DNA from: Rhodocyclaceae bacterium
Lineage (GTDB): Bacteria; Pseudomonadota; Gammaproteobacteria; Burkholderiales; Rhodocyclaceae
DNA: 64,000 nucleotides
Assembly (NCBI GenBank): GCA_020445745.1
Contig: JAGRGB010000200.1
Span: 1-64,000, forward strand
Reading direction: 5' to 3'
Below the pieces are notes generated by a model. That model saw only the letters and a program-made list of their open reading frames with translations, had not been told where the DNA came from and ran no database searches. Below, in pieces: positions 1-64,000 of the stretch. The first letter of the stretch is position 1. Every line of letters begins with the position of its first letter. The translations under genes and the position numbers were made by a program.

Positions 1-291
1 AAGCGGCTCGGGTGCGCGAAGGGCGTGGATCACACACAGCGGTTTCCCGACAGCCGGGACCACACGCAGCGCACCGCCCTTCGGGCAGGCGACGAATCGG
101 GCAGCGCAGGGGAGAATCACCCGCCATCGCGTTCGACGCCGGCATGCCTGTCAGGATCGCCGATGATTCCCACGGCCAACCGCCGGCGCCTGCGCAGCCG
201 CCTGCTGACGCAGTGAGCGCCCGAATCAGCGCAACCCGCCGAGCCGACATGGACACCTGACGCCTGCGCCGGCCTGGCCCGAAAAAATCGC
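1..291. other. gene-free flank of the DGR locus
   Basis: No open frame here looks like a protein I recognise. The stretch is the 3' flank of the minus-strand DUF4062-FGE gene and ends at the hairpin that follows VR1. I see no TR-like or VR-like sequence in it. Confidence 0.4.
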
Positions 292-310
292 GGCGCCGCT
301 GCGCGGCGCC
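292..310 (-). terminator. hairpin downstream of VR1
   Basis: On the minus strand this reads GGCGCCGCGCAGCGGCGCC: an 8-bp perfect stem with a GCA loop. It starts 52 nt after the end of VR1 and is followed by six T (282-287 on the plus strand are A), so it could act as an intrinsic terminator. The same 19 nt recur after each of the other three VRs, which suggests it is also the cruciform/hairpin used in DGR target recognition. Confidence 0.6.
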
Positions 311-316
311 CACTGT

Positions 317-1600
317 TCAGCGCTTCCGCGGGCCAGCGCCCAGCGGCGCGGCGGCCGGCGAAACGATGGGGGAACCGCGACACACCCGAAAGCCGATGAT
401 GTTGTCGCGGTAGACGGGGGGGAGGCCGCTGCGGTCGGCCGCGCGACAGCCCTGCGGACGGAAGTCCCACGACCCGCCGCGCAACACCCGGAACGCGTCA
501 CCACCCGGCGCGGTCCTGGGCGGCTCATCGGATTCGTTCAGGCACCACTCCCAGACATTGCCGGCCAAGTCGAGCACCCCCTCCGCCGAGCCACCCTGCG
601 GATACACGCCCACCGCGGTGGTCTGTTCGAGATACCAGGGGCCAAGGTTGTCCAGCTTCTCATTCACGTTGGCCATCCCGGGCTGGTAGCGACCGCCCCA
701 CGGAAACTCGCGCCCGTCGGGCCCCGCCGCGGCCCGCTCCCACTCCTGCTCGGAGGACAGGCGGATCTCGTCGTCACCCAGTTGCGCGGACAGCCAGCGG
801 CAGAAGGCGGTCGCCTCGTACCAGCTGACATCGGTGCGCGGGCGGTTGGGCTGCGGCCAAGAGGATTCCGCGGGCCCGGGCATCTTCTTTAGGGCCTGCC
901 ACCAGCGCGCGTCATCGTAGCCGCCGGCGTCAATAAAGCACTGGTACTGGATGTTGGTGACCGGATAGCGCGCGATGAAGAAACGCGGCAGCTCGATCGA
1001 TTGGCCGCCCTGGTAGCGGAACGCACCGGTCGGGATCTCGACCCAGTCGATGTCGGGCAACAAGGTCGCTGCCCGGCGAGTGGCCGACGGGCGACGGATC
1101 GAACGCTCGGCCGCGATCCTAGACACTGAATTCCGGACGGCCAGTGCGAGCTCTGCCGCATCGGAAAACTCCTTGACCACCGCGGTTTCGAGCAGGCGTC
1201 GGCGCCAGGCCTCGATACGCTTGCCGCGCTCGTTGTCGCCGGTCACGCTGTCCATCATGGTTGGGACCCAAGGCGCATCCTCGCGCAGCATGAAGATGAG
1301 CAGAAGCTTGCCGGCAGCGCTGGCCGCCTTCATCTCCAATTCGGTGATCGACAGGCCTTCCGGATTCCCGGCGCCGGACGGCACGAAACCGTAGCGCCAC
1401 GCGATGAGCCCGACATAGATGTCGCACTCGGCGACCCGCTTCAGGCAGACATCGAGCGGACGGTCGTCGCGCGCCAAGTCTTTCTCCATCGCGATGACCA
1501 TGACCCCATGCGTCTGGTTCAGCGCCCGTACCACTGCCTCCCTGTGCTGCTGCAGGTCCTGGAAGCTCGACGAAAGATACACTGTGAGGAACTCGCTCAT
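317..1600 (-). CDS. DGR target 1: DUF4062-FGE-like (C-type lectin) protein
   Basis: 427 aa from the ATG at 1600; an upstream in-frame start at 1636 would add 12 residues, and neither start has a clear Shine-Dalgarno. Residues about 5-110 match DUF4062 (VYLSSSFQDL near the start, then a YVGLIAWRYG segment), a TIR-like Rossmann-type domain common in STAND and conflict proteins. From about residue 180 an FGE-sulfatase/SUMF1-like domain follows, with the [11 protein letters not shown] and RVLRGGSW signatures. The last 60 residues are VR1, so the predicted ligand-binding face is the diversified part. The gene is divergent from the TIR-SLOG gene. Function inferred: a sensor whose binding tip is retuned by the DGR and whose DUF4062 part signals. 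No binding partner can be read from sequence. Confidence 0.85.
   Translation of the reverse strand: MSEFLTVYLSSSFQDLQQHREAVVRALNQTHGVMVIAMEKDLARDDRPLDVCLKRVAECDIYVGLIAWRYGFVPSGAGNPEGLSITELEMKAASAAGKLLLIFMLREDAPWVPTMMDSVTGDNERGKRIEAWRRRLLETAVVKEFSDAAELALAVRNSVSRIAAERSIRRPSATRRAATLLPDIDWVEIPTGAFRYQGGQSIELPRFFIARYPVTNIQYQCFIDAGGYDDARWWQALKKMPGPAESSWPQPNRPRTDVSWYEATAFCRWLSAQLGDDEIRLSSEQEWERAAAGPDGREFPWGGRYQPGMANVNEKLDNLGPWYLEQTTAVGVYPQGGSAEGVLDLAGNVWEWCLNESDEPPRTAPGGDAFRVLRGGSWDFRPQGCRAADRSGLPPVYRDNIIGFRVCRGSPIVSPAAAPLGAGPRKR
363..493 (-). repeat. variable repeat VR1
   Basis: 131 bp aligned without gaps to the TR at 8546-8676. I count 17 substitutions at TR adenines (for example AAC to TTC, GGC, CTC and TAC) and 3 elsewhere: one at the second base, TCC to CCC, and CGT to CGC. 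It encodes residues about 370-412 of the DUF4062-FGE protein. It is the only VR with non-adenine differences, so it may have been copied longest ago. Confidence 0.93.
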
Positions 1601-1794
1601 CACTCGGCCGGCATTCCCTGTTGAGGAGGCCTTCATTCTAGCGGCCCGTCTTCGCGACCGACCACGCCGTTGCGCAGGATCCCGGATACGGCGCCCGCGC
1701 AGACTAGATTAGAAGATCTGGAGCTGGCCCCAACGGCCACCAAAGCGATCCCGCCACGTCCGCCCGTGACTGCTGCACGAAGGAAGCCATTGCC

Positions 1795-3825
1795 ATGCCG
1801 CTACCGTTGCTCGTCCATCTGATCTTCCACCCCGCATCGGATGATGCCCGCAAGCTCGCGATGTCCTTGCACGACGCACTGAACGACGACCCAGCGATTC
1901 CCGGCCTGCGCGTGCCGACCGTGCTGGTCGCCGAGGACGGCAGTGGATTGCCACCGGCCGACTACCGTTTCCTTGAAGCCGAACGCAATGTCATCGTGCT
2001 GCTCGCCGACGACCGCATGGCGATCGAGGCGAGCCAGCTGCCGGCCGGCCGGCGCTCTTGGCCGGACTTCGCCGGCTGGCTGGGAGCGCAGTGCGACGGC
2101 GGCCGGTGCCGGCTGCTTCCGTTCCAGCTGTCGCCCTACGCCTGGCCGATCGACCCCCGCCTCGGCGAAACCAGCTTTCTGCGAGCCTATGCGCGCAGCG
2201 AGGCCTCGCGCGCTGCCTGGATGGCCCGCGCGCTGGTGGTGGAGACCTCGCGCTACCTGCAGGGCGAGGCGCGTGGCGAGCGGGCGCCGGTGCGACTGTT
2301 CCTGAGCCACGCCAAGCAGGACGTGGACAGCGAGCCGCGGGTCTTCGACGAGATCGCCGAGCACCTCGACAACCGCCAGCCGGTGCGCGCCTGGATCGAC
2401 AGCGGGTCGATCCCCGGCGGCTCGCGTTTCGCCGAGGAGATCGAGGCCGGCGTCGAGGATTCGGCGCTGCTGATCCTCGCCACCCGCCACTACGGTGCCC
2501 GGCCGTGGTGCCGCAAGGAGATGTTGCTGGCCAAGCGCCACCAGCGCCCCTTCGTCGTCGTCGATGCGCTGACCGGCGTCGAGACCCGCAGCTTTCCGTA
2601 CGCCGGCAACGCGCCGAAACTGCGCTGGGAGGCCGGCGCGGCCGAGCGCGCGGTCGATCTGCTGCTGAAGGAGACGCTGCGCCACCAGCACGCGCGGCTG
2701 GTGCTGGCGCAGTTGCAGCGCGCAGGCGACGTGGTGCTCGCGGCACCTCCGGAACTCGCCACCGTCGTGCGGCTGGCGAAGGGCAGCCACGTGCTCTACC
2801 CCGACCCGCCCCTCGGCGACGAGGAGATGGAGGAACTGGCGCCCCTCGACCTCACCATCGAGACACCGCTGCAGCGCGCCGCCGAGGGGCATGCGCTGGC
2901 GAAGATGCCGGTCGCCCTGTCGATCTCGGTCAGCCCGGACCTGGCGCACCATGGTCTCACCGCAAAGCACCTGGATGCCGCACTGGTCGAGATCTCCAGG
3001 CAATTGCTGGTGCGCGGCGCGGTGCTCGAATACGGCGGCCACCTGGGCAGCGACGGCTACACGCAGGCGCTGTTCGACATGGCGCGCGAATACGCCGCGC
3101 TGAGCGGGCTGCCGCCGGCCGAACGCATCATCAACGACGTCGGCTGGCCGCTGCCGCTGGAGACCCTGCTGCCCGAGACTCGCGCGAAGAACCAGCGCGT
3201 CGGCGTCTTCCGCCGCATCGCGCGCCCCGAGGGCGTCGAGGCGCTCGACCCGGCGACCTTCGTCGATGAGCCGGCCTACTTCCCAGCCGACAGCGCGGAG
3301 CGCCGCTACGCCTGGGCGCGCGGCATGAGCGCGATGCGCGCCTTCCAGTGCGGCGGCGAAGGCGCCCGCGCGCGCATCGTGCTGGGCGGCCAGACCGGCG
3401 CCCAGGCCGACGGCTCGCCCGTCGACAAGTGGTATTCGGGGCGCATCCCCGGCGTGATCGAGGAGGCGCTGCTGAGCCTGCGCCACGGCCAGCCGCTGTT
3501 CGTGATCGGCGCCTTCGGCGGCGCCGCCGCGATGGTCGCCGAGCTGCTCCAGGGCCGGCGGCCGGCAGCCTTCTCGTGGGACTTCCAGAAGCAGGCGCCG
3601 CACGCCGAGGCGATGCGCGCGCTCTACCTGAAGCATGGGCAGGACTGGGAGGACTACGAGCAGATGGCTGAGTTCTTCGCCGACAGCGGCGTCGATGGGC
3701 TGGCCGCGGGCAACCGGCTCAGCGCCGCCGAGAACCGCGAGTTGTTCGCCTGCCGCGACCTTGGGCGCATCGTCGAATTGCTGCTGACCGGGCTGGCCCG
3801 CGTCAACGGTGCGGGGGTGCCGTAG
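1795..3825 (+). CDS. TIR-SLOG protein within the DGR locus (not a VR target)
   Basis: 676 aa. Residues 1-160 form an alpha/beta domain that resembles a degenerate TIR-like fold. A clear TIR domain follows (about 166-300), starting RLFLSHAKQD, with a WCRKEM segment whose Glu (about residue 241) fits the catalytic Glu of NAD-cleaving TIRs. The C-terminal part (about 370-665) looks like a SLOG nucleotide-sensor domain, with glycine-rich strands EYGGHLGSDGY, IVLGGQTGA and VIGAFGGAA. Established knowledge: TIR and SLOG domains co-occur in nucleotide-signalling antiviral systems, where SLOG binds an NAD- or ADPR-derived ligand. There is no VR, no FGE domain and no VR-type hairpin. It is divergent from target 1. 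A shared effector for the diversified sensors is my inference. Confidence 0.8.
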   Translation: MPLPLLVHLIFHPASDDARKLAMSLHDALNDDPAIPGLRVPTVLVAEDGSGLPPADYRFLEAERNVIVLLADDRMAIEASQLPAGRRSWPDFAGWLGAQCDGGRCRLLPFQLSPYAWPIDPRLGETSFLRAYARSEASRAAWMARALVVETSRYLQGEARGERAPVRLFLSHAKQDVDSEPRVFDEIAEHLDNRQPVRAWIDSGSIPGGSRFAEEIEAGVEDSALLILATRHYGARPWCRKEMLLAKRHQRPFVVVDALTGVETRSFPYAGNAPKLRWEAGAAERAVDLLLKETLRHQHARLVLAQLQRAGDVVLAAPPELATVVRLAKGSHVLYPDPPLGDEEMEELAPLDLTIETPLQRAAEGHALAKMPVALSISVSPDLAHHGLTAKHLDAALVEISRQLLVRGAVLEYGGHLGSDGYTQALFDMAREYAALSGLPPAERIINDVGWPLPLETLLPETRAKNQRVGVFRRIARPEGVEALDPATFVDEPAYFPADSAERRYAWARGMSAMRAFQCGGEGARARIVLGGQTGAQADGSPVDKWYSGRIPGVIEEALLSLRHGQPLFVIGAFGGAAAMVAELLQGRRPAAFSWDFQKQAPHAEAMRALYLKHGQDWEDYEQMAEFFADSGVDGLAAGNRLSAAENRELFACRDLGRIVELLLTGLARVNGAGVP

Positions 3826-3955
3826 GCGAGCCGATCGCCTGCTGCCCGCGAGCGTCAAGCTCTGGTTCCGGGGACTCGCCGCGGTGCCGAGCTGCGGGAG
3901 CGGCGGCTGCGCAGGACGCTGCCCGCGGCATGGCATGTGGCCCGAAACACATCGC

Positions 3956-3974
3956 GGCGCCGCTGCGCGGCGCC
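3956..3974 (-). other. hairpin downstream of VR2
   Basis: On the minus strand this is the same 19-nt perfect hairpin found after the other VRs, 52 nt beyond VR2. The following T-run is degraded (ATGTGTTTC), so it is a poor intrinsic terminator. Conservation despite that favours a role in DGR target recognition. Confidence 0.6.
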
Positions 3975-4022
3975 CAGTGAACAGCGTCTCCGCGAACCAG
4001 CGGCCAGCGCGCCGGTGGTCAG

Positions 4023-5321
4023 CTAAACGATGGGGGAACCACGACACACCCGAAAGCCGATGAAGTCGAAGCGGTAGCCGGGGGAGAAGTTGAGGCGGTC
4101 GGCCGCGCGACAGCCCAGCGGATGGAAGTCCCACGACCCGCCGCGCAACACCCGGGACCTAGAGCCATCGGACTCCCAGGCCGAACCGTCCGAAGGCGCA
4201 CCCTGGTAGTCGTCATGCCAGCCGTCCTGGCACCACTCCCAGACGTTGCCGTGCATGTCGTGCAGGCCGAAGGCGTTGGCCGGGAAGCTGCCGACCGGCA
4301 TGGTCTTTTCCCGGCACTTGCCCTTCTTCGAGCCGTTGTATGTGTAATGGCCGTTGAAGTTCGCCTGCGCCGTACTCAGGCGCTCGCCGAAATGAAACGG
4401 CGTGGTCGTGCCGGCGCGGCAGGCGTATTCCCATTCGGCCTCGCTTGGCAGCCGGTAGGCTTCGCCGGTCTGCGTAGACAGCCACGCACAATAGGCCTGC
4501 CCGTCGTTCCAGCTCACGTTGATGACCGGTCGGTCTCCCCGACCCCAGCCCTCGTCGCCCGGCAACTCGTCGCCCGTCGCGCGGACGAATCGATCGTAGT
4601 CGTCGAAGGTGACCGCATGCACGCCCATCGCGAATGGCTTCGCAATGCACACCTCGTGCCGTGGCCCTTCGTCATCGCTGCGCTCCGGCTCATCCGGCGG
4701 CGAGCCCATCAGGAAACAACCGGCCGGAATCACCACCATCAGCGGCCCTTCGCCGCCGTCTGCGAGCCGATCGCGGAAGGTCGTGCCCGGCGCGGGCGGG
4801 GCCGGTGTTTTGCGTGGCGCCGGTGTTTTGCGTGGCGCCGGTGTTTTGCGCGGAGCCGATGTTTTGCGTGGAGCCGGCGTTTCGGGCGGGGGCGATGCGC
4901 CGGACGGAGCCGTCGTCTTGCCTGCGTCACCGTCGAGATGCAGTGCCAGCGGTTCGAGCAGCTGCACGAGCCCGCCATGCCCGTCCTCCCCTCCCCAGCC
5001 GATCAGGTCGGCGGCCTGGAGTCGACGGAAGCCGTAGGGAGGCTTGACATCTTCGATCAAGGCCGGGAACAGGATGTCCTTGCTCTTTCCGGTGTCGGCC
5101 TCTTCGAGCACGTAGTCGCTGCGAAGAGAGGCCGCCGACCACAGCACGACGACGGCGCGCGCATCATCCAGTTCGCGCTCGATCTCATCGTGCCAGCGCC
5201 GGCCGACCCGGGTGTTCACGTCCTGGAAGACGCGCCAGCCGCGCGAGCGCAACGCGGCCGCAACGAGATCCGCAATCTTGCGGTCGCTGCGGGCGTAGCA
5301 CAGGAAGATGTCGTGGGCCAT
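4023..5321 (-). CDS. DGR target 2: TIR-FGE-like (C-type lectin) protein
   Basis: 432 aa from the ATG at 5321, chosen because the TIR domain starts at once (MAHDIFLCYARSD); the frame stays open for another 136 codons upstream but that extension has no domain. TIR domain about residues 3-125, with Glu in YVLEEAD as the likely catalytic or structural acidic position. A Pro/Lys-rich linker (about 140-175, repeated KTPAPR) leads to a canonical FGE/SUMF1 domain (IPAGCFLMGSPPDEP, then GNVWEWC and RVLRGGSW). VR2 encodes residues about 389-431 and the stop lies 1-2 codons after it, so this protein lacks the short Pro/Ala-rich tail of the other targets. Divergent from target 3 across 379 bp. Inference: NAD-cleaving or scaffold TIR triggered by ligand binding to a diversified lectin face. 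Confidence 0.87.
   Translation of the reverse strand: MAHDIFLCYARSDRKIADLVAAALRSRGWRVFQDVNTRVGRRWHDEIERELDDARAVVVLWSAASLRSDYVLEEADTGKSKDILFPALIEDVKPPYGFRRLQAADLIGWGGEDGHGGLVQLLEPLALHLDGDAGKTTAPSGASPPPETPAPRKTSAPRKTPAPRKTPAPRKTPAPPAPGTTFRDRLADGGEGPLMVVIPAGCFLMGSPPDEPERSDDEGPRHEVCIAKPFAMGVHAVTFDDYDRFVRATGDELPGDEGWGRGDRPVINVSWNDGQAYCAWLSTQTGEAYRLPSEAEWEYACRAGTTTPFHFGERLSTAQANFNGHYTYNGSKKGKCREKTMPVGSFPANAFGLHDMHGNVWEWCQDGWHDDYQGAPSDGSAWESDGSRSRVLRGGSWDFHPLGCRAADRLNFSPGYRFDFIGFRVCRGSPIV
4027..4157 (-). repeat. variable repeat VR2
   Basis: 131 bp, gap-free against the TR. All 19 differences that I count fall at TR adenines, including five AAC codons changed at both adenines to TTC or CTC. It is the most diverged VR and ends at the stop region of the TIR-FGE gene. 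Confidence 0.95.
4801..4890. repeat. 18-bp tandem repeat in the target 2 linker
   Basis: Units start at 4801, 4819, 4837 and 4855, with a degenerate fifth at 4873. The first two are identical and the next two differ at a few bases. On the coding (minus) strand each unit adds one six-residue Pro/Lys-rich repeat to the linker between the TIR and FGE domains. Copy number could change by slippage and alter spacing without breaking the frame. Confidence 0.85.
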
Positions 5322-5700
5322 CGCAAGCCTGGGCGCTTCAATGTCGATCCGCCCCGATGATCGCAAACCCGGCGGCATCCTCAAAGCCCGACGGCATGCC
5401 GCTGCCCGCACCCGGCGGGCGCCCTGCTGCCATCGAAACTCTGCCTTGCCTTTTGCGGTGTCGAAATCTCCCGTCAGCAGCCGCGGATGCCACCAAGAAG
5501 TGACTGGCCGCAGTACCTGGTTCAGGAACGCGATCGCCACGGCGGCGATGCGGACGGCATCCGGGCCGGCGTCCGCGAGCACCTGGCGCATCTCGTTCAC
5601 GCCACCGCGGCAATGCCGGCGCCATGCGGCCGGCCCGGCCTTCACGCTTGCAACGCCCGGCCGTATGATCGCGGCAAGCGCACAGAGATGGCACGGGCCG
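5322..5700. other. divergent intergenic region between targets 2 and 3
   Basis: 379 bp that must hold the outward promoters of both divergent target genes. I cannot point to a convincing -35/-10 pair or operator. Both coding frames are open into it, but the extensions carry no domain. Confidence 0.4.
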
Positions 5701-8436
5701 ATGACGGATACACCACCACGGGTCTTCATCAGCTACGCCCAGGACAAGGGCTTGGTTTCCGCCTGGGTCAGGGATTTCTCGAAGCGGCTCGAGGAGGCCG
5801 GCTTCGACCCGATCCTCGACCAGGAAGACGACGTCCACCCCAAGGGCCTTATTGCCTGGATCGACGATCGTTTTCGGCAGGCAGACTGGGTCGTTTGTGT
5901 CTGCAACTCGACTTACTCGCGGTATTTCGAGGCGGAAGCCGACACCGGCAACGAGGGGCTCGGCGTCGCCCATGAGGCCCGGCTTATCCGTAACGAGCTT
6001 TTCGCGAACAAGGGAGCCAACACGCGCATCGTGCCCATACTGCCGCCATCGGGCCAAAAGGGCGATGTCCCGCATCCGCTGAATCAATACCTCCATTACT
6101 CGATGGAGCTCGAATTCGCAGGTCTTGTAAGCCGCCTGCGCCACCATGGGGGCAACGACGCCAAGGCAGCCGCAAAGAACACACGAGCCAAGACGCCCGC
6201 TCCGGATGGTTCGATCGCCAACCCCTACCCCGGCCTCGCCGCCTTCACGCCCGAGCAGCATGAACTCTTCTTCGGCCGCGACGAGGACACCGCCGCTGTC
6301 GTCGAGCAGCTACGCCGCGACGGATTCGCCAGCGTCATCGGCGGCTCGGGCACCGGCAAGTCCTCGCTGGTCGCGGCGGGCGTTCTGCCGGCGTTGAGGC
6401 AACAGGCGCCGCAGACGCACTACCTGCGCTTCAAGCCGCGAACCGACCCGCTGCGTCGGCTCGCCGAGGCAATCGACGCCATGCTGCCCGAGGACAAGGT
6501 CCAGCTCGGCAAGGCGCGCGGGGAGCGCATCGCGGCGGCCCTCGCGCAGGCACCCGATGACGCGGTCCGCGGCTACCTGCTCGCCGATGCCGCGCCGCTG
6601 CTGGTCTTCGGCGATCAGTTCGAAGAGTTGTTCACGCAGAGCGATTCGCAGCGGCGAGACGCCTTCCGGCCGGTATTCGAGGCACTGCTGCGCCACCAGG
6701 CGATCCGGCTCGTCGTCACGCTGCGCGTCGAGTTCATGGCGCCTTGGATGCAGTGGCTCGGCGGCCAAGCCTTCGCCCGCTCGCTGGTGCCGCTCGACCC
6801 TATCCGCGACGACGCCCGGCTGCGCCGCATCATCGAGGCGCCGGCCGAGGCGGTGGGCGTCCCCGTCGAGCCGGCGCTGCTGGACGAGCTGCTGCCAGCC
6901 GCGCGTGCGCTCGCTGGCGCACTGCCGCTGCTGGCGCTGGCGCTGCAACGCCTGTTCGGCGGCGGAGGCGGGTCGCATGGGATGACGGCGGCCTGCTATC
7001 GGGCCATCGGCGGCCTGGAGGGCGTCGTCCTTACCGCCGTCGCACCGATCGACGCGGCGATCGAGGCCGATGAGGCGCTGGCGGCGGCGAGCGAGCGACT
7101 GTTCGCCGAACTGGCCACGGTGATCGACGGCATCGCCACCCGCCGCAGCGCCGACAGCGAGCGGCTGCGGCGCGAGCCGGGCATTGCCACACTGCTCGAT
7201 GCGCTGCGCGCGATCGGCTTTGCCACCGACCCGGACGAAGGCCACGTCGAGCTGGCCCACGAGAGCCTGCTGCTGCACTGGCCGCGCCTGCGCCAGTGGT
7301 GCGAGCGCTACGCCGACAAGCTCGCGCTGCGGCGCCAGGCGGAGCACGCTTCAGCCGAATGGGCGCGCGCCGGCGAGGGCCTCGGCTCGGCACGCCTCCA
7401 CCAGTGGGGTTGGGAGCGACAGCGCCAGGCCCTGCTGGCCCTGCAGGCAATCCATCAGATCGAACCGAGACGGGACCCGGACTTCATCGACCCTGGCATC
7501 GCCGCCTGGCGCGCCCTGGAAGCCACACTCGACGAGCCGCTGAAGAGCTTCCTCCAACCCGAGCCGCTGCGCCTGCTGGCCGAGTTGAGCAGCGACGACA
7601 CGCCCCACAACCGCCGCGAGGACATCGGCCGCCGCCTGGACCAGATGGGCGACCCGCGCCGCGGCGTCGGTCTCGACGAACAAGGCCTGCCCGATATCGC
7701 TTGGATTGAGATCCCTGCCGGCGAAGTCACGCTGGAGAGCGATCCACCGAGCAGCTTCCCGGTCACGGCCTTCGAAATCGCGCGCTACCCGGTGACCTGG
7801 GAACAGTACTACGCCTTCCTGCACGCCGCAGACGGCTTCCGCGACGCCCAGAACTGGCAGGGCCTGTGCGAGCCGCCGGAGGATTTTGGCGAGCCGAAGT
7901 GGGCCTTCCTGAACCACCCGGCGATCATGGTCTCGTGGTTCGATGCGATGGCTTTCTGCGCCTGGCTCACGCGGCAGTTGGAGTGCGCAAACGGCACGGT
8001 GATCCGCCTGCCGACCGAGTGGGAATGGCAATGGGTGGCGCAGGCCGGTAGCGAGGCGCGTGAATACCCGTGGGGCAAGGATTGGCAGCCGGCGCGCGTA
8101 AACTCGTTCGAATCCGGCATCGGCCGAACCACGGCGGTCGGCATGTACCCGCTCGGCGCAACGGCCAAGCTGCCGGTCATGGACCTGGCCGGCAACGTGT
8201 GGGAGTGGTGCCTGAACGAGTACGATGTCCCAGACCGCGTCGATCCCGGCGTTGGCGCGTCCCGGGTGTTGCGCGGCGGGTCGTGGGGCAACCATCCGCG
8301 GAGCTGTCGCGCGGCCCACCGCGACGACCTCTCCCCCGGCAACCGCCTCGACGGCATCGGCTTTCGGGTGTGTCGTGGTTCCCCCATCGTTCCGCCGGCC
8401 GCCGCGCCGCTGGACGCTGGCTCGCCGGCGCGCTGA
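5701..8436 (+). CDS. DGR target 3: SEFIR/TIR-nSTAND NTPase-FGE-like protein
   Basis: 911 aa from the ATG at 5701, where the first domain begins ([11 protein letters not shown]). Residues about 8-150 are a SEFIR/TIR-type domain. An nSTAND1-type NTPase follows: the lead-in [19 protein letters not shown], Walker [10 protein letters not shown] (about 214-222) and Walker B-like [12 protein letters not shown] (about 300-311), then a helical region to about 640. From about 665 an FGE-like domain runs to the end, with [10 protein letters not shown] and [10 protein letters not shown]3 covers about 854-897. Established knowledge: STAND proteins oligomerise on ligand sensing and bring N-terminal effector domains together. 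Here the sensor end is the diversified lectin-like domain. It lies directly upstream of the TR, in the same orientation. Confidence 0.88.
8260..8390 (+). repeat. variable repeat VR3
   Basis: 131 bp, gap-free against the TR only 155 bp downstream. All 16 differences that I count are at TR adenines (for example AAC to GGC, CTC, GAC and CAC; CAG to CGG). The 3' end reads CCCCCATCGT where the TR has CCCACATCGT, a difference shared by all four VRs. Confidence 0.95.
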
Positions 8437-8444
8437 ACACTGTC

Positions 8445-8463
8445 GGCGCCGCGCAGCGGCGCC
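8445..8463 (+). terminator. hairpin and T-run downstream of VR3
   Basis: GGCGCCGCGCAGCGGCGCC, an 8-bp stem with a GCA loop, 54 nt after VR3 and 8 nt after the stop codon. Seven T follow at 8469-8475, so it should terminate the target 3 transcript. The stem and loop are identical to those after the other VRs, which fits a second role as the DGR target hairpin. Confidence 0.7.
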
Positions 8464-8511
8464 GCGCATTTTTTTGCGGCGTTCTCGGCAGGCGTCGACC
8501 ATACTGGCTGG

Positions 8512-8527
8512 GCAGGCTTCGGCCTGC
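8512..8527 (+). other. UUCG hairpin just upstream of the TR
   Basis: GCAGGC-TTCG-GCCTGC: a six-bp perfect stem closed by a UUCG-type tetraloop, ending 18 nt before the TR. It may be part of the structured TR RNA leader. Its role is inferred from position only. Confidence 0.4.
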
Positions 8528-8545
8528 GGGGCGGCCTGGAACCGG

Positions 8546-8676
8546 TCCCGGGTGTTGCGCGGCGGGTCGTGGAACAACCATCCGCAGAACTGTCGCGCGG
8601 CCAACCGCAACAACAACTCCCCCGACAACCGCAACAACAACATCGGCTTTCGGGTGTGTCGTGGTTCCCACATCGT
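8546..8676 (+). repeat. DGR template repeat (TR)
   Basis: 131 bp of non-coding DNA that reads like the end of an FGE domain: SWNNHPQNC, then Asn-rich triplets, then IGFRVCRGS. It contains eleven AAC codons. Randomising both adenines of AAC cannot give a stop codon, which is the classic DGR codon. The four VRs differ from it almost only at adenines, and the adenines lie on the plus strand, so the TR RNA is transcribed rightward. It lies between target 3 and the avd gene, and it lacks the 19-nt hairpin that follows every VR. A GC-rich palindrome at 8689-8706 may end the TR RNA. Confidence 0.95.
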
Positions 8677-8856
8677 CAGCACCCCGGGGCCCGCGCCTGC
8701 GCGGGCAGTCCGGAATTGCCGGCCGACCACGGTTTGCCGGCCGAGGCCGGGGGGCAAAACGATGGCGCAGGCCCGTCCCGTCCGCACGCGGCGGCATCGC
8801 GTCGGGCGCAGAGTCGTGCCGGGCGCCGCCTGGATCCGTTCCCGCGGCGCCCACCT
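8677..8856. other. non-coding stretch between the TR and avd
   Basis: 180 bp with no credible gene. It contains the perfect palindrome GCCCGCGC-CT-GCGCGGGC at 8689-8706, thirteen bases past the TR, which could fold in the TR RNA. In studied DGRs the template RNA includes structured flanks, so this may be functional RNA. Confidence 0.4.
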
Positions 8857-9204
8857 TCAACCGCTGCCGGCCTGCTTGATCCAGCCGCCCAGCAGCTTGC
8901 CGATCTCGGCGACCATGCCGCTTACATGCTGGTACTGCCCGTCACTGAACCACGCCCAGCGGTGTGCCAGGCGCAGGTACAGGCGCAACCGGTCGAGCGC
9001 CGCGTCGGCCTCGGCAAGCGCCTGCACGCGGTGCTCGCCCCGCGCGCTGCGGGCCGCGAACACGGCCTCCTGGCAGTCCAGCGCGGCATCGGCCAGGCGC
9101 CGCGTGACGGTGGTCCGGTAGGGTTTCGGAAAACGCTCCACCTTAGGGAGCAACCACGCCAGCAGGTCGAACAATCGGGTCAGCAACACCAGCTCCTGTG
9201 CCAT
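8857..9204 (-). CDS. avd: DGR accessory variability determinant (Avd-like, S23/four-helix bundle)
   Basis: 115 aa, ATG at 9204 preceded by GGAGGA seven bases upstream. The protein is all helix, with the family pattern [17 protein letters not shown], then [18 protein letters not shown], then [19 protein letters not shown], ending [10 protein letters not shown]. Established knowledge: Avd forms a pentameric barrel that binds the RT and template RNA and is needed for mutagenic cDNA synthesis. Its length matches the family (about 110-130 aa). It is on the strand opposite to both the TR and the RT, an unusual order, since avd-TR-RT are usually collinear. Its start lies 35 bp from the RT start, so divergent promoters would be very compact. 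Confidence 0.9.
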
Positions 9205-9239
9205 CGTCTCCTCCAAGTCATAGCCCGGCCTTCGAAGCC

Positions 9240-10541
9240 ATGTGCAACTGGCCCGCCTTGCTGCAGGCCTACGCCCGGGCGGCACGCGCCAAGCGGCGCC
9301 GGAGCGCGGTGGCGGCCCTCGACCACCGCATCGCCGACCGGCTGCTCGAGCTGCAGCGCGAGCTGCTCGACGGCGACTACCGCCCCGGCCGTTACACCCA
9401 CTTCGTGATCCACGAGCCCAAGCGCCGGCGCATCAGCGCCGCGCGCTTTCGCGATCGGATCGTGCAGCATCCTGGAAACCGTGGTTGGACATGCCCGAGG
9501 GTGCGGCGGGCGTGCTGTCTGGCAAGGCGCGACGAGGCCGCAGGGCCGCCCCCTGCAACGAGGAGCAACGCCGCCAGGCGGCGTGCCAGTCGCGCCATCG
9601 GGCACGTAGCGGACCCGCCCGGCGGGTCAGCCCAGAAAGATCGCATATGTCATTCATGCGCGAGATTTCACACTGGCCCGAGAGCGGTCAACTGCGGTTT
9701 CCAGGATCTTGCGCTGTGCGCCATCATCGAGCCGCGCTTCGAGCGAGTGTTCATCGCCGACAGCTACGCCAACCGCGTCGGCAAGGGCACCCACCGCGCG
9801 ATCGCCCGGCTGCAGCATTTCGCGCGCTGCCACCGCTACGTGCTACGTGCCGACATCCGCCAGCACTTCGCCTCGATCGACCACGCGATCCTGCTCGACG
9901 GCCTGACGCGCAAGGTCCCCGAGCCGGACCTGATCGCGCTGATCGAGCACATCCTCGCAGGCGGCCGCGACGCTCTGCGCCACGAGTACGACATGGTGTG
10001 GTTCGCCGGCGACGACCTGCTCGCGCAGTGCCGGCCGCGGGGCCTTCCGATCGGCAACCTGACTTCGCAGTTCTGGTCGAATTGCTACCTCCACCCCTTC
10101 GACCTGTTCGTCAAGCGCGAGCTCGGCTGCCGCGCCTATCTGCGCTACGTGGACGATTTCGCGCTGTTCGCCGAGGACAAGGCCACGCTGTGGGCGTGGA
10201 AGGCAGCGATCCGCGAGCGCCTGGCCAGCCTGCGCCTGACGCTGCACGAGGGCAGCACCCAGGTCGCGCCGAGCGCCGCCGGCACGCCGTGGCTCGGCCA
10301 GGTGATCTACCCGACACGGCGCCGGCTGAAGGCGCGCAAGCTGCGCTTCGCCCGCCGCCGCCTCGAAGCCCGCTACCGGGCCTACTGCGCCGGCGAGATC
10401 TCCTTCGCCGAGTTCGACGCCAGCGTGCGTGGCTGGCTCGCCCACGCTGCGCATGCGGACAGCTGGGGCCTGCGACGAGACGTGCTGGCGCCGTTCGTGC
10501 TCGCGCCCGGCGACGTGCCGGGGCGGCCCCGGCGGCGCTGA
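9240..10541 (+). CDS. DGR reverse transcriptase with an 80-codon in-frame insertion
   Basis: 433 aa from the ATG at 9240 (a GTG at 9198 is an alternative; no clear Shine-Dalgarno). Residues 1-77 hold the N-terminal helices and the FVIHEPKRRRIS...FRDRIVQ segment; residues 158 on resume with ALCAIIEPRFERVFIADSYANRVGKGTHRA. Motif A with the catalytic Asp is in RADIRQHFASID (about 203). The DGR-type motif IGNLTSQ (about 268-274) replaces the QGxxxSP of retrons and introns. The catalytic YVDD is at about 302-305. Without the insertion the protein would be 353 aa, normal for the family. The insertion falls between fingers motifs and leaves all catalytic residues intact and the frame open, so activity is possible but unproven. 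Established role: copies TR RNA to cDNA with errors at adenines for retrohoming into VRs. Confidence 0.9.
   Translation: MCNWPALLQAYARAARAKRRRSAVAALDHRIADRLLELQRELLDGDYRPGRYTHFVIHEPKRRRISAARFRDRIVQHPGNRGWTCPRVRRACCLARRDEAAGPPPATRSNAARRRASRAIGHVADPPGGSAQKDRICHSCARFHTGPRAVNCGFQDLALCAIIEPRFERVFIADSYANRVGKGTHRAIARLQHFARCHRYVLRADIRQHFASIDHAILLDGLTRKVPEPDLIALIEHILAGGRDALRHEYDMVWFAGDDLLAQCRPRGLPIGNLTSQFWSNCYLHPFDLFVKRELGCRAYLRYVDDFALFAEDKATLWAWKAAIRERLASLRLTLHEGSTQVAPSAAGTPWLGQVIYPTRRRLKARKLRFARRRLEARYRAYCAGEISFAEFDASVRGWLAHAAHADSWGLRRDVLAPFVLAPGDVPGRPRRR
9469..9707. mobile_element. small inverted-repeat element (MITE-like/palindromic) inside the RT gene
   Basis: Bounded by perfect 13-bp inverted repeats: ATCCTGGAAACCG at 9469-9481 and CGGTTTCCAGGAT at 9695-9707. 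Exactly 240 bp (9471-9710) separate the two halves of the conserved RT segment, so the frame is kept, and the element has no stop in the RT frame. It contains internal palindromes (CGCCGCCAGGCGGCG and ACCCGCCCGGCGGGT). It encodes no transposase. There is no clear target duplication: the pre-insertion site could be CAGCATGCGCTG or CAGCTTGCGCTG. It resembles in principle the in-frame palindromic elements known from Rickettsia genes, or a MITE. Confidence 0.7.
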
Positions 10542-10571
10542 TACGGCCGGCCCTACCCCCGAAGAATTCGC

Positions 10572-10590
10572 GGCGCCGCTGCGCGGCGCC
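10572..10590 (-). other. hairpin downstream of VR4
   Basis: The same perfect 19-nt hairpin on the minus strand, 53 nt beyond VR4 and seven bases after the stop of target 4. The following T-run is broken (AATTCTTC). It also lies just after the RT stop on the other strand, where it could slow transcription of both convergent genes. Confidence 0.6.
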
Positions 10591-10597
10591 CAGTGGG

Positions 10598-13504
10598 TCA
10601 GCGTTGCGGCGAGCCAGCGTCCGGCGGCGCGGCGGGCGGTGGAACGATGGGGGAACCACGACACACCCGAAAGCCGATGCTGATGAAGCGGAAGTCGGGG
10701 GAGAGGTTGAAGCGGTCGGCCGCGCGACAGTCCTGCGGATGGAAGTACCACGACCCGCCGCGCAACACCCGGGACGCTTCGCCGCCGGGGCCGACGCGCT
10801 CCGGATCGTGAAATTCGTTCAGGCACCACTCCCAGACGTTGCCGGCCAGATCAAGCGCGCCCTCGACGCTCGCGCCCTGCGGATAGCAGCCGACCGCGCT
10901 GGCCGCTCCGAGATAGACGCCACCTTCCCAATCGCTCTCGTCGCAGTTGGCGTGGCCCGCCCGGTAGTCCTCGCCCCAGGGATAGCTCCATCCCTCGGTG
11001 CCGCCCGCCGCGCGCTCCCACTCCCACTCGGTTGGCAGGCGGATCGGCTCGCCCAGCGCGTCCGACAGCCAGCGACAGAAGGCCATCGCCTCGAACCACG
11101 AGACATCGCTGCGCGGCATGTTCGGCTCCGGCCACGACGGCTCGTCCGGGGCATCGATGCGCCGATCGAGCCCCGCCCAGAACCGTTCCTCGCGGTAGCC
11201 GCTGGCGTCGATGAAGGCCTGGTACTGGGCCACCGTGACCGGATGACGGGCGATCGCGAAAGCCGGCAGGCCGGGGTGGGTTTGCTCCTGGTAGCCAAAC
11301 GGCGCCGGCCCCGGGATCTCGACCCAGGCGATGTCCGGCAGCCCCCGCGCGTCGAGGCCGACGCCGGGCCGCCGGTCGAGGCCGAAGCGGCCGAGCGCGC
11401 GCCCGGCGGCGGCACGGGGGCGCGGGTCCGGCCAGCGCTCGATGTCGTCGATCGCGTGGCCCCACTGTTTGTCGATGCGGCTCAGCAGGGCCGGCGCAAG
11501 TTCGGGCGAACCGACGTGCTGCCACACCGCCGAGGCGAGCTCCGGATTGGCCGCGGCCAGCCAGCCGACCAGCCGTGCGGTCGCGGCGACATCGCCGGCG
11601 CAGGCCTCGGCGGCGATCTCGGCCACCACCTCCCAGCCGCTGCGCGCCCACCAGCGATCCGAGGGCCAGAAATCGGCGGCGACGCGCCGGCCGCCGCGGC
11701 TCGCCTCGATCAGCACGTGGCTGGCGAGGTATTCCTGCAGCAGCTGGTGAGTGAAGCGCAGGTCGTCGCCGCTATGTTCGAGCACACTGGCGTCCCGCGA
11801 GAAATCCAGCAGGGCGTCATCCAGCGCGACGTCTGCGCGTGGCAGCGCGGTCTGGGCGCCGTCCTGTTCGGCGACGCCCGCGAGCCGCTGCAGCTGCTCG
11901 GCCAGAGCGGTCAGCCCGGCGATCCACGCGCCCTCGTCCGGGACGCCGTCGGCATCGTTGCGCTGCGCACGGGCCTCCCCCTCGCGACGGTACAGCACCG
12001 ACAGGAAGCCGCGGAAGAGCTGGGCGCGGTTGTGCGGCAGCTGGGGCAATGCGGCGATGATCTGCAGCAGGTAGGGATTGCCGGCGATGCGCAGCAGATT
12101 GCGCGGATCAAAGCGCACGGTGCGCCAGGCATGGTCCTCCTCGCCAGTGGTGGTCGAATGGACGTCCGGCGATTGTCGCGGAATCTCGTCGACTGTCCAG
12201 AACAGCGCGCCCGCGCCGGCCGCCTCCCACTTGCGCCAGGCCGACGCCACCGCCTCGCCGCCCGCAATGCGCCAGAACAGCCCCTCGGCCTCGGCCTGCG
12301 GCTTGTCCATCGCATCATGTAGCCGGTGCAGGAAGTCGCGCACCTGCGGCGGCGACAGCGGCTGCAGGCCGAGCGTATCGAACGGCAGCGACAGCTCGCC
12401 GAAATCCTTCTCGCGGCAGCTCACGATCACCGCGGCGATCCGCTCGTCGGCCGCGAAATCCTTGATCTCTTCGGCCTTGCCGTGTCGCTGGCGGGGCGGG
12501 ATCTCGTTCACCGCGTCGAGCAGCAGCACCAGCCGGCCCTGGTCGCGCAGCGCCTCCAGGTGCTTGCCGAAGGCGGGCAGCGCGTGGGCCGCGAAATCGG
12601 CCAGCGACATGCCGGCCCGGGTCCAGCGCCCGAGTTCGAGCAGCACCGGCACCGGCGCATCGACACTGCCGAGGGCGGCGCGGGCATATTCGACCGCGAT
12701 GCGCTGGAGCGAAAAGGACTTGCCCGCGCCGGGCTCGCCCAGCACCGCCAGGCGGCGCACCTTGCGCCCCGGCAGATCGCGGTAGGCGTCGAGCACATCC
12801 TCGTAGCGGCGGGCTTCCGCCTGCTCCGCCTGCGGCTCGACGCCGAACGCCTGCCACACCGCATGGGTGTCGATGCGCACCGACTTGAGCGCACGTTCGG
12901 CCGACAGCAGCGAGCGGTGCTCGTGGCCTTCGAGCGGCACGTAGCGCGCCTCGCGGTCGGAGTAGTGGCTGTGCACCAGCAGGCCGAGGGCGTCGAGTTC
13001 GGCGCGCCGCTGCGGCTCGGGCACGACCTCGGCACGGCCTTCCTGCACCGCGTCGCCCGACTGCGCGGCGGGCAGCCGGGCGCGGACGGCATCCATCAGC
13101 GCGTCCAGCGTGGCCGCCTCGTCCGCCCTGCAGCCGACCAGCTGGCATTCGCAGACAACGAACGGCAGTTCCGCGCCGTCGATCAGCAGCACGACGACCG
13201 GCTTCCCGATCCGGTCGGCCAGCAGCAGCTCGCGCTTCTGCCACGTGCACGCCGCCGAATCCTCGCCGACCACTGCCAGCACCAGGTCGGCGCGGCGCAG
13301 GGCCTGCTCGATCTGGTCGGCGAAATCCGCGATGCCCTCCGCCATCGACACCTCGTCGCGCCACGCCCTCGCGCCCAGACGCTCGACGCGCGCCTGCACC
13401 CGGGCGGCCCAGGCGTGGGCGTGGCCGCCCCGCGGGTAGCTGACGAAGACTTGGCGACCGACGAATTCGGAGGCGGCGGGCATCGCTGGGGGGCTCGGCG
13501 GCAT
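10598..13504 (-). CDS. DGR target 4: TIR-NACHT-FGE-like protein
   Basis: 968 aa from the ATG at 13504; in-frame ATGs at 13483 and 13525 are alternatives and none has a clear Shine-Dalgarno. TIR-like domain about residues 15-140 (RQVFVSYPRGG, then TWQKRELLLA with the expected Glu). A NACHT-type NTPase follows, with Walker A LGEPGAGKSF (about 253-262) and Walker B LVLLLDAVNEIP (about 321-333), then a helical region. The FGE-like domain starts near 720 (LPDIAWVEIPGP) and includes [10 protein letters not shown] and [10 protein letters not shown]4 covers about 910-953. Established knowledge: NACHT/STAND proteins are sensors in bacterial antiphage defence. It faces the RT gene tail to tail. Inference: ligand sensing by the diversified tip triggers NACHT oligomerisation and TIR activity. 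Confidence 0.88.
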   Translation of the reverse strand: MPPSPPAMPAASEFVGRQVFVSYPRGGHAHAWAARVQARVERLGARAWRDEVSMAEGIADFADQIEQALRRADLVLAVVGEDSAACTWQKRELLLADRIGKPVVVLLIDGAELPFVVCECQLVGCRADEAATLDALMDAVRARLPAAQSGDAVQEGRAEVVPEPQRRAELDALGLLVHSHYSDREARYVPLEGHEHRSLLSAERALKSVRIDTHAVWQAFGVEPQAEQAEARRYEDVLDAYRDLPGRKVRRLAVLGEPGAGKSFSLQRIAVEYARAALGSVDAPVPVLLELGRWTRAGMSLADFAAHALPAFGKHLEALRDQGRLVLLLDAVNEIPPRQRHGKAEEIKDFAADERIAAVIVSCREKDFGELSLPFDTLGLQPLSPPQVRDFLHRLHDAMDKPQAEAEGLFWRIAGGEAVASAWRKWEAAGAGALFWTVDEIPRQSPDVHSTTTGEEDHAWRTVRFDPRNLLRIAGNPYLLQIIAALPQLPHNRAQLFRGFLSVLYRREGEARAQRNDADGVPDEGAWIAGLTALAEQLQRLAGVAEQDGAQTALPRADVALDDALLDFSRDASVLEHSGDDLRFTHQLLQEYLASHVLIEASRGGRRVAADFWPSDRWWARSGWEVVAEIAAEACAGDVAATARLVGWLAAANPELASAVWQHVGSPELAPALLSRIDKQWGHAIDDIERWPDPRPRAAAGRALGRFGLDRRPGVGLDARGLPDIAWVEIPGPAPFGYQEQTHPGLPAFAIARHPVTVAQYQAFIDASGYREERFWAGLDRRIDAPDEPSWPEPNMPRSDVSWFEAMAFCRWLSDALGEPIRLPTEWEWERAAGGTEGWSYPWGEDYRAGHANCDESDWEGGVYLGAASAVGCYPQGASVEGALDLAGNVWEWCLNEFHDPERVGPGGEASRVLRGGSWYFHPQDCRAADRFNLSPDFRFISIGFRVCRGSPIVPPPAAPPDAGSPQR
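10644..10774 (-). repeat. variable repeat VR4
   Basis: 131 bp, gap-free against the TR. All 16 differences I count are at TR adenines; many AAC codons became TTC or CTC, enriching Phe and Leu on the predicted binding face. It shares the CCCCCATCGT 3' end with the other VRs. Confidence 0.95.
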
Positions 13505-14040
13505 GGCGACTGCATTCGACCGCATTGGCCGCAGCCGGTCAAGCGCCCGCTCCCTGGCGCCGGAGGCCGCGCCCGTTGAGCCGTTCGAGGGACTGGCGCC
13601 CTTGTGGGTGGCCACCAGGCAGCAAGATTCGGGCAGCACGCCGGCACGGGATGCGCCACTCGATCGCCGCAAGGCCGTCCTGTTGCGGCCTTGCAGGCGG
13701 CGTCCACGGGCAGACCAAGGTCGACGACGGTGAATCTTCGCGGACTCCGGACCCGTCGCTTGCGGGTTCGAGCCCCGCGGCGCCCACCCATTCCGTCCTG
13801 CCCACGGCGCCGACCCGGACGCCGCCGCGGGCCGCGCCGGGCAGTATGCCGCTGGGCAGTCCGGCTGGCCGGGTGGTCGTCACGCGCACTCCCGCGACCA
13901 TCGACCGGGGCGTCGCGAGGGCCGCGAAAAAGTGCACGTTCGCGCGCGATTCCGTGGCCCCCGCCGCCCCGGCGCCATCAATTCCGCACCGTCCCTGCCG
14001 TTAAGGAACCATCGCCCGTATGGCGACAACGGAAGGGTTC
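13505..14040. other. gene-poor boundary between the DGR locus and core genome
   Basis: About 535 bp with no protein I can support. At 13762-13788 lies a tRNA T-arm-like segment: GCGGG, loop TTCGAGC, CCCGC, then GGCGCCC and ACC. No matching 5' acceptor strand, D-arm or anticodon arm was found within 120 bp upstream, so it is not a complete tRNA or tmRNA. It could be a relic of an attachment site, but that is speculative. Confidence 0.35.
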
Positions 14041-15075
14041 ATGCAGGTACTGATCGTCGACGACACACCGCTCAACCTGACGCTGATGCAGACCTTGATC
14101 GGCAAGCTGATGGACGGTGAGCCGGTGGCGTTCTCGGATCCCCGCCAGGCGCTCGACTGGTGTGCCACGCACCGCCTGGACCTGCTGATCGTCGACTACA
14201 TGATGCCGATCATCGACGGCATAGAATTCATAAGCAGATTCAAGGCCTTGCCAGCGCACGAGGACGTGCCGATCCTGATGGTGACGGCCGACCACGAAAA
14301 GCAGACCCGCTACGATGCGCTGCAGAGCGGCGCCACCGATTTCCTCAACAAGCCGATCGACCGCCACGAGTTCCTGCCGCGGGTGCGCAACATGCTCGCC
14401 CTGCGCCGGGCCCATCTGCAGACGCGCGAACGCGCCCGCCTGCTGGCCGACGAGGTGGCCCACGCGACCCGCGAGATCCATGCCCGCGAACGGGAAATGG
14501 TCACGCGCCTGGCACGCGCCGCCGAGTTTCGCGATCCGGAGACCGGCGCCCACATCCAGCGCATGTCCCACTACTCCGAACTGATCGCCCGCCAGCTCGG
14601 CGTCGACGCGGAGTATCAGCGCGCGATCCTGCTGGCCGCGCCGATGCACGACGTCGGCAAGCTCGGCATCCCGGACAGTGTCCTGCTCAAGCCCGGACGC
14701 CTGACCAGCGACGAGTTCGAGGTCATGAAGCGGCACCCGAAGCACGGCTTCGACATCCTCAACGAATCGAGTTCGCCGGTGATCCAGCTGGCCGCCAGCA
14801 TCGCGCTCTCCCACCACGAGCGATTCGACGGTGACGGCTATCCGCACGGGCTGGCGGCCGAAGACATCCCGCTGGAGGGGCGCATCGTGGCGGTCGCCGA
14901 CGTCTTCGATGCGCTGACGTCGAGCCGGCCGTACAAGAAGGCGTGGAGCCTGGACGACGCCCGCGCGCATCTCGAGTCCGGCCGCAGCCGCCATTTCGAC
15001 CCGGCATGCATCGACGCGTTTCTCGGCGCCTGGCCCCAGGTGCTCGCCATTCGCGAGCGCTTCGGCGAGGACTGA
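14041..15075 (+). CDS. response regulator with HD-GYP c-di-GMP phosphodiesterase domain
   Basis: 344 aa from the ATG at 14041 (MQVLIVDD), with GGAAGG just upstream; an ATG at 14020 is less likely. Receiver domain residues 1-120, with the phospho-acceptor Asp in LLIVDYMMP and Lys in FLNKPID. After a coiled linker comes an HD-GYP domain (about 150-340): HDVGKLGIPD holds the metal-binding HD, and HHERFDGDGYP plus the VADVFDALT segment complete the family signature. Role: phosphorylation-controlled hydrolysis of c-di-GMP in the cytoplasm. The hybrid kinase gene starts 5 bp downstream, so the two are probably one operon, and the kinase's C-terminal Hpt is a plausible phosphodonor. Confidence 0.92.
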   Translation: MQVLIVDDTPLNLTLMQTLIGKLMDGEPVAFSDPRQALDWCATHRLDLLIVDYMMPIIDGIEFISRFKALPAHEDVPILMVTADHEKQTRYDALQSGATDFLNKPIDRHEFLPRVRNMLALRRAHLQTRERARLLADEVAHATREIHAREREMVTRLARAAEFRDPETGAHIQRMSHYSELIARQLGVDAEYQRAILLAAPMHDVGKLGIPDSVLLKPGRLTSDEFEVMKRHPKHGFDILNESSSPVIQLAASIALSHHERFDGDGYPHGLAAEDIPLEGRIVAVADVFDALTSSRPYKKAWSLDDARAHLESGRSRHFDPACIDAFLGAWPQVLAIRERFGED

Positions 15076-15080
15076 CCCCG

Positions 15081-18000
15081 ATGCACGCCCTGGTGACGTC
15101 CTTTCGATTTCGACTCGCGGCGCTGATCTGCGGCCTGCTGCTCGCCGTGCTGGGCGCCTACACGTGGTACACGGCGAGCGAGCAGGCCGAGTTCATCGAA
15201 GGCGTGCTGCGCTCCGAAGCCGCCGTCGTCGCACGCCTGATCGCGGACGATCTGGCAGCCCGGGACAGCCGCGCGCAGATCAACCAGCAGCCGAGCGCGA
15301 TGATCGCCCAGCTGAACCGGCATGGGCGATCCCATGGCCTGCTCGCGGTCGAGCTGGTGCGCCCGGACGGCAGCATCCGCGCCCAGCTCCTCGGCACCGA
15401 CGATGGCTCGTCGGGCGCGACACCGCGCCGGGTCCCGCGATCGCCGATGGCCACGACGATCAGTGAGGATCGCCACGTCTCGGCATGGGTTCCGCTGGCA
15501 CCGGGCTTCGTGGCCAGCGAGTGGCTGCGCGTCGCGGTGGACAACCGGCCAGCCAGACTGGCGCGGGAACACTTGCTGCAGGATTCCGCGATCGTCTGCA
15601 CCCTGCTGCTGGTGATCGGTGCGGTCTGCGCGATGCTGGCGCTGACCAGGCCGATGCGGGCCCTGTCGCGAATCGCGACCTTCGCCGAAAACCTCGGCGA
15701 TTCCGACAGCGATCTGCGGATCAACTACCGGGCCGCCGAGCTGGTGCGCCTCGAAAAGGTGCTCAACAACACGGCCCACCGCCTGCGCCAGGACCGCGAG
15801 TCGCTCGCCAAGAGCGAACGCCGCTTCCGCCAGATGCTCGACAATCTGCGCGAGCTTGCGTTCGAGGTGGACGCCGGATTCCAGGTCGAATACCTGAACC
15901 CGGCATGGCAGAAGTTCATCAGCCGCGGCACCGGGCAGATGGTCGGCCAGCCCTTGGCCAGCCTCCTCTGCAGTTCCAGCGCCGAGGTCGAGAAGCTGAC
16001 CACCGACCTGCAGGCCCTCGCCGAGCGCGCCAACGCCGACGAGGCCCTCGAGATCCGCATCGAGGACGAACGGGGCACGCCCCACTGGTACAACGTCAGG
16101 ATCCGCCCGCGCATCGAAGGCGGCACGCTGCTCGGCTATTCCGGCTCGGCGGCCGACATCACCGCCCAGAAGCAGAACGAACTCGGCCTGGTCGAAGGCA
16201 AGGAAATGGCCGAGGAGGCCAACCGCACCAAGAACTCGTTCCTGGCCAACATGAGCCATGAGTTGCGCACGCCGATGAACGCGATCATCGGCATGACCGA
16301 TCTCGCCCTCGAATCCGGACTCAGCGAGGAGCAGGCCGAATTCATGGGGCAGGTGCGCAACGCGGCCGAGCGGCTGCTGGCGATCATCAACGAAATCCTC
16401 GACTTCTCCAAGATCGAATCCGGCAAGCTGGATTTCGAGCAGATTGCCTTCGGCCTGCGGGACTGTGTCGAACAGGCCGTCGCCGACCTGCGCACCGACG
16501 CGGCCGACAAGAACCTCTCGCTCGAATACCGCATCGACCCGACCGTGCCCGACAATCTGGAGGGCGACCCCCATCGGCTGCGCCAGGTGCTGCACATCCT
16601 GGTGGACAACGCGATCAAGTTCACCGACAGCGGCCATGTCGTCGCCCGGGTCACCGCCGATCAGGTCGACGATGCCGAGTGCACGCTGTGCATCGCGGTC
16701 GAGGACAGCGGCATCGGCATCGCGGCCGACCAGCACGAAAGGATCTTCGAGGCCTTCACCCAGGTGGACGAATCCGCGACGCGGCGATTCGGTGGCACCG
16801 GCCTCGGCCTCGCCATCGCCAGCCGGCTGGTGGACCGCATGGGCGGTCGCCTGCAGCTGATCAGCGAGCCCGGCATCGGCAGCACGTTTGCGTTCGGCGT
16901 GCGCCTGCCGCGCCAGCCCGAGCGGGCCGACGAAAGCGCCGAAGTGGCGCTCGAGTCGCTGCGCATCATGGTCGTCGGCGAGGCCGGTCACGAGACCAGC
17001 CACCTGATCAACGCCCTCGCCGAGTGGCAGCTCAAGCCCGAGATCGAGGCCAGCGGCGCACGCGTGCTGGCACGGCTGCGCCAGGGTCCGGCCTCGGGAT
17101 CACCGGTTCACGTGGTCCTGCTGAGCGATCGGATCACCGACATGGACCCCTTCGAACTTGCCCGCAGCATGCGCCGCGACACCAGCATCGAGCAGCCGAT
17201 CATCATGCTCGCGGCGTCGTCCGGCCAGCGCGGCGATGCCGCCCAGTGCCGACAGATCGGAATCAATGCCTACCTGACCCGGCCGATCAGACCGCTCGAC
17301 CTGCTCGACGCGATCATGCTCGCCCTCGGCAACCGGCGCAACGACAACCTGATCACCCGCCACAGCCTGCGGGAAAAGCGCCGCAGCCTGCAGGTCCTGG
17401 TGGCCACCAACGCCAGCGGCAGCAACGTGGTGGCCCCGCTGGAAGCCCTCGGGCACGTGGTGCACTGGGTCGGCAACGGCGTCGAGGCGGTCGAATCCTG
17501 CCACGCCGCCCATTTCGACCTGATCATCCTGGATGCCCTGCTCGGCTCGCCGGACGCGGTGACCGTGCTGATCCGCCTGCGCGCGTCCGACAGTGCCACC
17601 GCCAGCGACCTGCCGATCATCGTCCTGGTGCCGTCCGGCCACCGCGAAATGGCGATGTCCCTGGAATCGGCCGGCGCGACCCTGACCCTCGATTCGCCGC
17701 CGAACGTCGCCGCGCTGGTCGGGGCGCTCGGCAAGTTCTCGCAGGAATCCGCACCGCGGGAGGAAGTATCCGCGCTGCAGGGCGGCGCGGGCGGTTCGAC
17801 GCTGAAGATCTTCGACGAGGCCAAGGCCCTGCAATACCTCGATCACGACGAGGAGCTGCTCGATCAGTTGATCCAGGTCTATCTCGAAAGCGACCTGTCG
17901 CTGCGCATGCGGCTGCGGGAGGCGGCGGCGCTGGGCGATCTCCACGCCGCCCACTCGGCCGTCCATGCGATCGGAGGATCGGTCGGCGCGCTGATGGCCG

Positions 18001-18164
18001 AAGCGACCCTGGCCGCGGTCTCGCGCATCGAGAAGCGGTGCCGCGCCGGCAACGCCAAGGGCATGGGCGACGACCTCAAGACCCTGTGGTCGGAAATGGA
18101 CACCCTCGCCGCCGTGCTCGGCAAGCACCTGCAGGACAAGACCAGCACCAGCGCTCAGGCCTGA
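15081..18164 (+). CDS. hybrid sensor histidine kinase (PAS, HisKA, HATPase, two degenerate receivers, Hpt)
   Basis: 1027 aa, start ATG 15081, five bases after the HD-GYP gene. A transmembrane helix (about 12-32), a periplasmic segment and a second helix (about 173-193) precede a HAMP-like region and a PAS domain (about 250-370). HisKA has His in [14 protein letters not shown]; the HATPase has DSGIGIA and [11 protein letters not shown]. The first receiver has Ser where Asp is expected ([12 protein letters not shown]) and Arg for Lys (LTRPIRP), so it cannot be phosphorylated normally. The second keeps Asp (LIILDALLG) but lacks the conserved Lys. The Hpt domain has [10 protein letters not shown] with the phospho-His. 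Likely feeds the upstream HD-GYP regulator. Confidence 0.9.
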
Positions 18165-18541
18165 CGCTGGATCAGTTCGACCTTGTAGCCGTCCGGGTCC
18201 TCGACGAAGGCGATAACCGTGCTGCCGTGCTTCATCGGGCCCGCCTCGCGGACCACCTTGCCGCCGCGGGCGCGGATCTCGTCACAGGCCCGATAGGCGT
18301 CCCGCACCTCGACCGCGACATGGCCGAAGCCGTCGCCGAGCTCGTATGCGGAGGTGTCCCAGTTGTGGGTCAGCTCGATAGCGGCCTCCTCGCTTTCCGG
18401 TCGATAGCCGACGAAGGCCAGGGTGAAGCGCCCGTCCGGGTAATCCTTGCGCCTGAGCAGGCGCATCCCGAGGATCTCCGTGTAGAACGCGATCGATCGA
18501 TCCAGGTCGCCGACCCGCAACATCGTGTGCAGCAGTCTCAT
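18155..18541 (-). CDS. gloA: lactoylglutathione lyase (glyoxalase I)
   Basis: 128 aa. The ATG at 18541 lies 8 nt after GGAGAG; a GTG two codons upstream is too close to it. Converts the methylglyoxal-glutathione hemithioacetal to S-lactoylglutathione. The four metal ligands expected for the bacterial Ni-type enzyme are visible: His in RLLHTMLRV, Glu in AIELTHNW, His in FGHVAVEV and Glu in DGYKVELIQ. The length is close to E. coli GloA (135 aa). The 3' end overlaps the convergent kinase gene by 10 bp. Upstream is the YgjP-like metallopeptidase gene, ending 2 bases before this start, so they are one transcript. Confidence 0.95.
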
Positions 18542-18543
18542 CG

Positions 18544-19305
18544 TCACCGCTCTCCAGCTTCGCCGCCGGGATCGGCGGCCAGAACGAACTCCGGCAGGCA
18601 GCCGGCCCGGGCACGCAGTGCCTCGCGGGCGCCGCGCCAGTCCGGATAGAGGGTGGCCAGCAGGTCCCAGAAGCCCTTCGAGTGATTCATCTCCCGCAGG
18701 TGCGAAACCTCGTGGGCGACCACGTAGTCGGCCAGCGCGGCCGGCAGCAGCGCCAGCTTCCAGTGCAGGCGGATGCCGCTGCGGCGGCTGCAGCTGCCCC
18801 AGCGCCGGCGCGCGGAACTGAGCGCGACCGCCGGCACCGGTTCGCCGAGACGATCACAATACGCCTCAACGCGCTGCCCGAACCACACCCGTGCGCGCCG
18901 GCGCAGCGCGCGCTCCAGCGCCGGCAGCGGACACCCCCGCGGCAGCAGCAGCTCGGCCCCCTGGCTGCCCTGCTGCCAGGCCGCGCTGCGCCGCCCATCG
19001 ACCAGCCGCACGCCGACCTCCTCGCCGAACACCGGCAGCCGCGCGCCGTCGTCGATCACCAGGCGCGCGCCCAGCCGCGCCCGCTCGAGGCGCCCCACCT
19101 GGCGGCCGATCCATTCGGCATGGCCGCGGATGAACCCGTCGATGGTGCCGAGCTTCGCGGCGTGGGGCGCGTTGACCCGCAGGCCGCGCTCGTCGATCCG
19201 CAGGCTCAGGGTGCGGCGCGGCGAGCGCACGAGCTCGATCGTCAGCTCGCGCCCGCCGATCTCCACGACATGACGTTCGGGATCGCCGTGGCGCCGGTCA
19301 CGCAT
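18544..19305 (-). CDS. YgjP/DUF45-family zinc metallopeptidase-like protein
   Basis: 253 aa from the ATG at 19305; a TTG at 19323 is an alternative. The C-terminal half has the signature [18 protein letters not shown]: HExxH plus a downstream His as zinc ligands, preceded by RRWGSCS, as in YgjP/WLM-type proteins. The N-terminal half is a beta-rich domain ([19 protein letters not shown]). Physiological substrate unknown. It lies directly upstream of gloA. Confidence 0.85.
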
Positions 19306-19376
19306 TCGCTTCAGCACTTTCAACTCGCCCTCGGCAAAGACGATAATGCAGCCAGTTGAATTTCGACCCGATGCCG

Positions 19377-19760
19377 ATGAGCCACATCGAAACCGCCACC
19401 CACCGCGCCGTCCAGGCCACCGACACGCCGTTTCGCGCCCGCATCGCCAATGTCTGGGGCGTCTGGCTGCGCCTGCTCAACCGGGACCACCTGAAGGGGG
19501 TGTTCACCCGCGAGACCGACGCCCGGGCCTTCGCCCGCCAGGCGGCGGGCACGCAAAACCTGGCGGAGGTCCGCCAGATCCGGGTCCTGGTCAATGTCGA
19601 TGCACGGGAGGCCTACCTGCTCGGCGACCCGTCCGATCCGCTGATCGCCGTCGATGTGGACTTCCAGCACAAGATGCGCAAGGACGAATTGCGCGCCCAG
19701 GCCCTGTCGCGGCTGTCGCCCGAGGAACTGGCCGCGCTGGGCCTCAAGCGCGACGCCTGA
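19377..19760 (+). CDS. hypothetical protein
   Basis: 127 aa from the ATG at 19377 (ATG 19371 and TTG 19356 also in frame). I do not recognise the family. It is soluble and charged, with VWGVWLRLLNRDHLKG and ending in a helix-rich LSPEELAALGLKRDA. No signal peptide or membrane span. It diverges from the YgjP-like gene across a short gap and converges on the CinA-like gene. Confidence 0.6.
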   Translation: MSHIETATHRAVQATDTPFRARIANVWGVWLRLLNRDHLKGVFTRETDARAFARQAAGTQNLAEVRQIRVLVNVDAREAYLLGDPSDPLIAVDVDFQHKMRKDELRAQALSRLSPEELAALGLKRDA

Positions 19761-19768
19761 GCCGGCGT

Positions 19769-20518
19769 TCAGGGCTTGTCCTGCCATTCGTATCCGCGCT
19801 GGGTGACCTCGTTGCACAGCTCCGCCATGGCGACCTCGACCGCGGCGCTGGCGCCCTTGAGCCCGAGCTCGAGCGACCGGCGGCGGCCCTCTTCGGCAAA
19901 GCTCGGCAGGCTGAACAGGGTCAGCGCCGGATAGTCCGCGCTGATCCGCTCCATCAGGTCCACCAGGCGCCCTTCCATCGCTTCCCACACCACGATCGCC
20001 CGTTCGACGTAGTCGTCGCGGTTGTGCAGGTCGGCGAAGCGCCCGTCGAGCACCCACTCGACCATCGGCCAGGCCATCACCGGGAAGCCCGGCACGAAGT
20101 AATGATCGCGCAACGCGAACCCCGGAATGCGGTTGTAGGGATTCGGAATGATCTCGCTGCCGCGGGGGAAGACGCCCATGCGCAGGCGGTGCGCGGTGGT
20201 CTCGGCACCGAACTGGGCACGAATCTCGCGCTCGGCGTCGGGGTGCAGCGCCAGCTCCAGGCCGAGCGCCTCGGCCGCACACTGGCGGGTATGGTCGTCC
20301 GGCGTCGCGCCGATGCCGCCGAACGAGAACACGACGTCGCCGCTCGCGAAGCTCTCGCGCAGGGTCGCGGTCAGCCGTCCCGGCTCGTCGCCGGCGTAGC
20401 GCGCCCAGGCGAGGCGCAGCCCGCGGGCAGCGAGCAGTTCGATGAGTTTCTCGAGGTGGCGATCCTGCCGCCGCCCGGACAGGATCTCGTCACCGATGAT
20501 CAGCGCGCCGAAGGCCAT
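19769..20518 (-). CDS. CinA N-terminal/MoaB-fold (molybdopterin-binding-like) protein
   Basis: 249 aa. The N-terminus ALIIGDEILSGRRQDRH and the VVFSFGGIGATPDDHT motif are those of the CinA N-terminal/MoaB-fold family. FPRGSEIIPNPYNRIPGF and YFVPGFPVMAWPM match the rest of that domain. The C-terminal nicotinamide-nucleotide amidase domain of full CinA is missing, so this is the short stand-alone form. A nucleotide-pyrophosphatase role is possible by family but not certain. Ten bp downstream of the EI24 gene and probably co-transcribed. Confidence 0.85.
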   Translation of the reverse strand: MAFGALIIGDEILSGRRQDRHLEKLIELLAARGLRLAWARYAGDEPGRLTATLRESFASGDVVFSFGGIGATPDDHTRQCAAEALGLELALHPDAEREIRAQFGAETTAHRLRMGVFPRGSEIIPNPYNRIPGFALRDHYFVPGFPVMAWPMVEWVLDGRFADLHNRDDYVERAIVVWEAMEGRLVDLMERISADYPALTLFSLPSFAEEGRRRSLELGLKGASAAVEVAMAELCNEVTQRGYEWQDKP

Positions 20519-20527
20519 CCGGCCACC

Positions 20528-21280
20528 TCACGAGGCCTTGTCCAGCACCACCCAGCCGCTGGCCTGGCGATGCTGCTGCAGCGCTTCGAGCAGATAATGG
20601 ACGAAGGCCAGGCCACAGAAGGCCGGCGCGAACAGATTCAGTATTGGCACGTAGCCGAGGGCGGCGCAGCCGACACCCAGCATCATCAGTCCGCTGGCGT
20701 TCTTTTCCGGGATCAGCTTCATTTCGTCACGATCCGCGTGCATCATCAGGGCATCGTAGCGAAACGCCTGACGGTTGAGCCAGGCGGTGAGCAGCAATGG
20801 AATCACGATTCCCAGGCCGGGCACGAGCCACAGCGGCAGCGACAGCAGCATCGCGACGACGAACAGCGCACCCGCGCTCAGGGCGTTGGTCACGCTGCCG
20901 ACCTGGGTGCCGCCGGCACGACGCTCGATCGCCGCGTAGTCCGTCGCAGCGACCTTCTCGAGCATCATCGGCAACGACACCGCCGCGACGATCAGGGCCG
21001 CGGTCACGTAGATCAACGGCAGCACGAGCAGGCCGATGACGATATGCACGAGCACCATGACGAATCCGGCACCGAGTTCCGAATCGCTCATCCACGAAGC
21101 CAGCCACTGCCAGTCGTCGAGCCAGCCCATCACGCCGGCGACCAGGGAACCCCAGAACACCGTCGCCAGGACCGCCCACAGGGCCAGCGACGCCAGTCCG
21201 GGCCAGATCAGATGCCAGATGACGTCACCGCGGGTGAGGCTGCGAAATGCTCGGGCGAGAGCTTGAATGACCGCTGACAT
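20528..21280 (-). CDS. EI24 domain (CysZ-like) inner-membrane protein
   Basis: 250 aa from the ATG at 21280 (MSAVIQALARAFRSL); the frame is open further upstream without similarity. Four to five hydrophobic segments (for example LASLALWAVLATVFWG, LVHIVIGLLVLPLIYV and LFVVAMLLSLPLWLV), plus the family pattern LLLTAWLNRQAFRYDALM. CysZ members are sulfate channels, but many EI24 proteins have no assigned role. It lies 155 bp from the divergent pxp operon. Confidence 0.8.
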   Translation of the reverse strand: MSAVIQALARAFRSLTRGDVIWHLIWPGLASLALWAVLATVFWGSLVAGVMGWLDDWQWLASWMSDSELGAGFVMVLVHIVIGLLVLPLIYVTAALIVAAVSLPMMLEKVAATDYAAIERRAGGTQVGSVTNALSAGALFVVAMLLSLPLWLVPGLGIVIPLLLTAWLNRQAFRYDALMMHADRDEMKLIPEKNASGLMMLGVGCAALGYVPILNLFAPAFCGLAFVHYLLEALQQHRQASGWVVLDKAS

Positions 21281-21435
21281 GTTGCGTGTATGACCTCCTT
21301 CGGCACATTCTATCGCGAGCGGCCGCTTCGGCCCGCCCACCCACCGACAGCAGACAGGCGTCCGGCGCCGAGGTTCGCTGCGCCACGGCGGAATGCCGCC
21401 CGGCGGGGCGACCGAACCATGCCACGGGGAAGGCC

Positions 21436-22194
21436 ATGAGCGACGGCGTGCGCCTGCTGCCATGCGGGGACGGCGCGCTCACGGTCGAGTTCGGCCGCTC
21501 GATCGACGAACAGGTGCTGGCCCGCGTCGAGGCGTTCGCGGATGCGCTTCGCGAAGCGGCGCAGGCTGGTCGCCCGGCAGGCGTTCACGACATCGTGCAG
21601 ACCTTCCGCTCGGTCACGCTGCGCTACGATCCGCTCGTCCTGTCCTTCGAGGAGCTCTGCAGCCGCGTCGGCGAATTCCTCGACGCGCCACCGACCGGTG
21701 CGCCGGCGACGGATCGCCGCTGGCGCCTGCCGGTGTGCTACGGCGGCGCCTTCGGCCCCGACCTGGCCGACGTCGCGCACGCCACCGGACGGACCCCGGC
21801 GCAGGTTTGCGCCGACCATGCCGCCACCCGCTACCGGGTGGCGATGCTGGGCTTTCTGCCCGGATTCGCGTTCATGGACGGCGTCTCCCCGTACCTGCGC
21901 CTGCCCCGCCGGCAGGATCCGCGCCTGCGCGTTCCGCCCGGCAGCGTCGCCATCGCCGGCCGCCTGACGGCGATCTATCCGTGGCAGAGCCCCGGCGGCT
22001 GGCACCTCCTCGGTCGCTGCCCCCTGCCCCTGTTCGATGCCTCGCGCCCGGCGCCGGCGCTGCTCGCACCCGGCGACCGGGTCCGCTTCGCGGCGATCGG
22101 CGTGGACCAGTTCGAGGCCCTGTCGCGCCGCTGTGCCGAGCTCGGGGTGGACCCGCGCGAGTGGGCCGACGAGTCGGCGGCGGAGGCGCCGTGA
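21436..22194 (+). CDS. pxpB: 5-oxoprolinase subunit PxpB (KipI-like)
   Basis: 252 aa, ATG 21436 with GGGGAAGG two bases upstream. Subunit of the ATP-dependent 5-oxoprolinase PxpABC, which returns pyroglutamate to glutamate. Typical features: GDGALTVEFG at the start, ALRYDP-type LRYDPLVLSF, and the block MLGFLPGFAFMDG, then GSVAIAGRLTAIYPWQSPGGW. The stop overlaps the PxpC start by 4 bp (GTGA), so translation is coupled. Confidence 0.95.
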   Translation: MSDGVRLLPCGDGALTVEFGRSIDEQVLARVEAFADALREAAQAGRPAGVHDIVQTFRSVTLRYDPLVLSFEELCSRVGEFLDAPPTGAPATDRRWRLPVCYGGAFGPDLADVAHATGRTPAQVCADHAATRYRVAMLGFLPGFAFMDGVSPYLRLPRRQDPRLRVPPGSVAIAGRLTAIYPWQSPGGWHLLGRCPLPLFDASRPAPALLAPGDRVRFAAIGVDQFEALSRRCAELGVDPREWADESAAEAP

Positions 22195-23240
22195 GCGGAG
22201 TCCGCGTGCTCGCCGCCGGGGCGATGACCTCGATTCAGGACCTCGGTCGCCATGGCTGGCGTCACCTTGGCGTGCCGGCCTCCGGCGTCCTCGACCCGGA
22301 GGCGATGCAGATCGCCAATCGGCTGGTCGGCAATGCCGTCGATGCGCCGGTGCTGGAGACCTTCGACGGCGGACTGCACCTGCGCGTCGAGGGCGGTCCG
22401 ATCCGCCTAGCGCTGGCCGGCTCTATCACGGCCGAGCGTCGCGGCGCGGGCGGCACCGCGCCCGTCGCGCCGTGGCGCAGCCATCTGCTGGCCGAGGGTG
22501 ACGAGCTCAGGCTGCTGGCATGCACCGGTGCGCGGCGCTGCGCCATCGTGGCGATCGCCGGCATCCACGTCGCCGACCACCTCGGCAGCGCCTCGACCTA
22601 CGTGCGCGCCGGCCTCGGTGGCCTTTGCGGCCGCAATCTGGAGGTCGGCGACCTCGTTCCGGCGAGCGCCGCCGACCGCCGGCAGGGCGAACGCCGGCTC
22701 GCCAGGCCGCCGGAGGACGGAAACGATCCGATCCGCATCGTGGCCGGCCCGCAGGACGATCACTTCACCGCCGCCGCACTGGCGCGGCTGACGACGGAGG
22801 CGTATCGGGTAGGCATCGAAGCCGACCGCATGGGATTGCGCCTGGCGGGACCCGCGCTGGAACATCGCGACGCGGCAAGTCGCGAGATCGTCTCGGATGC
22901 CACGGTGCCCGGCAGCATCCAGGTACCGGGCAACGGACAGCCGATCGTGCTGCTGGCCGATGGCCAGACCGCCGGCGGCTATCCCAAGATCGCCACCGTG
23001 ATCAGCGCCGATCTGGCGGCGATCGGTACCCTCCGGCCCGGCAGTACGGTACGTTTCGCGTGGGTGGACGTGGCGAGTGCCCAGGCCATCGTCCGCGTCC
23101 GCGCGCACCAGCTGCGCACGCTGCTCGACGAAATCGTCGGCTGCGGCGACGAAATCGCCCCGGAGGCGGTCGAACTGCAGGGTGCCAACCTGGCCGGTGA
23201 CGCGGTCAACGCCCTCGACCCACGAACCTGGAGCGCATGA
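22191..23240 (+). CDS. pxpC: 5-oxoprolinase subunit PxpC (KipA-like)
   Basis: 349 aa, GTG start at 22191 overlapping the pxpB stop. Biotin-dependent-carboxylase-like (AHS2) domain. Visible family motifs: MTSIQDLGRHGWRHLGVPASG, LETFDGGLHL, YVRAGLGGL, GPQDDHF and the C-terminal PGSIQVPGNGQPIVLLADGQT-type block (positions about 22909-22968). Partner of PxpB and PxpA in ATP-driven 5-oxoproline cleavage. Its stop overlaps the pxpA start by 4 bp. Confidence 0.95.
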   Translation: MSGVRVLAAGAMTSIQDLGRHGWRHLGVPASGVLDPEAMQIANRLVGNAVDAPVLETFDGGLHLRVEGGPIRLALAGSITAERRGAGGTAPVAPWRSHLLAEGDELRLLACTGARRCAIVAIAGIHVADHLGSASTYVRAGLGGLCGRNLEVGDLVPASAADRRQGERRLARPPEDGNDPIRIVAGPQDDHFTAAALARLTTEAYRVGIEADRMGLRLAGPALEHRDAASREIVSDATVPGSIQVPGNGQPIVLLADGQTAGGYPKIATVISADLAAIGTLRPGSTVRFAWVDVASAQAIVRVRAHQLRTLLDEIVGCGDEIAPEAVELQGANLAGDAVNALDPRTWSA

Positions 23241-24019
23241 TGCTGATCAACCTGAACGCCGACCTCGGCGAATCGTTCGGCCCCTGGCGGATGGGCGACG
23301 ATGCCGCACTGCTGCCCTTGATCGACTCGGCCAGCATCGCGTGCGGCTTCCATGCCGGCGACCCGGAGGTGATGCGTGCCACCCTGCGCCGGGCGGTCGC
23401 GGCCGGCGTCGAGACCGGTGCCCACCCCTCCTACCCGGACCTGCAGGGTTTCGGCCGGCGCGCGATGCGTTTCGCGCCCCACGAGGTCGAGGCGCTGGTG
23501 ATCTACCAGCTGGGGGCGCTGTCCGCCTTCGCCGCCGCCGAGGGCGGCTCCCTGTCCCACGTCAAGCCCCACGGTGCACTGAGCAACGAGGCCTGTGCCG
23601 ACGTCGCCCTGGCGACCGCCATCGCGCAAGCTATCCACGCGGTAGATCCGCAGCTCATCCTGCTCGCACCGGCGGCCTCCGCGCTGGCCGACGCCGGCCG
23701 CCACCTGGGGCTGCCGGTGGCACTCGAAGTGTTCGCCGATCGCCGCTATCTCGCCGACGGCAGGCTGCAGCCACGCAGCGAGCCCGGCGCGGTCATCCAC
23801 GATCCCGACGACTGCGTCCGCCATGTCGAGGCGATGCTCGACGCCGGCTGCCTGCTGAGCCATGACGGCCGGCGCATCCCGAGCGAGATACACAGCATCT
23901 GCGTCCATGGCGACGGGCCGTCGGCGGTAGCCACCGCGGTTCGCCTGCGACAGCGTCTGGTCTCCGGCGGCCACCGCCTGGCCGGCCTGCGTATCGTGAC
24001 CGGGGCGGCGGCCGGCTAG
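23237..24019 (+). CDS. pxpA: 5-oxoprolinase subunit PxpA (LamB/YcsF family)
   Basis: 260 aa, ATG 23237 in an ATGA overlap with pxpC. Family signatures: INLNADLGESFG, SIACGFHAGDP, TGAHPSYPDLQGFGRR, VKPHGALSN and EVFADRRY. This is the subunit that hydrolyses the phosphorylated 5-oxoproline intermediate. Last gene of the operon, 20 bp from the convergent hybrid kinase. Confidence 0.95.
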   Translation: MMLINLNADLGESFGPWRMGDDAALLPLIDSASIACGFHAGDPEVMRATLRRAVAAGVETGAHPSYPDLQGFGRRAMRFAPHEVEALVIYQLGALSAFAAAEGGSLSHVKPHGALSNEACADVALATAIAQAIHAVDPQLILLAPAASALADAGRHLGLPVALEVFADRRYLADGRLQPRSEPGAVIHDPDDCVRHVEAMLDAGCLLSHDGRRIPSEIHSICVHGDGPSAVATAVRLRQRLVSGGHRLAGLRIVTGAAAG

Positions 24020-24039
24020 CGTAGCCAGCCAATCCGCCC

Positions 24040-26730
24040 TCAGGCGCGGCGCGCGGCATCCCGCGCCGGCGTCGCGGCGCGAACCTGGCCGACGGCGCGC
24101 TCGAGCCGGGTACGAAGAGTGGTCGCCATTTCGAGGGACTCGGCCTGCGCGCCCTCGGCGCAGGCACGTTCGAGGGTCTCGAAGCTTCGCGCGAGGGACT
24201 CGGCCTCGACCCAGCGCGCGGTGGACTTCATGCGGTGCGCGACCTCGCGCAGCAGACCCAGATCGGCGTTCGAAAGTCCCCGGTCGCATTCCTCGATCGC
24301 CCGGTCGACGCTCTTCAGGAACGCGTCGGCGAAGCGCCGGGATTTTTCCGGATCGCCCAGACCGAGGCGCGCGAAGGCGCGCACATCGACATCGCCTCCC
24401 GCGGCATCGCCCGTGCTCACGACATCGCCTCCCCCGGCATCGCCCGTGCTCACGAGCTCGCCGCCGCCGGCATGGGCGAGCTTGAAGTCTGCGCCCCGGC
24501 CGATCCAGCGCCCGAGCGTGCGATACAGCTGCTCGGGGCGTACCGGCTTGGTCAGGAAATCGTCCATGCCGGCATCCAGGCAGGCCTGGCGGTCTTCATT
24601 GCTGGCGTTGGCGGTCATGGCGATCACCGGAAGCCCCTTGAGCGAGTCGCTGGCACGAATTTCACGGGTCGCCTCGTAGCCGTCCATGTGCGGCATCTGG
24701 ACGTCCATCAGCACGCAATCCATCGATTCGCGCTGCAACATGGTCAGCGCTTCGCGGCCGTTGCAGGCCAGAAACACCTCGATGCCCGCCTGTTCGAGGA
24801 TTTCGGCCGCCACCTGCTGATTGAACTCGTTGTCCTCCGCCAGCAGCACCCGCCGTCCGCTGAGCGACGCCGACGCCGACGCCGGCGCGGCATCCTCGAC
24901 CTCGCTGTCGACCGGCCGCGCGTCCGTGCCGCCGACGTCCTCTTCCATCCAGCAGCTGAACCAGAACGTGGAGCCCGCGCCAGGCTTGCTGTCCACACCC
25001 ACTTCGCCGTCCATCAGTTCGACCAGCTGCTTGCTGATCGCCAGGCCCAGGCCGGTCCCCCCGAAACGCCGGGTAGTGGTCGTGTCGGCCTGCTGAAAGG
25101 GCTGGAACAGGCGTGCGATGTCGCCACGCTGCATGCCGATTCCGGTGTCGATCACTTCGAACCTGAGCTGGACCTGGCTGCCGCGGCGCGCCAGCGGCAG
25201 TATGCAAATCGTGACCGACCCGCTGTCGGAGAACTTGACCGCGTTGTTGGCGTAGTTCAGCAACACCTGGCTGACCCGCAACAGGTCGCCCCGCAGCCGT
25301 CGCGGGACACCCTCGGCGACATCGATCTCGAAGGCGAGCCCTTTGCTCTCGGCGCGCGGCGCCAGCATCATCGTCAGCCCTTCGGTCAATTCCCTGACCG
25401 TGAACGGGGTCTGCTCGAGCGTCAGCTTGCCGGCCTCGATCTTGGAGAAATCGAGGATGTCGTCGATGATGCCGAGCAGATGCTCGCCGGAGATCCGAAT
25501 CTTTTCGAGATAGTCCCGCTGGGCCGGCGACAGCGAGGTATTGAGGGCGAGATGGGCCATGCCGAGGACGCTGTTCATCGGCGTCCTGATCTCGTGGCTC
25601 ATGTTGGCGAGAAACGCCGTCTTCGCCTGATTCGCCGCCTCGGCCTCGCGAATCTTCTGGTGCAGCGCCGAGGTCGCCCGCCGGACCCGCGATTCGAGCG
25701 TTTCGCGGTGGTCGCGCGACACCGCCTCGATTCGCGAGTACTGGATATACACGAAATAGAAGCAGAACAGGATGACCGCGACCGCGGCGACCATCATCGC
25801 CGTCAGTCGCTGCTGGCGCTGTTTCAGGGCGGTCAGCAGCGAACTCTCGGATACCGCGGAGAAGACGGCCATTTCCGGAAAGCCCGGCACCGGCAGCTGC
25901 TCGAAGAAATAACCGTCGCGCCGCTGCCATCCGCGCGCCTGCCAGCTCCCGTCGAAGCGTCCACCGGCCAGCGACTCGCCGACGTAGCGGACCCGCGTCG
26001 CACTGCCGTCGACCGGAAGATTGCAGGCCGCGATGATCTTGCCCTCGTTGTTGGCCAGTGCGATTTCGAAGTCGTTCGCCAGATGGACGTTGTCGCACAG
26101 CATGTCGAAATAGCGCGGTTCGATCGCCGAGAACATGACGCCGGCAAAGGCCCCGGCGGCGTCGTTGATGCGCAGCGTCAGCGCGTAGGTCAGGCGGCCG
26201 CTGTTTCCGCCGACGAACGGTCCCCAACGCATCCGCTGGGCGCCCTCCGACAAGGCCTGGAAGTACGGTCGCGAGGTGACGTTCAAGGGCGGAGCCGGGA
26301 ACAGCGAAGAGTGGAAGCGCTGGGCGCCGGTGCTGTCGAACACGACGAAGTCGCGCAGTTGCGGCAGCGCGCCGGTCTTGCGCCGGGCGAGCAGCTGGTG
26401 GCCACGGGCCTCGTCCCACGAGCGCCAGTCGCCGGCGCTCTGGATCGCCAGCCGCATCTCGTTGGCGATCGCGTCGACGGCATAGAAACTGCGGGCGGCG
26501 TGCTCGGCGAAGATGTGACCGTAGTCCGCCGCCCGCCGGCGCCCCTCCTGCAATTGCTGGCCCCGCGTCAGGTAGTAGTCGTAGGCAAAGATGGCGACCA
26601 GCACCGCCACGCACACGCCCGCCGCGACGAAGATCATCGCCTTGTGCGGCAGCAGGACCCCCGGAGCATCGACCCCGGCAGACTGGGCCGATCGATCCTG
26701 CGCTGTAACGTCGCGTGCAGTGCTCGTCAT
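24040..26730 (-). CDS. hybrid sensor histidine kinase (Cache-like sensor, HisKA, HATPase, REC, Hpt)
   Basis: 896 aa. Membrane helix about 32-50, a large periplasmic dCache-like domain (about 55-310), second helix about 312-330. HisKA with [14 protein letters not shown] (His near residue 380), HATPase with IDTGIGM and [11 protein letters not shown]. One receiver ([18 protein letters not shown], Asp in VLMDVQMP, Lys in FLTKPVRP) with all key residues. C-terminal Hpt with phospho-His in [14 protein letters not shown] flexible linker before the Hpt contains an 11-residue tandem repeat. The stimulus is unknown; Cache domains usually bind small ligands. No cognate regulator gene is adjacent. Confidence 0.9.
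24388..24453. repeat. two 33-bp tandem repeats in a kinase linker
   Basis: Units 24388-24420 and 24421-24453 differ at one base. On the minus strand they encode two 11-residue [11 protein letters not shown]-type repeats between the receiver and Hpt domains. They probably act as a length-variable flexible linker. Confidence 0.85.
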
Positions 26731-26842
26731 CTGAACGGTGAATGCGGAATGCGGGAGCCGCCAGCAGGCCGGAAAATCATAACATCATAGCGCGGCGGCC
26801 CTGATTGCCGCTCCGCACGGCCTCTCGCTGCCGGTGTCGGCG

Positions 26843-29800
26843 TCAGCGTGGCCGGCTTTCCCAGATGCGCGACAGGCGCTTCACGCTCACCGGCATCGGC
26901 GTCTTCAGCTCCTGGGCGAACAGGCCGACCCGCAGCTCCTCCAGCAGCCAGCGAAACTCCTCGAGTGACGGATCATGGACACCGGCCCGGCACTTGGCGA
27001 GCCGTTCGCGCTGCCACGGCTGGGCGAGACGCCGCCAGTCGGCCATCAGACCGGCATCGCGCTGCGGATTGGTGCGCAGCTTTTCGATGCGGGCCAGCGC
27101 ACCCTTCAGATAGCGCGGAAAGTGGCTCAGGCGGGCCCACGGCTGGTCGAGCAGGAAGCGCTTCGGCATCAGGCCGTCGATCTGCGCCTGGATATCCTCG
27201 ACCACCTCGGGGAAGGCCTTCAATTGGCCCAGCCGCCGCCGCACGGTGGCATGGAGGTCGAGGATCTGCCCGAGCAGGCGCATCAATTCCTGGGCGATCA
27301 GGCTCAAGCGCGGCTTGGCCTCTGCGCAGCGCCCTTCGAAGGCGGTCGCAGAGCCCGGCAGCGGCTCGGTGAGACAGGCGCGGTCGATCGCCGCCGACAG
27401 CAGTTGCGACTTGAGATCCGCTTCGCCGCCGAAGGCGATGAACTTCAATGCCAGTTCGCGGATCCCCGGCAGGCGCTCGACCGCCCGGACCTGATCCTTC
27501 AGCGCCAGCGCGAACAGCCGCGTCAGGCCCTGGCGATGGATCTGCGCGGCCTGTTCCGGCGTGTCGTAGGGGCGCAGGCTGACCGCATCGCCATCGTCGT
27601 GCAGCGCCGGAAAGCCGATCACCTCGCGACTGCCGATGCGAACCTCGAGCAGTTCCGGCAAGTCGCCGAAGGTCCACGCCTTCAAGCCGGCCAGCGCCTC
27701 GGCTGGCGGCCGCACGCTCGGCGCCGCGCCATCCCCGGACCGGGCGTCGTCGGCCGCCGGCAGCGAGCCGGGATCGATTCGCGCGTCCCGAAAGGCGGCG
27801 GCGACACTGCCGTGGAAGCGGGCACGCAGCTCCGCCAGATTGCGCGACTGGCCGAGCACCCGGCCATGGCCGTCGATCACCCGGAAGTTCATGAAGCAAT
27901 GGGGCTTGAGATTCTCCGGGCGGAAGCTCTCGGTCGGCAGGCTCAGGCCGACCCGGGCTTCGACGAACTGCTGCAGGGCGCGGGCCAGCGGCTCGTCGGG
28001 CGCCACCTCGCCGGCCTCGACGCGGGTGATGAATTCTTCGGCGCTGGCGGCGATCGGCTGCAGCCGGTGGCGATGCTTCTGCGGCACGGTCCGCAACAGC
28101 GCCGTGACCTTTTCCGCCAGCAGGCCCGGCACCAGCCATTCGCAGCGGGCGGCCGGCACCTGGTTCAGCATCTCCAGCGGCACCGTCATCGTCACGCCGT
28201 CGTCGGCCTGGCCCGGCGCGTGCAGGTAGCCCAGCTTGAGCGACTGACCGAGCACCTGCATGCGCGCCGGGAAGCGGTCGGTCGTGATGCCCTCGGCCTC
28301 GTGGCGCATCAACTGGTCGCGCGACAGGAACAGGCACCGCGGATCCTCGAGCTCGGCATGCCGGCGCCACGCCTCGAAGCTGCGCACATCGACGGCGGTG
28401 GCGGGCAGCTTGGCATCGTAGAAGGCGAACATCAGCTCCTCGTCCACCAGCACGTCGGGCCTTCGCGACTTGTGCTCGAGCCGTTCGATCTCGGCGACCA
28501 TCCGCCGGTTGTGGCGCAGGAACGCCATCTCCCTGGCCGCTCCCTCGGCGATCTGGCCGGCGATCAGGCCGTCACGGATCAGCAGCTCGCGGCACAGCGC
28601 CGGATCCACCCCCGCGTAGGCGACCCCGCGGCGCGGATACAACACCAGCCCGTGCAGCGTCCCACGCTCCCAGGCCCGCGCCGCGCCCTGGGACTTTTCC
28701 CAGTGGGGGTCGAACACGTGGCGCCGCACCAGGTGCGCGCCGACGGCCTCGACCCATTCCGGCTCGATGCGCGCGAGGCAGCGCCCGAACAGTCTCGAGG
28801 TGTCGACCAGTTCCGCGACGACGATCCACTTGCCGGCCTTGCGCGCCAGGCTGGAGCCGGGATGCGGCCAGAACTTGATCCCCCGCGCGCCGAGATAGGC
28901 GCCGGCCTGGGTGCCGCTGGCGTCCTCGACGCGGCAGCCGAGGTTGCCCAGCAGACCACTCAGCAAGGCCTTGTGGATCTGCTCGTAGGTCGCCGGCAGG
29001 CGATTCTCCTGCCAGCCATGCTCGGCGCACAGGGCATGGAGCTGGTTATGCACGTCGCGCCACTCGCGCAGCCGCAGCCACGACAGGAAGTGTTGCCGAC
29101 ACCAGGCCTTCTGCTTGCTTCCGGTCTGGTGACGCTGCACTTCGCCCCACGCCTTCCACAGGTGGAGATACCACAGGAATTCGGAGCGGCTGTCCTGTTC
29201 CCCGCCGCGGAAGCGCGCGTGCGCCTGATCCGCTGCCGCACCGCCATCCTGCGGCCGCTCGCGTGGATCCTGGACGGCCAGCGCCGCGGCGATCACCAGC
29301 AGCTCGGCGAGGCAGCCGAGATCGCGACCCGCGAGAATCATCCGGCCGATCTTCGGATCCAGCGGCAGGTGGGCGAGTTCACGACCGATCGTGGTCAGGG
29401 ACTTCGACGGGCTGTCGTCGACCGCCCCCAGCTCGGACAGCAGGTTGAAGCCGTCGGAGACCATCTTGTCGGCCGGCCGGTCGATGAACGGAAAATCCGC
29501 GTCCTCGCCGAGACGCAGCGACTTCATGCGCAGAATCACGCCGGCCAGCGACGAGCGCAGCAATTCGGGGTCGGTGTGCGGCGGCCGGCTTTCGAAGTCG
29601 TCCTCCGCGTACAGCCTCAGGCAGACGCCGTCGGCGACCCGGCCGCAGCGCCCGGCGCGCTGGCTGGCCGCCGAGCGTGCGATCCTTTCGACCTGCAGCT
29701 GCTCGACCTTGTTGCGATGCGAGTAGCGCTTGACCCGCGCCAGGCCGCTGTCGACGACGTACCGAATGCCCGGCACGGTCAGCGACGTCTCGGCGACGTT

Positions 29801-30856
29801 GGTGGCGAGAACCACCCGGCGCCCGTGGCTGGGCGCGAACACGCGCGCCTGCTCGGTGGCCGACTGCCGCGCGAACAGCGGCAGGATCTCGGTGCCGGCG
29901 GCGTGCTGCGACTTGCGCAAGGCCTCGGCCGCCTCGCGGATCTCGCGCTCCCCGGGCAGGAACACCAGGACGTCGCCGGGGCCGCAGCGCTGCGCCTCGT
30001 CCACCGCATCGACCACCGCGTCGTAGAGCTCTTCGCTCTTGCGGCGCTGGCCCCGCGCGACCTCCCGGTCCGCCACCTCGGGCGGCCGGTAGCGGATCTC
30101 GATCGGATACAGGCGGCCGGAAACCTCGAGTATCGGCGCCGGTCGGCCGTCACGGTCGGCGAAATGCCGGGCGAAGCGCTCGGCGTCGAGGGTCGCCGAG
30201 GTGACGATCAGCTTGAGGTCGGGGCGCCGCGGCAGCAGCTTGCCGAGAAAGCCGAGCAGGAAATCGATGTTCAGGCTGCGCTCGTGGGCTTCGTCCAGGA
30301 TCAGGGTGTCGTAGGCGGACAGCCCGGGGTCGCCCTGGGTCTCGGCCAGCAGGATGCCGTCGGTCATCAGCTTGATGTGGCTCGCCGGCGACAGGCGGTC
30401 GGTGAATCGGATCTTGTAACCGACGGCCTGGCCGAGTTCGCAGCCCAGCTCCTGGGCGATGCGTCCGGCGGTCGCCCGCGCCGCCAGCCGTCGCGGCTGG
30501 GTATGGCCGATCAGGCCCGCCGCGCCGCGGCCGAGGGCGAGACAGATCTTCGGCAACTGGGTGGTCTTGCCGGAACCGGTCTCGCCGCACACGATCACCA
30601 CCTGGTGATCGCGGATCGCCGCCGCGATCTCGGCACGGCGCTGATTGACCGGCAGTTGGTCCGGAAAGTCCGGCTCGGGCAGCCGCGCACGACGGGCCGC
30701 GCAGGCCGCTGCCGATGCTTCCAGATCGGCCCGCAGCTTCGCCGGCAGGTCGTCCATGGTCGCCGGCCGCCGTTTCAGCCCGCGCAGCCCCTTGGCAAGC
30801 CGGGGCCGATCGGCGCTGAGGCAGGCATCGAGCAGCGCGAGGGGGGCTTGCGACAT
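26843..30856 (-). CDS. hrpA: ATP-dependent RNA helicase HrpA (DEAH box)
   Basis: 1337 aa, about the usual length (E. coli 1300). Walker A VCGETGSGKTTQLPK (about 88-102), DEAH box LILDEAHERSLN (about 187-198), SAT motif VTSATLDAERF, motif VI region SAASQRAGRCGRVADG, then helicase-associated and OB-type domains and the long C-terminal DUF3418 region typical of HrpA. It helps resolve stalled ribosomes and remodels RNA. The start ATG overlaps the crcB stop (TGATG), giving coupling. Confidence 0.95.
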   Translation of the reverse strand: MSQAPLALLDACLSADRPRLAKGLRGLKRRPATMDDLPAKLRADLEASAAACAARRARLPEPDFPDQLPVNQRRAEIAAAIRDHQVVIVCGETGSGKTTQLPKICLALGRGAAGLIGHTQPRRLAARATAGRIAQELGCELGQAVGYKIRFTDRLSPASHIKLMTDGILLAETQGDPGLSAYDTLILDEAHERSLNIDFLLGFLGKLLPRRPDLKLIVTSATLDAERFARHFADRDGRPAPILEVSGRLYPIEIRYRPPEVADREVARGQRRKSEELYDAVVDAVDEAQRCGPGDVLVFLPGEREIREAAEALRKSQHAAGTEILPLFARQSATEQARVFAPSHGRRVVLATNVAETSLTVPGIRYVVDSGLARVKRYSHRNKVEQLQVERIARSAASQRAGRCGRVADGVCLRLYAEDDFESRPPHTDPELLRSSLAGVILRMKSLRLGEDADFPFIDRPADKMVSDGFNLLSELGAVDDSPSKSLTTIGRELAHLPLDPKIGRMILAGRDLGCLAELLVIAAALAVQDPRERPQDGGAAADQAHARFRGGEQDSRSEFLWYLHLWKAWGEVQRHQTGSKQKAWCRQHFLSWLRLREWRDVHNQLHALCAEHGWQENRLPATYEQIHKALLSGLLGNLGCRVEDASGTQAGAYLGARGIKFWPHPGSSLARKAGKWIVVAELVDTSRLFGRCLARIEPEWVEAVGAHLVRRHVFDPHWEKSQGAARAWERGTLHGLVLYPRRGVAYAGVDPALCRELLIRDGLIAGQIAEGAAREMAFLRHNRRMVAEIERLEHKSRRPDVLVDEELMFAFYDAKLPATAVDVRSFEAWRRHAELEDPRCLFLSRDQLMRHEAEGITTDRFPARMQVLGQSLKLGYLHAPGQADDGVTMTVPLEMLNQVPAARCEWLVPGLLAEKVTALLRTVPQKHRHRLQPIAASAEEFITRVEAGEVAPDEPLARALQQFVEARVGLSLPTESFRPENLKPHCFMNFRVIDGHGRVLGQSRNLAELRARFHGSVAAAFRDARIDPGSLPAADDARSGDGAAPSVRPPAEALAGLKAWTFGDLPELLEVRIGSREVIGFPALHDDGDAVSLRPYDTPEQAAQIHRQGLTRLFALALKDQVRAVERLPGIRELALKFIAFGGEADLKSQLLSAAIDRACLTEPLPGSATAFEGRCAEAKPRLSLIAQELMRLLGQILDLHATVRRRLGQLKAFPEVVEDIQAQIDGLMPKRFLLDQPWARLSHFPRYLKGALARIEKLRTNPQRDAGLMADWRRLAQPWQRERLAKCRAGVHDPSLEEFRWLLEELRVGLFAQELKTPMPVSVKRLSRIWESRPR

Positions 30857-31239
30857 CAGGCCTGGAGCCGGGCGATCGTCCAGAAGCCGAGCGCGGTCAT
30901 CGACAGCGAGCCGACGAGGTGCACGCTCGCGGTGAGCACGGCCCAGCCGTAGTGGGCGGCGTGAAACAGCTGCACGACCTCGGCCGAGAAGGTCGAGAAG
31001 GTCGTCAGGGCGCCCAGAAAACCGGTGATCACGAACAGGCGAAGCTCATGGGGCAGACCATGGTGGACGGTGAACAGCGCCAGCGCGACGCCGATCAGGT
31101 AGCCACCGGCCAGGTTGGCGACCAGGGTGCCCAGCGGCAGGTGGGCGAGCACCGGGTTGAAACGGGTACTCAGCCACCAGCGGGTCCAGGCGCCACAGGC
31201 GGCACCCAGGCCGACGGCGAGAAAGGCGGCAGCATTCAT
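30856..31239 (-). CDS. crcB: fluoride exporter CrcB/Fluc
   Basis: 127 aa from the ATG at 31239, chosen because the family begins at once with a hydrophobic helix (MNAAAFLAVGLGAACGA). Four transmembrane helices; family motifs GAWTRWWLS, PLGTLVANLAGGYLIG with the pore Asn, and GFLGALTTFSTFSAE with the Phe-box and TxST region. Works as a dual-topology dimer that exports fluoride. I looked for a crcB riboswitch upstream and did not see one. It is divergent from the ECF sigma gene. Confidence 0.95.
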   Translation of the reverse strand: MNAAAFLAVGLGAACGAWTRWWLSTRFNPVLAHLPLGTLVANLAGGYLIGVALALFTVHHGLPHELRLFVITGFLGALTTFSTFSAEVVQLFHAAHYGWAVLTASVHLVGSLSMTALGFWTIARLQA

Positions 31240-31367
31240 CGCAGCAGTTCGACAATCGATCAGCGCGTGATTGTAACTGCTGGACCGCAGGCATCCCGCA
31301 CACCCGAACGGCGGACCGCGTAAGGATCGTCGCGCCACGCGCGTCGACATACCGGGAGGATCGGCAA

Positions 31368-31895
31368 TTGCTGCTATCGATCGGGAAACAGCGCACCTTC
31401 GAACGCACCGTGCGGGCGTTCGGCGCCGACTTGTTCCGCTTTGCGCTGTGGCTGTGCCGCGACCGCTTTGTCGCCGAGGAACTCGTGCAGGAAACCTTCG
31501 CGCGGGCATGGAGCGCGTGGGAGAGTCTGCGCGACCCCGGCAATCCGAAGCCCTGGTTGATGAGGATCCTGAGAAACGAGCACGCGCGACTCTACGAGCG
31601 CAAGCGCCTCGACTACTGCGACGAGGAACTCGAGGAGCTGGCGATCACCGACAACCGCAGCGTGGCCGGCGAACTGGAGATCGGACAGCTCATCGAGGCC
31701 CTGCCGATCGGCCTGCGCGAGCCCTTCCTGATGCAGACTCTCGGCGGCTTCTCGTGCGCCGAGATCGCCGAGCAGTTGGAGATCAGCGAAGGGGCCGCGA
31801 TGGTCCGGCTGACGCGCGCGAGGCAGGCGCTGCGCCGGCTGATCGCCGGTGGTGACGCGCCAGCGCGACGGCAGCGGGGGCACGGGCGTGGCTGA
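31368..31895 (+). CDS. ECF-type RNA polymerase sigma factor
   Basis: 175 aa. TTG start at 31368, supported by GGGAGGA (31354-31360) seven bases upstream. Region 2 (LFRFALWLCRDRFVAEELVQETFARAW) and region 4 (ALPIGLREPFLMQTLGGFSCAEIAEQLEISEGAAMVRL, over positions about 31705-31815) are clear. The next gene, a membrane anti-sigma, overlaps it by 8 bp. Target regulon unknown. Confidence 0.92.
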   Translation: MLLSIGKQRTFERTVRAFGADLFRFALWLCRDRFVAEELVQETFARAWSAWESLRDPGNPKPWLMRILRNEHARLYERKRLDYCDEELEELAITDNRSVAGELEIGQLIEALPIGLREPFLMQTLGGFSCAEIAEQLEISEGAAMVRLTRARQALRRLIAGGDAPARRQRGHGRG

Positions 31896-32601
31896 GCCGC
31901 AAGCCGATTTCCACTGCCTCGACTTCCGCCGGGCGAAGCTCGCCGACCCTGCCCGCCTGGCGCTCGACGCGCGCGCCCATCTGGCGGCCTGCCGATCCTG
32001 CCAGGCGTTCGCGCGCCAGGTCGATGCCGACGAGCGGCGCATTGCCGACGCGCTCGCGGTGACGGTACCCGATGGCCTCGCCGAGCGCGTGTTGCTGCGC
32101 AATCGCACCCTTCGCCAGGGGCCGGCGTGGCGCCTGATCGCGGTGGCGGCGACGGTGGTGTTCAGCATCGGGCTCGGGCTGGCGACGTGGCTGCCGGCCG
32201 GCCATCAGCACTTCGCGCAGTTCGCGATCGAGCACGTGCTGCACGAGCCCGATGCACTGAGTTCCCGACGGCTCGCCGACGCGCGCGAATTCGGCGCGGT
32301 GCTGACGCGCTTCGGTGGTGAAATGCTGGCGCCGGTCGGTACCGTGCGCTACATGAAGCTGTGCCCGGTCCCGGGCGGCACCGGCTGGCACATCGTGCTG
32401 GATACCGAGCACGGCACCGCGACCCTGTTGCTGATTCCGGGACGCGGACGGGCGGCAGGCAGCGTCGCGGCGCAGTTGCGCAGCCTCGCGGCGACCGCGC
32501 GCCGGGCCGGGGCCGGCTGGTATGCGGTGGTCACCGATTCTGCGCGGTCGCGCGACGCGATCGACGCGATGCTGCAGCGCCGGGTTTCCTGGCGGATCTG
32601 A
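31888..32601 (+). CDS. anti-sigma factor with zinc-finger-like N-terminus (DUF3379-like)
   Basis: 237 aa from the GTG at 31888, which overlaps the sigma stop. The N-terminus has FHCLDFRRAKL and HLAACRSCQAF, giving the H-x3-C-x2-C pattern of anti-sigma zinc domains. One transmembrane helix (about 75-95), then a C-terminal extracytoplasmic domain. Pairs with the sigma factor just upstream; the signal is unknown. Its stop abuts the stop of the convergent EAL gene. Confidence 0.85.
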   Translation: MAEPQADFHCLDFRRAKLADPARLALDARAHLAACRSCQAFARQVDADERRIADALAVTVPDGLAERVLLRNRTLRQGPAWRLIAVAATVVFSIGLGLATWLPAGHQHFAQFAIEHVLHEPDALSSRRLADAREFGAVLTRFGGEMLAPVGTVRYMKLCPVPGGTGWHIVLDTEHGTATLLLIPGRGRAAGSVAAQLRSLAATARRAGAGWYAVVTDSARSRDAIDAMLQRRVSWRI

Positions 32602-34751
32602 TCAGGCCTCGATCGCCGGCAGCGAGGCGAGGGTGTCGAGCTGGCCGCCGAGCAGCGCCGCATAGGTTTCGGGAGGCAGGGCCGGCGCGAACAGATGTCC
32701 CTGCATCACGTGGCAGCCGACGCTCATCAGATGGCGCGCCTGATGGATGGTCTCGACGCCTTCGGCGACCAGCCCGAGACCCAGGGTCCTGGCCATCGCC
32801 ACGATCGACGAGATGATCGCCACGTCGGATCGATCGACCTCCATGTCGCGCACGAAGGAACGGTCGATCTTCAGCGTGTTGAGGCGGAACCGCTTGAGAT
32901 AGGCGAGCGAGGAATAGCCGGTGCCGAAGTCGTCCACCGCGACCCGGAGGGCCCGCTGATGCAGGTCGAACAGGATCTGCCTGGCAAGTTCCGGGTCGCC
33001 CAGCAGCGCGCTCTCGGTCAGTTCGAACTCGATGTCCTCGCCGTCCAGGCCATAGCGATCGAGGACGGCGGCGACGGTCTCGACCAGGCCCGCGAAGCGA
33101 AAATGGGCCGCCGACAGGTTGATCGCGACGCTGTGGCGCGGCAGACCCCGATCGCGCCATTGCGCGACCTGGCGACAGACCGCGTCGATGACCCACTCCG
33201 AGAGCTGGATGATCAGCCCCATCTCTTCCGCCATCGGCACGAAATCGCCCGGCGAGATGTCGCCGAGGACCGGATCACGCCAGCGCAGCAGGGCCTCGGC
33301 ACCGACCACGCAGCGCTTCGCCAGGTCGATCTTCGGCTGATAGTGCATCGACAGGCCGATGTTCAGATCGAGCGCCGACCGCAGCGCGCTCTCGAGTTGC
33401 AGCCGGCTGACCGAACTTTCCCGCATGCTCGCCGAATACTCGAGGACGCAACCGCGCGCGGGGTCGAGCTTTGCCTGGCGCAGTGCGGTCTCGGCGCACT
33501 TCAGCGAGGATTCCGCGTCGCGCGCGTGCACCGGGAAGCGCGCCATGCCGATGCTCACCTGCATCACCAGCGAATGGCGCAGCACGTCGATCGGCGCCCC
33601 GACCGCGCCCCGCAGGCCATCGACGCGCGCCATGATCGCCCGGTCGTTGGCGGCCTGGGCACCGCTCAACATCAATGCGAACTGGTCAGGACCGTAGCGG
33701 GCAGCCACGGCCAGCTCGGTATCGTCGGTGACGTCGCCGCTTCCCAGCACTTCGCTGGCAAATTCCCGCACGCGGGCGGCGACCACCTGCAGCACATGAT
33801 CGGCCGCATCGCGACCGAGACTGTCGTTGAGCAGGCCGAAGCGGTGCAGGTCGAGCAGCAGCACCACCACCTGCTCCTGCTGACGTCCCGCCCGAACCAG
33901 GGTCGCGTCGAGCGCCTCGCTGAAGGCGTGGCGGTTGGGCAGACCGGTGAGCGAGTCGAAGTAGGCCAGATAGCGAATGCGGCGCTCGGCCTCGACCTGG
34001 TCGGTGACATCCTGCACGATGCCGTGGGCGCCGACCACGCTGCCGGCGGGATCGACGTCGGGTATCGCGATGTCGCGCAGGATGTGGACCGAGCCGTCCG
34101 GCCAGACGGACCGATAGTCGAGCTGGTAGGCATCGCCCTCGTGCAGGCGCTCGAGGGCGTCCTCGAGCACCTCGCGGTCCGCCGGATGGACGTGGCACAG
34201 GGGCGCCTCGCAATGATGGCCGAAACGGGCCTCGTCGACGCCGAACAGTTTCGGATAGGTCTGGGAGAATTCCAGTCGTGACGATGCCGCATGCCAGTTC
34301 CAGCTTCCCATGCGAGCGACCCGCTGGGCCTCCAGCAGCCGTGCCTCGCTGACCGCCAGCGCCTGCCGGGTGGCTGCCGCACGCAACACGTAGCGCACCC
34401 GATGGCTCAGCAGGGTCCAGTTGATCGGCTTCGAAATGTAGTCGGTGGCGCCAGCCTCGTAGGCCTCGTCGATCGATTCGCTGCCCTCGAGGCCGGTCAG
34501 CATCAGCACCGGCACATAGGCGCCGCGACGACTCGCGCGGATCGCCCGGCACACCGAGAATCCGTCGAGATCGGGCATCATCACGTCGAGCACGATCAGA
34601 TCCGGAAGCCATCGTTCGAATTCGGCCAGAGCCGCCTTGCCGCCGGACACCTCGACGACGTCGAGGCCGGCATTGGCCAGCGCGGTCGCGGTCAGCATCC
34701 GCGTGGTCGCGTCGTCATCGATCAGCAGCGCACGCGGCGGCACCGCATCCG

Positions 34752-34755
<4 letters not shown>
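32602..34755 (-). CDS. REC-PAS-GGDEF-EAL response regulator (probable c-di-GMP phosphodiesterase)
   Basis: 717 aa. Receiver 1-125 ([10 protein letters not shown], Asp in [13 protein letters not shown], Lys in YISKPIN); PAS about 140-260; GGDEF about 270-445, with [10 protein letters not shown] in place of the GGDEF/GGEEF loop, so cyclase activity is probably lost; EAL about 460-705, with [33 protein letters not shown] and LKIDRSFV all intact, so c-di-GMP hydrolysis is likely. Start ATG overlaps the upstream kinase stop by 4 bp (ATGA). Third gene of the yfiR-kinase-EAL operon. Confidence 0.92.
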
Positions 34756-37516
<2,761 letters not shown>

Positions 37517-37520
<4 letters not shown>

Positions 37521-38065
37521 TGCCGTGTTCCCCCGATCCCGATCACCGCGCGAGCGATCTTCATCAGCTGCGCACTTGCCTTGAGCTTGGTCGCTTCCAG
37601 TACCCGGAGGTTGATGTCGAATCGCACCCGGTCTTCGACAATCGCGAACCCGATGCCGCCGCCGGCATCGATGAAACCGTCCATGTCACTGACCGTGAGC
37701 ACCGGCTGGTGACCGAGAACCCTCAGCGATGCGCCCACCTGCTGCGCCTCCGATCCTGCCAGGAAAAGAAGATGACAGGCTTCGGCCTGCTCCGGCAAGG
37801 CCAGCCGCCGGACGCGCACGACATGTCCCTGGGCGCGCTTGCCGTCGATCGCCGCGAGCGCGCCACCGAACGGGTCACGGCCCAGCACGCACAGCTCGAT
37901 CTCGGCACCGGCTGGCAGCTTGTCGTCCGGCCACTCGACGTAACGTGCGAAATTGAGCAGGAACACCGCCTTCAGCTGGTATTCAGTCAGATCGGCCCGC
38001 GCCGACTGGGCGACCGCCAGCCCGCTCAGCAGGACCACCAGGCAGACAGCCAGCCGGCAGCTCAT
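37517..38065 (-). CDS. yfiR: YfiR-family (DUF4154) periplasmic protein
   Basis: 182 aa from the ATG at 38065, with a signal peptide ([20 protein letters not shown]). Family features: [21 protein letters not shown] near the start, [11 protein letters not shown], the HLLFLAGSE block, TVSDMDGF and the C-terminal [14 protein letters not shown]. Known YfiR proteins bind and repress a membrane-bound partner with a periplasmic sensor. Here the partner is probably the CHASE8 kinase encoded next, with a 4-bp overlap. Confidence 0.9.
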
Positions 38066-38618
38066 CTTGGAACCGCACCCATCGCCGGCCGGCAGGCGCC
38101 GTGACGCGCCCGATCGCCATCGCCGCCGCGGCCCGCGAGCGCGCGACAATTGGCGGCGGGCCCCGGCGGGAGTCCCGCCCAGGGTTCGGCCGCAGGTACG
38201 CCGGCGCGAACCGCGAGCAAGCCTCGGCGGGCGGGCGGTGCGCCGCTGCGGGCCGGATCCCGATCGCGCTGCGGCGGCCCGCCGACCGCGGCCGACCGAT
38301 GATCCACGAGGAAAATTCCGTTCAAATCGCGTCCGCCTCGAATCCGGCTGCGGGATCGGCATCCCGCCGCCGAAACTGCTCCGTGACCACCCTGTCCGCA
38401 TCCGGCCAAAGTGCCCCTTCAGCGATTGATGATCGGCAAGCCCGGGCCCATCTTGAGCCGCGGACAGGCGACCTGCGCTCGCTTTCACGGTCCGTCACAA
38501 AGCCTTCGCAGGTCTCGCCCTGGGGCCAGCGTCGACCGGAGCGCCGCACGGAATGCCGGCTTACGCGTTAGAATTTCGCGATTTGGCTGCGCGGCAGCCT
38601 TCACAGCATCCGAGCATC
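38066..38618. other. divergent intergenic region, yfiR/glnS
   Basis: About 550 bp. No open frame here has recognisable features. It must hold the promoters of the yfiR operon (leftward) and glnS (rightward). A TTAGAAT stretch near 38567 is a possible glnS -10, without a clear -35. A GC-rich inverted repeat lies near 38150-38180. Confidence 0.4.
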
Positions 38619-40358
38619 GTGACCCAATCACCCAAAGAGCCGAGCGCCGCGTCGAACTTCCTGCGCGCCGCGATCGAAGCCGACCTGCGCGGCGGCCGCT
38701 ACCTGCCCCGCGCGGATGACCAGCCCGTGCGAACCCGTTTTCCGCCGGAACCCAACGGCTACCTGCACTTCGGCCATGCCAAGTCGATCTGCCTGAATTT
38801 CGGACTCGCCGAGGAATTCGGCGGCGCCTGCCACCTGCGCTTCGACGACACCAACCCCACCAAGGAGGAGCAGGAATACGTCGACGCGATCATCGACGCG
38901 GTACGCTGGCTGGGCTTCGACTGGGGTGACGACGAATACTTCGCGTCGGATTACTTCGGCCGGATGTACGAATTCGCCGAGTTCCTGATCGGTGCCGGCA
39001 AGGCCTATGTCGATTCGCTGTCGGCCGACGAGATGCGGGCCCATCGGGGCACCCTGACCGAGCCCGGCAAGGACAGCCCCTTTCGAAACCGCGGCATCGA
39101 GGAGAACCTCGACCTGTTCCGCCGCATGCGCGCCGGCGAGTTCGCCGACGGCAGCCACGTTCTGCGGGCCAGGATCGACATGGCCTCGCCCAACATCAAC
39201 ATGCGCGACCCGGCGATCTACCGCATTCGCCACGCCCACCACCATCGCTCGGGTGACGACTGGTGCATCTACCCGATGTACACCTACGCCCACCCGATCG
39301 AGGACGCCCTCGAGAACATCACCCATTCGTTCTGCACCCTCGAGTTCGAGGATCAACGCCCGTTCTACGACTGGTTGCTGGAGCAACTGTACGCGGGCGG
39401 ATTCTTTCCACCACCGGCGCCGCAGCAGATCGAGTTCTCGCGGCTGAACCTGAGCTATGTCGTGCTCTCCAAGCGCAAGCTGATCCAGCTCGTGGATGAG
39501 CGCCATGTGGACGGCTGGGACGACCCGCGACTGCCGACCCTGGCCGGCGGCCGGCGGCGGGGCTATCCGCCGGAGGGTTTCCGCCTGTTCGCCGAACGGA
39601 TCGGCGTTTCCAAGGCCGACTCACTGATCGAGTACTCGGTCCTCGAGGAATGCATGCGGGAGGTGCTCAACGACTCGGCCGAACGGCGGGTCGCGGTGCT
39701 CGACCCCCTCAAGCTGATCATCGACAACTACCCCGAGGACCAGACCGAGGAGTGCTTCGCGCCGAACCATCCGCTCAAGCCGGAACTGGGCCGGCGCGCG
39801 ATGCCCTTCGGCCGCGAACTGTGGATCGAGCGCGAGGACTTCGTGGAAGACCCGCCGAAGAAATACCACCGGCTCTACCCGGGCAACATGGCGCGTCTGC
39901 GCTACGGCTACGTGGTCAGATGCACCAGCTGCGACAAGGACGACGACGGCAATGTCGTCGCGGTCCATTGCGATTACCTGCCCGACTCCCGTTCGGGCAC
40001 GCCGGGGGCCGACAACTACAAGGTCAAGGGCAATCTGCACTGGGTCGCAGCCGCCCACGCCTATCCGTGCGACGTGCGCCTGTTCGACCGACTGTTCGCG
40101 GTGCCGGCACCGGGTGCCCGCCGCGAAGGCGACGCCCCGGATCTCGTGCGCGACTTTGTCGACGACCTCAACCGGAGTTCGCGGGTCGTCGTGCAGGCCC
40201 AGCTCGAACCCGCGCTGCGCGAGGCGAAGGCCGAGGACCGCTTCCAGTTCGAGCGCCACGGCTATTTCGTCGCCGACCGCGTCGACTCGCGCCAGCACCG
40301 CCCGGTCTTCAACCGCACCGTGACGCTCAAGGATTCCTGGGCAAGACTGAGCCGCTAG
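38619..40358 (+). CDS. glnS: glutaminyl-tRNA synthetase
   Basis: 579 aa from the GTG at 38619, chosen by fit to the family N-terminus (SNFLRAAIEADL); an upstream in-frame ATG at 38553 is possible. Class I synthetase that charges tRNA-Gln. Visible: RFPPEPNGYLHFGHAKSICLNFG (HIGH box as HFGH), RFDDTNP, the central YDW-type region and VLSKRKL (KMSKS equivalent), then the anticodon-binding beta barrels. Its presence means glutaminylation is direct in this organism. Confidence 0.96.
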   Translation: MTQSPKEPSAASNFLRAAIEADLRGGRYLPRADDQPVRTRFPPEPNGYLHFGHAKSICLNFGLAEEFGGACHLRFDDTNPTKEEQEYVDAIIDAVRWLGFDWGDDEYFASDYFGRMYEFAEFLIGAGKAYVDSLSADEMRAHRGTLTEPGKDSPFRNRGIEENLDLFRRMRAGEFADGSHVLRARIDMASPNINMRDPAIYRIRHAHHHRSGDDWCIYPMYTYAHPIEDALENITHSFCTLEFEDQRPFYDWLLEQLYAGGFFPPPAPQQIEFSRLNLSYVVLSKRKLIQLVDERHVDGWDDPRLPTLAGGRRRGYPPEGFRLFAERIGVSKADSLIEYSVLEECMREVLNDSAERRVAVLDPLKLIIDNYPEDQTEECFAPNHPLKPELGRRAMPFGRELWIEREDFVEDPPKKYHRLYPGNMARLRYGYVVRCTSCDKDDDGNVVAVHCDYLPDSRSGTPGADNYKVKGNLHWVAAAHAYPCDVRLFDRLFAVPAPGARREGDAPDLVRDFVDDLNRSSRVVVQAQLEPALREAKAEDRFQFERHGYFVADRVDSRQHRPVFNRTVTLKDSWARLSR

Positions 40359-40449
40359 CCGCGACCGGCTGCCAGCCGCCGACCGGCACTGGCGGCTGCG
40401 GGACACGCTCGGCATAATTCGCGCGCCGCGATCCGCGGTGCCTCGAACG

Positions 40450-41268
40450 ATGTCGATGCGTGCGCTGCCGGTTCCGACCCTGCTGCTCCTGCCGATCTTG
40501 GCGATCGCCGCATGTCCGCCGACCGAACCGGTGGCCGCCGCCGACATCGCGCTGCATTCGCCGGCGGCATTGATCGTGACCCACGCCAGCACCGTGCACG
40601 ACCCGCGGATGGTCACCAGGCCGGGGCTCGACGCGGCCATCGCGCTCGCCCGTGCGCGGGGCCTGCCGGTCGTGCAATTGCAGGACGATGGCCCGGCCGA
40701 GAGTTATTTCGCCGGCGACTGTGCCGCCGACTTCCGGGTGCGCTCGCAGGGCGGCGAACTGGGATTCGAGGTACCCGACGAGCAGGTGCTGTCGGTCGGC
40801 GGACATCTGGAGATGTGCCTGTCGACCACCTGGCACGAGATCCTGCTGCAATGGGCCCGCCGGCCGCCGCACGACCGGGTGCTGACGATCTTCATGGATG
40901 CGATCTACTCCAACGGCAAGGGTATCGACGAGACCAGCCGCCACTTCGACGCGCTCGCCCGCTTCATGGGCGTGGTGACCTACGGCCGGCCGGGTGGCGA
41001 AAGCTGGCCCAAGCTGAGCCTGCTCGAGACCCTCGGTGTGATCATCGATCCGCAGGGCCAGCGCGACTACCTGGCGCAGGTATTGCCGAACTGGGCGCGG
41101 ACGATGCCGGACACCTACCGCGTCGAGATGTGGCTCGACGGCGAACTCGCCCGCGTTCTGCGGGCCGGCGGAGGCAGCGGCGCACCGACCCTGGTCTTCG
41201 ATTTCCGCGACAGCGCGATGACCAACGGCTTCGACGACGAGCTCACTGGGCGCCGACCAGGCCGGTAA
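40450..41268 (+). CDS. hypothetical lipoprotein-like exported protein
   Basis: 272 aa from the ATG at 40450. Signal peptide with a lipobox-like LAIAAC near residue 23. The mature part is alpha/beta (ALIVTHAS, GLPVVQLQDDG, DRVLTIFMDAIYSNG) and vaguely recalls the isochorismatase fold, but I cannot place the family. The 3' end overlaps the convergent flhA gene by 26 bp. Confidence 0.7.
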   Translation: MSMRALPVPTLLLLPILAIAACPPTEPVAAADIALHSPAALIVTHASTVHDPRMVTRPGLDAAIALARARGLPVVQLQDDGPAESYFAGDCAADFRVRSQGGELGFEVPDEQVLSVGGHLEMCLSTTWHEILLQWARRPPHDRVLTIFMDAIYSNGKGIDETSRHFDALARFMGVVTYGRPGGESWPKLSLLETLGVIIDPQGQRDYLAQVLPNWARTMPDTYRVEMWLDGELARVLRAGGGSGAPTLVFDFRDSAMTNGFDDELTGRRPGR

Positions 41269-43336
41269 CCCGGATCGTGCGGTTTTCGGGCACTTCCGAG
41301 TTGGCCACGACCTTGAGGCTGGGCACCGTCCTGCGCAGGAAGCGCGACAGCAACATGCGCAGTTGCGCCGGCACCAGCAGCACCGGCGGCAGTCCCATGT
41401 CCTCCTGGCGCTGTGCCAGCTCGGCGGTTTTCCTGAGCAGGCCGTCCGCCAGACCGGGCTCGATCGCGCTGCCGTCGCCCCCGCCGCTGACCGCCTGCAG
41501 CAGGATGCGCTCCAGTTGCGGATCGAGGGCCATGACCTGGACCTCGGCCTGCCCCGGGAAGAGGCTCTGCATGATCGCGCGGCCGAGCCCGGTCCGCACC
41601 AGGGCGGTCAGTTCGCTGGCATCGCTGACGCGGCCGGCATGGTCGGCCAGCACCTCCAGGACGGTGCGCATGTCGCGGATGTTGATGCCCTCGTCGAGCA
41701 GGTTCTGCAACACCCGCTGCAGCGTCCCCAGCGGCAGTACCTTCGGCACCAGTTCCTCGACCATCTTCGGCTGGTCGCGGCCGATGTGGTCGAGCAGGGA
41801 CTGGGTCTCCTGCCGCCCCAGCAGCTCGGCCGCATGATCGAGCACCAGCTGGTTCAGATGGGTGGCGACCACGGTGCTGGCATCGACCACGGTATAGCCC
41901 AGGGCATGGGCCTGCTCGCGCTGGTTGGGGTCGATCCAGAAGGCCTGCAGGCCGAACGCCGGATCGCGGGTCTCGCGCCCGCCGAGGGGACCGGCGACGC
42001 GCCCCGGGTTGATCGCCAGGAACTGGCCGGGGAATGCTTCGCCGGTGCCGATCTCGACCCCCTTCAGCGTTATCCGGTAGGCGTTGGGCTTGAGCTCCAG
42101 GTTGTCGCGGATATGTACCGGCGAAGCCAGGAAGCCGACCTCCTGGGCGAACTTCTTGCGCAGGCCGCGGATGCGCTTCAGCAGTTCGCCGTCCTGGGCC
42201 TTGTCCACCATCGGTATCAGCCGGTAGCCGACCTCGAGTCCGAGCACATCGACCGGCTGGACATCGTTCCAGCTGGCTTCCTGCATCTCCGGCGGCACCT
42301 CCACCGCGCCCTCGGCGGCAGCCTCGCCGGCCACCGGTGCCGGTCCGACCCGCGCCTGCCGGCGCTTCCACCAGGCCAGCGTCGCCAGCCCCGAGGCGAG
42401 CAGCAGGAACACCAGGTTGGGCATGCCGGGAATCAGCCCGAGGATGCCGATGATCGCGGCCGTCAGCAGTATCACCTGCGGATTGTTGAACACCTGCATC
42501 GCCACCTGACCGCCGATGTCGCCCTCGTCGCCGACCCGCGACACCACCAGGCCGGCCGCCACCGAGATGATCAGTGCCGGGATCTGGGCCACCAGGCCAT
42601 CACCGATGGTCAGCAGGGTGTAGCGCTGACCGGCCTCGCCGACGGCCATGCCGTGCTGGGCGACACCGACGACGAGACCGCCGATGACGTTGATGATCAG
42701 GATCAGGATGCCCGCCACCGCATCGCCGCGGACGAACTTGGAGGCACCGTCCATGGCGCCGTAGAAATCGGCTTCCGAGGCGATCTCGGCCCGCCGCCGC
42801 TTGGCCTCCTTGTCGTCGATCAGGCCGGCGTTGAGGTCGGCGTCGATCGCCATCTGCTTGCCCGGCATCGCATCCAGCGTGAATCGTGCGCCGACCTCGG
42901 CGATGCGCCCGGCGCCCTTGGTGATGACCACGAAGTTGATCACCGTGAGGATCACGAACACGACGATGCCAACCGCGGTGTTGCCGCCGACCAGGAAATG
43001 GCCGAAGGCCTGGATCACCTTGCCGGCGGCGTCGGGGCCGGTGTGGCCCTCGAGCAGCACGATCCGGGTCGAGGCCACGTTCAGCGACAGGCGCAGCAGC
43101 GTGGTCACCAGCAGCACCGTCGGAAACACCGAGAAGTCGAGCGGCTTGCGGGTGTACATCGCGACCAGCATCACCATCACCGACATCGCGATGTTGAACG
43201 TGAAGAACAGGTCGAGCAGGAACACCGGCAGCGGCAGCACCATCATCGACAGCACCATGATGATCAGCATCGGTGCCGCCAGCTGGCGCAGGTTCTCGGG
43301 CGCGAACAGTTGGCGCAGGTCGAGGGTGTCGTTCAT
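41243..43336 (-). CDS. flhA: flagellar biosynthesis protein FlhA
   Basis: 697 aa, usual length. Multi-pass N-terminal half with the FHIPEP region (GARFTLDAMPGKQMAIDADLN, positions about 42820-42885) and a cytoplasmic C-terminal domain. Core of the flagellar type III export gate with FlhB. Start ATG overlaps the flhB stop by 4 bp. Confidence 0.97.
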   Translation of the reverse strand: MNDTLDLRQLFAPENLRQLAAPMLIIMVLSMMVLPLPVFLLDLFFTFNIAMSVMVMLVAMYTRKPLDFSVFPTVLLVTTLLRLSLNVASTRIVLLEGHTGPDAAGKVIQAFGHFLVGGNTAVGIVVFVILTVINFVVITKGAGRIAEVGARFTLDAMPGKQMAIDADLNAGLIDDKEAKRRRAEIASEADFYGAMDGASKFVRGDAVAGILILIINVIGGLVVGVAQHGMAVGEAGQRYTLLTIGDGLVAQIPALIISVAAGLVVSRVGDEGDIGGQVAMQVFNNPQVILLTAAIIGILGLIPGMPNLVFLLLASGLATLAWWKRRQARVGPAPVAGEAAAEGAVEVPPEMQEASWNDVQPVDVLGLEVGYRLIPMVDKAQDGELLKRIRGLRKKFAQEVGFLASPVHIRDNLELKPNAYRITLKGVEIGTGEAFPGQFLAINPGRVAGPLGGRETRDPAFGLQAFWIDPNQREQAHALGYTVVDASTVVATHLNQLVLDHAAELLGRQETQSLLDHIGRDQPKMVEELVPKVLPLGTLQRVLQNLLDEGINIRDMRTVLEVLADHAGRVSDASELTALVRTGLGRAIMQSLFPGQAEVQVMALDPQLERILLQAVSGGGDGSAIEPGLADGLLRKTAELAQRQEDMGLPPVLLVPAQLRMLLSRFLRRTVPSLKVVANSEVPENRTIRVTGLVGAQ

Positions 43337-44496
43337 GCGAGGCTCCGGTCGTCGGAATCGTCAGGGCTGCCCGGATCCATGTCGGGCGGAACCCGGATGT
43401 CGCCGGGCAGTTGCGGCGCCTGGGCGGCACCGGCATGGAAGCTGTTGAGCTGGTACACGTAGGCCATGACTTCCGCGACCGCGGTGTACAGGGCGGTCGG
43501 CACCGCCTGCTCCAGCTCGCAATGGTGGTAGAGGGCACGGGCCAGCGGGGGAGCCTCGAGCATCGGGACCCCGTGTTCGGCCGCCAGTTCGCGAATCCTC
43601 AGGGCGATCATGTTGCGGCCCTTGGCGATCACCACCGGCGCCCCGTGCCGCTCGGCATCGTATTTCAGGGCCACCGAGAAGTGGGTCGGGTTGGTGATCA
43701 CGACGTCGGCCTCGGGCACCTTCGTCATCATCCGCCGGCGCGCCATCTCGCGCTGCATGCCGCGAATGCGGGCCTTGATCTGGGGATCGCCCTCGGTCTC
43801 CTTGGCCTCCTTGCGCACCTCCTCCTTGCTCATGCGCAGCCGCCGGTGGTACTGCCAGAGCTGGAACGGCACGTCGAGCAGCGCCAGCAGCGCGAGGCTG
43901 GCGGTGATCAGCAGCGCCGACACCAGCACCAGCCGGGCGAAGCTGTTCATCCCGGTCTGCAGGGGCTGACTGAGCAGCGAGAACAGCATGTCGCTCTGCA
44001 TCCACATCACCCAGCTGCCGACGCCGCCGACCAGGGCGGCCTTGAGGGTCGCCTTGACCAGCTCGGCCAGGCCATGCACCGAGAACATGCGCTCGAGTCC
44101 CTTCAGCGGATCCAGGCGGGTCAGATCGAGGCGCAGCACCTTGGGCGCGACCACGAAGCCGCCGAGCATCAGCGGGCCGGCCACCGAGGCGAGCAACAGC
44201 ATCCCGAACAGCGGCGCCACAGTGAGCATGGCCTCGCTGCCCAGCCGGCCGAGGATCGACGCCATCTCGCCGGCGTCGAAGACCTCGACGCGACTCAGCG
44301 TGAATGCCCTGCGGACGATGCCGAACAGGCGTTCGGACAGCCAGTCGCCGAGTACCCAGATCGACGCCACGCCGGTCATCGTCACGAGGAAGGTCGACAG
44401 CTCGCGCGACTGAGGCACCTGCCCTTCTTCGCGGGCCTGGCTCAGTCGCCTGGGCGTGGGGTCTTCGGTCTTTTCGAGGTCGCTTTCTTCGGCCAT
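43333..44496 (-). CDS. flhB: flagellar biosynthesis protein FlhB
   Basis: 387 aa. N-terminus MAEESDLEKTEDPTPRRL is typical. Four transmembrane helices, then a cytoplasmic domain with the self-cleaving NPTH site in ITNPTHFSVAL, which switches export specificity. Directly upstream of flhA and coupled to it. No other flagellar genes are in the window. Confidence 0.97.
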   Translation of the reverse strand: MAEESDLEKTEDPTPRRLSQAREEGQVPQSRELSTFLVTMTGVASIWVLGDWLSERLFGIVRRAFTLSRVEVFDAGEMASILGRLGSEAMLTVAPLFGMLLLASVAGPLMLGGFVVAPKVLRLDLTRLDPLKGLERMFSVHGLAELVKATLKAALVGGVGSWVMWMQSDMLFSLLSQPLQTGMNSFARLVLVSALLITASLALLALLDVPFQLWQYHRRLRMSKEEVRKEAKETEGDPQIKARIRGMQREMARRRMMTKVPEADVVITNPTHFSVALKYDAERHGAPVVIAKGRNMIALRIRELAAEHGVPMLEAPPLARALYHHCELEQAVPTALYTAVAEVMAYVYQLNSFHAGAAQAPQLPGDIRVPPDMDPGSPDDSDDRSLA

Positions 44497-44587
44497 CCGC
44501 CGGCACTCCGGTGACCCTGCCGATTATCGGCGGTGCCTGGAGCGGGCGAGCCCAGGAATAGCGGCGGCAATTGCCGCCAATTCGGGA

Positions 44588-45037
44588 TCAGCGGTAGGCC
44601 GCGTCGGCGGCGCGCAAGCCGGCGACGCCGCGGATCAGGTCGCCGGCCTTCAGCCCGCGGCCGGCAAACCAGCCCTGGTTCATCTCCAGCGCGAAGCGCG
44701 CCGGCGCGCTGGCGCAGTGGCTGTCCTCGGTACGCGGCGCCATGCGCTCAATATTGACGATCCGCCCGCCGTCGTCGAGAAAGGCCACCGACAGCGGGAT
44801 CAGGGTATTGCGCATCCACATGCAGTGCCGCTCGTCCCGCGGAAACGCGAACAGCATGCCTTCCTGCGGCGCCAACTGGCGGCGGTGCATCAGGCCGCGG
44901 GCACGGGATGCCATGTCGTCGGCAAACTCGGCATCGATCCGGTGCATGCCGGCCGAAAGCTCGACCCGAGGAAACTCGGCCAGCGCCGGCCCGGTCGCGG
45001 CGAACCCGATCAGCGCGGCCAACAGTCTCGATTTCAT
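44588..45037 (-). CDS. DUF192 family exported protein
   Basis: 149 aa with a signal peptide (LLAALIGFAATGPALA). DUF192 pattern: RARGLMHRRQLAPQEGMLFAF, then MWMRNTLIPLSVAFLD and the LEMNQGWFAGRGLKAGD end. Function unknown in the family. It follows rluE by 27 bp. Confidence 0.9.
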   Translation of the reverse strand: MKSRLLAALIGFAATGPALAEFPRVELSAGMHRIDAEFADDMASRARGLMHRRQLAPQEGMLFAFPRDERHCMWMRNTLIPLSVAFLDDGGRIVNIERMAPRTEDSHCASAPARFALEMNQGWFAGRGLKAGDLIRGVAGLRAADAAYR

Positions 45038-45064
45038 GGCGCGATCCCGCAGCGGAAAAGGCGA

Positions 45065-45646
45065 TTATACGGAGATGTCCTGGCCAGCGCGCCAGCCCGG
45101 CGCCGGCGCTTCGACCTCGCGCCATTCTCCCGGCGCCAGGCCCGACAGCCGCCAGCGGTCGATCGCGATCCGCAGCAGCCGCAGCGTCGGCAGTCCGACC
45201 GCGGCGGTCATCCGCCTGACCTGCCGATTGCGGCCTTCACGCAACTCGATCTTCAGCCAGCTGGTGGGCACCTGCTTGCGAAAGCGTACCGGCGGGGTGC
45301 GCGGCCACAACCAGTCGGGCGGCGCGACGATCGACGCCCGGCACGGCCGGGTCATGCCGTCGCGCAGCGCCACACCGCCCGCCAGCGCCGCACATGCCGC
45401 CGCGTCGGCCTCGCCCTCGACCTGCACCAGGTAGGTCTTGGGCCGCTTGTGGCGGGGATCGGTGACGCGGTGCTGCAGGCGCCCGTCGTCGGTCAGCAGC
45501 AGCAGCCCTTCGCTGTCGGTATCGAGACGCCCGGCCGGATAGACGCCGTCGACCTCGACATAGTCCTTCAGGCAGGGCCGGTCGCCGTCGCGGCTGAACT
45601 GGCAGAGCACGCCGAACGGCTTGTTGAACAGGATCAGGCGCGACAC
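45065..45646 (-). CDS. rluE: 23S rRNA pseudouridine synthase RluE-type
   Basis: 193 aa, RsuA/RluB/E/F family without an S4 domain, as in RluE. LILFNKPFGVLCQF, the catalytic Asp in PAGRLDTDSEGLLLLT, KTYLVQVEG and REGRNRQVRRMTAAVG are all present. RluE makes pseudouridine 2457 in E. coli 23S rRNA; the site here is inferred. Divergent from the P460 gene. Confidence 0.92.
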   Translation of the reverse strand: MSRLILFNKPFGVLCQFSRDGDRPCLKDYVEVDGVYPAGRLDTDSEGLLLLTDDGRLQHRVTDPRHKRPKTYLVQVEGEADAAACAALAGGVALRDGMTRPCRASIVAPPDWLWPRTPPVRFRKQVPTSWLKIELREGRNRQVRRMTAAVGLPTLRLLRIAIDRWRLSGLAPGEWREVEAPAPGWRAGQDISV

Positions 45647-45764
45647 TCGGCGCCCTCAGCGCCCAGCGCGCGGACCTTGCGCGGGGAATATCTTCTGCCG
45701 GTCGACTGTTTCACCGACACCGCATATGCGGACGTCAATTTCGAACCAACATCTGGAGTACACC

Positions 45765-46268
45765 ATGACCCGATCCGCTCTCGCCGTGCTGGGATTTGCC
45801 GCCGCTGTGCTGCCGGCGGCGCCGGCCGCCGCACAAGTGGCCGCCGCCCCCAACGGCATCGAGCTGCCGGCCGGCTATCGTGACTGGCGCGTCATCGCGT
45901 CGTCCCACCGCGAGGACAACAAGACCCTGCGCGTGATCCTCGGCAACGACGCGGCGATCGCCGCCGCCCGTGCCGGCAACACCAATCCGTGGCCGGACGG
46001 CAGCGTGCTCGCCAAGCTGGTGTGGAAGGACGGCCGCCACGCCGCCTGGGAGTCGGCGATCGTGCCCGAGGCCTTCGTCCATGCCGAGTTCATGATCAAG
46101 GACAGCAAGCGCTTCGCCGACACCGGCGGCTGGGGCTTCGCGCGCTGGAAGGGCATGGCGCAGACCCCGTACGGCGAGAATGCGGAATTCGTCCAGGAGT
46201 GCTTCGGCTGTCACCTGCCGGTCAAGGACAACGACTACGTATTCACCCATCCGGCCATGCTGCCCTGA
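45765..46268 (+). CDS. cytochrome P460 family protein
   Basis: 167 aa, ATG 45765 with GGAG seven bases upstream. Signal peptide to about residue 24 (APAAAQ). The domain has ELPAGYRDWRVIASSHRED at its start, the WPDGSVLAKLVWKDG block and one heme c site, ECFGCHLPVK (CxxCH), close to the C-terminus. Family members oxidise hydroxylamine or bind NO; many in non-nitrifiers have no proven role. Stands alone between rluE and the convergent desaturase. Confidence 0.92.
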   Translation: MTRSALAVLGFAAAVLPAAPAAAQVAAAPNGIELPAGYRDWRVIASSHREDNKTLRVILGNDAAIAAARAGNTNPWPDGSVLAKLVWKDGRHAAWESAIVPEAFVHAEFMIKDSKRFADTGGWGFARWKGMAQTPYGENAEFVQECFGCHLPVKDNDYVFTHPAMLP

Positions 46269-46275
46269 GCACGAC

Positions 46276-47436
46276 TCACAGCGCGTAGCTGCGAAGCCGC
46301 CGCGAGAACTCCGTGAGTTGCTCGATGCCGCTTTGCTCTGCGCGCTGCAGCCAGTCGTGCAGATCCTTGAGCAACTGTTCGCTGCTGGCGCTGGAGCGTG
46401 CCCACAGCGCCGCCAGCTCGTCGCGCAAGTGAAGCAGCAGCGCGATCCGCGGAATCGCCTGGGCGGCATTCCGGCAGGCCTGCAACTGACCATCGCTGAG
46501 GGCATCGCCGCCGCGGGTGACGAAGCGCATCATCGCCGAGGGCTCGATGCCGCGACCGCGCAGCCGCCCCGCCTCCTCCCGCAGCACCTGGCGTAGCGAG
46601 GCCATGTAGCGCCGCATGACGTCGTAGCGGTGGGTGATGATCGCCTGCAGCATCTCGGCGTCCGGTGCCTTGCGCACGTTGCCGAAGCGCGGCTTCGGGA
46701 TGACCTTGCGGACCTGCGCCAGCCCCAGGATCTCGAGCGTGCGGATATACATCCAGCCGATGTCGAACTCGTACCAGCGGGCAGACAGCCTGGCCGAGGT
46801 GGCAAAGGCATGATGGTTGTTGTGGAGCTCCTCGCCACCGATCAGGATGCCCCACGGCAGCAGATTGGTCGACGCGTCGTCGCAATCGTAGTTGCGGTAG
46901 CCCCAGTAATGCCCGAGGCCGTTGATCACGCCGGCCGCCCAGAACGGGATCCATGCCATCTGTACGGCCCATATCGCGGCCCCGGCCCAGCCGAACAGCA
47001 GCACGTCGATCGCCAGCATCACGACGATGCCGTATTGATTGTAGCGGGCGTAGAGGTGGCGCTCGATCCAGTCGTCGGGTGTGCCGTGACCGTAGCGGGT
47101 GATCGTCTCGCGGTTCCTGCGCTCCTTCCAGTACAACAGCACGCCGCCCCACAGCACGCGGTTGATGCCGAGCACCTGCGGGCTGTGCGGATCGTCCTCG
47201 GTTTCACACTTGGCGTGGTGCTTGCGGTGGATGGCCGCCCATTCGCGGGTCACCATGCCGGTGGTCAACCACAGCCAGAAGCGAAAGAAATGGCTCGGCA
47301 ACGGGTGCAGGTCCAGGGCGCGATGGGCCTGGTGCCGATGCAGAAAGATCGTCACCGAGGCGATCGTGACGTGGGTCAGCGCCAGTGCCGCGAGCACGAA
47401 TCCCCACCAGGGGAGGTCTGCGAAAATACCGATCAT
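46276..47436 (-). CDS. acyl-CoA/fatty-acid desaturase (membrane di-iron)
   Basis: 386 aa from the ATG at 47436, with AAGGA ten bases upstream. The three histidine boxes are clear: HRHQAHRAL, HRKHHAKCE and HNNHHAFAT, with four hydrophobic segments. Introduces a cis double bond, probably delta-9, into membrane acyl chains. A helical C-terminal extension of about 100 residues follows the desaturase core, as in many proteobacterial members. Confidence 0.93.
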   Translation of the reverse strand: MIGIFADLPWWGFVLAALALTHVTIASVTIFLHRHQAHRALDLHPLPSHFFRFWLWLTTGMVTREWAAIHRKHHAKCETEDDPHSPQVLGINRVLWGGVLLYWKERRNRETITRYGHGTPDDWIERHLYARYNQYGIVVMLAIDVLLFGWAGAAIWAVQMAWIPFWAAGVINGLGHYWGYRNYDCDDASTNLLPWGILIGGEELHNNHHAFATSARLSARWYEFDIGWMYIRTLEILGLAQVRKVIPKPRFGNVRKAPDAEMLQAIITHRYDVMRRYMASLRQVLREEAGRLRGRGIEPSAMMRFVTRGGDALSDGQLQACRNAAQAIPRIALLLHLRDELAALWARSSASSEQLLKDLHDWLQRAEQSGIEQLTEFSRRLRSYAL

Positions 47437-47533
47437 GATGCTATGAATCCTTGGTGTGAGGGGTGGCTTCTGGTTGTTGTCGCCGCAGTGTATGTGAATC
47501 CAGATGGGGCCGCCAGCGCAGGTCCACGCGGGC

Positions 47534-48100
47534 TCAGCCGCCGCGCCGCAGATCCGCCGGGGTCGCCACCGGGCGCGCCAGACGCCGATGCCGGTGCCAG
47601 TTGTCGGCATAGGCGCGGGCCAGTTCGGGGTTGCCGCGCAGGATCAGCAGGTTCTCCGCATTCTTGCGCTTCGCCGACCAGGTGAAGTTGTAGGAGCCGG
47701 TGACCACCACCGGCCGGGCATCGTCCACGTCGACGATCAGCACCTTGTTGTGGGCCGCGGCGAATTCGGTCTCCAGCGCCACCGGGATGCCGCCGTCCAT
47801 CAGCATCGTCAGCACATTGCCGGCGGGGCGCTTGTGCATCTGAGCATCGGCCAGCACCGCGACCCTGACGCCGCGGCCGGTGGCACGCAACAGCGCGCGG
47901 GCGATCGGGCGGCTGGTGAAGATGAAGATCTGCACCAGGATCTCGCGCTGCGCGGCATCGATGGCCTTGACGATCGCACCCTCTGCGTCGTCGTGCGGCG
48001 CGAAGGCCACCTCGACACTGCCCCGCGCCGGCATCGTGCCGCCGGCATCCGCGACACCGATGCCGCCGAGCAGCAGTGCGGCCGCGATCAATCCGCGCAT
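47534..48100 (-). CDS. exported phospholipase D-like protein (single HKD)
   Basis: 188 aa with a signal peptide (LIAAALLLGGIGVADA). One PLD motif, AHNKVLIVDVDD...VVTGSYNFT, with the Lys and the downstream Ser/Asn. Single-motif members such as Nuc-type endonucleases act as dimers. The start overlaps the rsmB stop by 13 bp, so it is the last gene of the purN operon. Confidence 0.88.
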   Translation of the reverse strand: MRGLIAAALLLGGIGVADAGGTMPARGSVEVAFAPHDDAEGAIVKAIDAAQREILVQIFIFTSRPIARALLRATGRGVRVAVLADAQMHKRPAGNVLTMLMDGGIPVALETEFAAAHNKVLIVDVDDARPVVVTGSYNFTWSAKRKNAENLLILRGNPELARAYADNWHRHRRLARPVATPADLRRGG

Positions 48101-49365
48101 CGTTCCATCACCGCCGCGAAGAAGCCGTCGCAGTCGTGCCGGTCCGGTTGCAGCCGCAGGCGCTCGCCGCAGGAGAGATTCACGCCCTGCGCCCCCAGCA
48201 GGTCTTCCGAGCGCAGCTCGCGGTAGCCGGGATGATCCGCCAGGAAGGCATCGACGATCCCGTCGTTTTCCTCGCGCAACAGACTGCAGGTGGCGTATAC
48301 GAGGCGGCCGCCCGGCTTCGGCAGCCGCGCCGCGGCCGCCAGTATCGCGGCCTGCTTGGTGGCGAGTTCGGCAATCGACTGCGGATTGTGCCGCCATTTG
48401 AGATCGGGATTGCGACGCAGCGTACCGAGGCCGCTGCACGGCGCATCGACCAGCACCCGATCCGCCTTGCCGGACAGCCGCTTGACGCGGGCGTCGTTCT
48501 CGCCGGAGATGACCAGCGGATGAACGTTGGACAGTCCGGCCCGGGCGAGCCGCGGCTTCAGCCTCGCCAGCCGCCGGTCCGAGACGTCGTAGGCGTACAG
48601 GCGCCCGGTGTTCTTCATCAGCGCGCCGAGGTGCAGGGTCTTGCCGCCCGCACCGGCACAGAAATCGACCACCAGTTCGCCACGCCGCGGAGCCACCAGC
48701 ATCGCCAGCAGTTGGCTGCCTTCGTCCTGGACCTCGATATGGCCGTCGACGAACAGCGGGTGGCGGGTCAGGGCCGGCTTCTGTTCGAGACGCAATGCCA
48801 GCGGCGAGAACCGGCACGGCTGGGCGATCAAGCCGTCGCCGGCGAGCGCTTCGCGCACCGCCTCGCGCTCGGCGCGCAGAGGATTGACCCGCAGATCCAG
48901 CGGCGCGGGCCGATTCAGGCTGCGCGCCAGCGCCAGCAGGCCTTCCTCGCCGAACTCCGGAAGCAGCCGATCGACCAGCCAGTCCGGCATGTCGCAGCGC
49001 TCGCCGAGGCTCTCGTCGGCGACCGTCTTGGCCTTGATCTCGGCCAGCCAGTCGCGCTCCTGGGGCTTCAGCACCTCGTGCAGCCGGCGCAGTGACATGC
49101 CCTCGCCGCGAGCCAGCCATGCGAGCAGCAGCTGGCGCGGCGTGGCGTGAAAACCGGCCAGGCGCCGCAGCCAGCGCAGCCGACGAAGCACCGAGTAGAC
49201 ACCCTCGGCAATGAAGGCCCGGTCGCGCTGTCCGAGCCGGCGATGCTCCCGGAAGTGGCGGGAAAGCACACCGTCGGCCGGATGGCGGAAGGCGAGCACA
49301 CTGCCCAGCACCTGCACCGACTGGTCGAGCACGGCCCGCGACAAGGCCCCTTCCTGCACGCTCAC
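48088..49365 (-). CDS. rsmB: 16S rRNA m5C967 methyltransferase RsmB
   Basis: 425 aa. N-terminal NusB-like helical domain, then a SAM-dependent methyltransferase with VVDFCAGAGGKTLHLGALM, VLVDAPCSGLGTLRRNPD (catalytic Cys-loop) and LVYATCSLLREEN (second Cys). Overlaps its neighbours on both sides in the operon purN-DUF3108-rsmB-PLD. Confidence 0.93.
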   Translation of the reverse strand: MSVQEGALSRAVLDQSVQVLGSVLAFRHPADGVLSRHFREHRRLGQRDRAFIAEGVYSVLRRLRWLRRLAGFHATPRQLLLAWLARGEGMSLRRLHEVLKPQERDWLAEIKAKTVADESLGERCDMPDWLVDRLLPEFGEEGLLALARSLNRPAPLDLRVNPLRAEREAVREALAGDGLIAQPCRFSPLALRLEQKPALTRHPLFVDGHIEVQDEGSQLLAMLVAPRRGELVVDFCAGAGGKTLHLGALMKNTGRLYAYDVSDRRLARLKPRLARAGLSNVHPLVISGENDARVKRLSGKADRVLVDAPCSGLGTLRRNPDLKWRHNPQSIAELATKQAAILAAAARLPKPGGRLVYATCSLLREENDGIVDAFLADHPGYRELRSEDLLGAQGVNLSCGERLRLQPDRHDCDGFFAAVMERCAD

Positions 49366-50171
49366 CGGCCCCGCTCCGCGGCGCCGGCGTCGGCGCCGAG
49401 CTGGACGCGCAACGCGCGCTGGTCGAGGATCTCGCCCTTCCTGTCCGCCATCCGGATCCTCACCGGCGCGTCGTCACGCTCCTTGGCCAGCCACACTTCG
49501 AGCACCAGGCTGCCGTCGAGCGCCGCCGCCCGCAGGTGCCGGGCGTCGAAGCGCCCGGCCGGCACCTCGACGACTTCGTCCGGCAGATAGTCGAGACGGC
49601 TCGGCGCGGCCGACTTGCCGGTGACCACGGTCAGCGACACTTCGCCCGCCCAGGGCTCGGCCAGACCGATCTGGTGCCACAGGGTCAGCACATCCTGGTC
49701 GCCACTGCGGATGTTCGCGTGGCGCGCCTGCCCATCGCGGTACAGGGCCACGTCGCCGGTGTCCCAGTCGAACTCCGACCATTCCCGGCGACGGCCGCCG
49801 CGCTCGACCTCGAAGCTCGCCGGCTGCAGGCCCCACGCCCGGATCCGGCCTACGCTGCGCTGGACGTAGCTCAGTCCGTCGATCGCCGACAGCAGGCCCG
49901 TCGCGCGAGCCCGGGAACTCATCTGATAGCGCTCGCCGTCGTGGGACCAGCGGTGTTCGGCGCGTCCCAGCGGCAGCGCCATTCGCCCGTACAGCACTTC
50001 GAAATCGATGCGGCCGCTGCGCGCCCAGGCGCGCACCGCCGACCCGGGCGCCGCCAACGGCCCGCCCGGCTTGACCACCGCGGCACGCAGCGGCGCAGCC
50101 GGGACGATCATGCCGATGCCGGCAAACGCCAGCAGGCGTCTGCGCAACGGACTGAAGGCATCAACCGGCAT
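49362..50171 (-). CDS. DUF3108 exported protein
   Basis: 269 aa from the ATG at 50171. Hydrophobic N-terminus (LLAFAGIGMIVPAAPLRAA). Beta-rich domain with the DUF3108 pattern FEVLYGRMALPLGRAEHRW...YQMSSRARATGLLS and the C-terminal VEVPAGRFDARHLR block. Function unknown; in this group of bacteria it is often between purN and rsmB. Overlaps purN by 11 bp and rsmB by 4 bp. Confidence 0.88.
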   Translation of the reverse strand: MPVDAFSPLRRRLLAFAGIGMIVPAAPLRAAVVKPGGPLAAPGSAVRAWARSGRIDFEVLYGRMALPLGRAEHRWSHDGERYQMSSRARATGLLSAIDGLSYVQRSVGRIRAWGLQPASFEVERGGRRREWSEFDWDTGDVALYRDGQARHANIRSGDQDVLTLWHQIGLAEPWAGEVSLTVVTGKSAAPSRLDYLPDEVVEVPAGRFDARHLRAAALDGSLVLEVWLAKERDDAPVRIRMADRKGEILDQRALRVQLGADAGAAERGR

Positions 50172-50808
50172 CGACCTGGGGCACGCACATGGTCTGCTCG
50201 CTGCGCCCTTCGCCGCGCACCCGGACGCCGCCGCGTTCATCGACGGCCACCCGACCCTCGACGAACCAGCGCACCACCTGCGGATAAAGCCGGTGCTCCT
50301 CGCGCAGCACGCGCGCGGCCAGCGCCGCCGGATCGTCGCCGGGCAGCACCGGCACGACGGCCTGCGCGACGATCGGCCCGGCATCGAGTCGAGGGGTCAC
50401 CAGGTGTACCGTGGCACCATGGACCCGCACCCCGGCCTCGATCGCGCGGCGGTGGGTATCCAGACCACTGAACGCGGGCAGCAGGGAAGGATGGATATTG
50501 AGCAGGCGACCCTGGTAGCGCAGCACGAACGGGTCGGTGAGGACACGCATGAAACCGGCCAGCACCACCAGGTCCGGCGAGAACGTGTCGATGGTCGCGG
50601 CCAGCGCGGTGTCGAACGCCGCACGGTCCGCGAACTGCTTGTGATCGACGATCCGCGTGTCGATGCCCCGCTCGCGGGCGAACACGAGACCCGCAGCATC
50701 GCCCCGGTTGCTGATCACCGCGACGACGTCGGCGCCCGCGATGCCGGCATCGACGATCGCCTGCATGTTGGAACCGCGACCACTGATCAGTACGACGATG
50801 CGTGTCAC
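50161..50808 (-). CDS. purN: phosphoribosylglycinamide formyltransferase PurN
   Basis: 215 aa. RIVVLISGRGSNMQAI at the start, the catalytic Asn/His/Asp set in LLNIHPSLLPAF (Asn, His) and THLDAG-type VTPRLDAGPIVAQ, and LAGFMRVLT. Formylates GAR with 10-formyl-THF in purine synthesis. First gene of the four-gene operon. purM lies 11 kb away rather than next to it. Confidence 0.96.
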   Translation of the reverse strand: MTRIVVLISGRGSNMQAIVDAGIAGADVVAVISNRGDAAGLVFARERGIDTRIVDHKQFADRAAFDTALAATIDTFSPDLVVLAGFMRVLTDPFVLRYQGRLLNIHPSLLPAFSGLDTHRRAIEAGVRVHGATVHLVTPRLDAGPIVAQAVVPVLPGDDPAALAARVLREEHRLYPQVVRWFVEGRVAVDERGGVRVRGEGRSEQTMCVPQVDAG

Positions 50809-50937
50809 TGCCGGTCCCCGGCATCGGCGCCCCGCCCGCCATGGCCGGCAGGCTCGGCGCGGCGCCGCGGCCAGCGAGCGACGTCGCCGCCGCCGGCTCG
50901 CCGCCGTGAGGTCGGACGGCAGGTGCGGGCAGCCGTC

Positions 50938-51597
50938 TCAGACACGTTCGACACCGATGCGTGCGCCCCAGCGCTGACGCAGCCAGGCCCAGGCCAGCGG
51001 CAGCAGCGACAGCGCGATGATGACCAGGATCACCGCCGTCAGGTTCTCTTTGACAAAGGGCAGGTTGCCGAACCAGTAGCCACCCAGGGTCAGCGAGAAG
51101 ATCCAGATGCAGCCGCCGAGGAAGTCGAGCATCACGAAGCGCGGGTAGGTCATCGCCGCGACCCCGGCCACGAAGGGCGCGAAGGTGCGCACCAGCGGCA
51201 GGAAGCGGGCGATGATGATGGTCTTGCCGCCATGGGTCTCGAAGAACTGGTGGGTGCGGTCGAACGCGGCCTTGTTGAACAAGCGCGAGCCCTCCCAACG
51301 GAACACCCGCGGGCCGATGTAGCGGCCGATCCAGTAGTTGGTATTGTCGCCCAGCACCGCGGCGCTCAGCAGCACCGCACACAGGATGCCGATGTCCATG
51401 CCGCCGGTCGCCGCCAGCGCACCGCACACGAACAGCAGCGAGTCGCCGGGCAGGAACGGCGTCACCACCAGGCCGGTCTCGCAGAAGATGATCAGGAACA
51501 GGATCGCGTAGATCCAGGTGCCGTACTGGGCCAGCAGTACCTCGAGGTACTTGTCCAGGTGCAGCACGATGTCGATGAACTGGGCAATGAGCTCCAT
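50938..51597 (-). CDS. DedA family membrane protein
   Basis: 219 aa from the ATG at 51597. Several transmembrane helices; family motifs ETGLVVTPFLPGDSLLF, GDNTNYWIGRYIG, FFETHGGKTIIIARFLPLVRTFAPFVAG and YPRFVMLDFLGGCIWI. DedA proteins are linked to undecaprenyl-phosphate or lipid translocation and to membrane homeostasis. Divergent from mutL. Confidence 0.93.
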   Translation of the reverse strand: MELIAQFIDIVLHLDKYLEVLLAQYGTWIYAILFLIIFCETGLVVTPFLPGDSLLFVCGALAATGGMDIGILCAVLLSAAVLGDNTNYWIGRYIGPRVFRWEGSRLFNKAAFDRTHQFFETHGGKTIIIARFLPLVRTFAPFVAGVAAMTYPRFVMLDFLGGCIWIFSLTLGGYWFGNLPFVKENLTAVILVIIALSLLPLAWAWLRQRWGARIGVERV

Positions 51598-51699
51598 GGG
51601 AACCCGGTCGAAAGGTCGAGCCTGCCATTTTACCCCAGTGCGGCGCACGCGCCGGGTGATTTGCGCAGCGCAGCAGCGGCCGCGGCGCATGGCGGCGGA

Positions 51700-51705
51700 T
51701 ATAAT
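51700..51705 (+). promoter_or_regulatory. candidate -10 box of mutL
   Basis: A perfect TATAAT ends 10 bp before the mutL ATG. A start site 6-8 bases on would make the mRNA almost leaderless. No good -35 is visible at 16-18 bp spacing, so this is tentative. Confidence 0.35.
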
Positions 51706-51715
51706 CGACGCCACG

Positions 51716-53497
51716 ATGCCGCCGATCCATCTGCTGTCCGACCTCCTGATCAACCAGATTGCCGCGGGCGAAGTCGTCGAACGCCCCGCCTCGGTCCTCA
51801 AGGAGCTGCTCGAGAACGCGGTCGATGCCGGCGGGCGCAGCATCGAGGTTCAGCTCGAGCAGGGCGGCGTCCGCCGCATCCGCGTCGCCGACGACGGCTG
51901 CGGCATTCCAGCGGCCGAATTGCCGCTGGCACTGGCCCGCCACGCGACCTCCAAGATCACCAGCCTCGACGACCTCGAGCAGGTCGGCACGATGGGGTTC
52001 CGCGGTGAGGCGCTGGCCGCCATCGCCGGTGTCACGCGCCTTGCGCTGACCAGTCGCGCGCGCGGTGAATCCCATGCCTGGAAGCTCGACGCCGGCCAGC
52101 GCGAGCCGGTGCCGGCGGCACTTGCCGAAGGCACGGTCGTCGACGTCGCCGACCTCTACTACAACACGCCGGCGCGCCGGAAGTTCCTGAAGACCGAAGC
52201 CACCGAGTACGCCCACTGCGACGAGGCCTTCCGGCGGATCGCGCTGGCCCGTCCGCAATTGGCGATGCAACTGTCCCACAACGGTCGCGTCAGCCTGCGC
52301 CTGCCGGTCGGCGATGCCGCGCGGCGCATCGGCGCGTTGATGGGTGATGACTTCGTCGCTCACGCGCGCGCGCTCGAGGCCGACGCCGGCCCGCTGCGCC
52401 TGACCGGCATGGCCTCGCTGCCCGCCTATTCGCGCAGCGGGCGTGACGCCCAGTACTTCTTCGTGAATGGCCGTTTCGTGCGCGACAAGCTGATCGCCCA
52501 TGCGTTGCGCGAAGCCTACGCCGACATCCTTCACGGCAGCCGCCAACCGGCCTTCGTGCTGTTTCTCGAACTCGACCCGGCGGCGGTGGATGTCAATGTC
52601 CACCCGGCCAAGGTCGAGGTGCGCTTCCGCGAATCGCGGGCCGTACACCAGTTCGTGCTGCACGCCCTGCGACGCACGCTGGCCGACAGCGGGGCCGCTG
52701 CGTCGTCGATCGGCCCCGCCGCCGGTCCGCCAGCGATCGGCGCGCCGCCAGCGGCGCCCACCGCCGGCCCATGGTTCAGCGATCGACCGTCGCCGCAGGG
52801 CCAGAGCCGGCTGGCGATGGATTCGGCGAGCCGCGCCTATTTCGACTTCGCGGCCGCCGCGACCGGTGGCGGGCAGCGTCGGGACACGACGTCGCCGTCC
52901 GGCGACGACGCCCGATCACCACCCCTCGGCTTCGCGCTGGCCCAGTTGCACGGCGTCTACGTGCTCGCGCAAAACGACGATGGCCTGGTGCTGGTGGACA
53001 TGCACGCTGCCCACGAGCGAATCCTCTACGAGAAGCTCAAGACCGTGCTCGACGGCACGCCGGCCGTCCAGCGCCTGCTGATTCCGGCCGTGTTCGCCGC
53101 CAGCACGCGCGAGATGGCAACCGCGGAGGCCCACCACGACACGCTGCTGGCGATGGGATTCGAGGTCGCGGCCGCCGGCCCGGCGGAACTTGCAGTGCGT
53201 TCGGTGCCGGCCCTGCTGGCGCGCGCGGCGGTCGGCGAGCTGATGCGCTCGCTGCTCGCGGAACTGCACGACTTTCCGGCCTCGGAAGTGGTCACTGCGC
53301 GGCGCAACGAGTTGCTCGCGACGATGGCCTGCCACGGCGCGGTACGCGCCAACCGCCAGTTGACGATTCCCGAGATGAACGCGCTGCTGCGCGACATGGA
53401 AGGCACCGAACGCGCCGACCAATGCAATCATGGCCGGCCGACCTGGACGCGCTTCTCGCTCGCCGAGCTCGACCGCCTGTTCATGCGCGGCCAATAG
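51716..53497 (+). CDS. mutL: DNA mismatch repair protein MutL
   Basis: 593 aa from the ATG at 51716. GHKL ATPase motifs: NQIAAGEVVERPASVLKELLENAVDAG, IRVADDGCGI, and HATSKITSLDDLEQVGTMGFRGEALAAI. The linker is Pro/Ala-rich and the C-terminal dimerisation domain keeps ACHGAVRANRQL. The DQHA(x)2E(x)4E endonuclease motif is replaced by VDMHAAHERILYE; whether nicking activity remains cannot be settled from this. Followed by the convergent TraB-like gene. Confidence 0.96.
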   Translation: MPPIHLLSDLLINQIAAGEVVERPASVLKELLENAVDAGGRSIEVQLEQGGVRRIRVADDGCGIPAAELPLALARHATSKITSLDDLEQVGTMGFRGEALAAIAGVTRLALTSRARGESHAWKLDAGQREPVPAALAEGTVVDVADLYYNTPARRKFLKTEATEYAHCDEAFRRIALARPQLAMQLSHNGRVSLRLPVGDAARRIGALMGDDFVAHARALEADAGPLRLTGMASLPAYSRSGRDAQYFFVNGRFVRDKLIAHALREAYADILHGSRQPAFVLFLELDPAAVDVNVHPAKVEVRFRESRAVHQFVLHALRRTLADSGAAASSIGPAAGPPAIGAPPAAPTAGPWFSDRPSPQGQSRLAMDSASRAYFDFAAAATGGGQRRDTTSPSGDDARSPPLGFALAQLHGVYVLAQNDDGLVLVDMHAAHERILYEKLKTVLDGTPAVQRLLIPAVFAASTREMATAEAHHDTLLAMGFEVAAAGPAELAVRSVPALLARAAVGELMRSLLAELHDFPASEVVTARRNELLATMACHGAVRANRQLTIPEMNALLRDMEGTERADQCNHGRPTWTRFSLAELDRLFMRGQ

Positions 53498-53506
53498 CCA
53501 CGGGCC

Positions 53507-54406
53507 TCAGCGGATCGGCGCCAGCACCCGGCCCGACCGCTCCAGTTCCCGCACCAGGCTCCGCTCGCCGCCGAAATGGGCGCTCCCGACCGCGGCGAAA
53601 TAGCGCGACGGCCCGCACCCGAGTTCGGCGATCCGCAGCGCCATTTCCCGGTTGCGACGATCGATCAGCGCTTCGGTCATCGGCGCCAGCACCGCCTCGT
53701 CGCCCTGCTCGTTGATCATCGCCAGCAGTTCGTCGGCATCACCGCGCAACCAGGCGGCGCGAATCCGCTCGAAATGGTCCCGGACCCGGTCATCGATGAT
53801 CATCTCGGCGGTCTGTCGCAAGGATTCGAGCTCGGCCGCCAATCCGGCCGCGGACAGGGCTTCGATCTGGCGCCCGACGGTCTCCAGCGCCAACAGCGAT
53901 ATGCCGTGCTGCCGCGCCCGCGTGGCCAGCCACGGCTCGATGCCGAAGCTCGCGTCGAAGCCGGCCCGGGACGCCGCGGCAATCGCCAGCACGGTACCGG
54001 CCAGCCAGGGCCGCATCGCCTGCATCTGCGTCGGATCGATGCCGACCGCCGCGACGGCCCTTGCCAGGCGCTCGGCATCGGCCGCCGGCAGCAGGTCGTC
54101 GAGTCGCTCGCCGGCCGGCAGCCGACCGGCGGCGATCAGCGCCTCGGCCAGCCCCGGCGCCTCGGGATCGATCTCGAGCACCAGCGTGTCGGCGGCGTCG
54201 AAGGCGGCCACGACCCGTTGCGGCAATGGAAAGCAACTGCGATCGCACAGATGCAGGGTGCCGAACAGATGACCGCATACCGTGCCGCGACGATCGCGGA
54301 CCTGCCACAGCAAGCCCTCGGCACCGGCCGCCGCAGCAGCATGCAGCATGCCCAGTGCCACCAGCAGCACGACCAGTGCCCGTGACGCCGATACAATGCC
54401 CCCCAT
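53507..54406 (-). CDS. TraB/GumN (PrgY-type) family exported protein
   Basis: 299 aa from the ATG at 54406, which gives a signal peptide ([20 protein letters not shown]). Family features: [11 protein letters not shown] near the start, [32 protein letters not shown] and the ending [16 protein letters not shown]. Some TIKI-like members are metalloproteases; the role here is unknown. Its start codon shares the CATG palindrome with the divergent miaA start. Confidence 0.88.
54392..54397 (+). promoter_or_regulatory. candidate -10 box of miaA
   Basis: TACAAT ends 7 bp before the miaA ATG. If used, the miaA mRNA would be leaderless or nearly so. No clear -35 is seen and the box lies inside the divergent TraB-like coding region's 5' end. 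Confidence 0.3.
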
Positions 54407-55400
54407 GCCCGCTCCCTCGTCTGCGACACCGGTCGCACTGCTCGTCCTCGGTCCCACCGCGAGCGGCAAGACCGCCTGCGCGCTGGCCATCTCCGAGCAG
54501 TTGCCGGTGGAGATCGTCAGCGTGGACTCGGCGTTGGTCTATCGTGGCATGGACATCGGCACCGCCAAACCCAGCTTGGCGGAACGCGCTCGCTGCCCGC
54601 ACCATCTGATCGACATCATAAGCCCCGAACACAGCTACTCGGCGGCACGTTTCGCCGACGACGCGCTGGCGCTGATCGAGGCCATCTGCCGGCGTGGTCG
54701 CATTCCGCTGCTCGCCGGCGGCACGATGCTCTACTTCAAGGCTTTGCGCGACGGACTTTCCGATCTGCCGAGGGCCGACGCCGGGCTGCGCGGCGACATC
54801 GACCGGCAGGCTGCCAGCGAGGGCTGGCCGGCGCTGCACGCCGAACTGACGCGCCTCGATCCGGCGGCCGCAGCCCGCCTCGAGCCGACCGACGCCCAGC
54901 GCATCCAGCGCGCCCTCGAGATCGTCCGCCTGACCGGCCGCCCGCTGGCCGATGCCTACGCCCGGCGCCGGTCGCGTGGCCTGCCCTTCCGTCCGGTGAC
55001 CATCGCCCTCGCGCCGTCGCGCCGCGAGCGGCTCCACCAGCGCATCGCCGAACGCTTCGACGCGATGCTGGCCGACGGCCTGGTGGACGAATTGTGCTCG
55101 CTGCGCAGCCGTTACCGGCTGCACCCGGGGATGCCGTCGATGCGCTGCGTCGGCTATCGCCAGGCGTGGGCCCACCTGGACGGCGCCCTCGACCGGCAAG
55201 GCCTGCGCGAGCGCGGCATCGTCGCGACTCGCCAGCTGGCCAAGCGCCAGCTCACCTGGATGCGACAGTTTCGCGAGGACTGGCCGGATTTCCAGCAGTT
55301 CGACTGCCTGGCGCCAGACCTGATCGAGGCAGTCTGCCGTTACGCCCGCCAATCAGTAGAGGGCCACGCCGCGCCAGGCGGCGATCACGGCCAGCCATAG
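54405..55400 (+). CDS. miaA: tRNA dimethylallyltransferase MiaA
   Basis: 331 aa from the ATG at 54405. P-loop [15 protein letters not shown], then [21 protein letters not shown] and [35 protein letters not shown] near the C-terminus. Adds dimethylallyl to A37 of tRNAs reading UNN codons. Its 3' end overlaps the convergent membrane protein gene by 48 bp. Confidence 0.96.
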
Positions 55401-56666
55401 CACCGCCAGCGCGTAGGCTTGCAGGCCGTAGGTGGCGTTGGCGCGCGCCAGTTCGGCGGCCGGCAGGCCGTAGCGGCCCTGCAGCGCGAGATGGATGCCC
55501 GACAGCGGACTGACCGCGAGCCCCACCGCCCACGATTGGGAAAAGACTGTCGCCAGCAACACCGGATCGGGCGCGATCGGCGCCAGCCATGCGGAAACCA
55601 GCGAGATCGAGATCACCGCATGGACGCCGAGCAGCGCGGCGCCGATCATCGCGCCCAGCACCAGCGCTGCCTGCAGGGCGCCGAGGTGCGCGAACGGCAA
55701 CCAGTGGCCGCTGACCGTGAGCAGTGACTGCAGGCCGGCGGCGAACACCGCGGCGGCCAGAAACAGCGCCAGCTCGCCGGACATGGCCGGCAACCGGGTG
55801 ACGGCCTGGTCGCCGGTTCGACGCAGCGCGTCGGCGGCACCGAAGCGCAGCAGGCAGGCAAGCATGGCGATCGACGGCGCCGCGACGGTGATCACGGCCA
55901 GCGCGCTCCAGCCCGGCAGCCACTGGCGGCCGGCCGCCACCGTCACCGCCAGCAGCGCGGGCAGCCACAGGGCCGAGACATGCATCGGGTAACCGACGAA
56001 AGCGGCCACGCCAGCGCCGAGTTCCCGTTCGAGCCGATGGCCGGCGAGCAGCAGCAGGGCCAGCGCGAACGGTGCGCCCGCGGCCACCACGCCGTACAGC
56101 GTGCTGCCCGGCGCATAGGTCAGCGCGACCGCCACGGCCGCGAAGAACGGCGACCACATCGCCGCTGCGAGAAAGGCGCGCACCAGTAGTGCCGCCTGGG
56201 GCGCTTCGAGACGCCGACCGGCCTCCGCCATCCGGTCAGCCATGATGAACACCGCCGACAGGTTGATCACGGCGCCGAACAGATGAACGCCGGCCAGGGT
56301 CCGCCACAGCGCGCGGCGGCCGATGGGCGGGCGCCCGCTGTCGCCATCGACGCCGACCAGTTGCAGGAAACTGACCCCGACGAGCATGCCCAGCAGGGCG
56401 TTGTTCTGGGTCAGCGCGCCGAGCCAGCCGTCGGCGACGCCGAGCAGCGCGGCGATCGTCAGGGCCAGCACGCCGCTGCCGATCAGCCAGCCGACCTGGC
56501 GTCGCTGCCGCGGATCGAGCCGGGGCCACAGCAGCACCCCGGCCGCCCACGCCGCCAGCCCGGCCGGCCAGGCGGGCACTGGCGCGCCCGCACCGTGGCT
56601 GGCGGCCAGTGCCGCCATCAGCATCAGCAGGGCCGCCGCGCTGCGGGTGACGACTCGGGATCGCAT
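55353..56666 (-). CDS. multi-pass membrane protein, unrecognised family
   Basis: 437 aa from the ATG at 56666 (ATG 56702 also possible). Ten or more hydrophobic segments over the whole length and a transporter-like repeat appearance; it may belong to the ion-transporter/ArsB-NhaD superfamily type, but I cannot name a substrate. No soluble domain. The start lies 110 bp from the divergent phosphoesterase gene. Confidence 0.7.
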
Positions 56667-56776
56667 GGCCGACAGTTTAGGCCGGGACATCAGGCGCCAC
56701 ATTGCAAATGCGCCGGACCGCCCCCAATATTGTCCTCTGGCCGCCTACGGCCGACTTCCCGATCCGGAGCCCTTGG

Positions 56777-57631
56777 ATGGAGCAGGAACTACGCGCGAAG
56801 ACTCTGCGCCTGATTCACCTTTCCGACCTGCATTTCGGTGCCCAGTCGCAGGGAGCCCTCGACGCGCTGCGCGAGGCGTTGCGAGCGCTCGCGCCATCGC
56901 TCCTGGTGACCACCGGTGATCTTACCCAGCGCGGCCACCCGGATCAGTTGCGTGCGGCACGGGATTTTCTCGACAGCGTCCAGGTACCGTGGCTGGCGAC
57001 CCCCGGCAACCACGACCTGCCGCTGCTGCCTTGGCGGCGCCTGATCGATCCGCTGCGCGACTACCGGCGCTACCTCTCGCCCCACACCGAGCCGCGGGTC
57101 GATGGCGAGTTGGTGCGCCTTGCCTTTCTCGACAGCACCGACCCGTCGGCGTGGCGTGCCGGCCACATCGGCGACACACAGGCCAGCGCCGCAGCCGACT
57201 ACCTGTCCGGCGCCCAGGACGGGCAGATCCGCGTGATCGCGACGCACCACCCGTTCGACGACCTCAGCGCCGACGGACGGGAAGGCATGCGCGGTGCCCG
57301 TCGTGCCCTCGAGATCCTGTGCGCGGACGGCCTCGTCGATCTGCTGCTGTGCGGGCATCTGCACCAGACGCGGATCGGCATCCTGCGCAACGAGGGGCTG
57401 CGCTGCGTCGTCGGCTGCGTCGCCGCGACGCCGACCTCGCCGCGCTGCGAGGCGTCCGGCGAATCCTTCGTCTGCGTCGACCTGTGCGAGGACGCGATCA
57501 CCCTGTCGCCATGGCGGCGCACACCGGACACCGAGCGCTTTCGCCGGGTCAGTGGCCGTCACTTCTGCCGCCAGCGCGACAATCACTGGCGCGAGATCGA
57601 GCCCGACCTCGACGACGAAGAAGACGCCTGA
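56777..57631 (+). CDS. calcineurin-like metallophosphoesterase
   Basis: 284 aa from the ATG at 56777, with GGAG eight bases upstream. Metal-binding motifs in order: LIHLSDLHFG (DxH), LLVTTGDLTQRG (GD), TPGNHDLP (GNHD), ATHHPFDD (H) and LLCGHLHQTR (GHxH). Resembles the CpdA/Icc-type phosphodiesterase group; the substrate (cAMP or other) is not determined. Converges on the RND gene, 1 bp apart. Confidence 0.9.
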   Translation: MEQELRAKTLRLIHLSDLHFGAQSQGALDALREALRALAPSLLVTTGDLTQRGHPDQLRAARDFLDSVQVPWLATPGNHDLPLLPWRRLIDPLRDYRRYLSPHTEPRVDGELVRLAFLDSTDPSAWRAGHIGDTQASAAADYLSGAQDGQIRVIATHHPFDDLSADGREGMRGARRALEILCADGLVDLLLCGHLHQTRIGILRNEGLRCVVGCVAATPTSPRCEASGESFVCVDLCEDAITLSPWRRTPDTERFRRVSGRHFCRQRDNHWREIEPDLDDEEDA

Positions 57632-57632
57632 C

Positions 57633-60600
57633 TCAGGTCGCGGTGGCGGCTTCGCCGAGTTCCGCTGCCGCGGCGTGCTGGCGTCCGGCCAGCAGCGTGT
57701 AGACAGTGGGCACGACGAACAACGTCAGCAGCGTGCCGAGCAGCATGCCGCCGACGATCACCCAGCCGATCTGCTGGCGGCTTTCGGCGCCGGCACCGGT
57801 CGCCAGCGCCAGCGGCACCGCACCGAGCACCATCGCGCCGGTGGTCATCAGGATCGGCCTCAGCCGCAGCACCGCGGCCTCGACCACCGCCTCGCCGAGC
57901 TGGCTGCCGCGGCCACGCAACTGCTCGGCGAACTCGACGATCAGGATGCCGTGCTTGGTGATCAGCCCGACCAGCGTCACCAGACCGATCTGGCTATAGA
58001 CGTTCAAAGTGCCGCCGGTCAGGTACAGTGCCGCCAGGGCGCCTGTCATCGACAACGGCACGGTGAGCATGATCGTCAGCGGATCGCGAAAGCTCTCGAA
58101 CTGGGCCGCCAGCACCAGATAGATGAACGCCAGCGCCAGCACGAAGGTCAGCACCAGGCCGGCCGACGTGGTCTTGAATTCCCGGGTCTGACCGTTGTAG
58201 TCGACCGCGTAGCCTGGCGGCAGCACCCGGGCGGCGGTATTCTCGAGAAAGGCCAGCGCCTCGCCGGTGGTGTATTCCGGCGCCAGGTTGGCGGTCAGCG
58301 TCACTGCCCGGCGCTGGGCGAAGTGGTTCAGTTCGCGCGGCGAAACGGTCTCGTCCACCTTCAGCAGGCCGGCCAGCGGCAGCATATCGCCGTCGCGGTT
58401 GCGCACGAAGATGTCGCGGATGTCCCTGGGATCGCGCCGATCGCCGGGTGCCACCTGGACGATCACGTCGTACTGCTCGGCATCGCGCTTGAATCGTGTG
58501 ACCTGGCGGCCGCCGAGCATGGTCTCGAGGGTGCGGCCGATGGTCTCGACCGATACGCCCAGGTCGGTGGCCTTGTCGCGATCGATGCTCACCGCCAGTT
58601 CGGGCTTGGTCAGCTTGAGATCGGTATCGACCGCCACCAGTCCCGGATTGTCGGCCACCTCGTCGAGCAGGCGCTCGGTGTATTGCTGCAGTTCGCCGTA
58701 GCTCGCCGACGTCACGATGACGAAGTTGATCGGCCGGTTGCGAGCACTCTGGCCGAGCGACGGCGGCGTCACCGGGAAGGCAAGCACGCCCGGCACCGAC
58801 GCGAACTTCGGGAATAGCTGCTTGGCAAGCTGGGTCGAGCGCAGCTCCCGCTCGTTCCAGTCGGCCAGGCCGGCAAAGGAGATGCCCTGCGACACCGTCG
58901 GGCTGCCGGACACCATGAAGTAGCGCGTCACCTCGGGCGTGCCGGCGTAGATGGCCTCGAGCTGGCGGGCATAGCGGTCCATGAATTCGAGCGTCGCCCC
59001 TTCGGGGCCGCTGAACACGCCGATGATGAAGCCGCGGTCCTCGACCGGGGACAGTTCGGTCTTGAGCACGCCGAGCAAGGTCCAGGACGTGCCGGCGACC
59101 CCGGCGAACACCAGCATCACCAGCCAGCGGGCCCTCAGCGCCAGACCCAGCAGTCGACGATAGCCGGCGGTCAGGCCGCCGAAGAAGCGCTCGACCAGGT
59201 TGTAGAGTCGGCCATGACGCGCCTCGTGGCGCAACATCAGCGAGCACATCATCGGCGACAGCGTCAACGCGACGAAGCCCGACACGATCACTGCGCCCGC
59301 CAGCGTCAACGCGAATTCGGTAAACAGCTTGCCGGTGCGGCCGGTCATGAAGGCCACCGGCGCGTACACCGCAGCCAGCGTGATGGTCATCGCCACCACG
59401 GCGAAGCCGATCTCCTTGGCGCCGGTCAGCGCAGCCTGCAGCCGCGGCATGCCGTCCTCGATGTGTCGATAGATGTTCTCGAGCACGACGATGGCGTCAT
59501 CGACCACCATGCCGACCGCCAGCACCAGCGCCAGCAGGGTCAAGGTGTTGATCGAGAAGCCGAATGCCAGCATCAGCGCGAAGGCGCCGATCAGCGACAC
59601 CGGAATCGTCACCATCGGGATCAGCATCGCCCGCCAGTTGCGCAGGAACACGAAGATGATCACCGCCACCAGCGCCACCGCTTCGCCGATGGTCATGAAC
59701 ACCGCCTTGATCGAGCGGTCGATGAACACCGTGTAGTCGTTGGCGATGTCTACCCGCATGCCCTCGGGCAGATCGGCGACGATGTTCGGCAATTCCCCCC
59801 GCAGCGCATGGGACAGGGTCAGCGGGTTGGCGGTGCTTTGCTTGATCAGCCCCAGTGCCACCGCAGGCCGCCCGATGAAGCGCGCCGAGGTTCTCTCGGA
59901 TTCGGCGCCGATCTCGACCCGGCCGACGTCGCGGATGCGGATCGGGTAGCCATCGGCGCTCTGCGGCTCGCGCACCACCACCGCCTCGAACTGCGCCGGC
60001 GTCGTCAGATCGGTGCGGGCGACCACCGAGAATTCCCGGTCGGCGCTTTCGATGCGGCCCGCCGGCACTTCGACGTTCTGGTTGCGCAGCGCGCCCTCGA
60101 CGTCCTGCGGGGTCATGCCGAAGGCCGCCAGTCGCTGCCGGTCGAGCCAGATCCGCATCGAGTACTTGCGCTCGCCGAACACCCGCACGTCGGCCGCGCC
60201 CGGCAGCGTCTGCAGTCGCGGCTTGACGATCCGGCTGGCGACGTCGGTGACATCCAGCGCCGAGTGCCGGTCGGACGAAAAGGCCAGGTAGATGATCGGG
60301 TTGGCGTCGGCCTCGACCTTGGCGATGACCGGCTCCTCGACGTCCTGCGGCAGTCGGTTGCGGACCCGCGAGACGCGATCGCGAACGTCGGCTGCCGCGC
60401 CGTCCGGGTCGCGCTCGAGGCGAAACTTGATGGTGATCTGGCTCTCTTCCTGCCGGCTGATCGACGACAGCACATCGACACCCTCGATGCCGGCCAGCGA
60501 ATCCTCCATCGGCTTCGTCACCTGGGATTCGATGATGTCCGGACTGGCCCCCTTGTAGGTGGTGCGCACCGTCACCACCGGCTCGTCGATGTTGGGGTAC

Positions 60601-60707
60601 TCGCGAATCGTCAGACGCGTCCAGGACACCAGGCCGATCAGCACGACCGCCAACGACAGCACGGTGGCGAATACCGGGCGGCGAATGCAGAGGTCGGAGA
60701 TCACCAT
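57633..60707 (-). CDS. RND efflux transporter, HAE1 family inner-membrane pump
   Basis: 1024 aa with twelve predicted helices and two large periplasmic loops. Family motifs: CIRRPVFATVLSLAVVLIG at the start, the helix 4 region ending in VLAVGMVVDDAIVVLENIYRH with the paired proton-relay Asp residues, and VLAAQFESFRDP. Exports drugs or other amphiphiles with the adaptor encoded just upstream. No outer-membrane factor gene is adjacent, so a TolC-like partner must be elsewhere. Confidence 0.95.
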   Translation of the reverse strand: MVISDLCIRRPVFATVLSLAVVLIGLVSWTRLTIREYPNIDEPVVTVRTTYKGASPDIIESQVTKPMEDSLAGIEGVDVLSSISRQEESQITIKFRLERDPDGAAADVRDRVSRVRNRLPQDVEEPVIAKVEADANPIIYLAFSSDRHSALDVTDVASRIVKPRLQTLPGAADVRVFGERKYSMRIWLDRQRLAAFGMTPQDVEGALRNQNVEVPAGRIESADREFSVVARTDLTTPAQFEAVVVREPQSADGYPIRIRDVGRVEIGAESERTSARFIGRPAVALGLIKQSTANPLTLSHALRGELPNIVADLPEGMRVDIANDYTVFIDRSIKAVFMTIGEAVALVAVIIFVFLRNWRAMLIPMVTIPVSLIGAFALMLAFGFSINTLTLLALVLAVGMVVDDAIVVLENIYRHIEDGMPRLQAALTGAKEIGFAVVAMTITLAAVYAPVAFMTGRTGKLFTEFALTLAGAVIVSGFVALTLSPMMCSLMLRHEARHGRLYNLVERFFGGLTAGYRRLLGLALRARWLVMLVFAGVAGTSWTLLGVLKTELSPVEDRGFIIGVFSGPEGATLEFMDRYARQLEAIYAGTPEVTRYFMVSGSPTVSQGISFAGLADWNERELRSTQLAKQLFPKFASVPGVLAFPVTPPSLGQSARNRPINFVIVTSASYGELQQYTERLLDEVADNPGLVAVDTDLKLTKPELAVSIDRDKATDLGVSVETIGRTLETMLGGRQVTRFKRDAEQYDVIVQVAPGDRRDPRDIRDIFVRNRDGDMLPLAGLLKVDETVSPRELNHFAQRRAVTLTANLAPEYTTGEALAFLENTAARVLPPGYAVDYNGQTREFKTTSAGLVLTFVLALAFIYLVLAAQFESFRDPLTIMLTVPLSMTGALAALYLTGGTLNVYSQIGLVTLVGLITKHGILIVEFAEQLRGRGSQLGEAVVEAAVLRLRPILMTTGAMVLGAVPLALATGAGAESRQQIGWVIVGGMLLGTLLTLFVVPTVYTLLAGRQHAAAAELGEAATAT

Positions 60708-60716
60708 GGCGAGGAC

Positions 60717-61826
60717 CTAGCGGGCGGCGCCGTCGCGCGCTGCCGGCGGCGCGGCGACAGTAACCGGGGCGCCGTCGCGAAGCTTGATCTGTCCGGCAGT
60801 GACGACCCTCATCCCCGGCTCGAGGCCATGGCGGATCTCGACGCGGGTATCACGCCGGACGCCGGTCTCGACCTCGATCCGGCGAACGAGTTCGCCGTCC
60901 ACGACGAACACGAACTGTCCCTCGGCGGTCGGGATGAGGGCTTCCTCCGGCACCGACAGCACCGCCGGTCGCGCCTCCAGCAGAAGCCGCACACGCGCGA
61001 ACAGGCCCGGCCGCAGAAGATTGTCGCGATTGTCGATGCGCGCGCGCAGGAGCACGGCGCGGCCCTGCGCGTCGATCTGAGGGTCGATCGCCTCGACCAC
61101 GGCATCGAAGCTGCGAGAGGGCCATGCGTCGACGCTGACCGCCACCGACTGGCCGGTACCGATCTTGCCGAGGTTGGATTCGGGCACCCGAAAATCCACC
61201 TTCAGGCTCGACAGATCCTCGAGGTTGACCAGATCCGCACCCTCCTTGACATAGTCGCCGACGCTGACCCGGCGAATGCCGGCGACACCGGAGAACGGGG
61301 CATGGATGCGACTGCGCGCAAGTCGCGCCCGCGCCAGTTCGACCGCCGCCCGCGCGACCTGGAGGTTGGCATCGGCCTGATCGCGCGCGCTGCCGCTGAC
61401 GAACTTGCGCCGGAACAGGTCCTCGGTGCGGGTGGCGTCACTGCGCGCCAGCTCGAGTGCCGCCAGCGCCTGGGCCAGCTCGGCCCTCTGGGTGGCGTCG
61501 TCGAGGCGAAACATCAACGCCCCCCGCTCGACGCGGGCACCGTCACGGAAGCCGATCGCGGCGACGCGGCCGGCGATCTCCGGCCGCACGATCACCGACT
61601 GGCTGGAGGCCAGGGTCCCGACGGCCGACAGTTCGTCGGGCATCGCCACGATCCGCACTTCGGCCGCCTCCACCGCGGTCGGCCGCGGGACCGGCTTGGC
61701 GGGCGCACTTGCACCAGCCGCCGCCGGAGCGGGCGGTACCGGAGTGCGCTGCGCCTGGTAGGCGTAGGCGGCCAGTGCCGCCAGCCCGACCAGACACAGA
61801 CCCACCACGACCTTGCTCGATGACAT
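60717..61826 (-). CDS. RND efflux periplasmic adaptor (membrane fusion protein)
   Basis: 369 aa. N-terminal membrane anchor (VVVGLCLVGLAALAAYAY), barrel-sandwich lipoyl half (EIAGRVAAIGFRDGARVERG), helical hairpin and second half with RIHAPFSGVAGIRRVSVGDYVKEG, then the beta-barrel (LKVDFRVPE). Ten bp upstream of the pump gene in the same operon. Confidence 0.94.
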   Translation of the reverse strand: MSSSKVVVGLCLVGLAALAAYAYQAQRTPVPPAPAAAGASAPAKPVPRPTAVEAAEVRIVAMPDELSAVGTLASSQSVIVRPEIAGRVAAIGFRDGARVERGALMFRLDDATQRAELAQALAALELARSDATRTEDLFRRKFVSGSARDQADANLQVARAAVELARARLARSRIHAPFSGVAGIRRVSVGDYVKEGADLVNLEDLSSLKVDFRVPESNLGKIGTGQSVAVSVDAWPSRSFDAVVEAIDPQIDAQGRAVLLRARIDNRDNLLRPGLFARVRLLLEARPAVLSVPEEALIPTAEGQFVFVVDGELVRRIEVETGVRRDTRVEIRHGLEPGMRVVTAGQIKLRDGAPVTVAAPPAARDGAAR

Positions 61827-61936
61827 GCGAACGACCTCGTTCAGGGCGGGAACCGCCGCCCCGTACTGTGACCGCGCCCCTCGGCTCGCGGTTCGCGACC
61901 CCTCGTGCGGGCGGTAGCCGTTCCGGGAGGCCTGCG

Positions 61937-62983
61937 TCAGGCGAACAGTACTGCAGCCCCGCCGTGCCCGCGCGCTTCGATGCGGCCGATGCGGAAGACC
62001 GTCTCACCGGCCGCCGCCAACTGTGCCGCGGCCGCCTCGGCCCGGTCTTCGGAGGTCACCACGACCATGCCGATGCCGCAGTTGAATACCCGGTACATCT
62101 CGTCGTCGGCGACGTTGCCCGCCCCCTTCAACCACTGGAACAGGTAGGGCATCTGCCAGCTGTTGCGGTCGATCTGCGCACACAGGTGGTCGCCGAGGAT
62201 CCGCGGCAGATTCTCGGTGAGTCCACCACCGGTGACGTGGGCCATGCCCTTGACCACCCCGGGCATGCTGCGCAGCAGCGACAGCAAGGGCTTGACATAG
62301 ATGCGGGTCGGTTCGAGGATCACGTCGGCAAGCGGCCGCCCGTGGAAATCGCCGTCCAGATTGGGCCGGGTGAGCTCGATGATGCGGCGGATCAGCGAAT
62401 AGCCGTTGGAGTGGGCCCCGCTCGACGCCAGTCCCAGCAGCACGTCACCGTCGCCGATGGCGGATCCGTCGACGATCTCGGCCTTCTCGACGGCGCCGAC
62501 CGCGAAGCCGGCGAGATCGTATTCGCCGTCCGGGTACATGCCAGGCATCTCGGCGGTCTCGCCACCGATCAACGCACAGCCGGCGAGCTCGCAGCCGCGT
62601 GCAATGCCCGACACGACGCTGGCGGCCGTGTCCACGTCGAGCCGTCCGCAGGCGAAGTAGTCGAGGAAGAACAACGGCTCCGCACCCTGCACCAGGATGT
62701 CGTTGACGCTCATCGCCACCAGATCCTGACCAACGGTGTCGTGCCGGTTCAGTTGGAACGCCAGCTTGAGCTTGGTGCCGACGCCGTCGGTGCCCGATAC
62801 CAGCACCGGTTCGCGGTACTTTCCGGTGAGTTCGAACAGGGCGCCGAAACCACCGAGACTGCCGAGCACTTCGGGGCGCAGCGTGCGCCGGGCCATCGGC
62901 TTGATGCGATCGACCAGCGCATCGCCAGCTTCAATGTCGACACCGGCGTCACGGTATGAGAGCGGGGGGGATTTGGCGCTCAA
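61937..62983 (-). CDS. purM: phosphoribosylformylglycinamidine cyclo-ligase PurM
   Basis: 348 aa. [19 protein letters not shown] at the start, [48 protein letters not shown] and [13 protein letters not shown]: all PurM signatures. Makes AIR from FGAM. Divergent from the PerM-type gene, the arrangement common in beta- and gammaproteobacteria. Confidence 0.97.
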
Positions 62984-63145
62984 GGGGAATCCTTCGGGGT
63001 TGCGGAAGTATCGGCCGCCGGGTGCTGGTTGAGTGCGCTATCGCGAGCGGATAAAGTGACGCCCTCGACCCGGGGGCGCGGGGCGGCCCCGTGCCGCGCG
63101 ACTCCGGCGACTCCGATGTGCCCGCCAGGATCGAGTTTAACCGAA

Positions 63146-64000
63146 ATGCCCATTGCCCGTGCCTACCGCATGCAGACCCTGGGGTGGCTCGCCGCCGGGG
63201 CGGTCCTGCTGTGGATCACCTGGCTGCTGGCGCCGATGCTGACCCCGTTCGCGGTCGCCGCGGTGTTCGCCTACGTCTGCGATCCCGGCGTCAATTGGCT
63301 GGTGGCGCGCCGCGTACCACGAGCCGTGGCGGTACTGATGGTGATCTCGGCCCTCGGTCTGCTGCTGCTGTTGCTGTTGCTGATCCTGGCACCGATGGTC
63401 TACCGCGAGGGCATCGCGCTCGCCCAGCGTCTGCCGGACCTGCTCGACCTGCTCAACCTGCGCGTGCGCCCGTGGCTCGAAGATCAGTTCGGCATCGTGA
63501 TGCAGCTGGACGTCGGCGCGGTACGCAAGTGGCTCGCCGGCAACTGGGATACCGCCCAGGACGTGCTCGGCCTGGTACTGGCGCGGGCCAAGACCAGTGG
63601 CCTGGCGGCCCTGGCGATTGCCGGCAACCTGTTCCTGATTCCGATCGTGATGTTCTACCTGCTGCAGGAATGGCCGAAGATCCTCGACTACGTCGAGGAG
63701 AGCATCCCGCGGCCGCTGCACGACCGCACGATGGCCCTGGTCGCCGAGATCGATTCGGTGCTGTCCGAATTCCTGCGCGGCCAGCTGGCGGTGATGTTCC
63801 TGCTGGCGCTCTATTACAGCGTCGGCCTGTGGCTCGCCGGCCTGCGCTTCGCATTGCCGGTCGGGATCATCACCGGGCTGCTGGTGTTCATCCCCTACGT
63901 GGGGTTCACGACCGGGCTGTTGCTGGCGCTGATGACCGCGGCGCTGCAGGCCGGCTGGGGGCCGATCGTCGGCGTCGTCGTGGTGTTCGCGATCGGCCAG
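63146..64000 (+). CDS. PerM/AI-2E family permease, cut by window end
   Basis: First 285 codons only, from the ATG at 63146. Hydrophobic segments include GAVLLWITWLLAPMLTPFAV and a leucine run near codons 70-80. Family motif IVMFYLLQEWPKI and the LRFALPVGIITGLLVFIPYVGF block are present. Proteins of this family are putative exporters; next to purM it is usually called PerM. The C-terminus lies outside the window. Confidence 0.9.
   Translation, partial: MPIARAYRMQTLGWLAAGAVLLWITWLLAPMLTPFAVAAVFAYVCDPGVNWLVARRVPRAVAVLMVISALGLLLLLLLLILAPMVYREGIALAQRLPDLLDLLNLRVRPWLEDQFGIVMQLDVGAVRKWLAGNWDTAQDVLGLVLARAKTSGLAALAIAGNLFLIPIVMFYLLQEWPKILDYVEESIPRPLHDRTMALVAEIDSVLSEFLRGQLAVMFLLALYYSVGLWLAGLRFALPVGIITGLLVFIPYVGFTTGLLLALMTAALQAGWGPIVGVVVVFAIGQ

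What the first reader, a model, noticed from the sequence alone, without database searches (positions are those of the whole stretch)
317..13504. One template repeat serving four target genes: a multi-target DGR
Seen: a 131-bp TR, an Avd-like gene, an RT with the DGR-type IGNLTSQ and YVDD motifs, and four 131-bp VRs in four separate genes, all within 13.2 kb. Most described DGRs have one or two targets. All four VRs sit in homologous FGE-like domains but on different N-terminal modules. This is the strongest candidate for an unusual biological system in the window.
Basis: partly seen in the sequence, partly recalled or inferred. Interest (0 to 1): 0.95.

Follow-up and report, generated by a model that had tools for sequence, protein, structure and literature searches.

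The report
Four-target bacterial sensor-diversifying retroelement
This stretch of a bacterial genome holds a retroelement that copies one template, with errors at adenines, into four neighbouring immune-sensor-like genes; the arrangement belongs to a known class, but its own reverse transcriptase carries a transposon-like insert, and its relatives share a template RNA structure and a one-base difference that may tell target from template.

Summary
One template repeat (8545-8676) matches four variable repeats in four genes; 68 of 71 differences fall on template adenines. All four targets end in an FGE-type domain behind different modules (DUF4062, TIR, SEFIR/TIR-nSTAND1, TIR-NACHT). This is a diversity-generating retroelement (DGR) of the cellular kind described in Thiohalocapsa (PMC10907252); four-repeat DGRs are in print (PMC3521204), so being multi-target is not new. 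Among 56 related loci none had more than three repeats in reach.

A held-out test on 12 phage DGRs did not extend spacer-target pairing beyond this lineage.

The parts
317..1636 (-). Target A: DUF4062 - FGE-sulfatase domain protein
   Evidence: Pfam; VR1 in its 3' end
363..494 (-). VR1 (20 mismatches to TR, 17 at A)
292..310 (-). Hairpin GGCGCCGC-GCA-GCGGCGCC at +53 after VR1; T6 four bases further on
1795..3825 (+). TIR - SLOG cluster 2 protein between targets A and C; no VR
   Evidence: Pfam; no VR in the scan
4023..5729 (-). Target C: TIR - FGE protein (real start probably near the TIR domain)
   Evidence: Pfam; 61% over 431 aa to the RT-adjacent target of Accumulibacter contiguus
4027..4158 (-). 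VR2 (19 of 19 mismatches at A)
3956..3974 (-). Same hairpin at +53 after VR2
5308..8436 (+). Target D: SEFIR/TIR - nSTAND1 - FGE protein (real start probably later than 5308)
   Evidence: Pfam; 54% over 937 aa to L025 target 1
8259..8390 (+). VR3 (16 of 16 mismatches at A)
8445..8463 (+). Same hairpin at +55 after VR3; T7 five bases further on
8545..8676 (+). Template repeat TR; A8670 is the one base that is C in all four VRs at the 3' edge (candidate IMH*)
8694..8861 (+). Structured spacer of the DGR RNA (three covarying helices)
   Evidence: covariance model hit 125.7 bits, (the window sequence is one of the model's 33 training sequences)
8758..8765 (+). AACGATGG: exact reverse complement of CCATCGTT at the 3' edge of all four VRs; complementary to TR CATCGT in cis
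8857..9204 (-). avd (accessory variability determinant), antisense to TR and RT
   Evidence: Pfam bAvd (ORF 8857-9285); ATG at 9204 from the translation
9240..10541 (+). DGR-type reverse transcriptase, IGNLTSQ and YVDD motifs, in-frame insertion inside
9470..9709 (+). In-frame insertion of 240 bp (80 codons) in the RT: 237-bp MITE-like element with 12-bp terminal inverted repeats plus 3 bp
10598..13504 (-). Target E: TIR - NACHT - FGE protein
   Evidence: Pfam; 56% over 965 aa to Zoogloea L073 target 2
10644..10775 (-). VR4 (16 of 16 mismatches at A)
10572..10590 (-). Same hairpin at +54 after VR4

Best explanation
A chromosomal diversity-generating retroelement of the cellular FGE/STAND lineage. 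One template RNA (TR plus a structured spacer) is reverse transcribed with errors at adenines by an RT-Avd complex, and the cDNA replaces the 3' end of four separate genes. Each target carries the same cassette: an FGE-type C-lectin domain, the VR, a CCCATCG boundary and a hairpin 53-55 nt further on, so a gene that gains this cassette becomes a target; a standard two-target locus (target D upstream, target E downstream of RT) has gained two more (A and C). The targets look like sensors of intracellular defence proteins with TIR, SEFIR or DUF4062 modules (the last two TIR-like by recall), with or without STAND NTPases. Shown here: anatomy, adenine-limited variation, hyperdivergence of the template-adenine codons between orthologues, RNA covariation. 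Inferred: retrohoming as the cause (from the BPP-1 model system), the way the two extra targets were gained, the sensor and defence role (from domains and PMC10907252). The RT at this locus has been hit by a MITE-like element; rewriting was active until recently, and is now either stopped, or carried by the second DGR's RT in trans, or carried by the altered RT; these are not distinguished.
For: 68 of 71 TR/VR differences at TR adenines; VR2-4 have none at 312 non-adenine positions. Full parts list with Pfam support. The layout TR, antisense avd, RT is found in 37 of the 43 related loci (of 56) in which the scan found a TR (my count; of the other six, four have TR behind the RT, one has avd on the RT strand, one no avd match). 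FGE in 51 of 51 scanned related targets, NACHT in 33, nSTAND1 in 15, TIR_2 in 14, at E up to 0.001. Between orthologues, identity at template-adenine codons is 2/15, 4/15 and 3/15 (C, D, E) against 23/26, 24/26, 24/26 at the other VR codons and 0.58-0.74 in the rest of FGE. 11 of 15 variable codons are AAC; no change at A can give a stop; about 10^15 proteins per VR. The exact hairpin occurs four times in 64 kb, once behind each VR. The FGE profile matches the DGR variable protein 2y3c (E 9e-29, 25th of 34 chains; the best is 7spq, E 5e-42); the RT profile's best solved chain is 8ub7 reverse transcriptase (E 3e-60).
Against: The RT has 80 extra residues between DRIVQH and ALCAIIEP, inside a block that is uninterrupted in 20 of 20 other aligned RTs; the model gives the insert pLDDT below 50 (mean 63.5). 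VR1 carries three non-adenine differences. No population data, expression data or reads. No defence assay for these targets was found or made.
Confidence: 0.85

Rival explanations
1. The locus is dead: the MITE-like insertion destroyed the RT, and the VRs are a recent fossil of past rewriting.
For: In-frame 240-bp insertion in a conserved block of the RT, low-confidence in the model. RTs killed by insertions with still clean VR/TR pairs are in print (PMC3521204 section 8, passages).
Against: Three of four VRs have no non-adenine difference, so any death is recent; the frame stays open through the insert, but 2 of 6 frames would, so this says little.
Confidence: 0.35
2. The local TR is used in trans by the RT and Avd of the second DGR on contig C174.
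For: C174 holds TR, avd (74% to local avd) and an RT without insert, 71% identical over 275 compared columns; its spacer RNA belongs to the same family. Trans use of one DGR by loci that lost RT to MITE arrays is argued in PMC10907252 (passages).
Against: The window VRs match the local TR, not the C174 TR (33 differences between the two TRs), so the foreign RT would have to accept the local RNA; not testable here.
Confidence: 0.25
3. The altered RT works with an 80-residue insert, as some in-frame palindromic elements of Rickettsia are thought to be tolerated.
For: Element plus 3 bp is 240 bp, frame-neutral, no stop; catalytic motifs intact. Precedent: PMC10969869, passages.
Against: The site lies in the DRVVHHALCN block, which shows no length variation in the 20 other RTs.
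Confidence: 0.25
4. The four near-identical ends are plain gene duplicates or gene conversion, not retrohoming.
For: The FGE ends and 3' flanks are paralogous.
Against: Differences inside the repeats are confined to template adenines (68 of 71) while the bases on either side diverge freely.
Confidence: 0.02
5. The A-to-C switch and CCCAT at the VR edge are a protein constraint (Ser-Pro-Ile end of FGE), not a recognition mark.
For: Most targets read Pro-Ile there.
Against: CCCCAT is kept when read as Pro-Ile (most), Pro-Ser (L045, L052, L060) or Pro-His (L050); and it is kept where TR differs (ACAC, ACGT, ACGC).
Confidence: 0.2

Closest known systems
Thiohalocapsa PB-PSB1 DGRs (clade 5, 5D; PMC10907252; abstract, first third of Results, section 12 and passages read)
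   Same: Several DGR loci per genome, STAND (nSTAND1/NACHT) or TIR targets with C-terminal FGE/C-lectin VR, MITE-like elements in or replacing RT, loci without working RT beside intact ones; Accumulibacter and Nitrosomonas named as hosts of related RTs
   Different: Clade 5D loci commonly have two targets there; here four in one 13-kb locus, and the MITE is an in-frame insert inside the RT
DGRs with four VRs in DiGReF (Pelodictyon BU-1, Ralstonia CMR15, Pseudogulbenkiania NH8B; PMC3521204 section 14 read)
   Same: Four VRs in paralogous target genes
   Different: Domain make-up of those targets was not compared here
Treponema denticola DGR, seven TvpA-type targets (PMC4891356, passages)
   Same: One TR and RT, many targets; TvpA (2y3c) matches the FGE profile
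   Different: Targets are spread over the genome; STAND/TIR modules were not mentioned in the passages I saw
Bordetella phage BPP-1 DGR (NC_005357; PMC3240598 and PMC12875486, passages)
   Same: Adenine mutagenesis, Avd, TR followed by structured spacer, IMH/IMH* difference, hairpin behind VR
   Different: Single phage target; avd-TR-RT on one strand; hairpin 4-34 bp behind VR in the phages of PMC3240598 against 53-55 here
Ca. Accumulibacter contiguus locus L025 and Zoogloea locus L073
   Same: Targets D and C (L025) and E (L073) have full-length relatives there
   Different: Two VRs each within the fetched stretch, RT without the insert

Membership tests
Diversity-generating retroelement | TR and VR differing at template adenines | tested here: met
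   68 of 71
Diversity-generating retroelement | DGR-type RT (IGNLTSQ, YVDD) | tested here: met
   best solved chain 8ub7; that 8ub7 is the BPP-1 enzyme is recalled
Diversity-generating retroelement | Intact RT at the locus | tested here: inconclusive
   Catalytic motifs intact, 80-residue insert in a conserved block
Diversity-generating retroelement | Accessory protein Avd | tested here: met
   PF22296 bAvd 4.5e-18
Diversity-generating retroelement | IMH at VR end differing from IMH* at TR end; hairpin behind VR | tested here: met
   Sequence only: A8670 vs C in all four VRs; same hairpin behind each VR; function not tested
Diversity-generating retroelement | Mutagenic retrohoming in living cells | not testable with these tools
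   No reads, no strain series
Clade 5D cellular DGR (PMC10907252) | RT inside the published clade | not tested
   No tree was built with the published sequences; close RTs come from Accumulibacter, Nitrosomonas, Zoogloea, Chloroflexi and others
Clade 5D cellular DGR (PMC10907252) | Targets with STAND NTPase or other conflict modules and C-lectin VR domain | tested here: met
MITE | Short, terminal inverted repeats, dispersed copies | tested here: met
   237 bp, 12-bp TIR, fold z -4.67, matches in 26 of 121 family genomes, its own included
MITE | Target-site duplication | tested here: not met
   Window copy GCA/TCT; TTA/TTA in two other copies and TTA/TCA in one
TIR/STAND antiphage defence | Protection against phage | not testable with these tools
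   PADLOC hits of the targets are partial (among them bSEFIR on target D, SAVED_TIR on target C; none on A or E)

The most novel reading that the evidence does not exclude
In this DGR lineage the template RNA is a conserved three-helix RNA whose N4-GAUGG segment pairs with the 3' edge of TR, ending at an invariant TR adenine that faces the last G; the targets have C there. That helix is the cDNA-priming helix, the adenine marks the edge of copying, and the C (able to pair with the spacer one base further) is a one-base switch that makes a sequence a target and spares the template. With the shared hairpin it forms a portable tag, which is how one TR came to serve four different sensor genes.
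Probability: 0.35. Interest if true: 0.8.

Novelty: new member of a known kind. Interest (0 to 1): 0.55.

Why it matters
Four different defence-type sensors fed by one mutagenic template would let a cell vary several receptors at once, and the locus suggests how: the target tag (FGE end, VR, CCCAT boundary, hairpin) sits on otherwise different genes. More broadly, sequence elements that separate target from template are known in BPP-1, but how the cDNA enters the target is still called unknown in 2026 (PMC12875486, passages). The conserved RNA and the single A/C difference found here turn both questions into point-mutation tests in a bacterial lineage with many natural copies.

Tried and rejected
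Multi-copy MITE in the own genome: only one partial second match (C125, 76% over 85 nt); other copies were found in other genomes of the family.

C128 FGE gene as a remote target of the window TR: rejected, 36 differences to TR of which 13 at A, and no CCCAT edge. C209: TR-like and VR-like repeats with 44 differences, 16 at A; kept as a degenerate or contig-cut locus.

Rfam: on window 1-16000 the only match was mir-339, E 0.52, below its threshold.

VR-spacer pairing as a general DGR rule: BPP-1 gave a striking case (spacer 47-56 with VR 118-127, 10 pairs with one wobble, ending at spacer A56), and 13 phage DGRs including BPP-1 gave 16.15 against 13.40 +/- 1.22 with permuted spacers (3% as high) and 12.72 +/- 1.19 with shuffled VR tails (0.25% as high; two of the 13, L099 and L109, are near duplicates). 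A further 13 were fetched, 12 usable: 11.83 against 12.87 +/- 1.09 permuted (85% as high) and 11.5 +/- 1.44 shuffled (41% as high); one of these, L114, has the same TR/VR edge as L110 of the first set, and it is the highest scorer of the twelve. All 24 without L109: 7.4% and 3.2% as high; without BPP-1, 36% and 7.2%. Not supported as a general rule with this statistic. Within the lineage itself, where TR and VR differ in the first five bases behind the boundary, TR alone fits the spacer 73 times, VR alone 34, neither 33: the helix is first of all a TR-spacer helix. That A56 is the BPP-1 priming base is recalled; PMC12875486 says only that an internal adenine of the spacer primes.

Structure predictions of the FGE domain (mean pLDDT 62) and RT (63.5) were too weak to map VR residues or judge the insert; no fold search was run.

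Errors on the way: VR2 out of register, corrected; the first DGR scan found nothing, not even the known TR/VRs, and was replaced by a scan with other BLAST settings; two loci with a doubled ATGG (L031, L040) were read in the wrong register and in the right one; diversity computed in the wrong frame, redone; the DNA hairpin z-scores use plain shuffles and were not relied on.

Full report
WHAT IS THERE. The window is contig C152 bases 1-64000 of a 4.88-Mb draft genome of 217 contigs. RT places in two same-genus genomes (G003, G004) coincide in contig coordinates with those of the named MAGs Rhodocyclaceae HKST-UBA162 (L027, L030) and HKST-UBA163 (L033), so the organism is taken to be a Rhodocyclaceae (inference). 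A template repeat at 8545-8676 matches four variable repeats; 68 of 71 differences are at template adenines, and VR2, VR3 and VR4 have none at the 312 other positions. The template adenines change to T 30, G 28 and C 10 times; four of the ten C are one shared position at the 3' edge, treated below. Pfam finds FGE at the C-terminus of all four target proteins and different modules in front: DUF4062 (A), TIR (C), SEFIR/TIR and nSTAND1 (D), TIR and NACHT (E). Between A and C lies a TIR-SLOG protein without VR. Fifteen codons of the VR contain a template adenine, eleven of them AAC; none can turn into a stop, and about 10^15 proteins per VR are possible.

IS IT UNUSUAL. 56 related loci were fetched with the RT profile. 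With the same adenine-bias scan, within at most 10 kb on each side, one had three VRs, 20 had two, 22 had one, 13 none (counted); many are cut by contig ends. The window has four and is itself cut 317 bases from target A. So it is the largest in this sample, but not a new kind: four-VR DGRs and a seven-target DGR are in print (PMC3521204 section 14 read; PMC4891356 passages), and this target architecture is the subject of PMC10907252. Of 51 related targets scanned (51 of the 65 found in L025-L080; 5'-cut and very short ones and those beyond the size limit were left out), 51 have FGE, 33 NACHT, 15 nSTAND1, 14 TIR_2, 10 EAD8, 4 DUF4062, at E up to 0.001.

HOW IT CAME TO HAVE FOUR TARGETS. Target D matches target 1 of Ca. 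Accumulibacter contiguus over its length (54% over 937 aa) and target C its second, RT-adjacent target (61% over 431 aa); target E matches target 2 of a Zoogloea locus (56% over 965 aa); target A matches others only in its FGE part (best six hits listed). The usual two-target layout is thus occupied by D and E here, with C and A added upstream (inference). The 19-bp hairpin GGCGCCGC-GCA-GCGGCGCC occurs exactly four times in 64 kb, at +53, +53, +55 and +54 after VR1-VR4 (one more match with a mismatch at 49367); a run of T6 or T7 follows within five bases in VR1 and VR3 only. It may serve as terminator, as the target hairpin known from BPP-1, or both. Between orthologues, template-adenine codons are 2/15, 4/15 and 3/15 identical (C, D, E) against 23/26, 24/26 and 24/26 for the other VR codons.

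THE REVERSE TRANSCRIPTASE IS INTERRUPTED. The RT reading frame stays open but gains 80 codons at 9470-9709 between DRIVQH and ALCAIIEP; the tblastn match of the C174 RT splits exactly there, and 20 of 20 other aligned RTs lack it. The insert is a 237-bp element ending TCCTGGAAACCG / CGGTTTCCAGGA plus three bases; with short flanks it folds far better than shuffles (z -4.67). It has matches in 26 of 121 genomes of the family, its own included. Of 12 other copies looked at, two of 237 bp and one of 235 bp showed both ends; in the rest a proper pair of ends was not found with one mismatch allowed, and some are cut. Two of its six frames are open, so the open frame is weak evidence for a working protein. 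AlphaFold gives the insert pLDDT below 50. RTs lost to insertion beside clean VRs, and DGR loci run in trans, are both described (PMC3521204 and PMC10907252, passages).

OTHER DGRs IN THE GENOME. Contig C174 holds FGE-VR, TR (17 of 19 aligned differences at A), antisense avd and an RT without insert; C209 holds TIR-nSTAND1-FGE, a TR-like repeat and a cut avd. In the genus sample, 3 of 6 genomes, the own one included, have this RT.

THE TEMPLATE RNA. The stretch between TR and avd is conserved and structured. On 33 sequences RNAalifold proposes 28 pairs; 97.5% of cells pair (84.3 +/- 0.6 after shuffling), 23 pairs change on both sides (9.9 +/- 1.8), 0 of 500 shuffles reach either, and partners slid by 1-3 columns fall to 39-51% paired. 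The structure was derived from the same alignment and relatedness is not removed. A covariance model finds ten copies in 4 of 121 family genomes; all four also carry a close RT (at least 561 bits), and no other genome does (next 361 bits; 12 of 121 have any RT at E up to 1e-40). Three of the ten copies are own-genome training sequences and one is that of L027; the other six (four in G023, one in G003, one in G046) were not all checked against the training set.

THE A/C EDGE. 70 VRs were found in all; in 59 pairs from 37 loci the GFR-codon anchor is readable on both sides (11 dropped). At the 3' edge TR has A and VR has C in 56 of 59 by one rule; in the other three (L025 second, L067, L079 second) that rule stopped at another mismatch, and a second rule finds the same A-to-C. 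VR reads CCAT there in 51 by the first rule and 54 with those three; the five others are L030 second, L044, L062, L065, L072. TR reads ACAT in 43 by the first rule. CCCCAT is kept in three reading frames, so protein sequence alone does not explain it. The bases behind the edge covary with the bases before ATGG in the spacer: with 26 distinct spacers, one VR each, TR matches 2.85 of 4 (permuted 1.60) and VR 2.35 (permuted 1.54), 0 of 10000 permutations as high for either; for VR only the second base is significant on its own (0.77 against 0.29). Relatedness is not fully removed. In the window, spacer 8758-8765 AACGATGG is the exact reverse complement of CCATCGTT found in all four VRs. Reading: TR and spacer form a helix at the TR edge; the invariant A ends it; VR can pair one base further. 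By analogy with BPP-1, where the spacer primes cDNA within IMH* (PMC12875486, passages), this helix is a candidate priming site. The held-out phage test did not generalise VR-spacer pairing.

IN PRINT OR NOT. Ten paper searches and the papers opened gave IMH/IMH* differences in BPP-1 (said to keep TR from being a recipient, PMC4891356 passages), T. denticola and archaeal DGRs (one set with TGGGGT against TGGAAT, PMC4372165 passages) but, in the passages seen, no statement of an A/C edge or a covarying spacer RNA for this lineage. The library lacks most subscription papers, so this is not proof of novelty.

VERDICT. A real, four-target member of a known DGR kind, recently active, with a damaged local RT. 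The RNA structure is the best supported new observation, the A/C edge next; their role in priming and target choice is a hypothesis.

Noticed in passing
4778-4921: 18-bp tandem repeat encoding a Lys-Thr-Pro-Ala-Pro-type linker between TIR and FGE of target C.
   Followed up: no
L033 (G004:C197): The only related locus found with three VRs belongs to the same genus, and its RT frame has one TAG: both loci with three or more VRs that I found have a lesion in the RT frame.
   Followed up: no
G023 (unnamed family genome): Four hits of the DGR RNA model but one full and one partial close RT: orphan template RNAs or degenerate loci.
   Followed up: no
1795-3825: TIR-SLOG cluster 2 gene inside the DGR cluster; could link TIR signalling of the targets to a SLOG sensor.
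   Followed up: no
L018 4558-7785 (C128): TIR-NACHT-FGE protein with a VR-like end but no clean adenine pattern and no CCCAT edge: a non-diversified or abandoned paralogue.
   Followed up: partly
L089 (G095:C59): Another copy of the MITE-like element lies within, near the 5' end of, a 539-codon stop-to-stop frame.
   Followed up: no
L098 (BPP-1): Spacer 47-56 is complementary to VR 118-127 (10 pairs, one wobble) but not to TR at the same place.
   Followed up: partly
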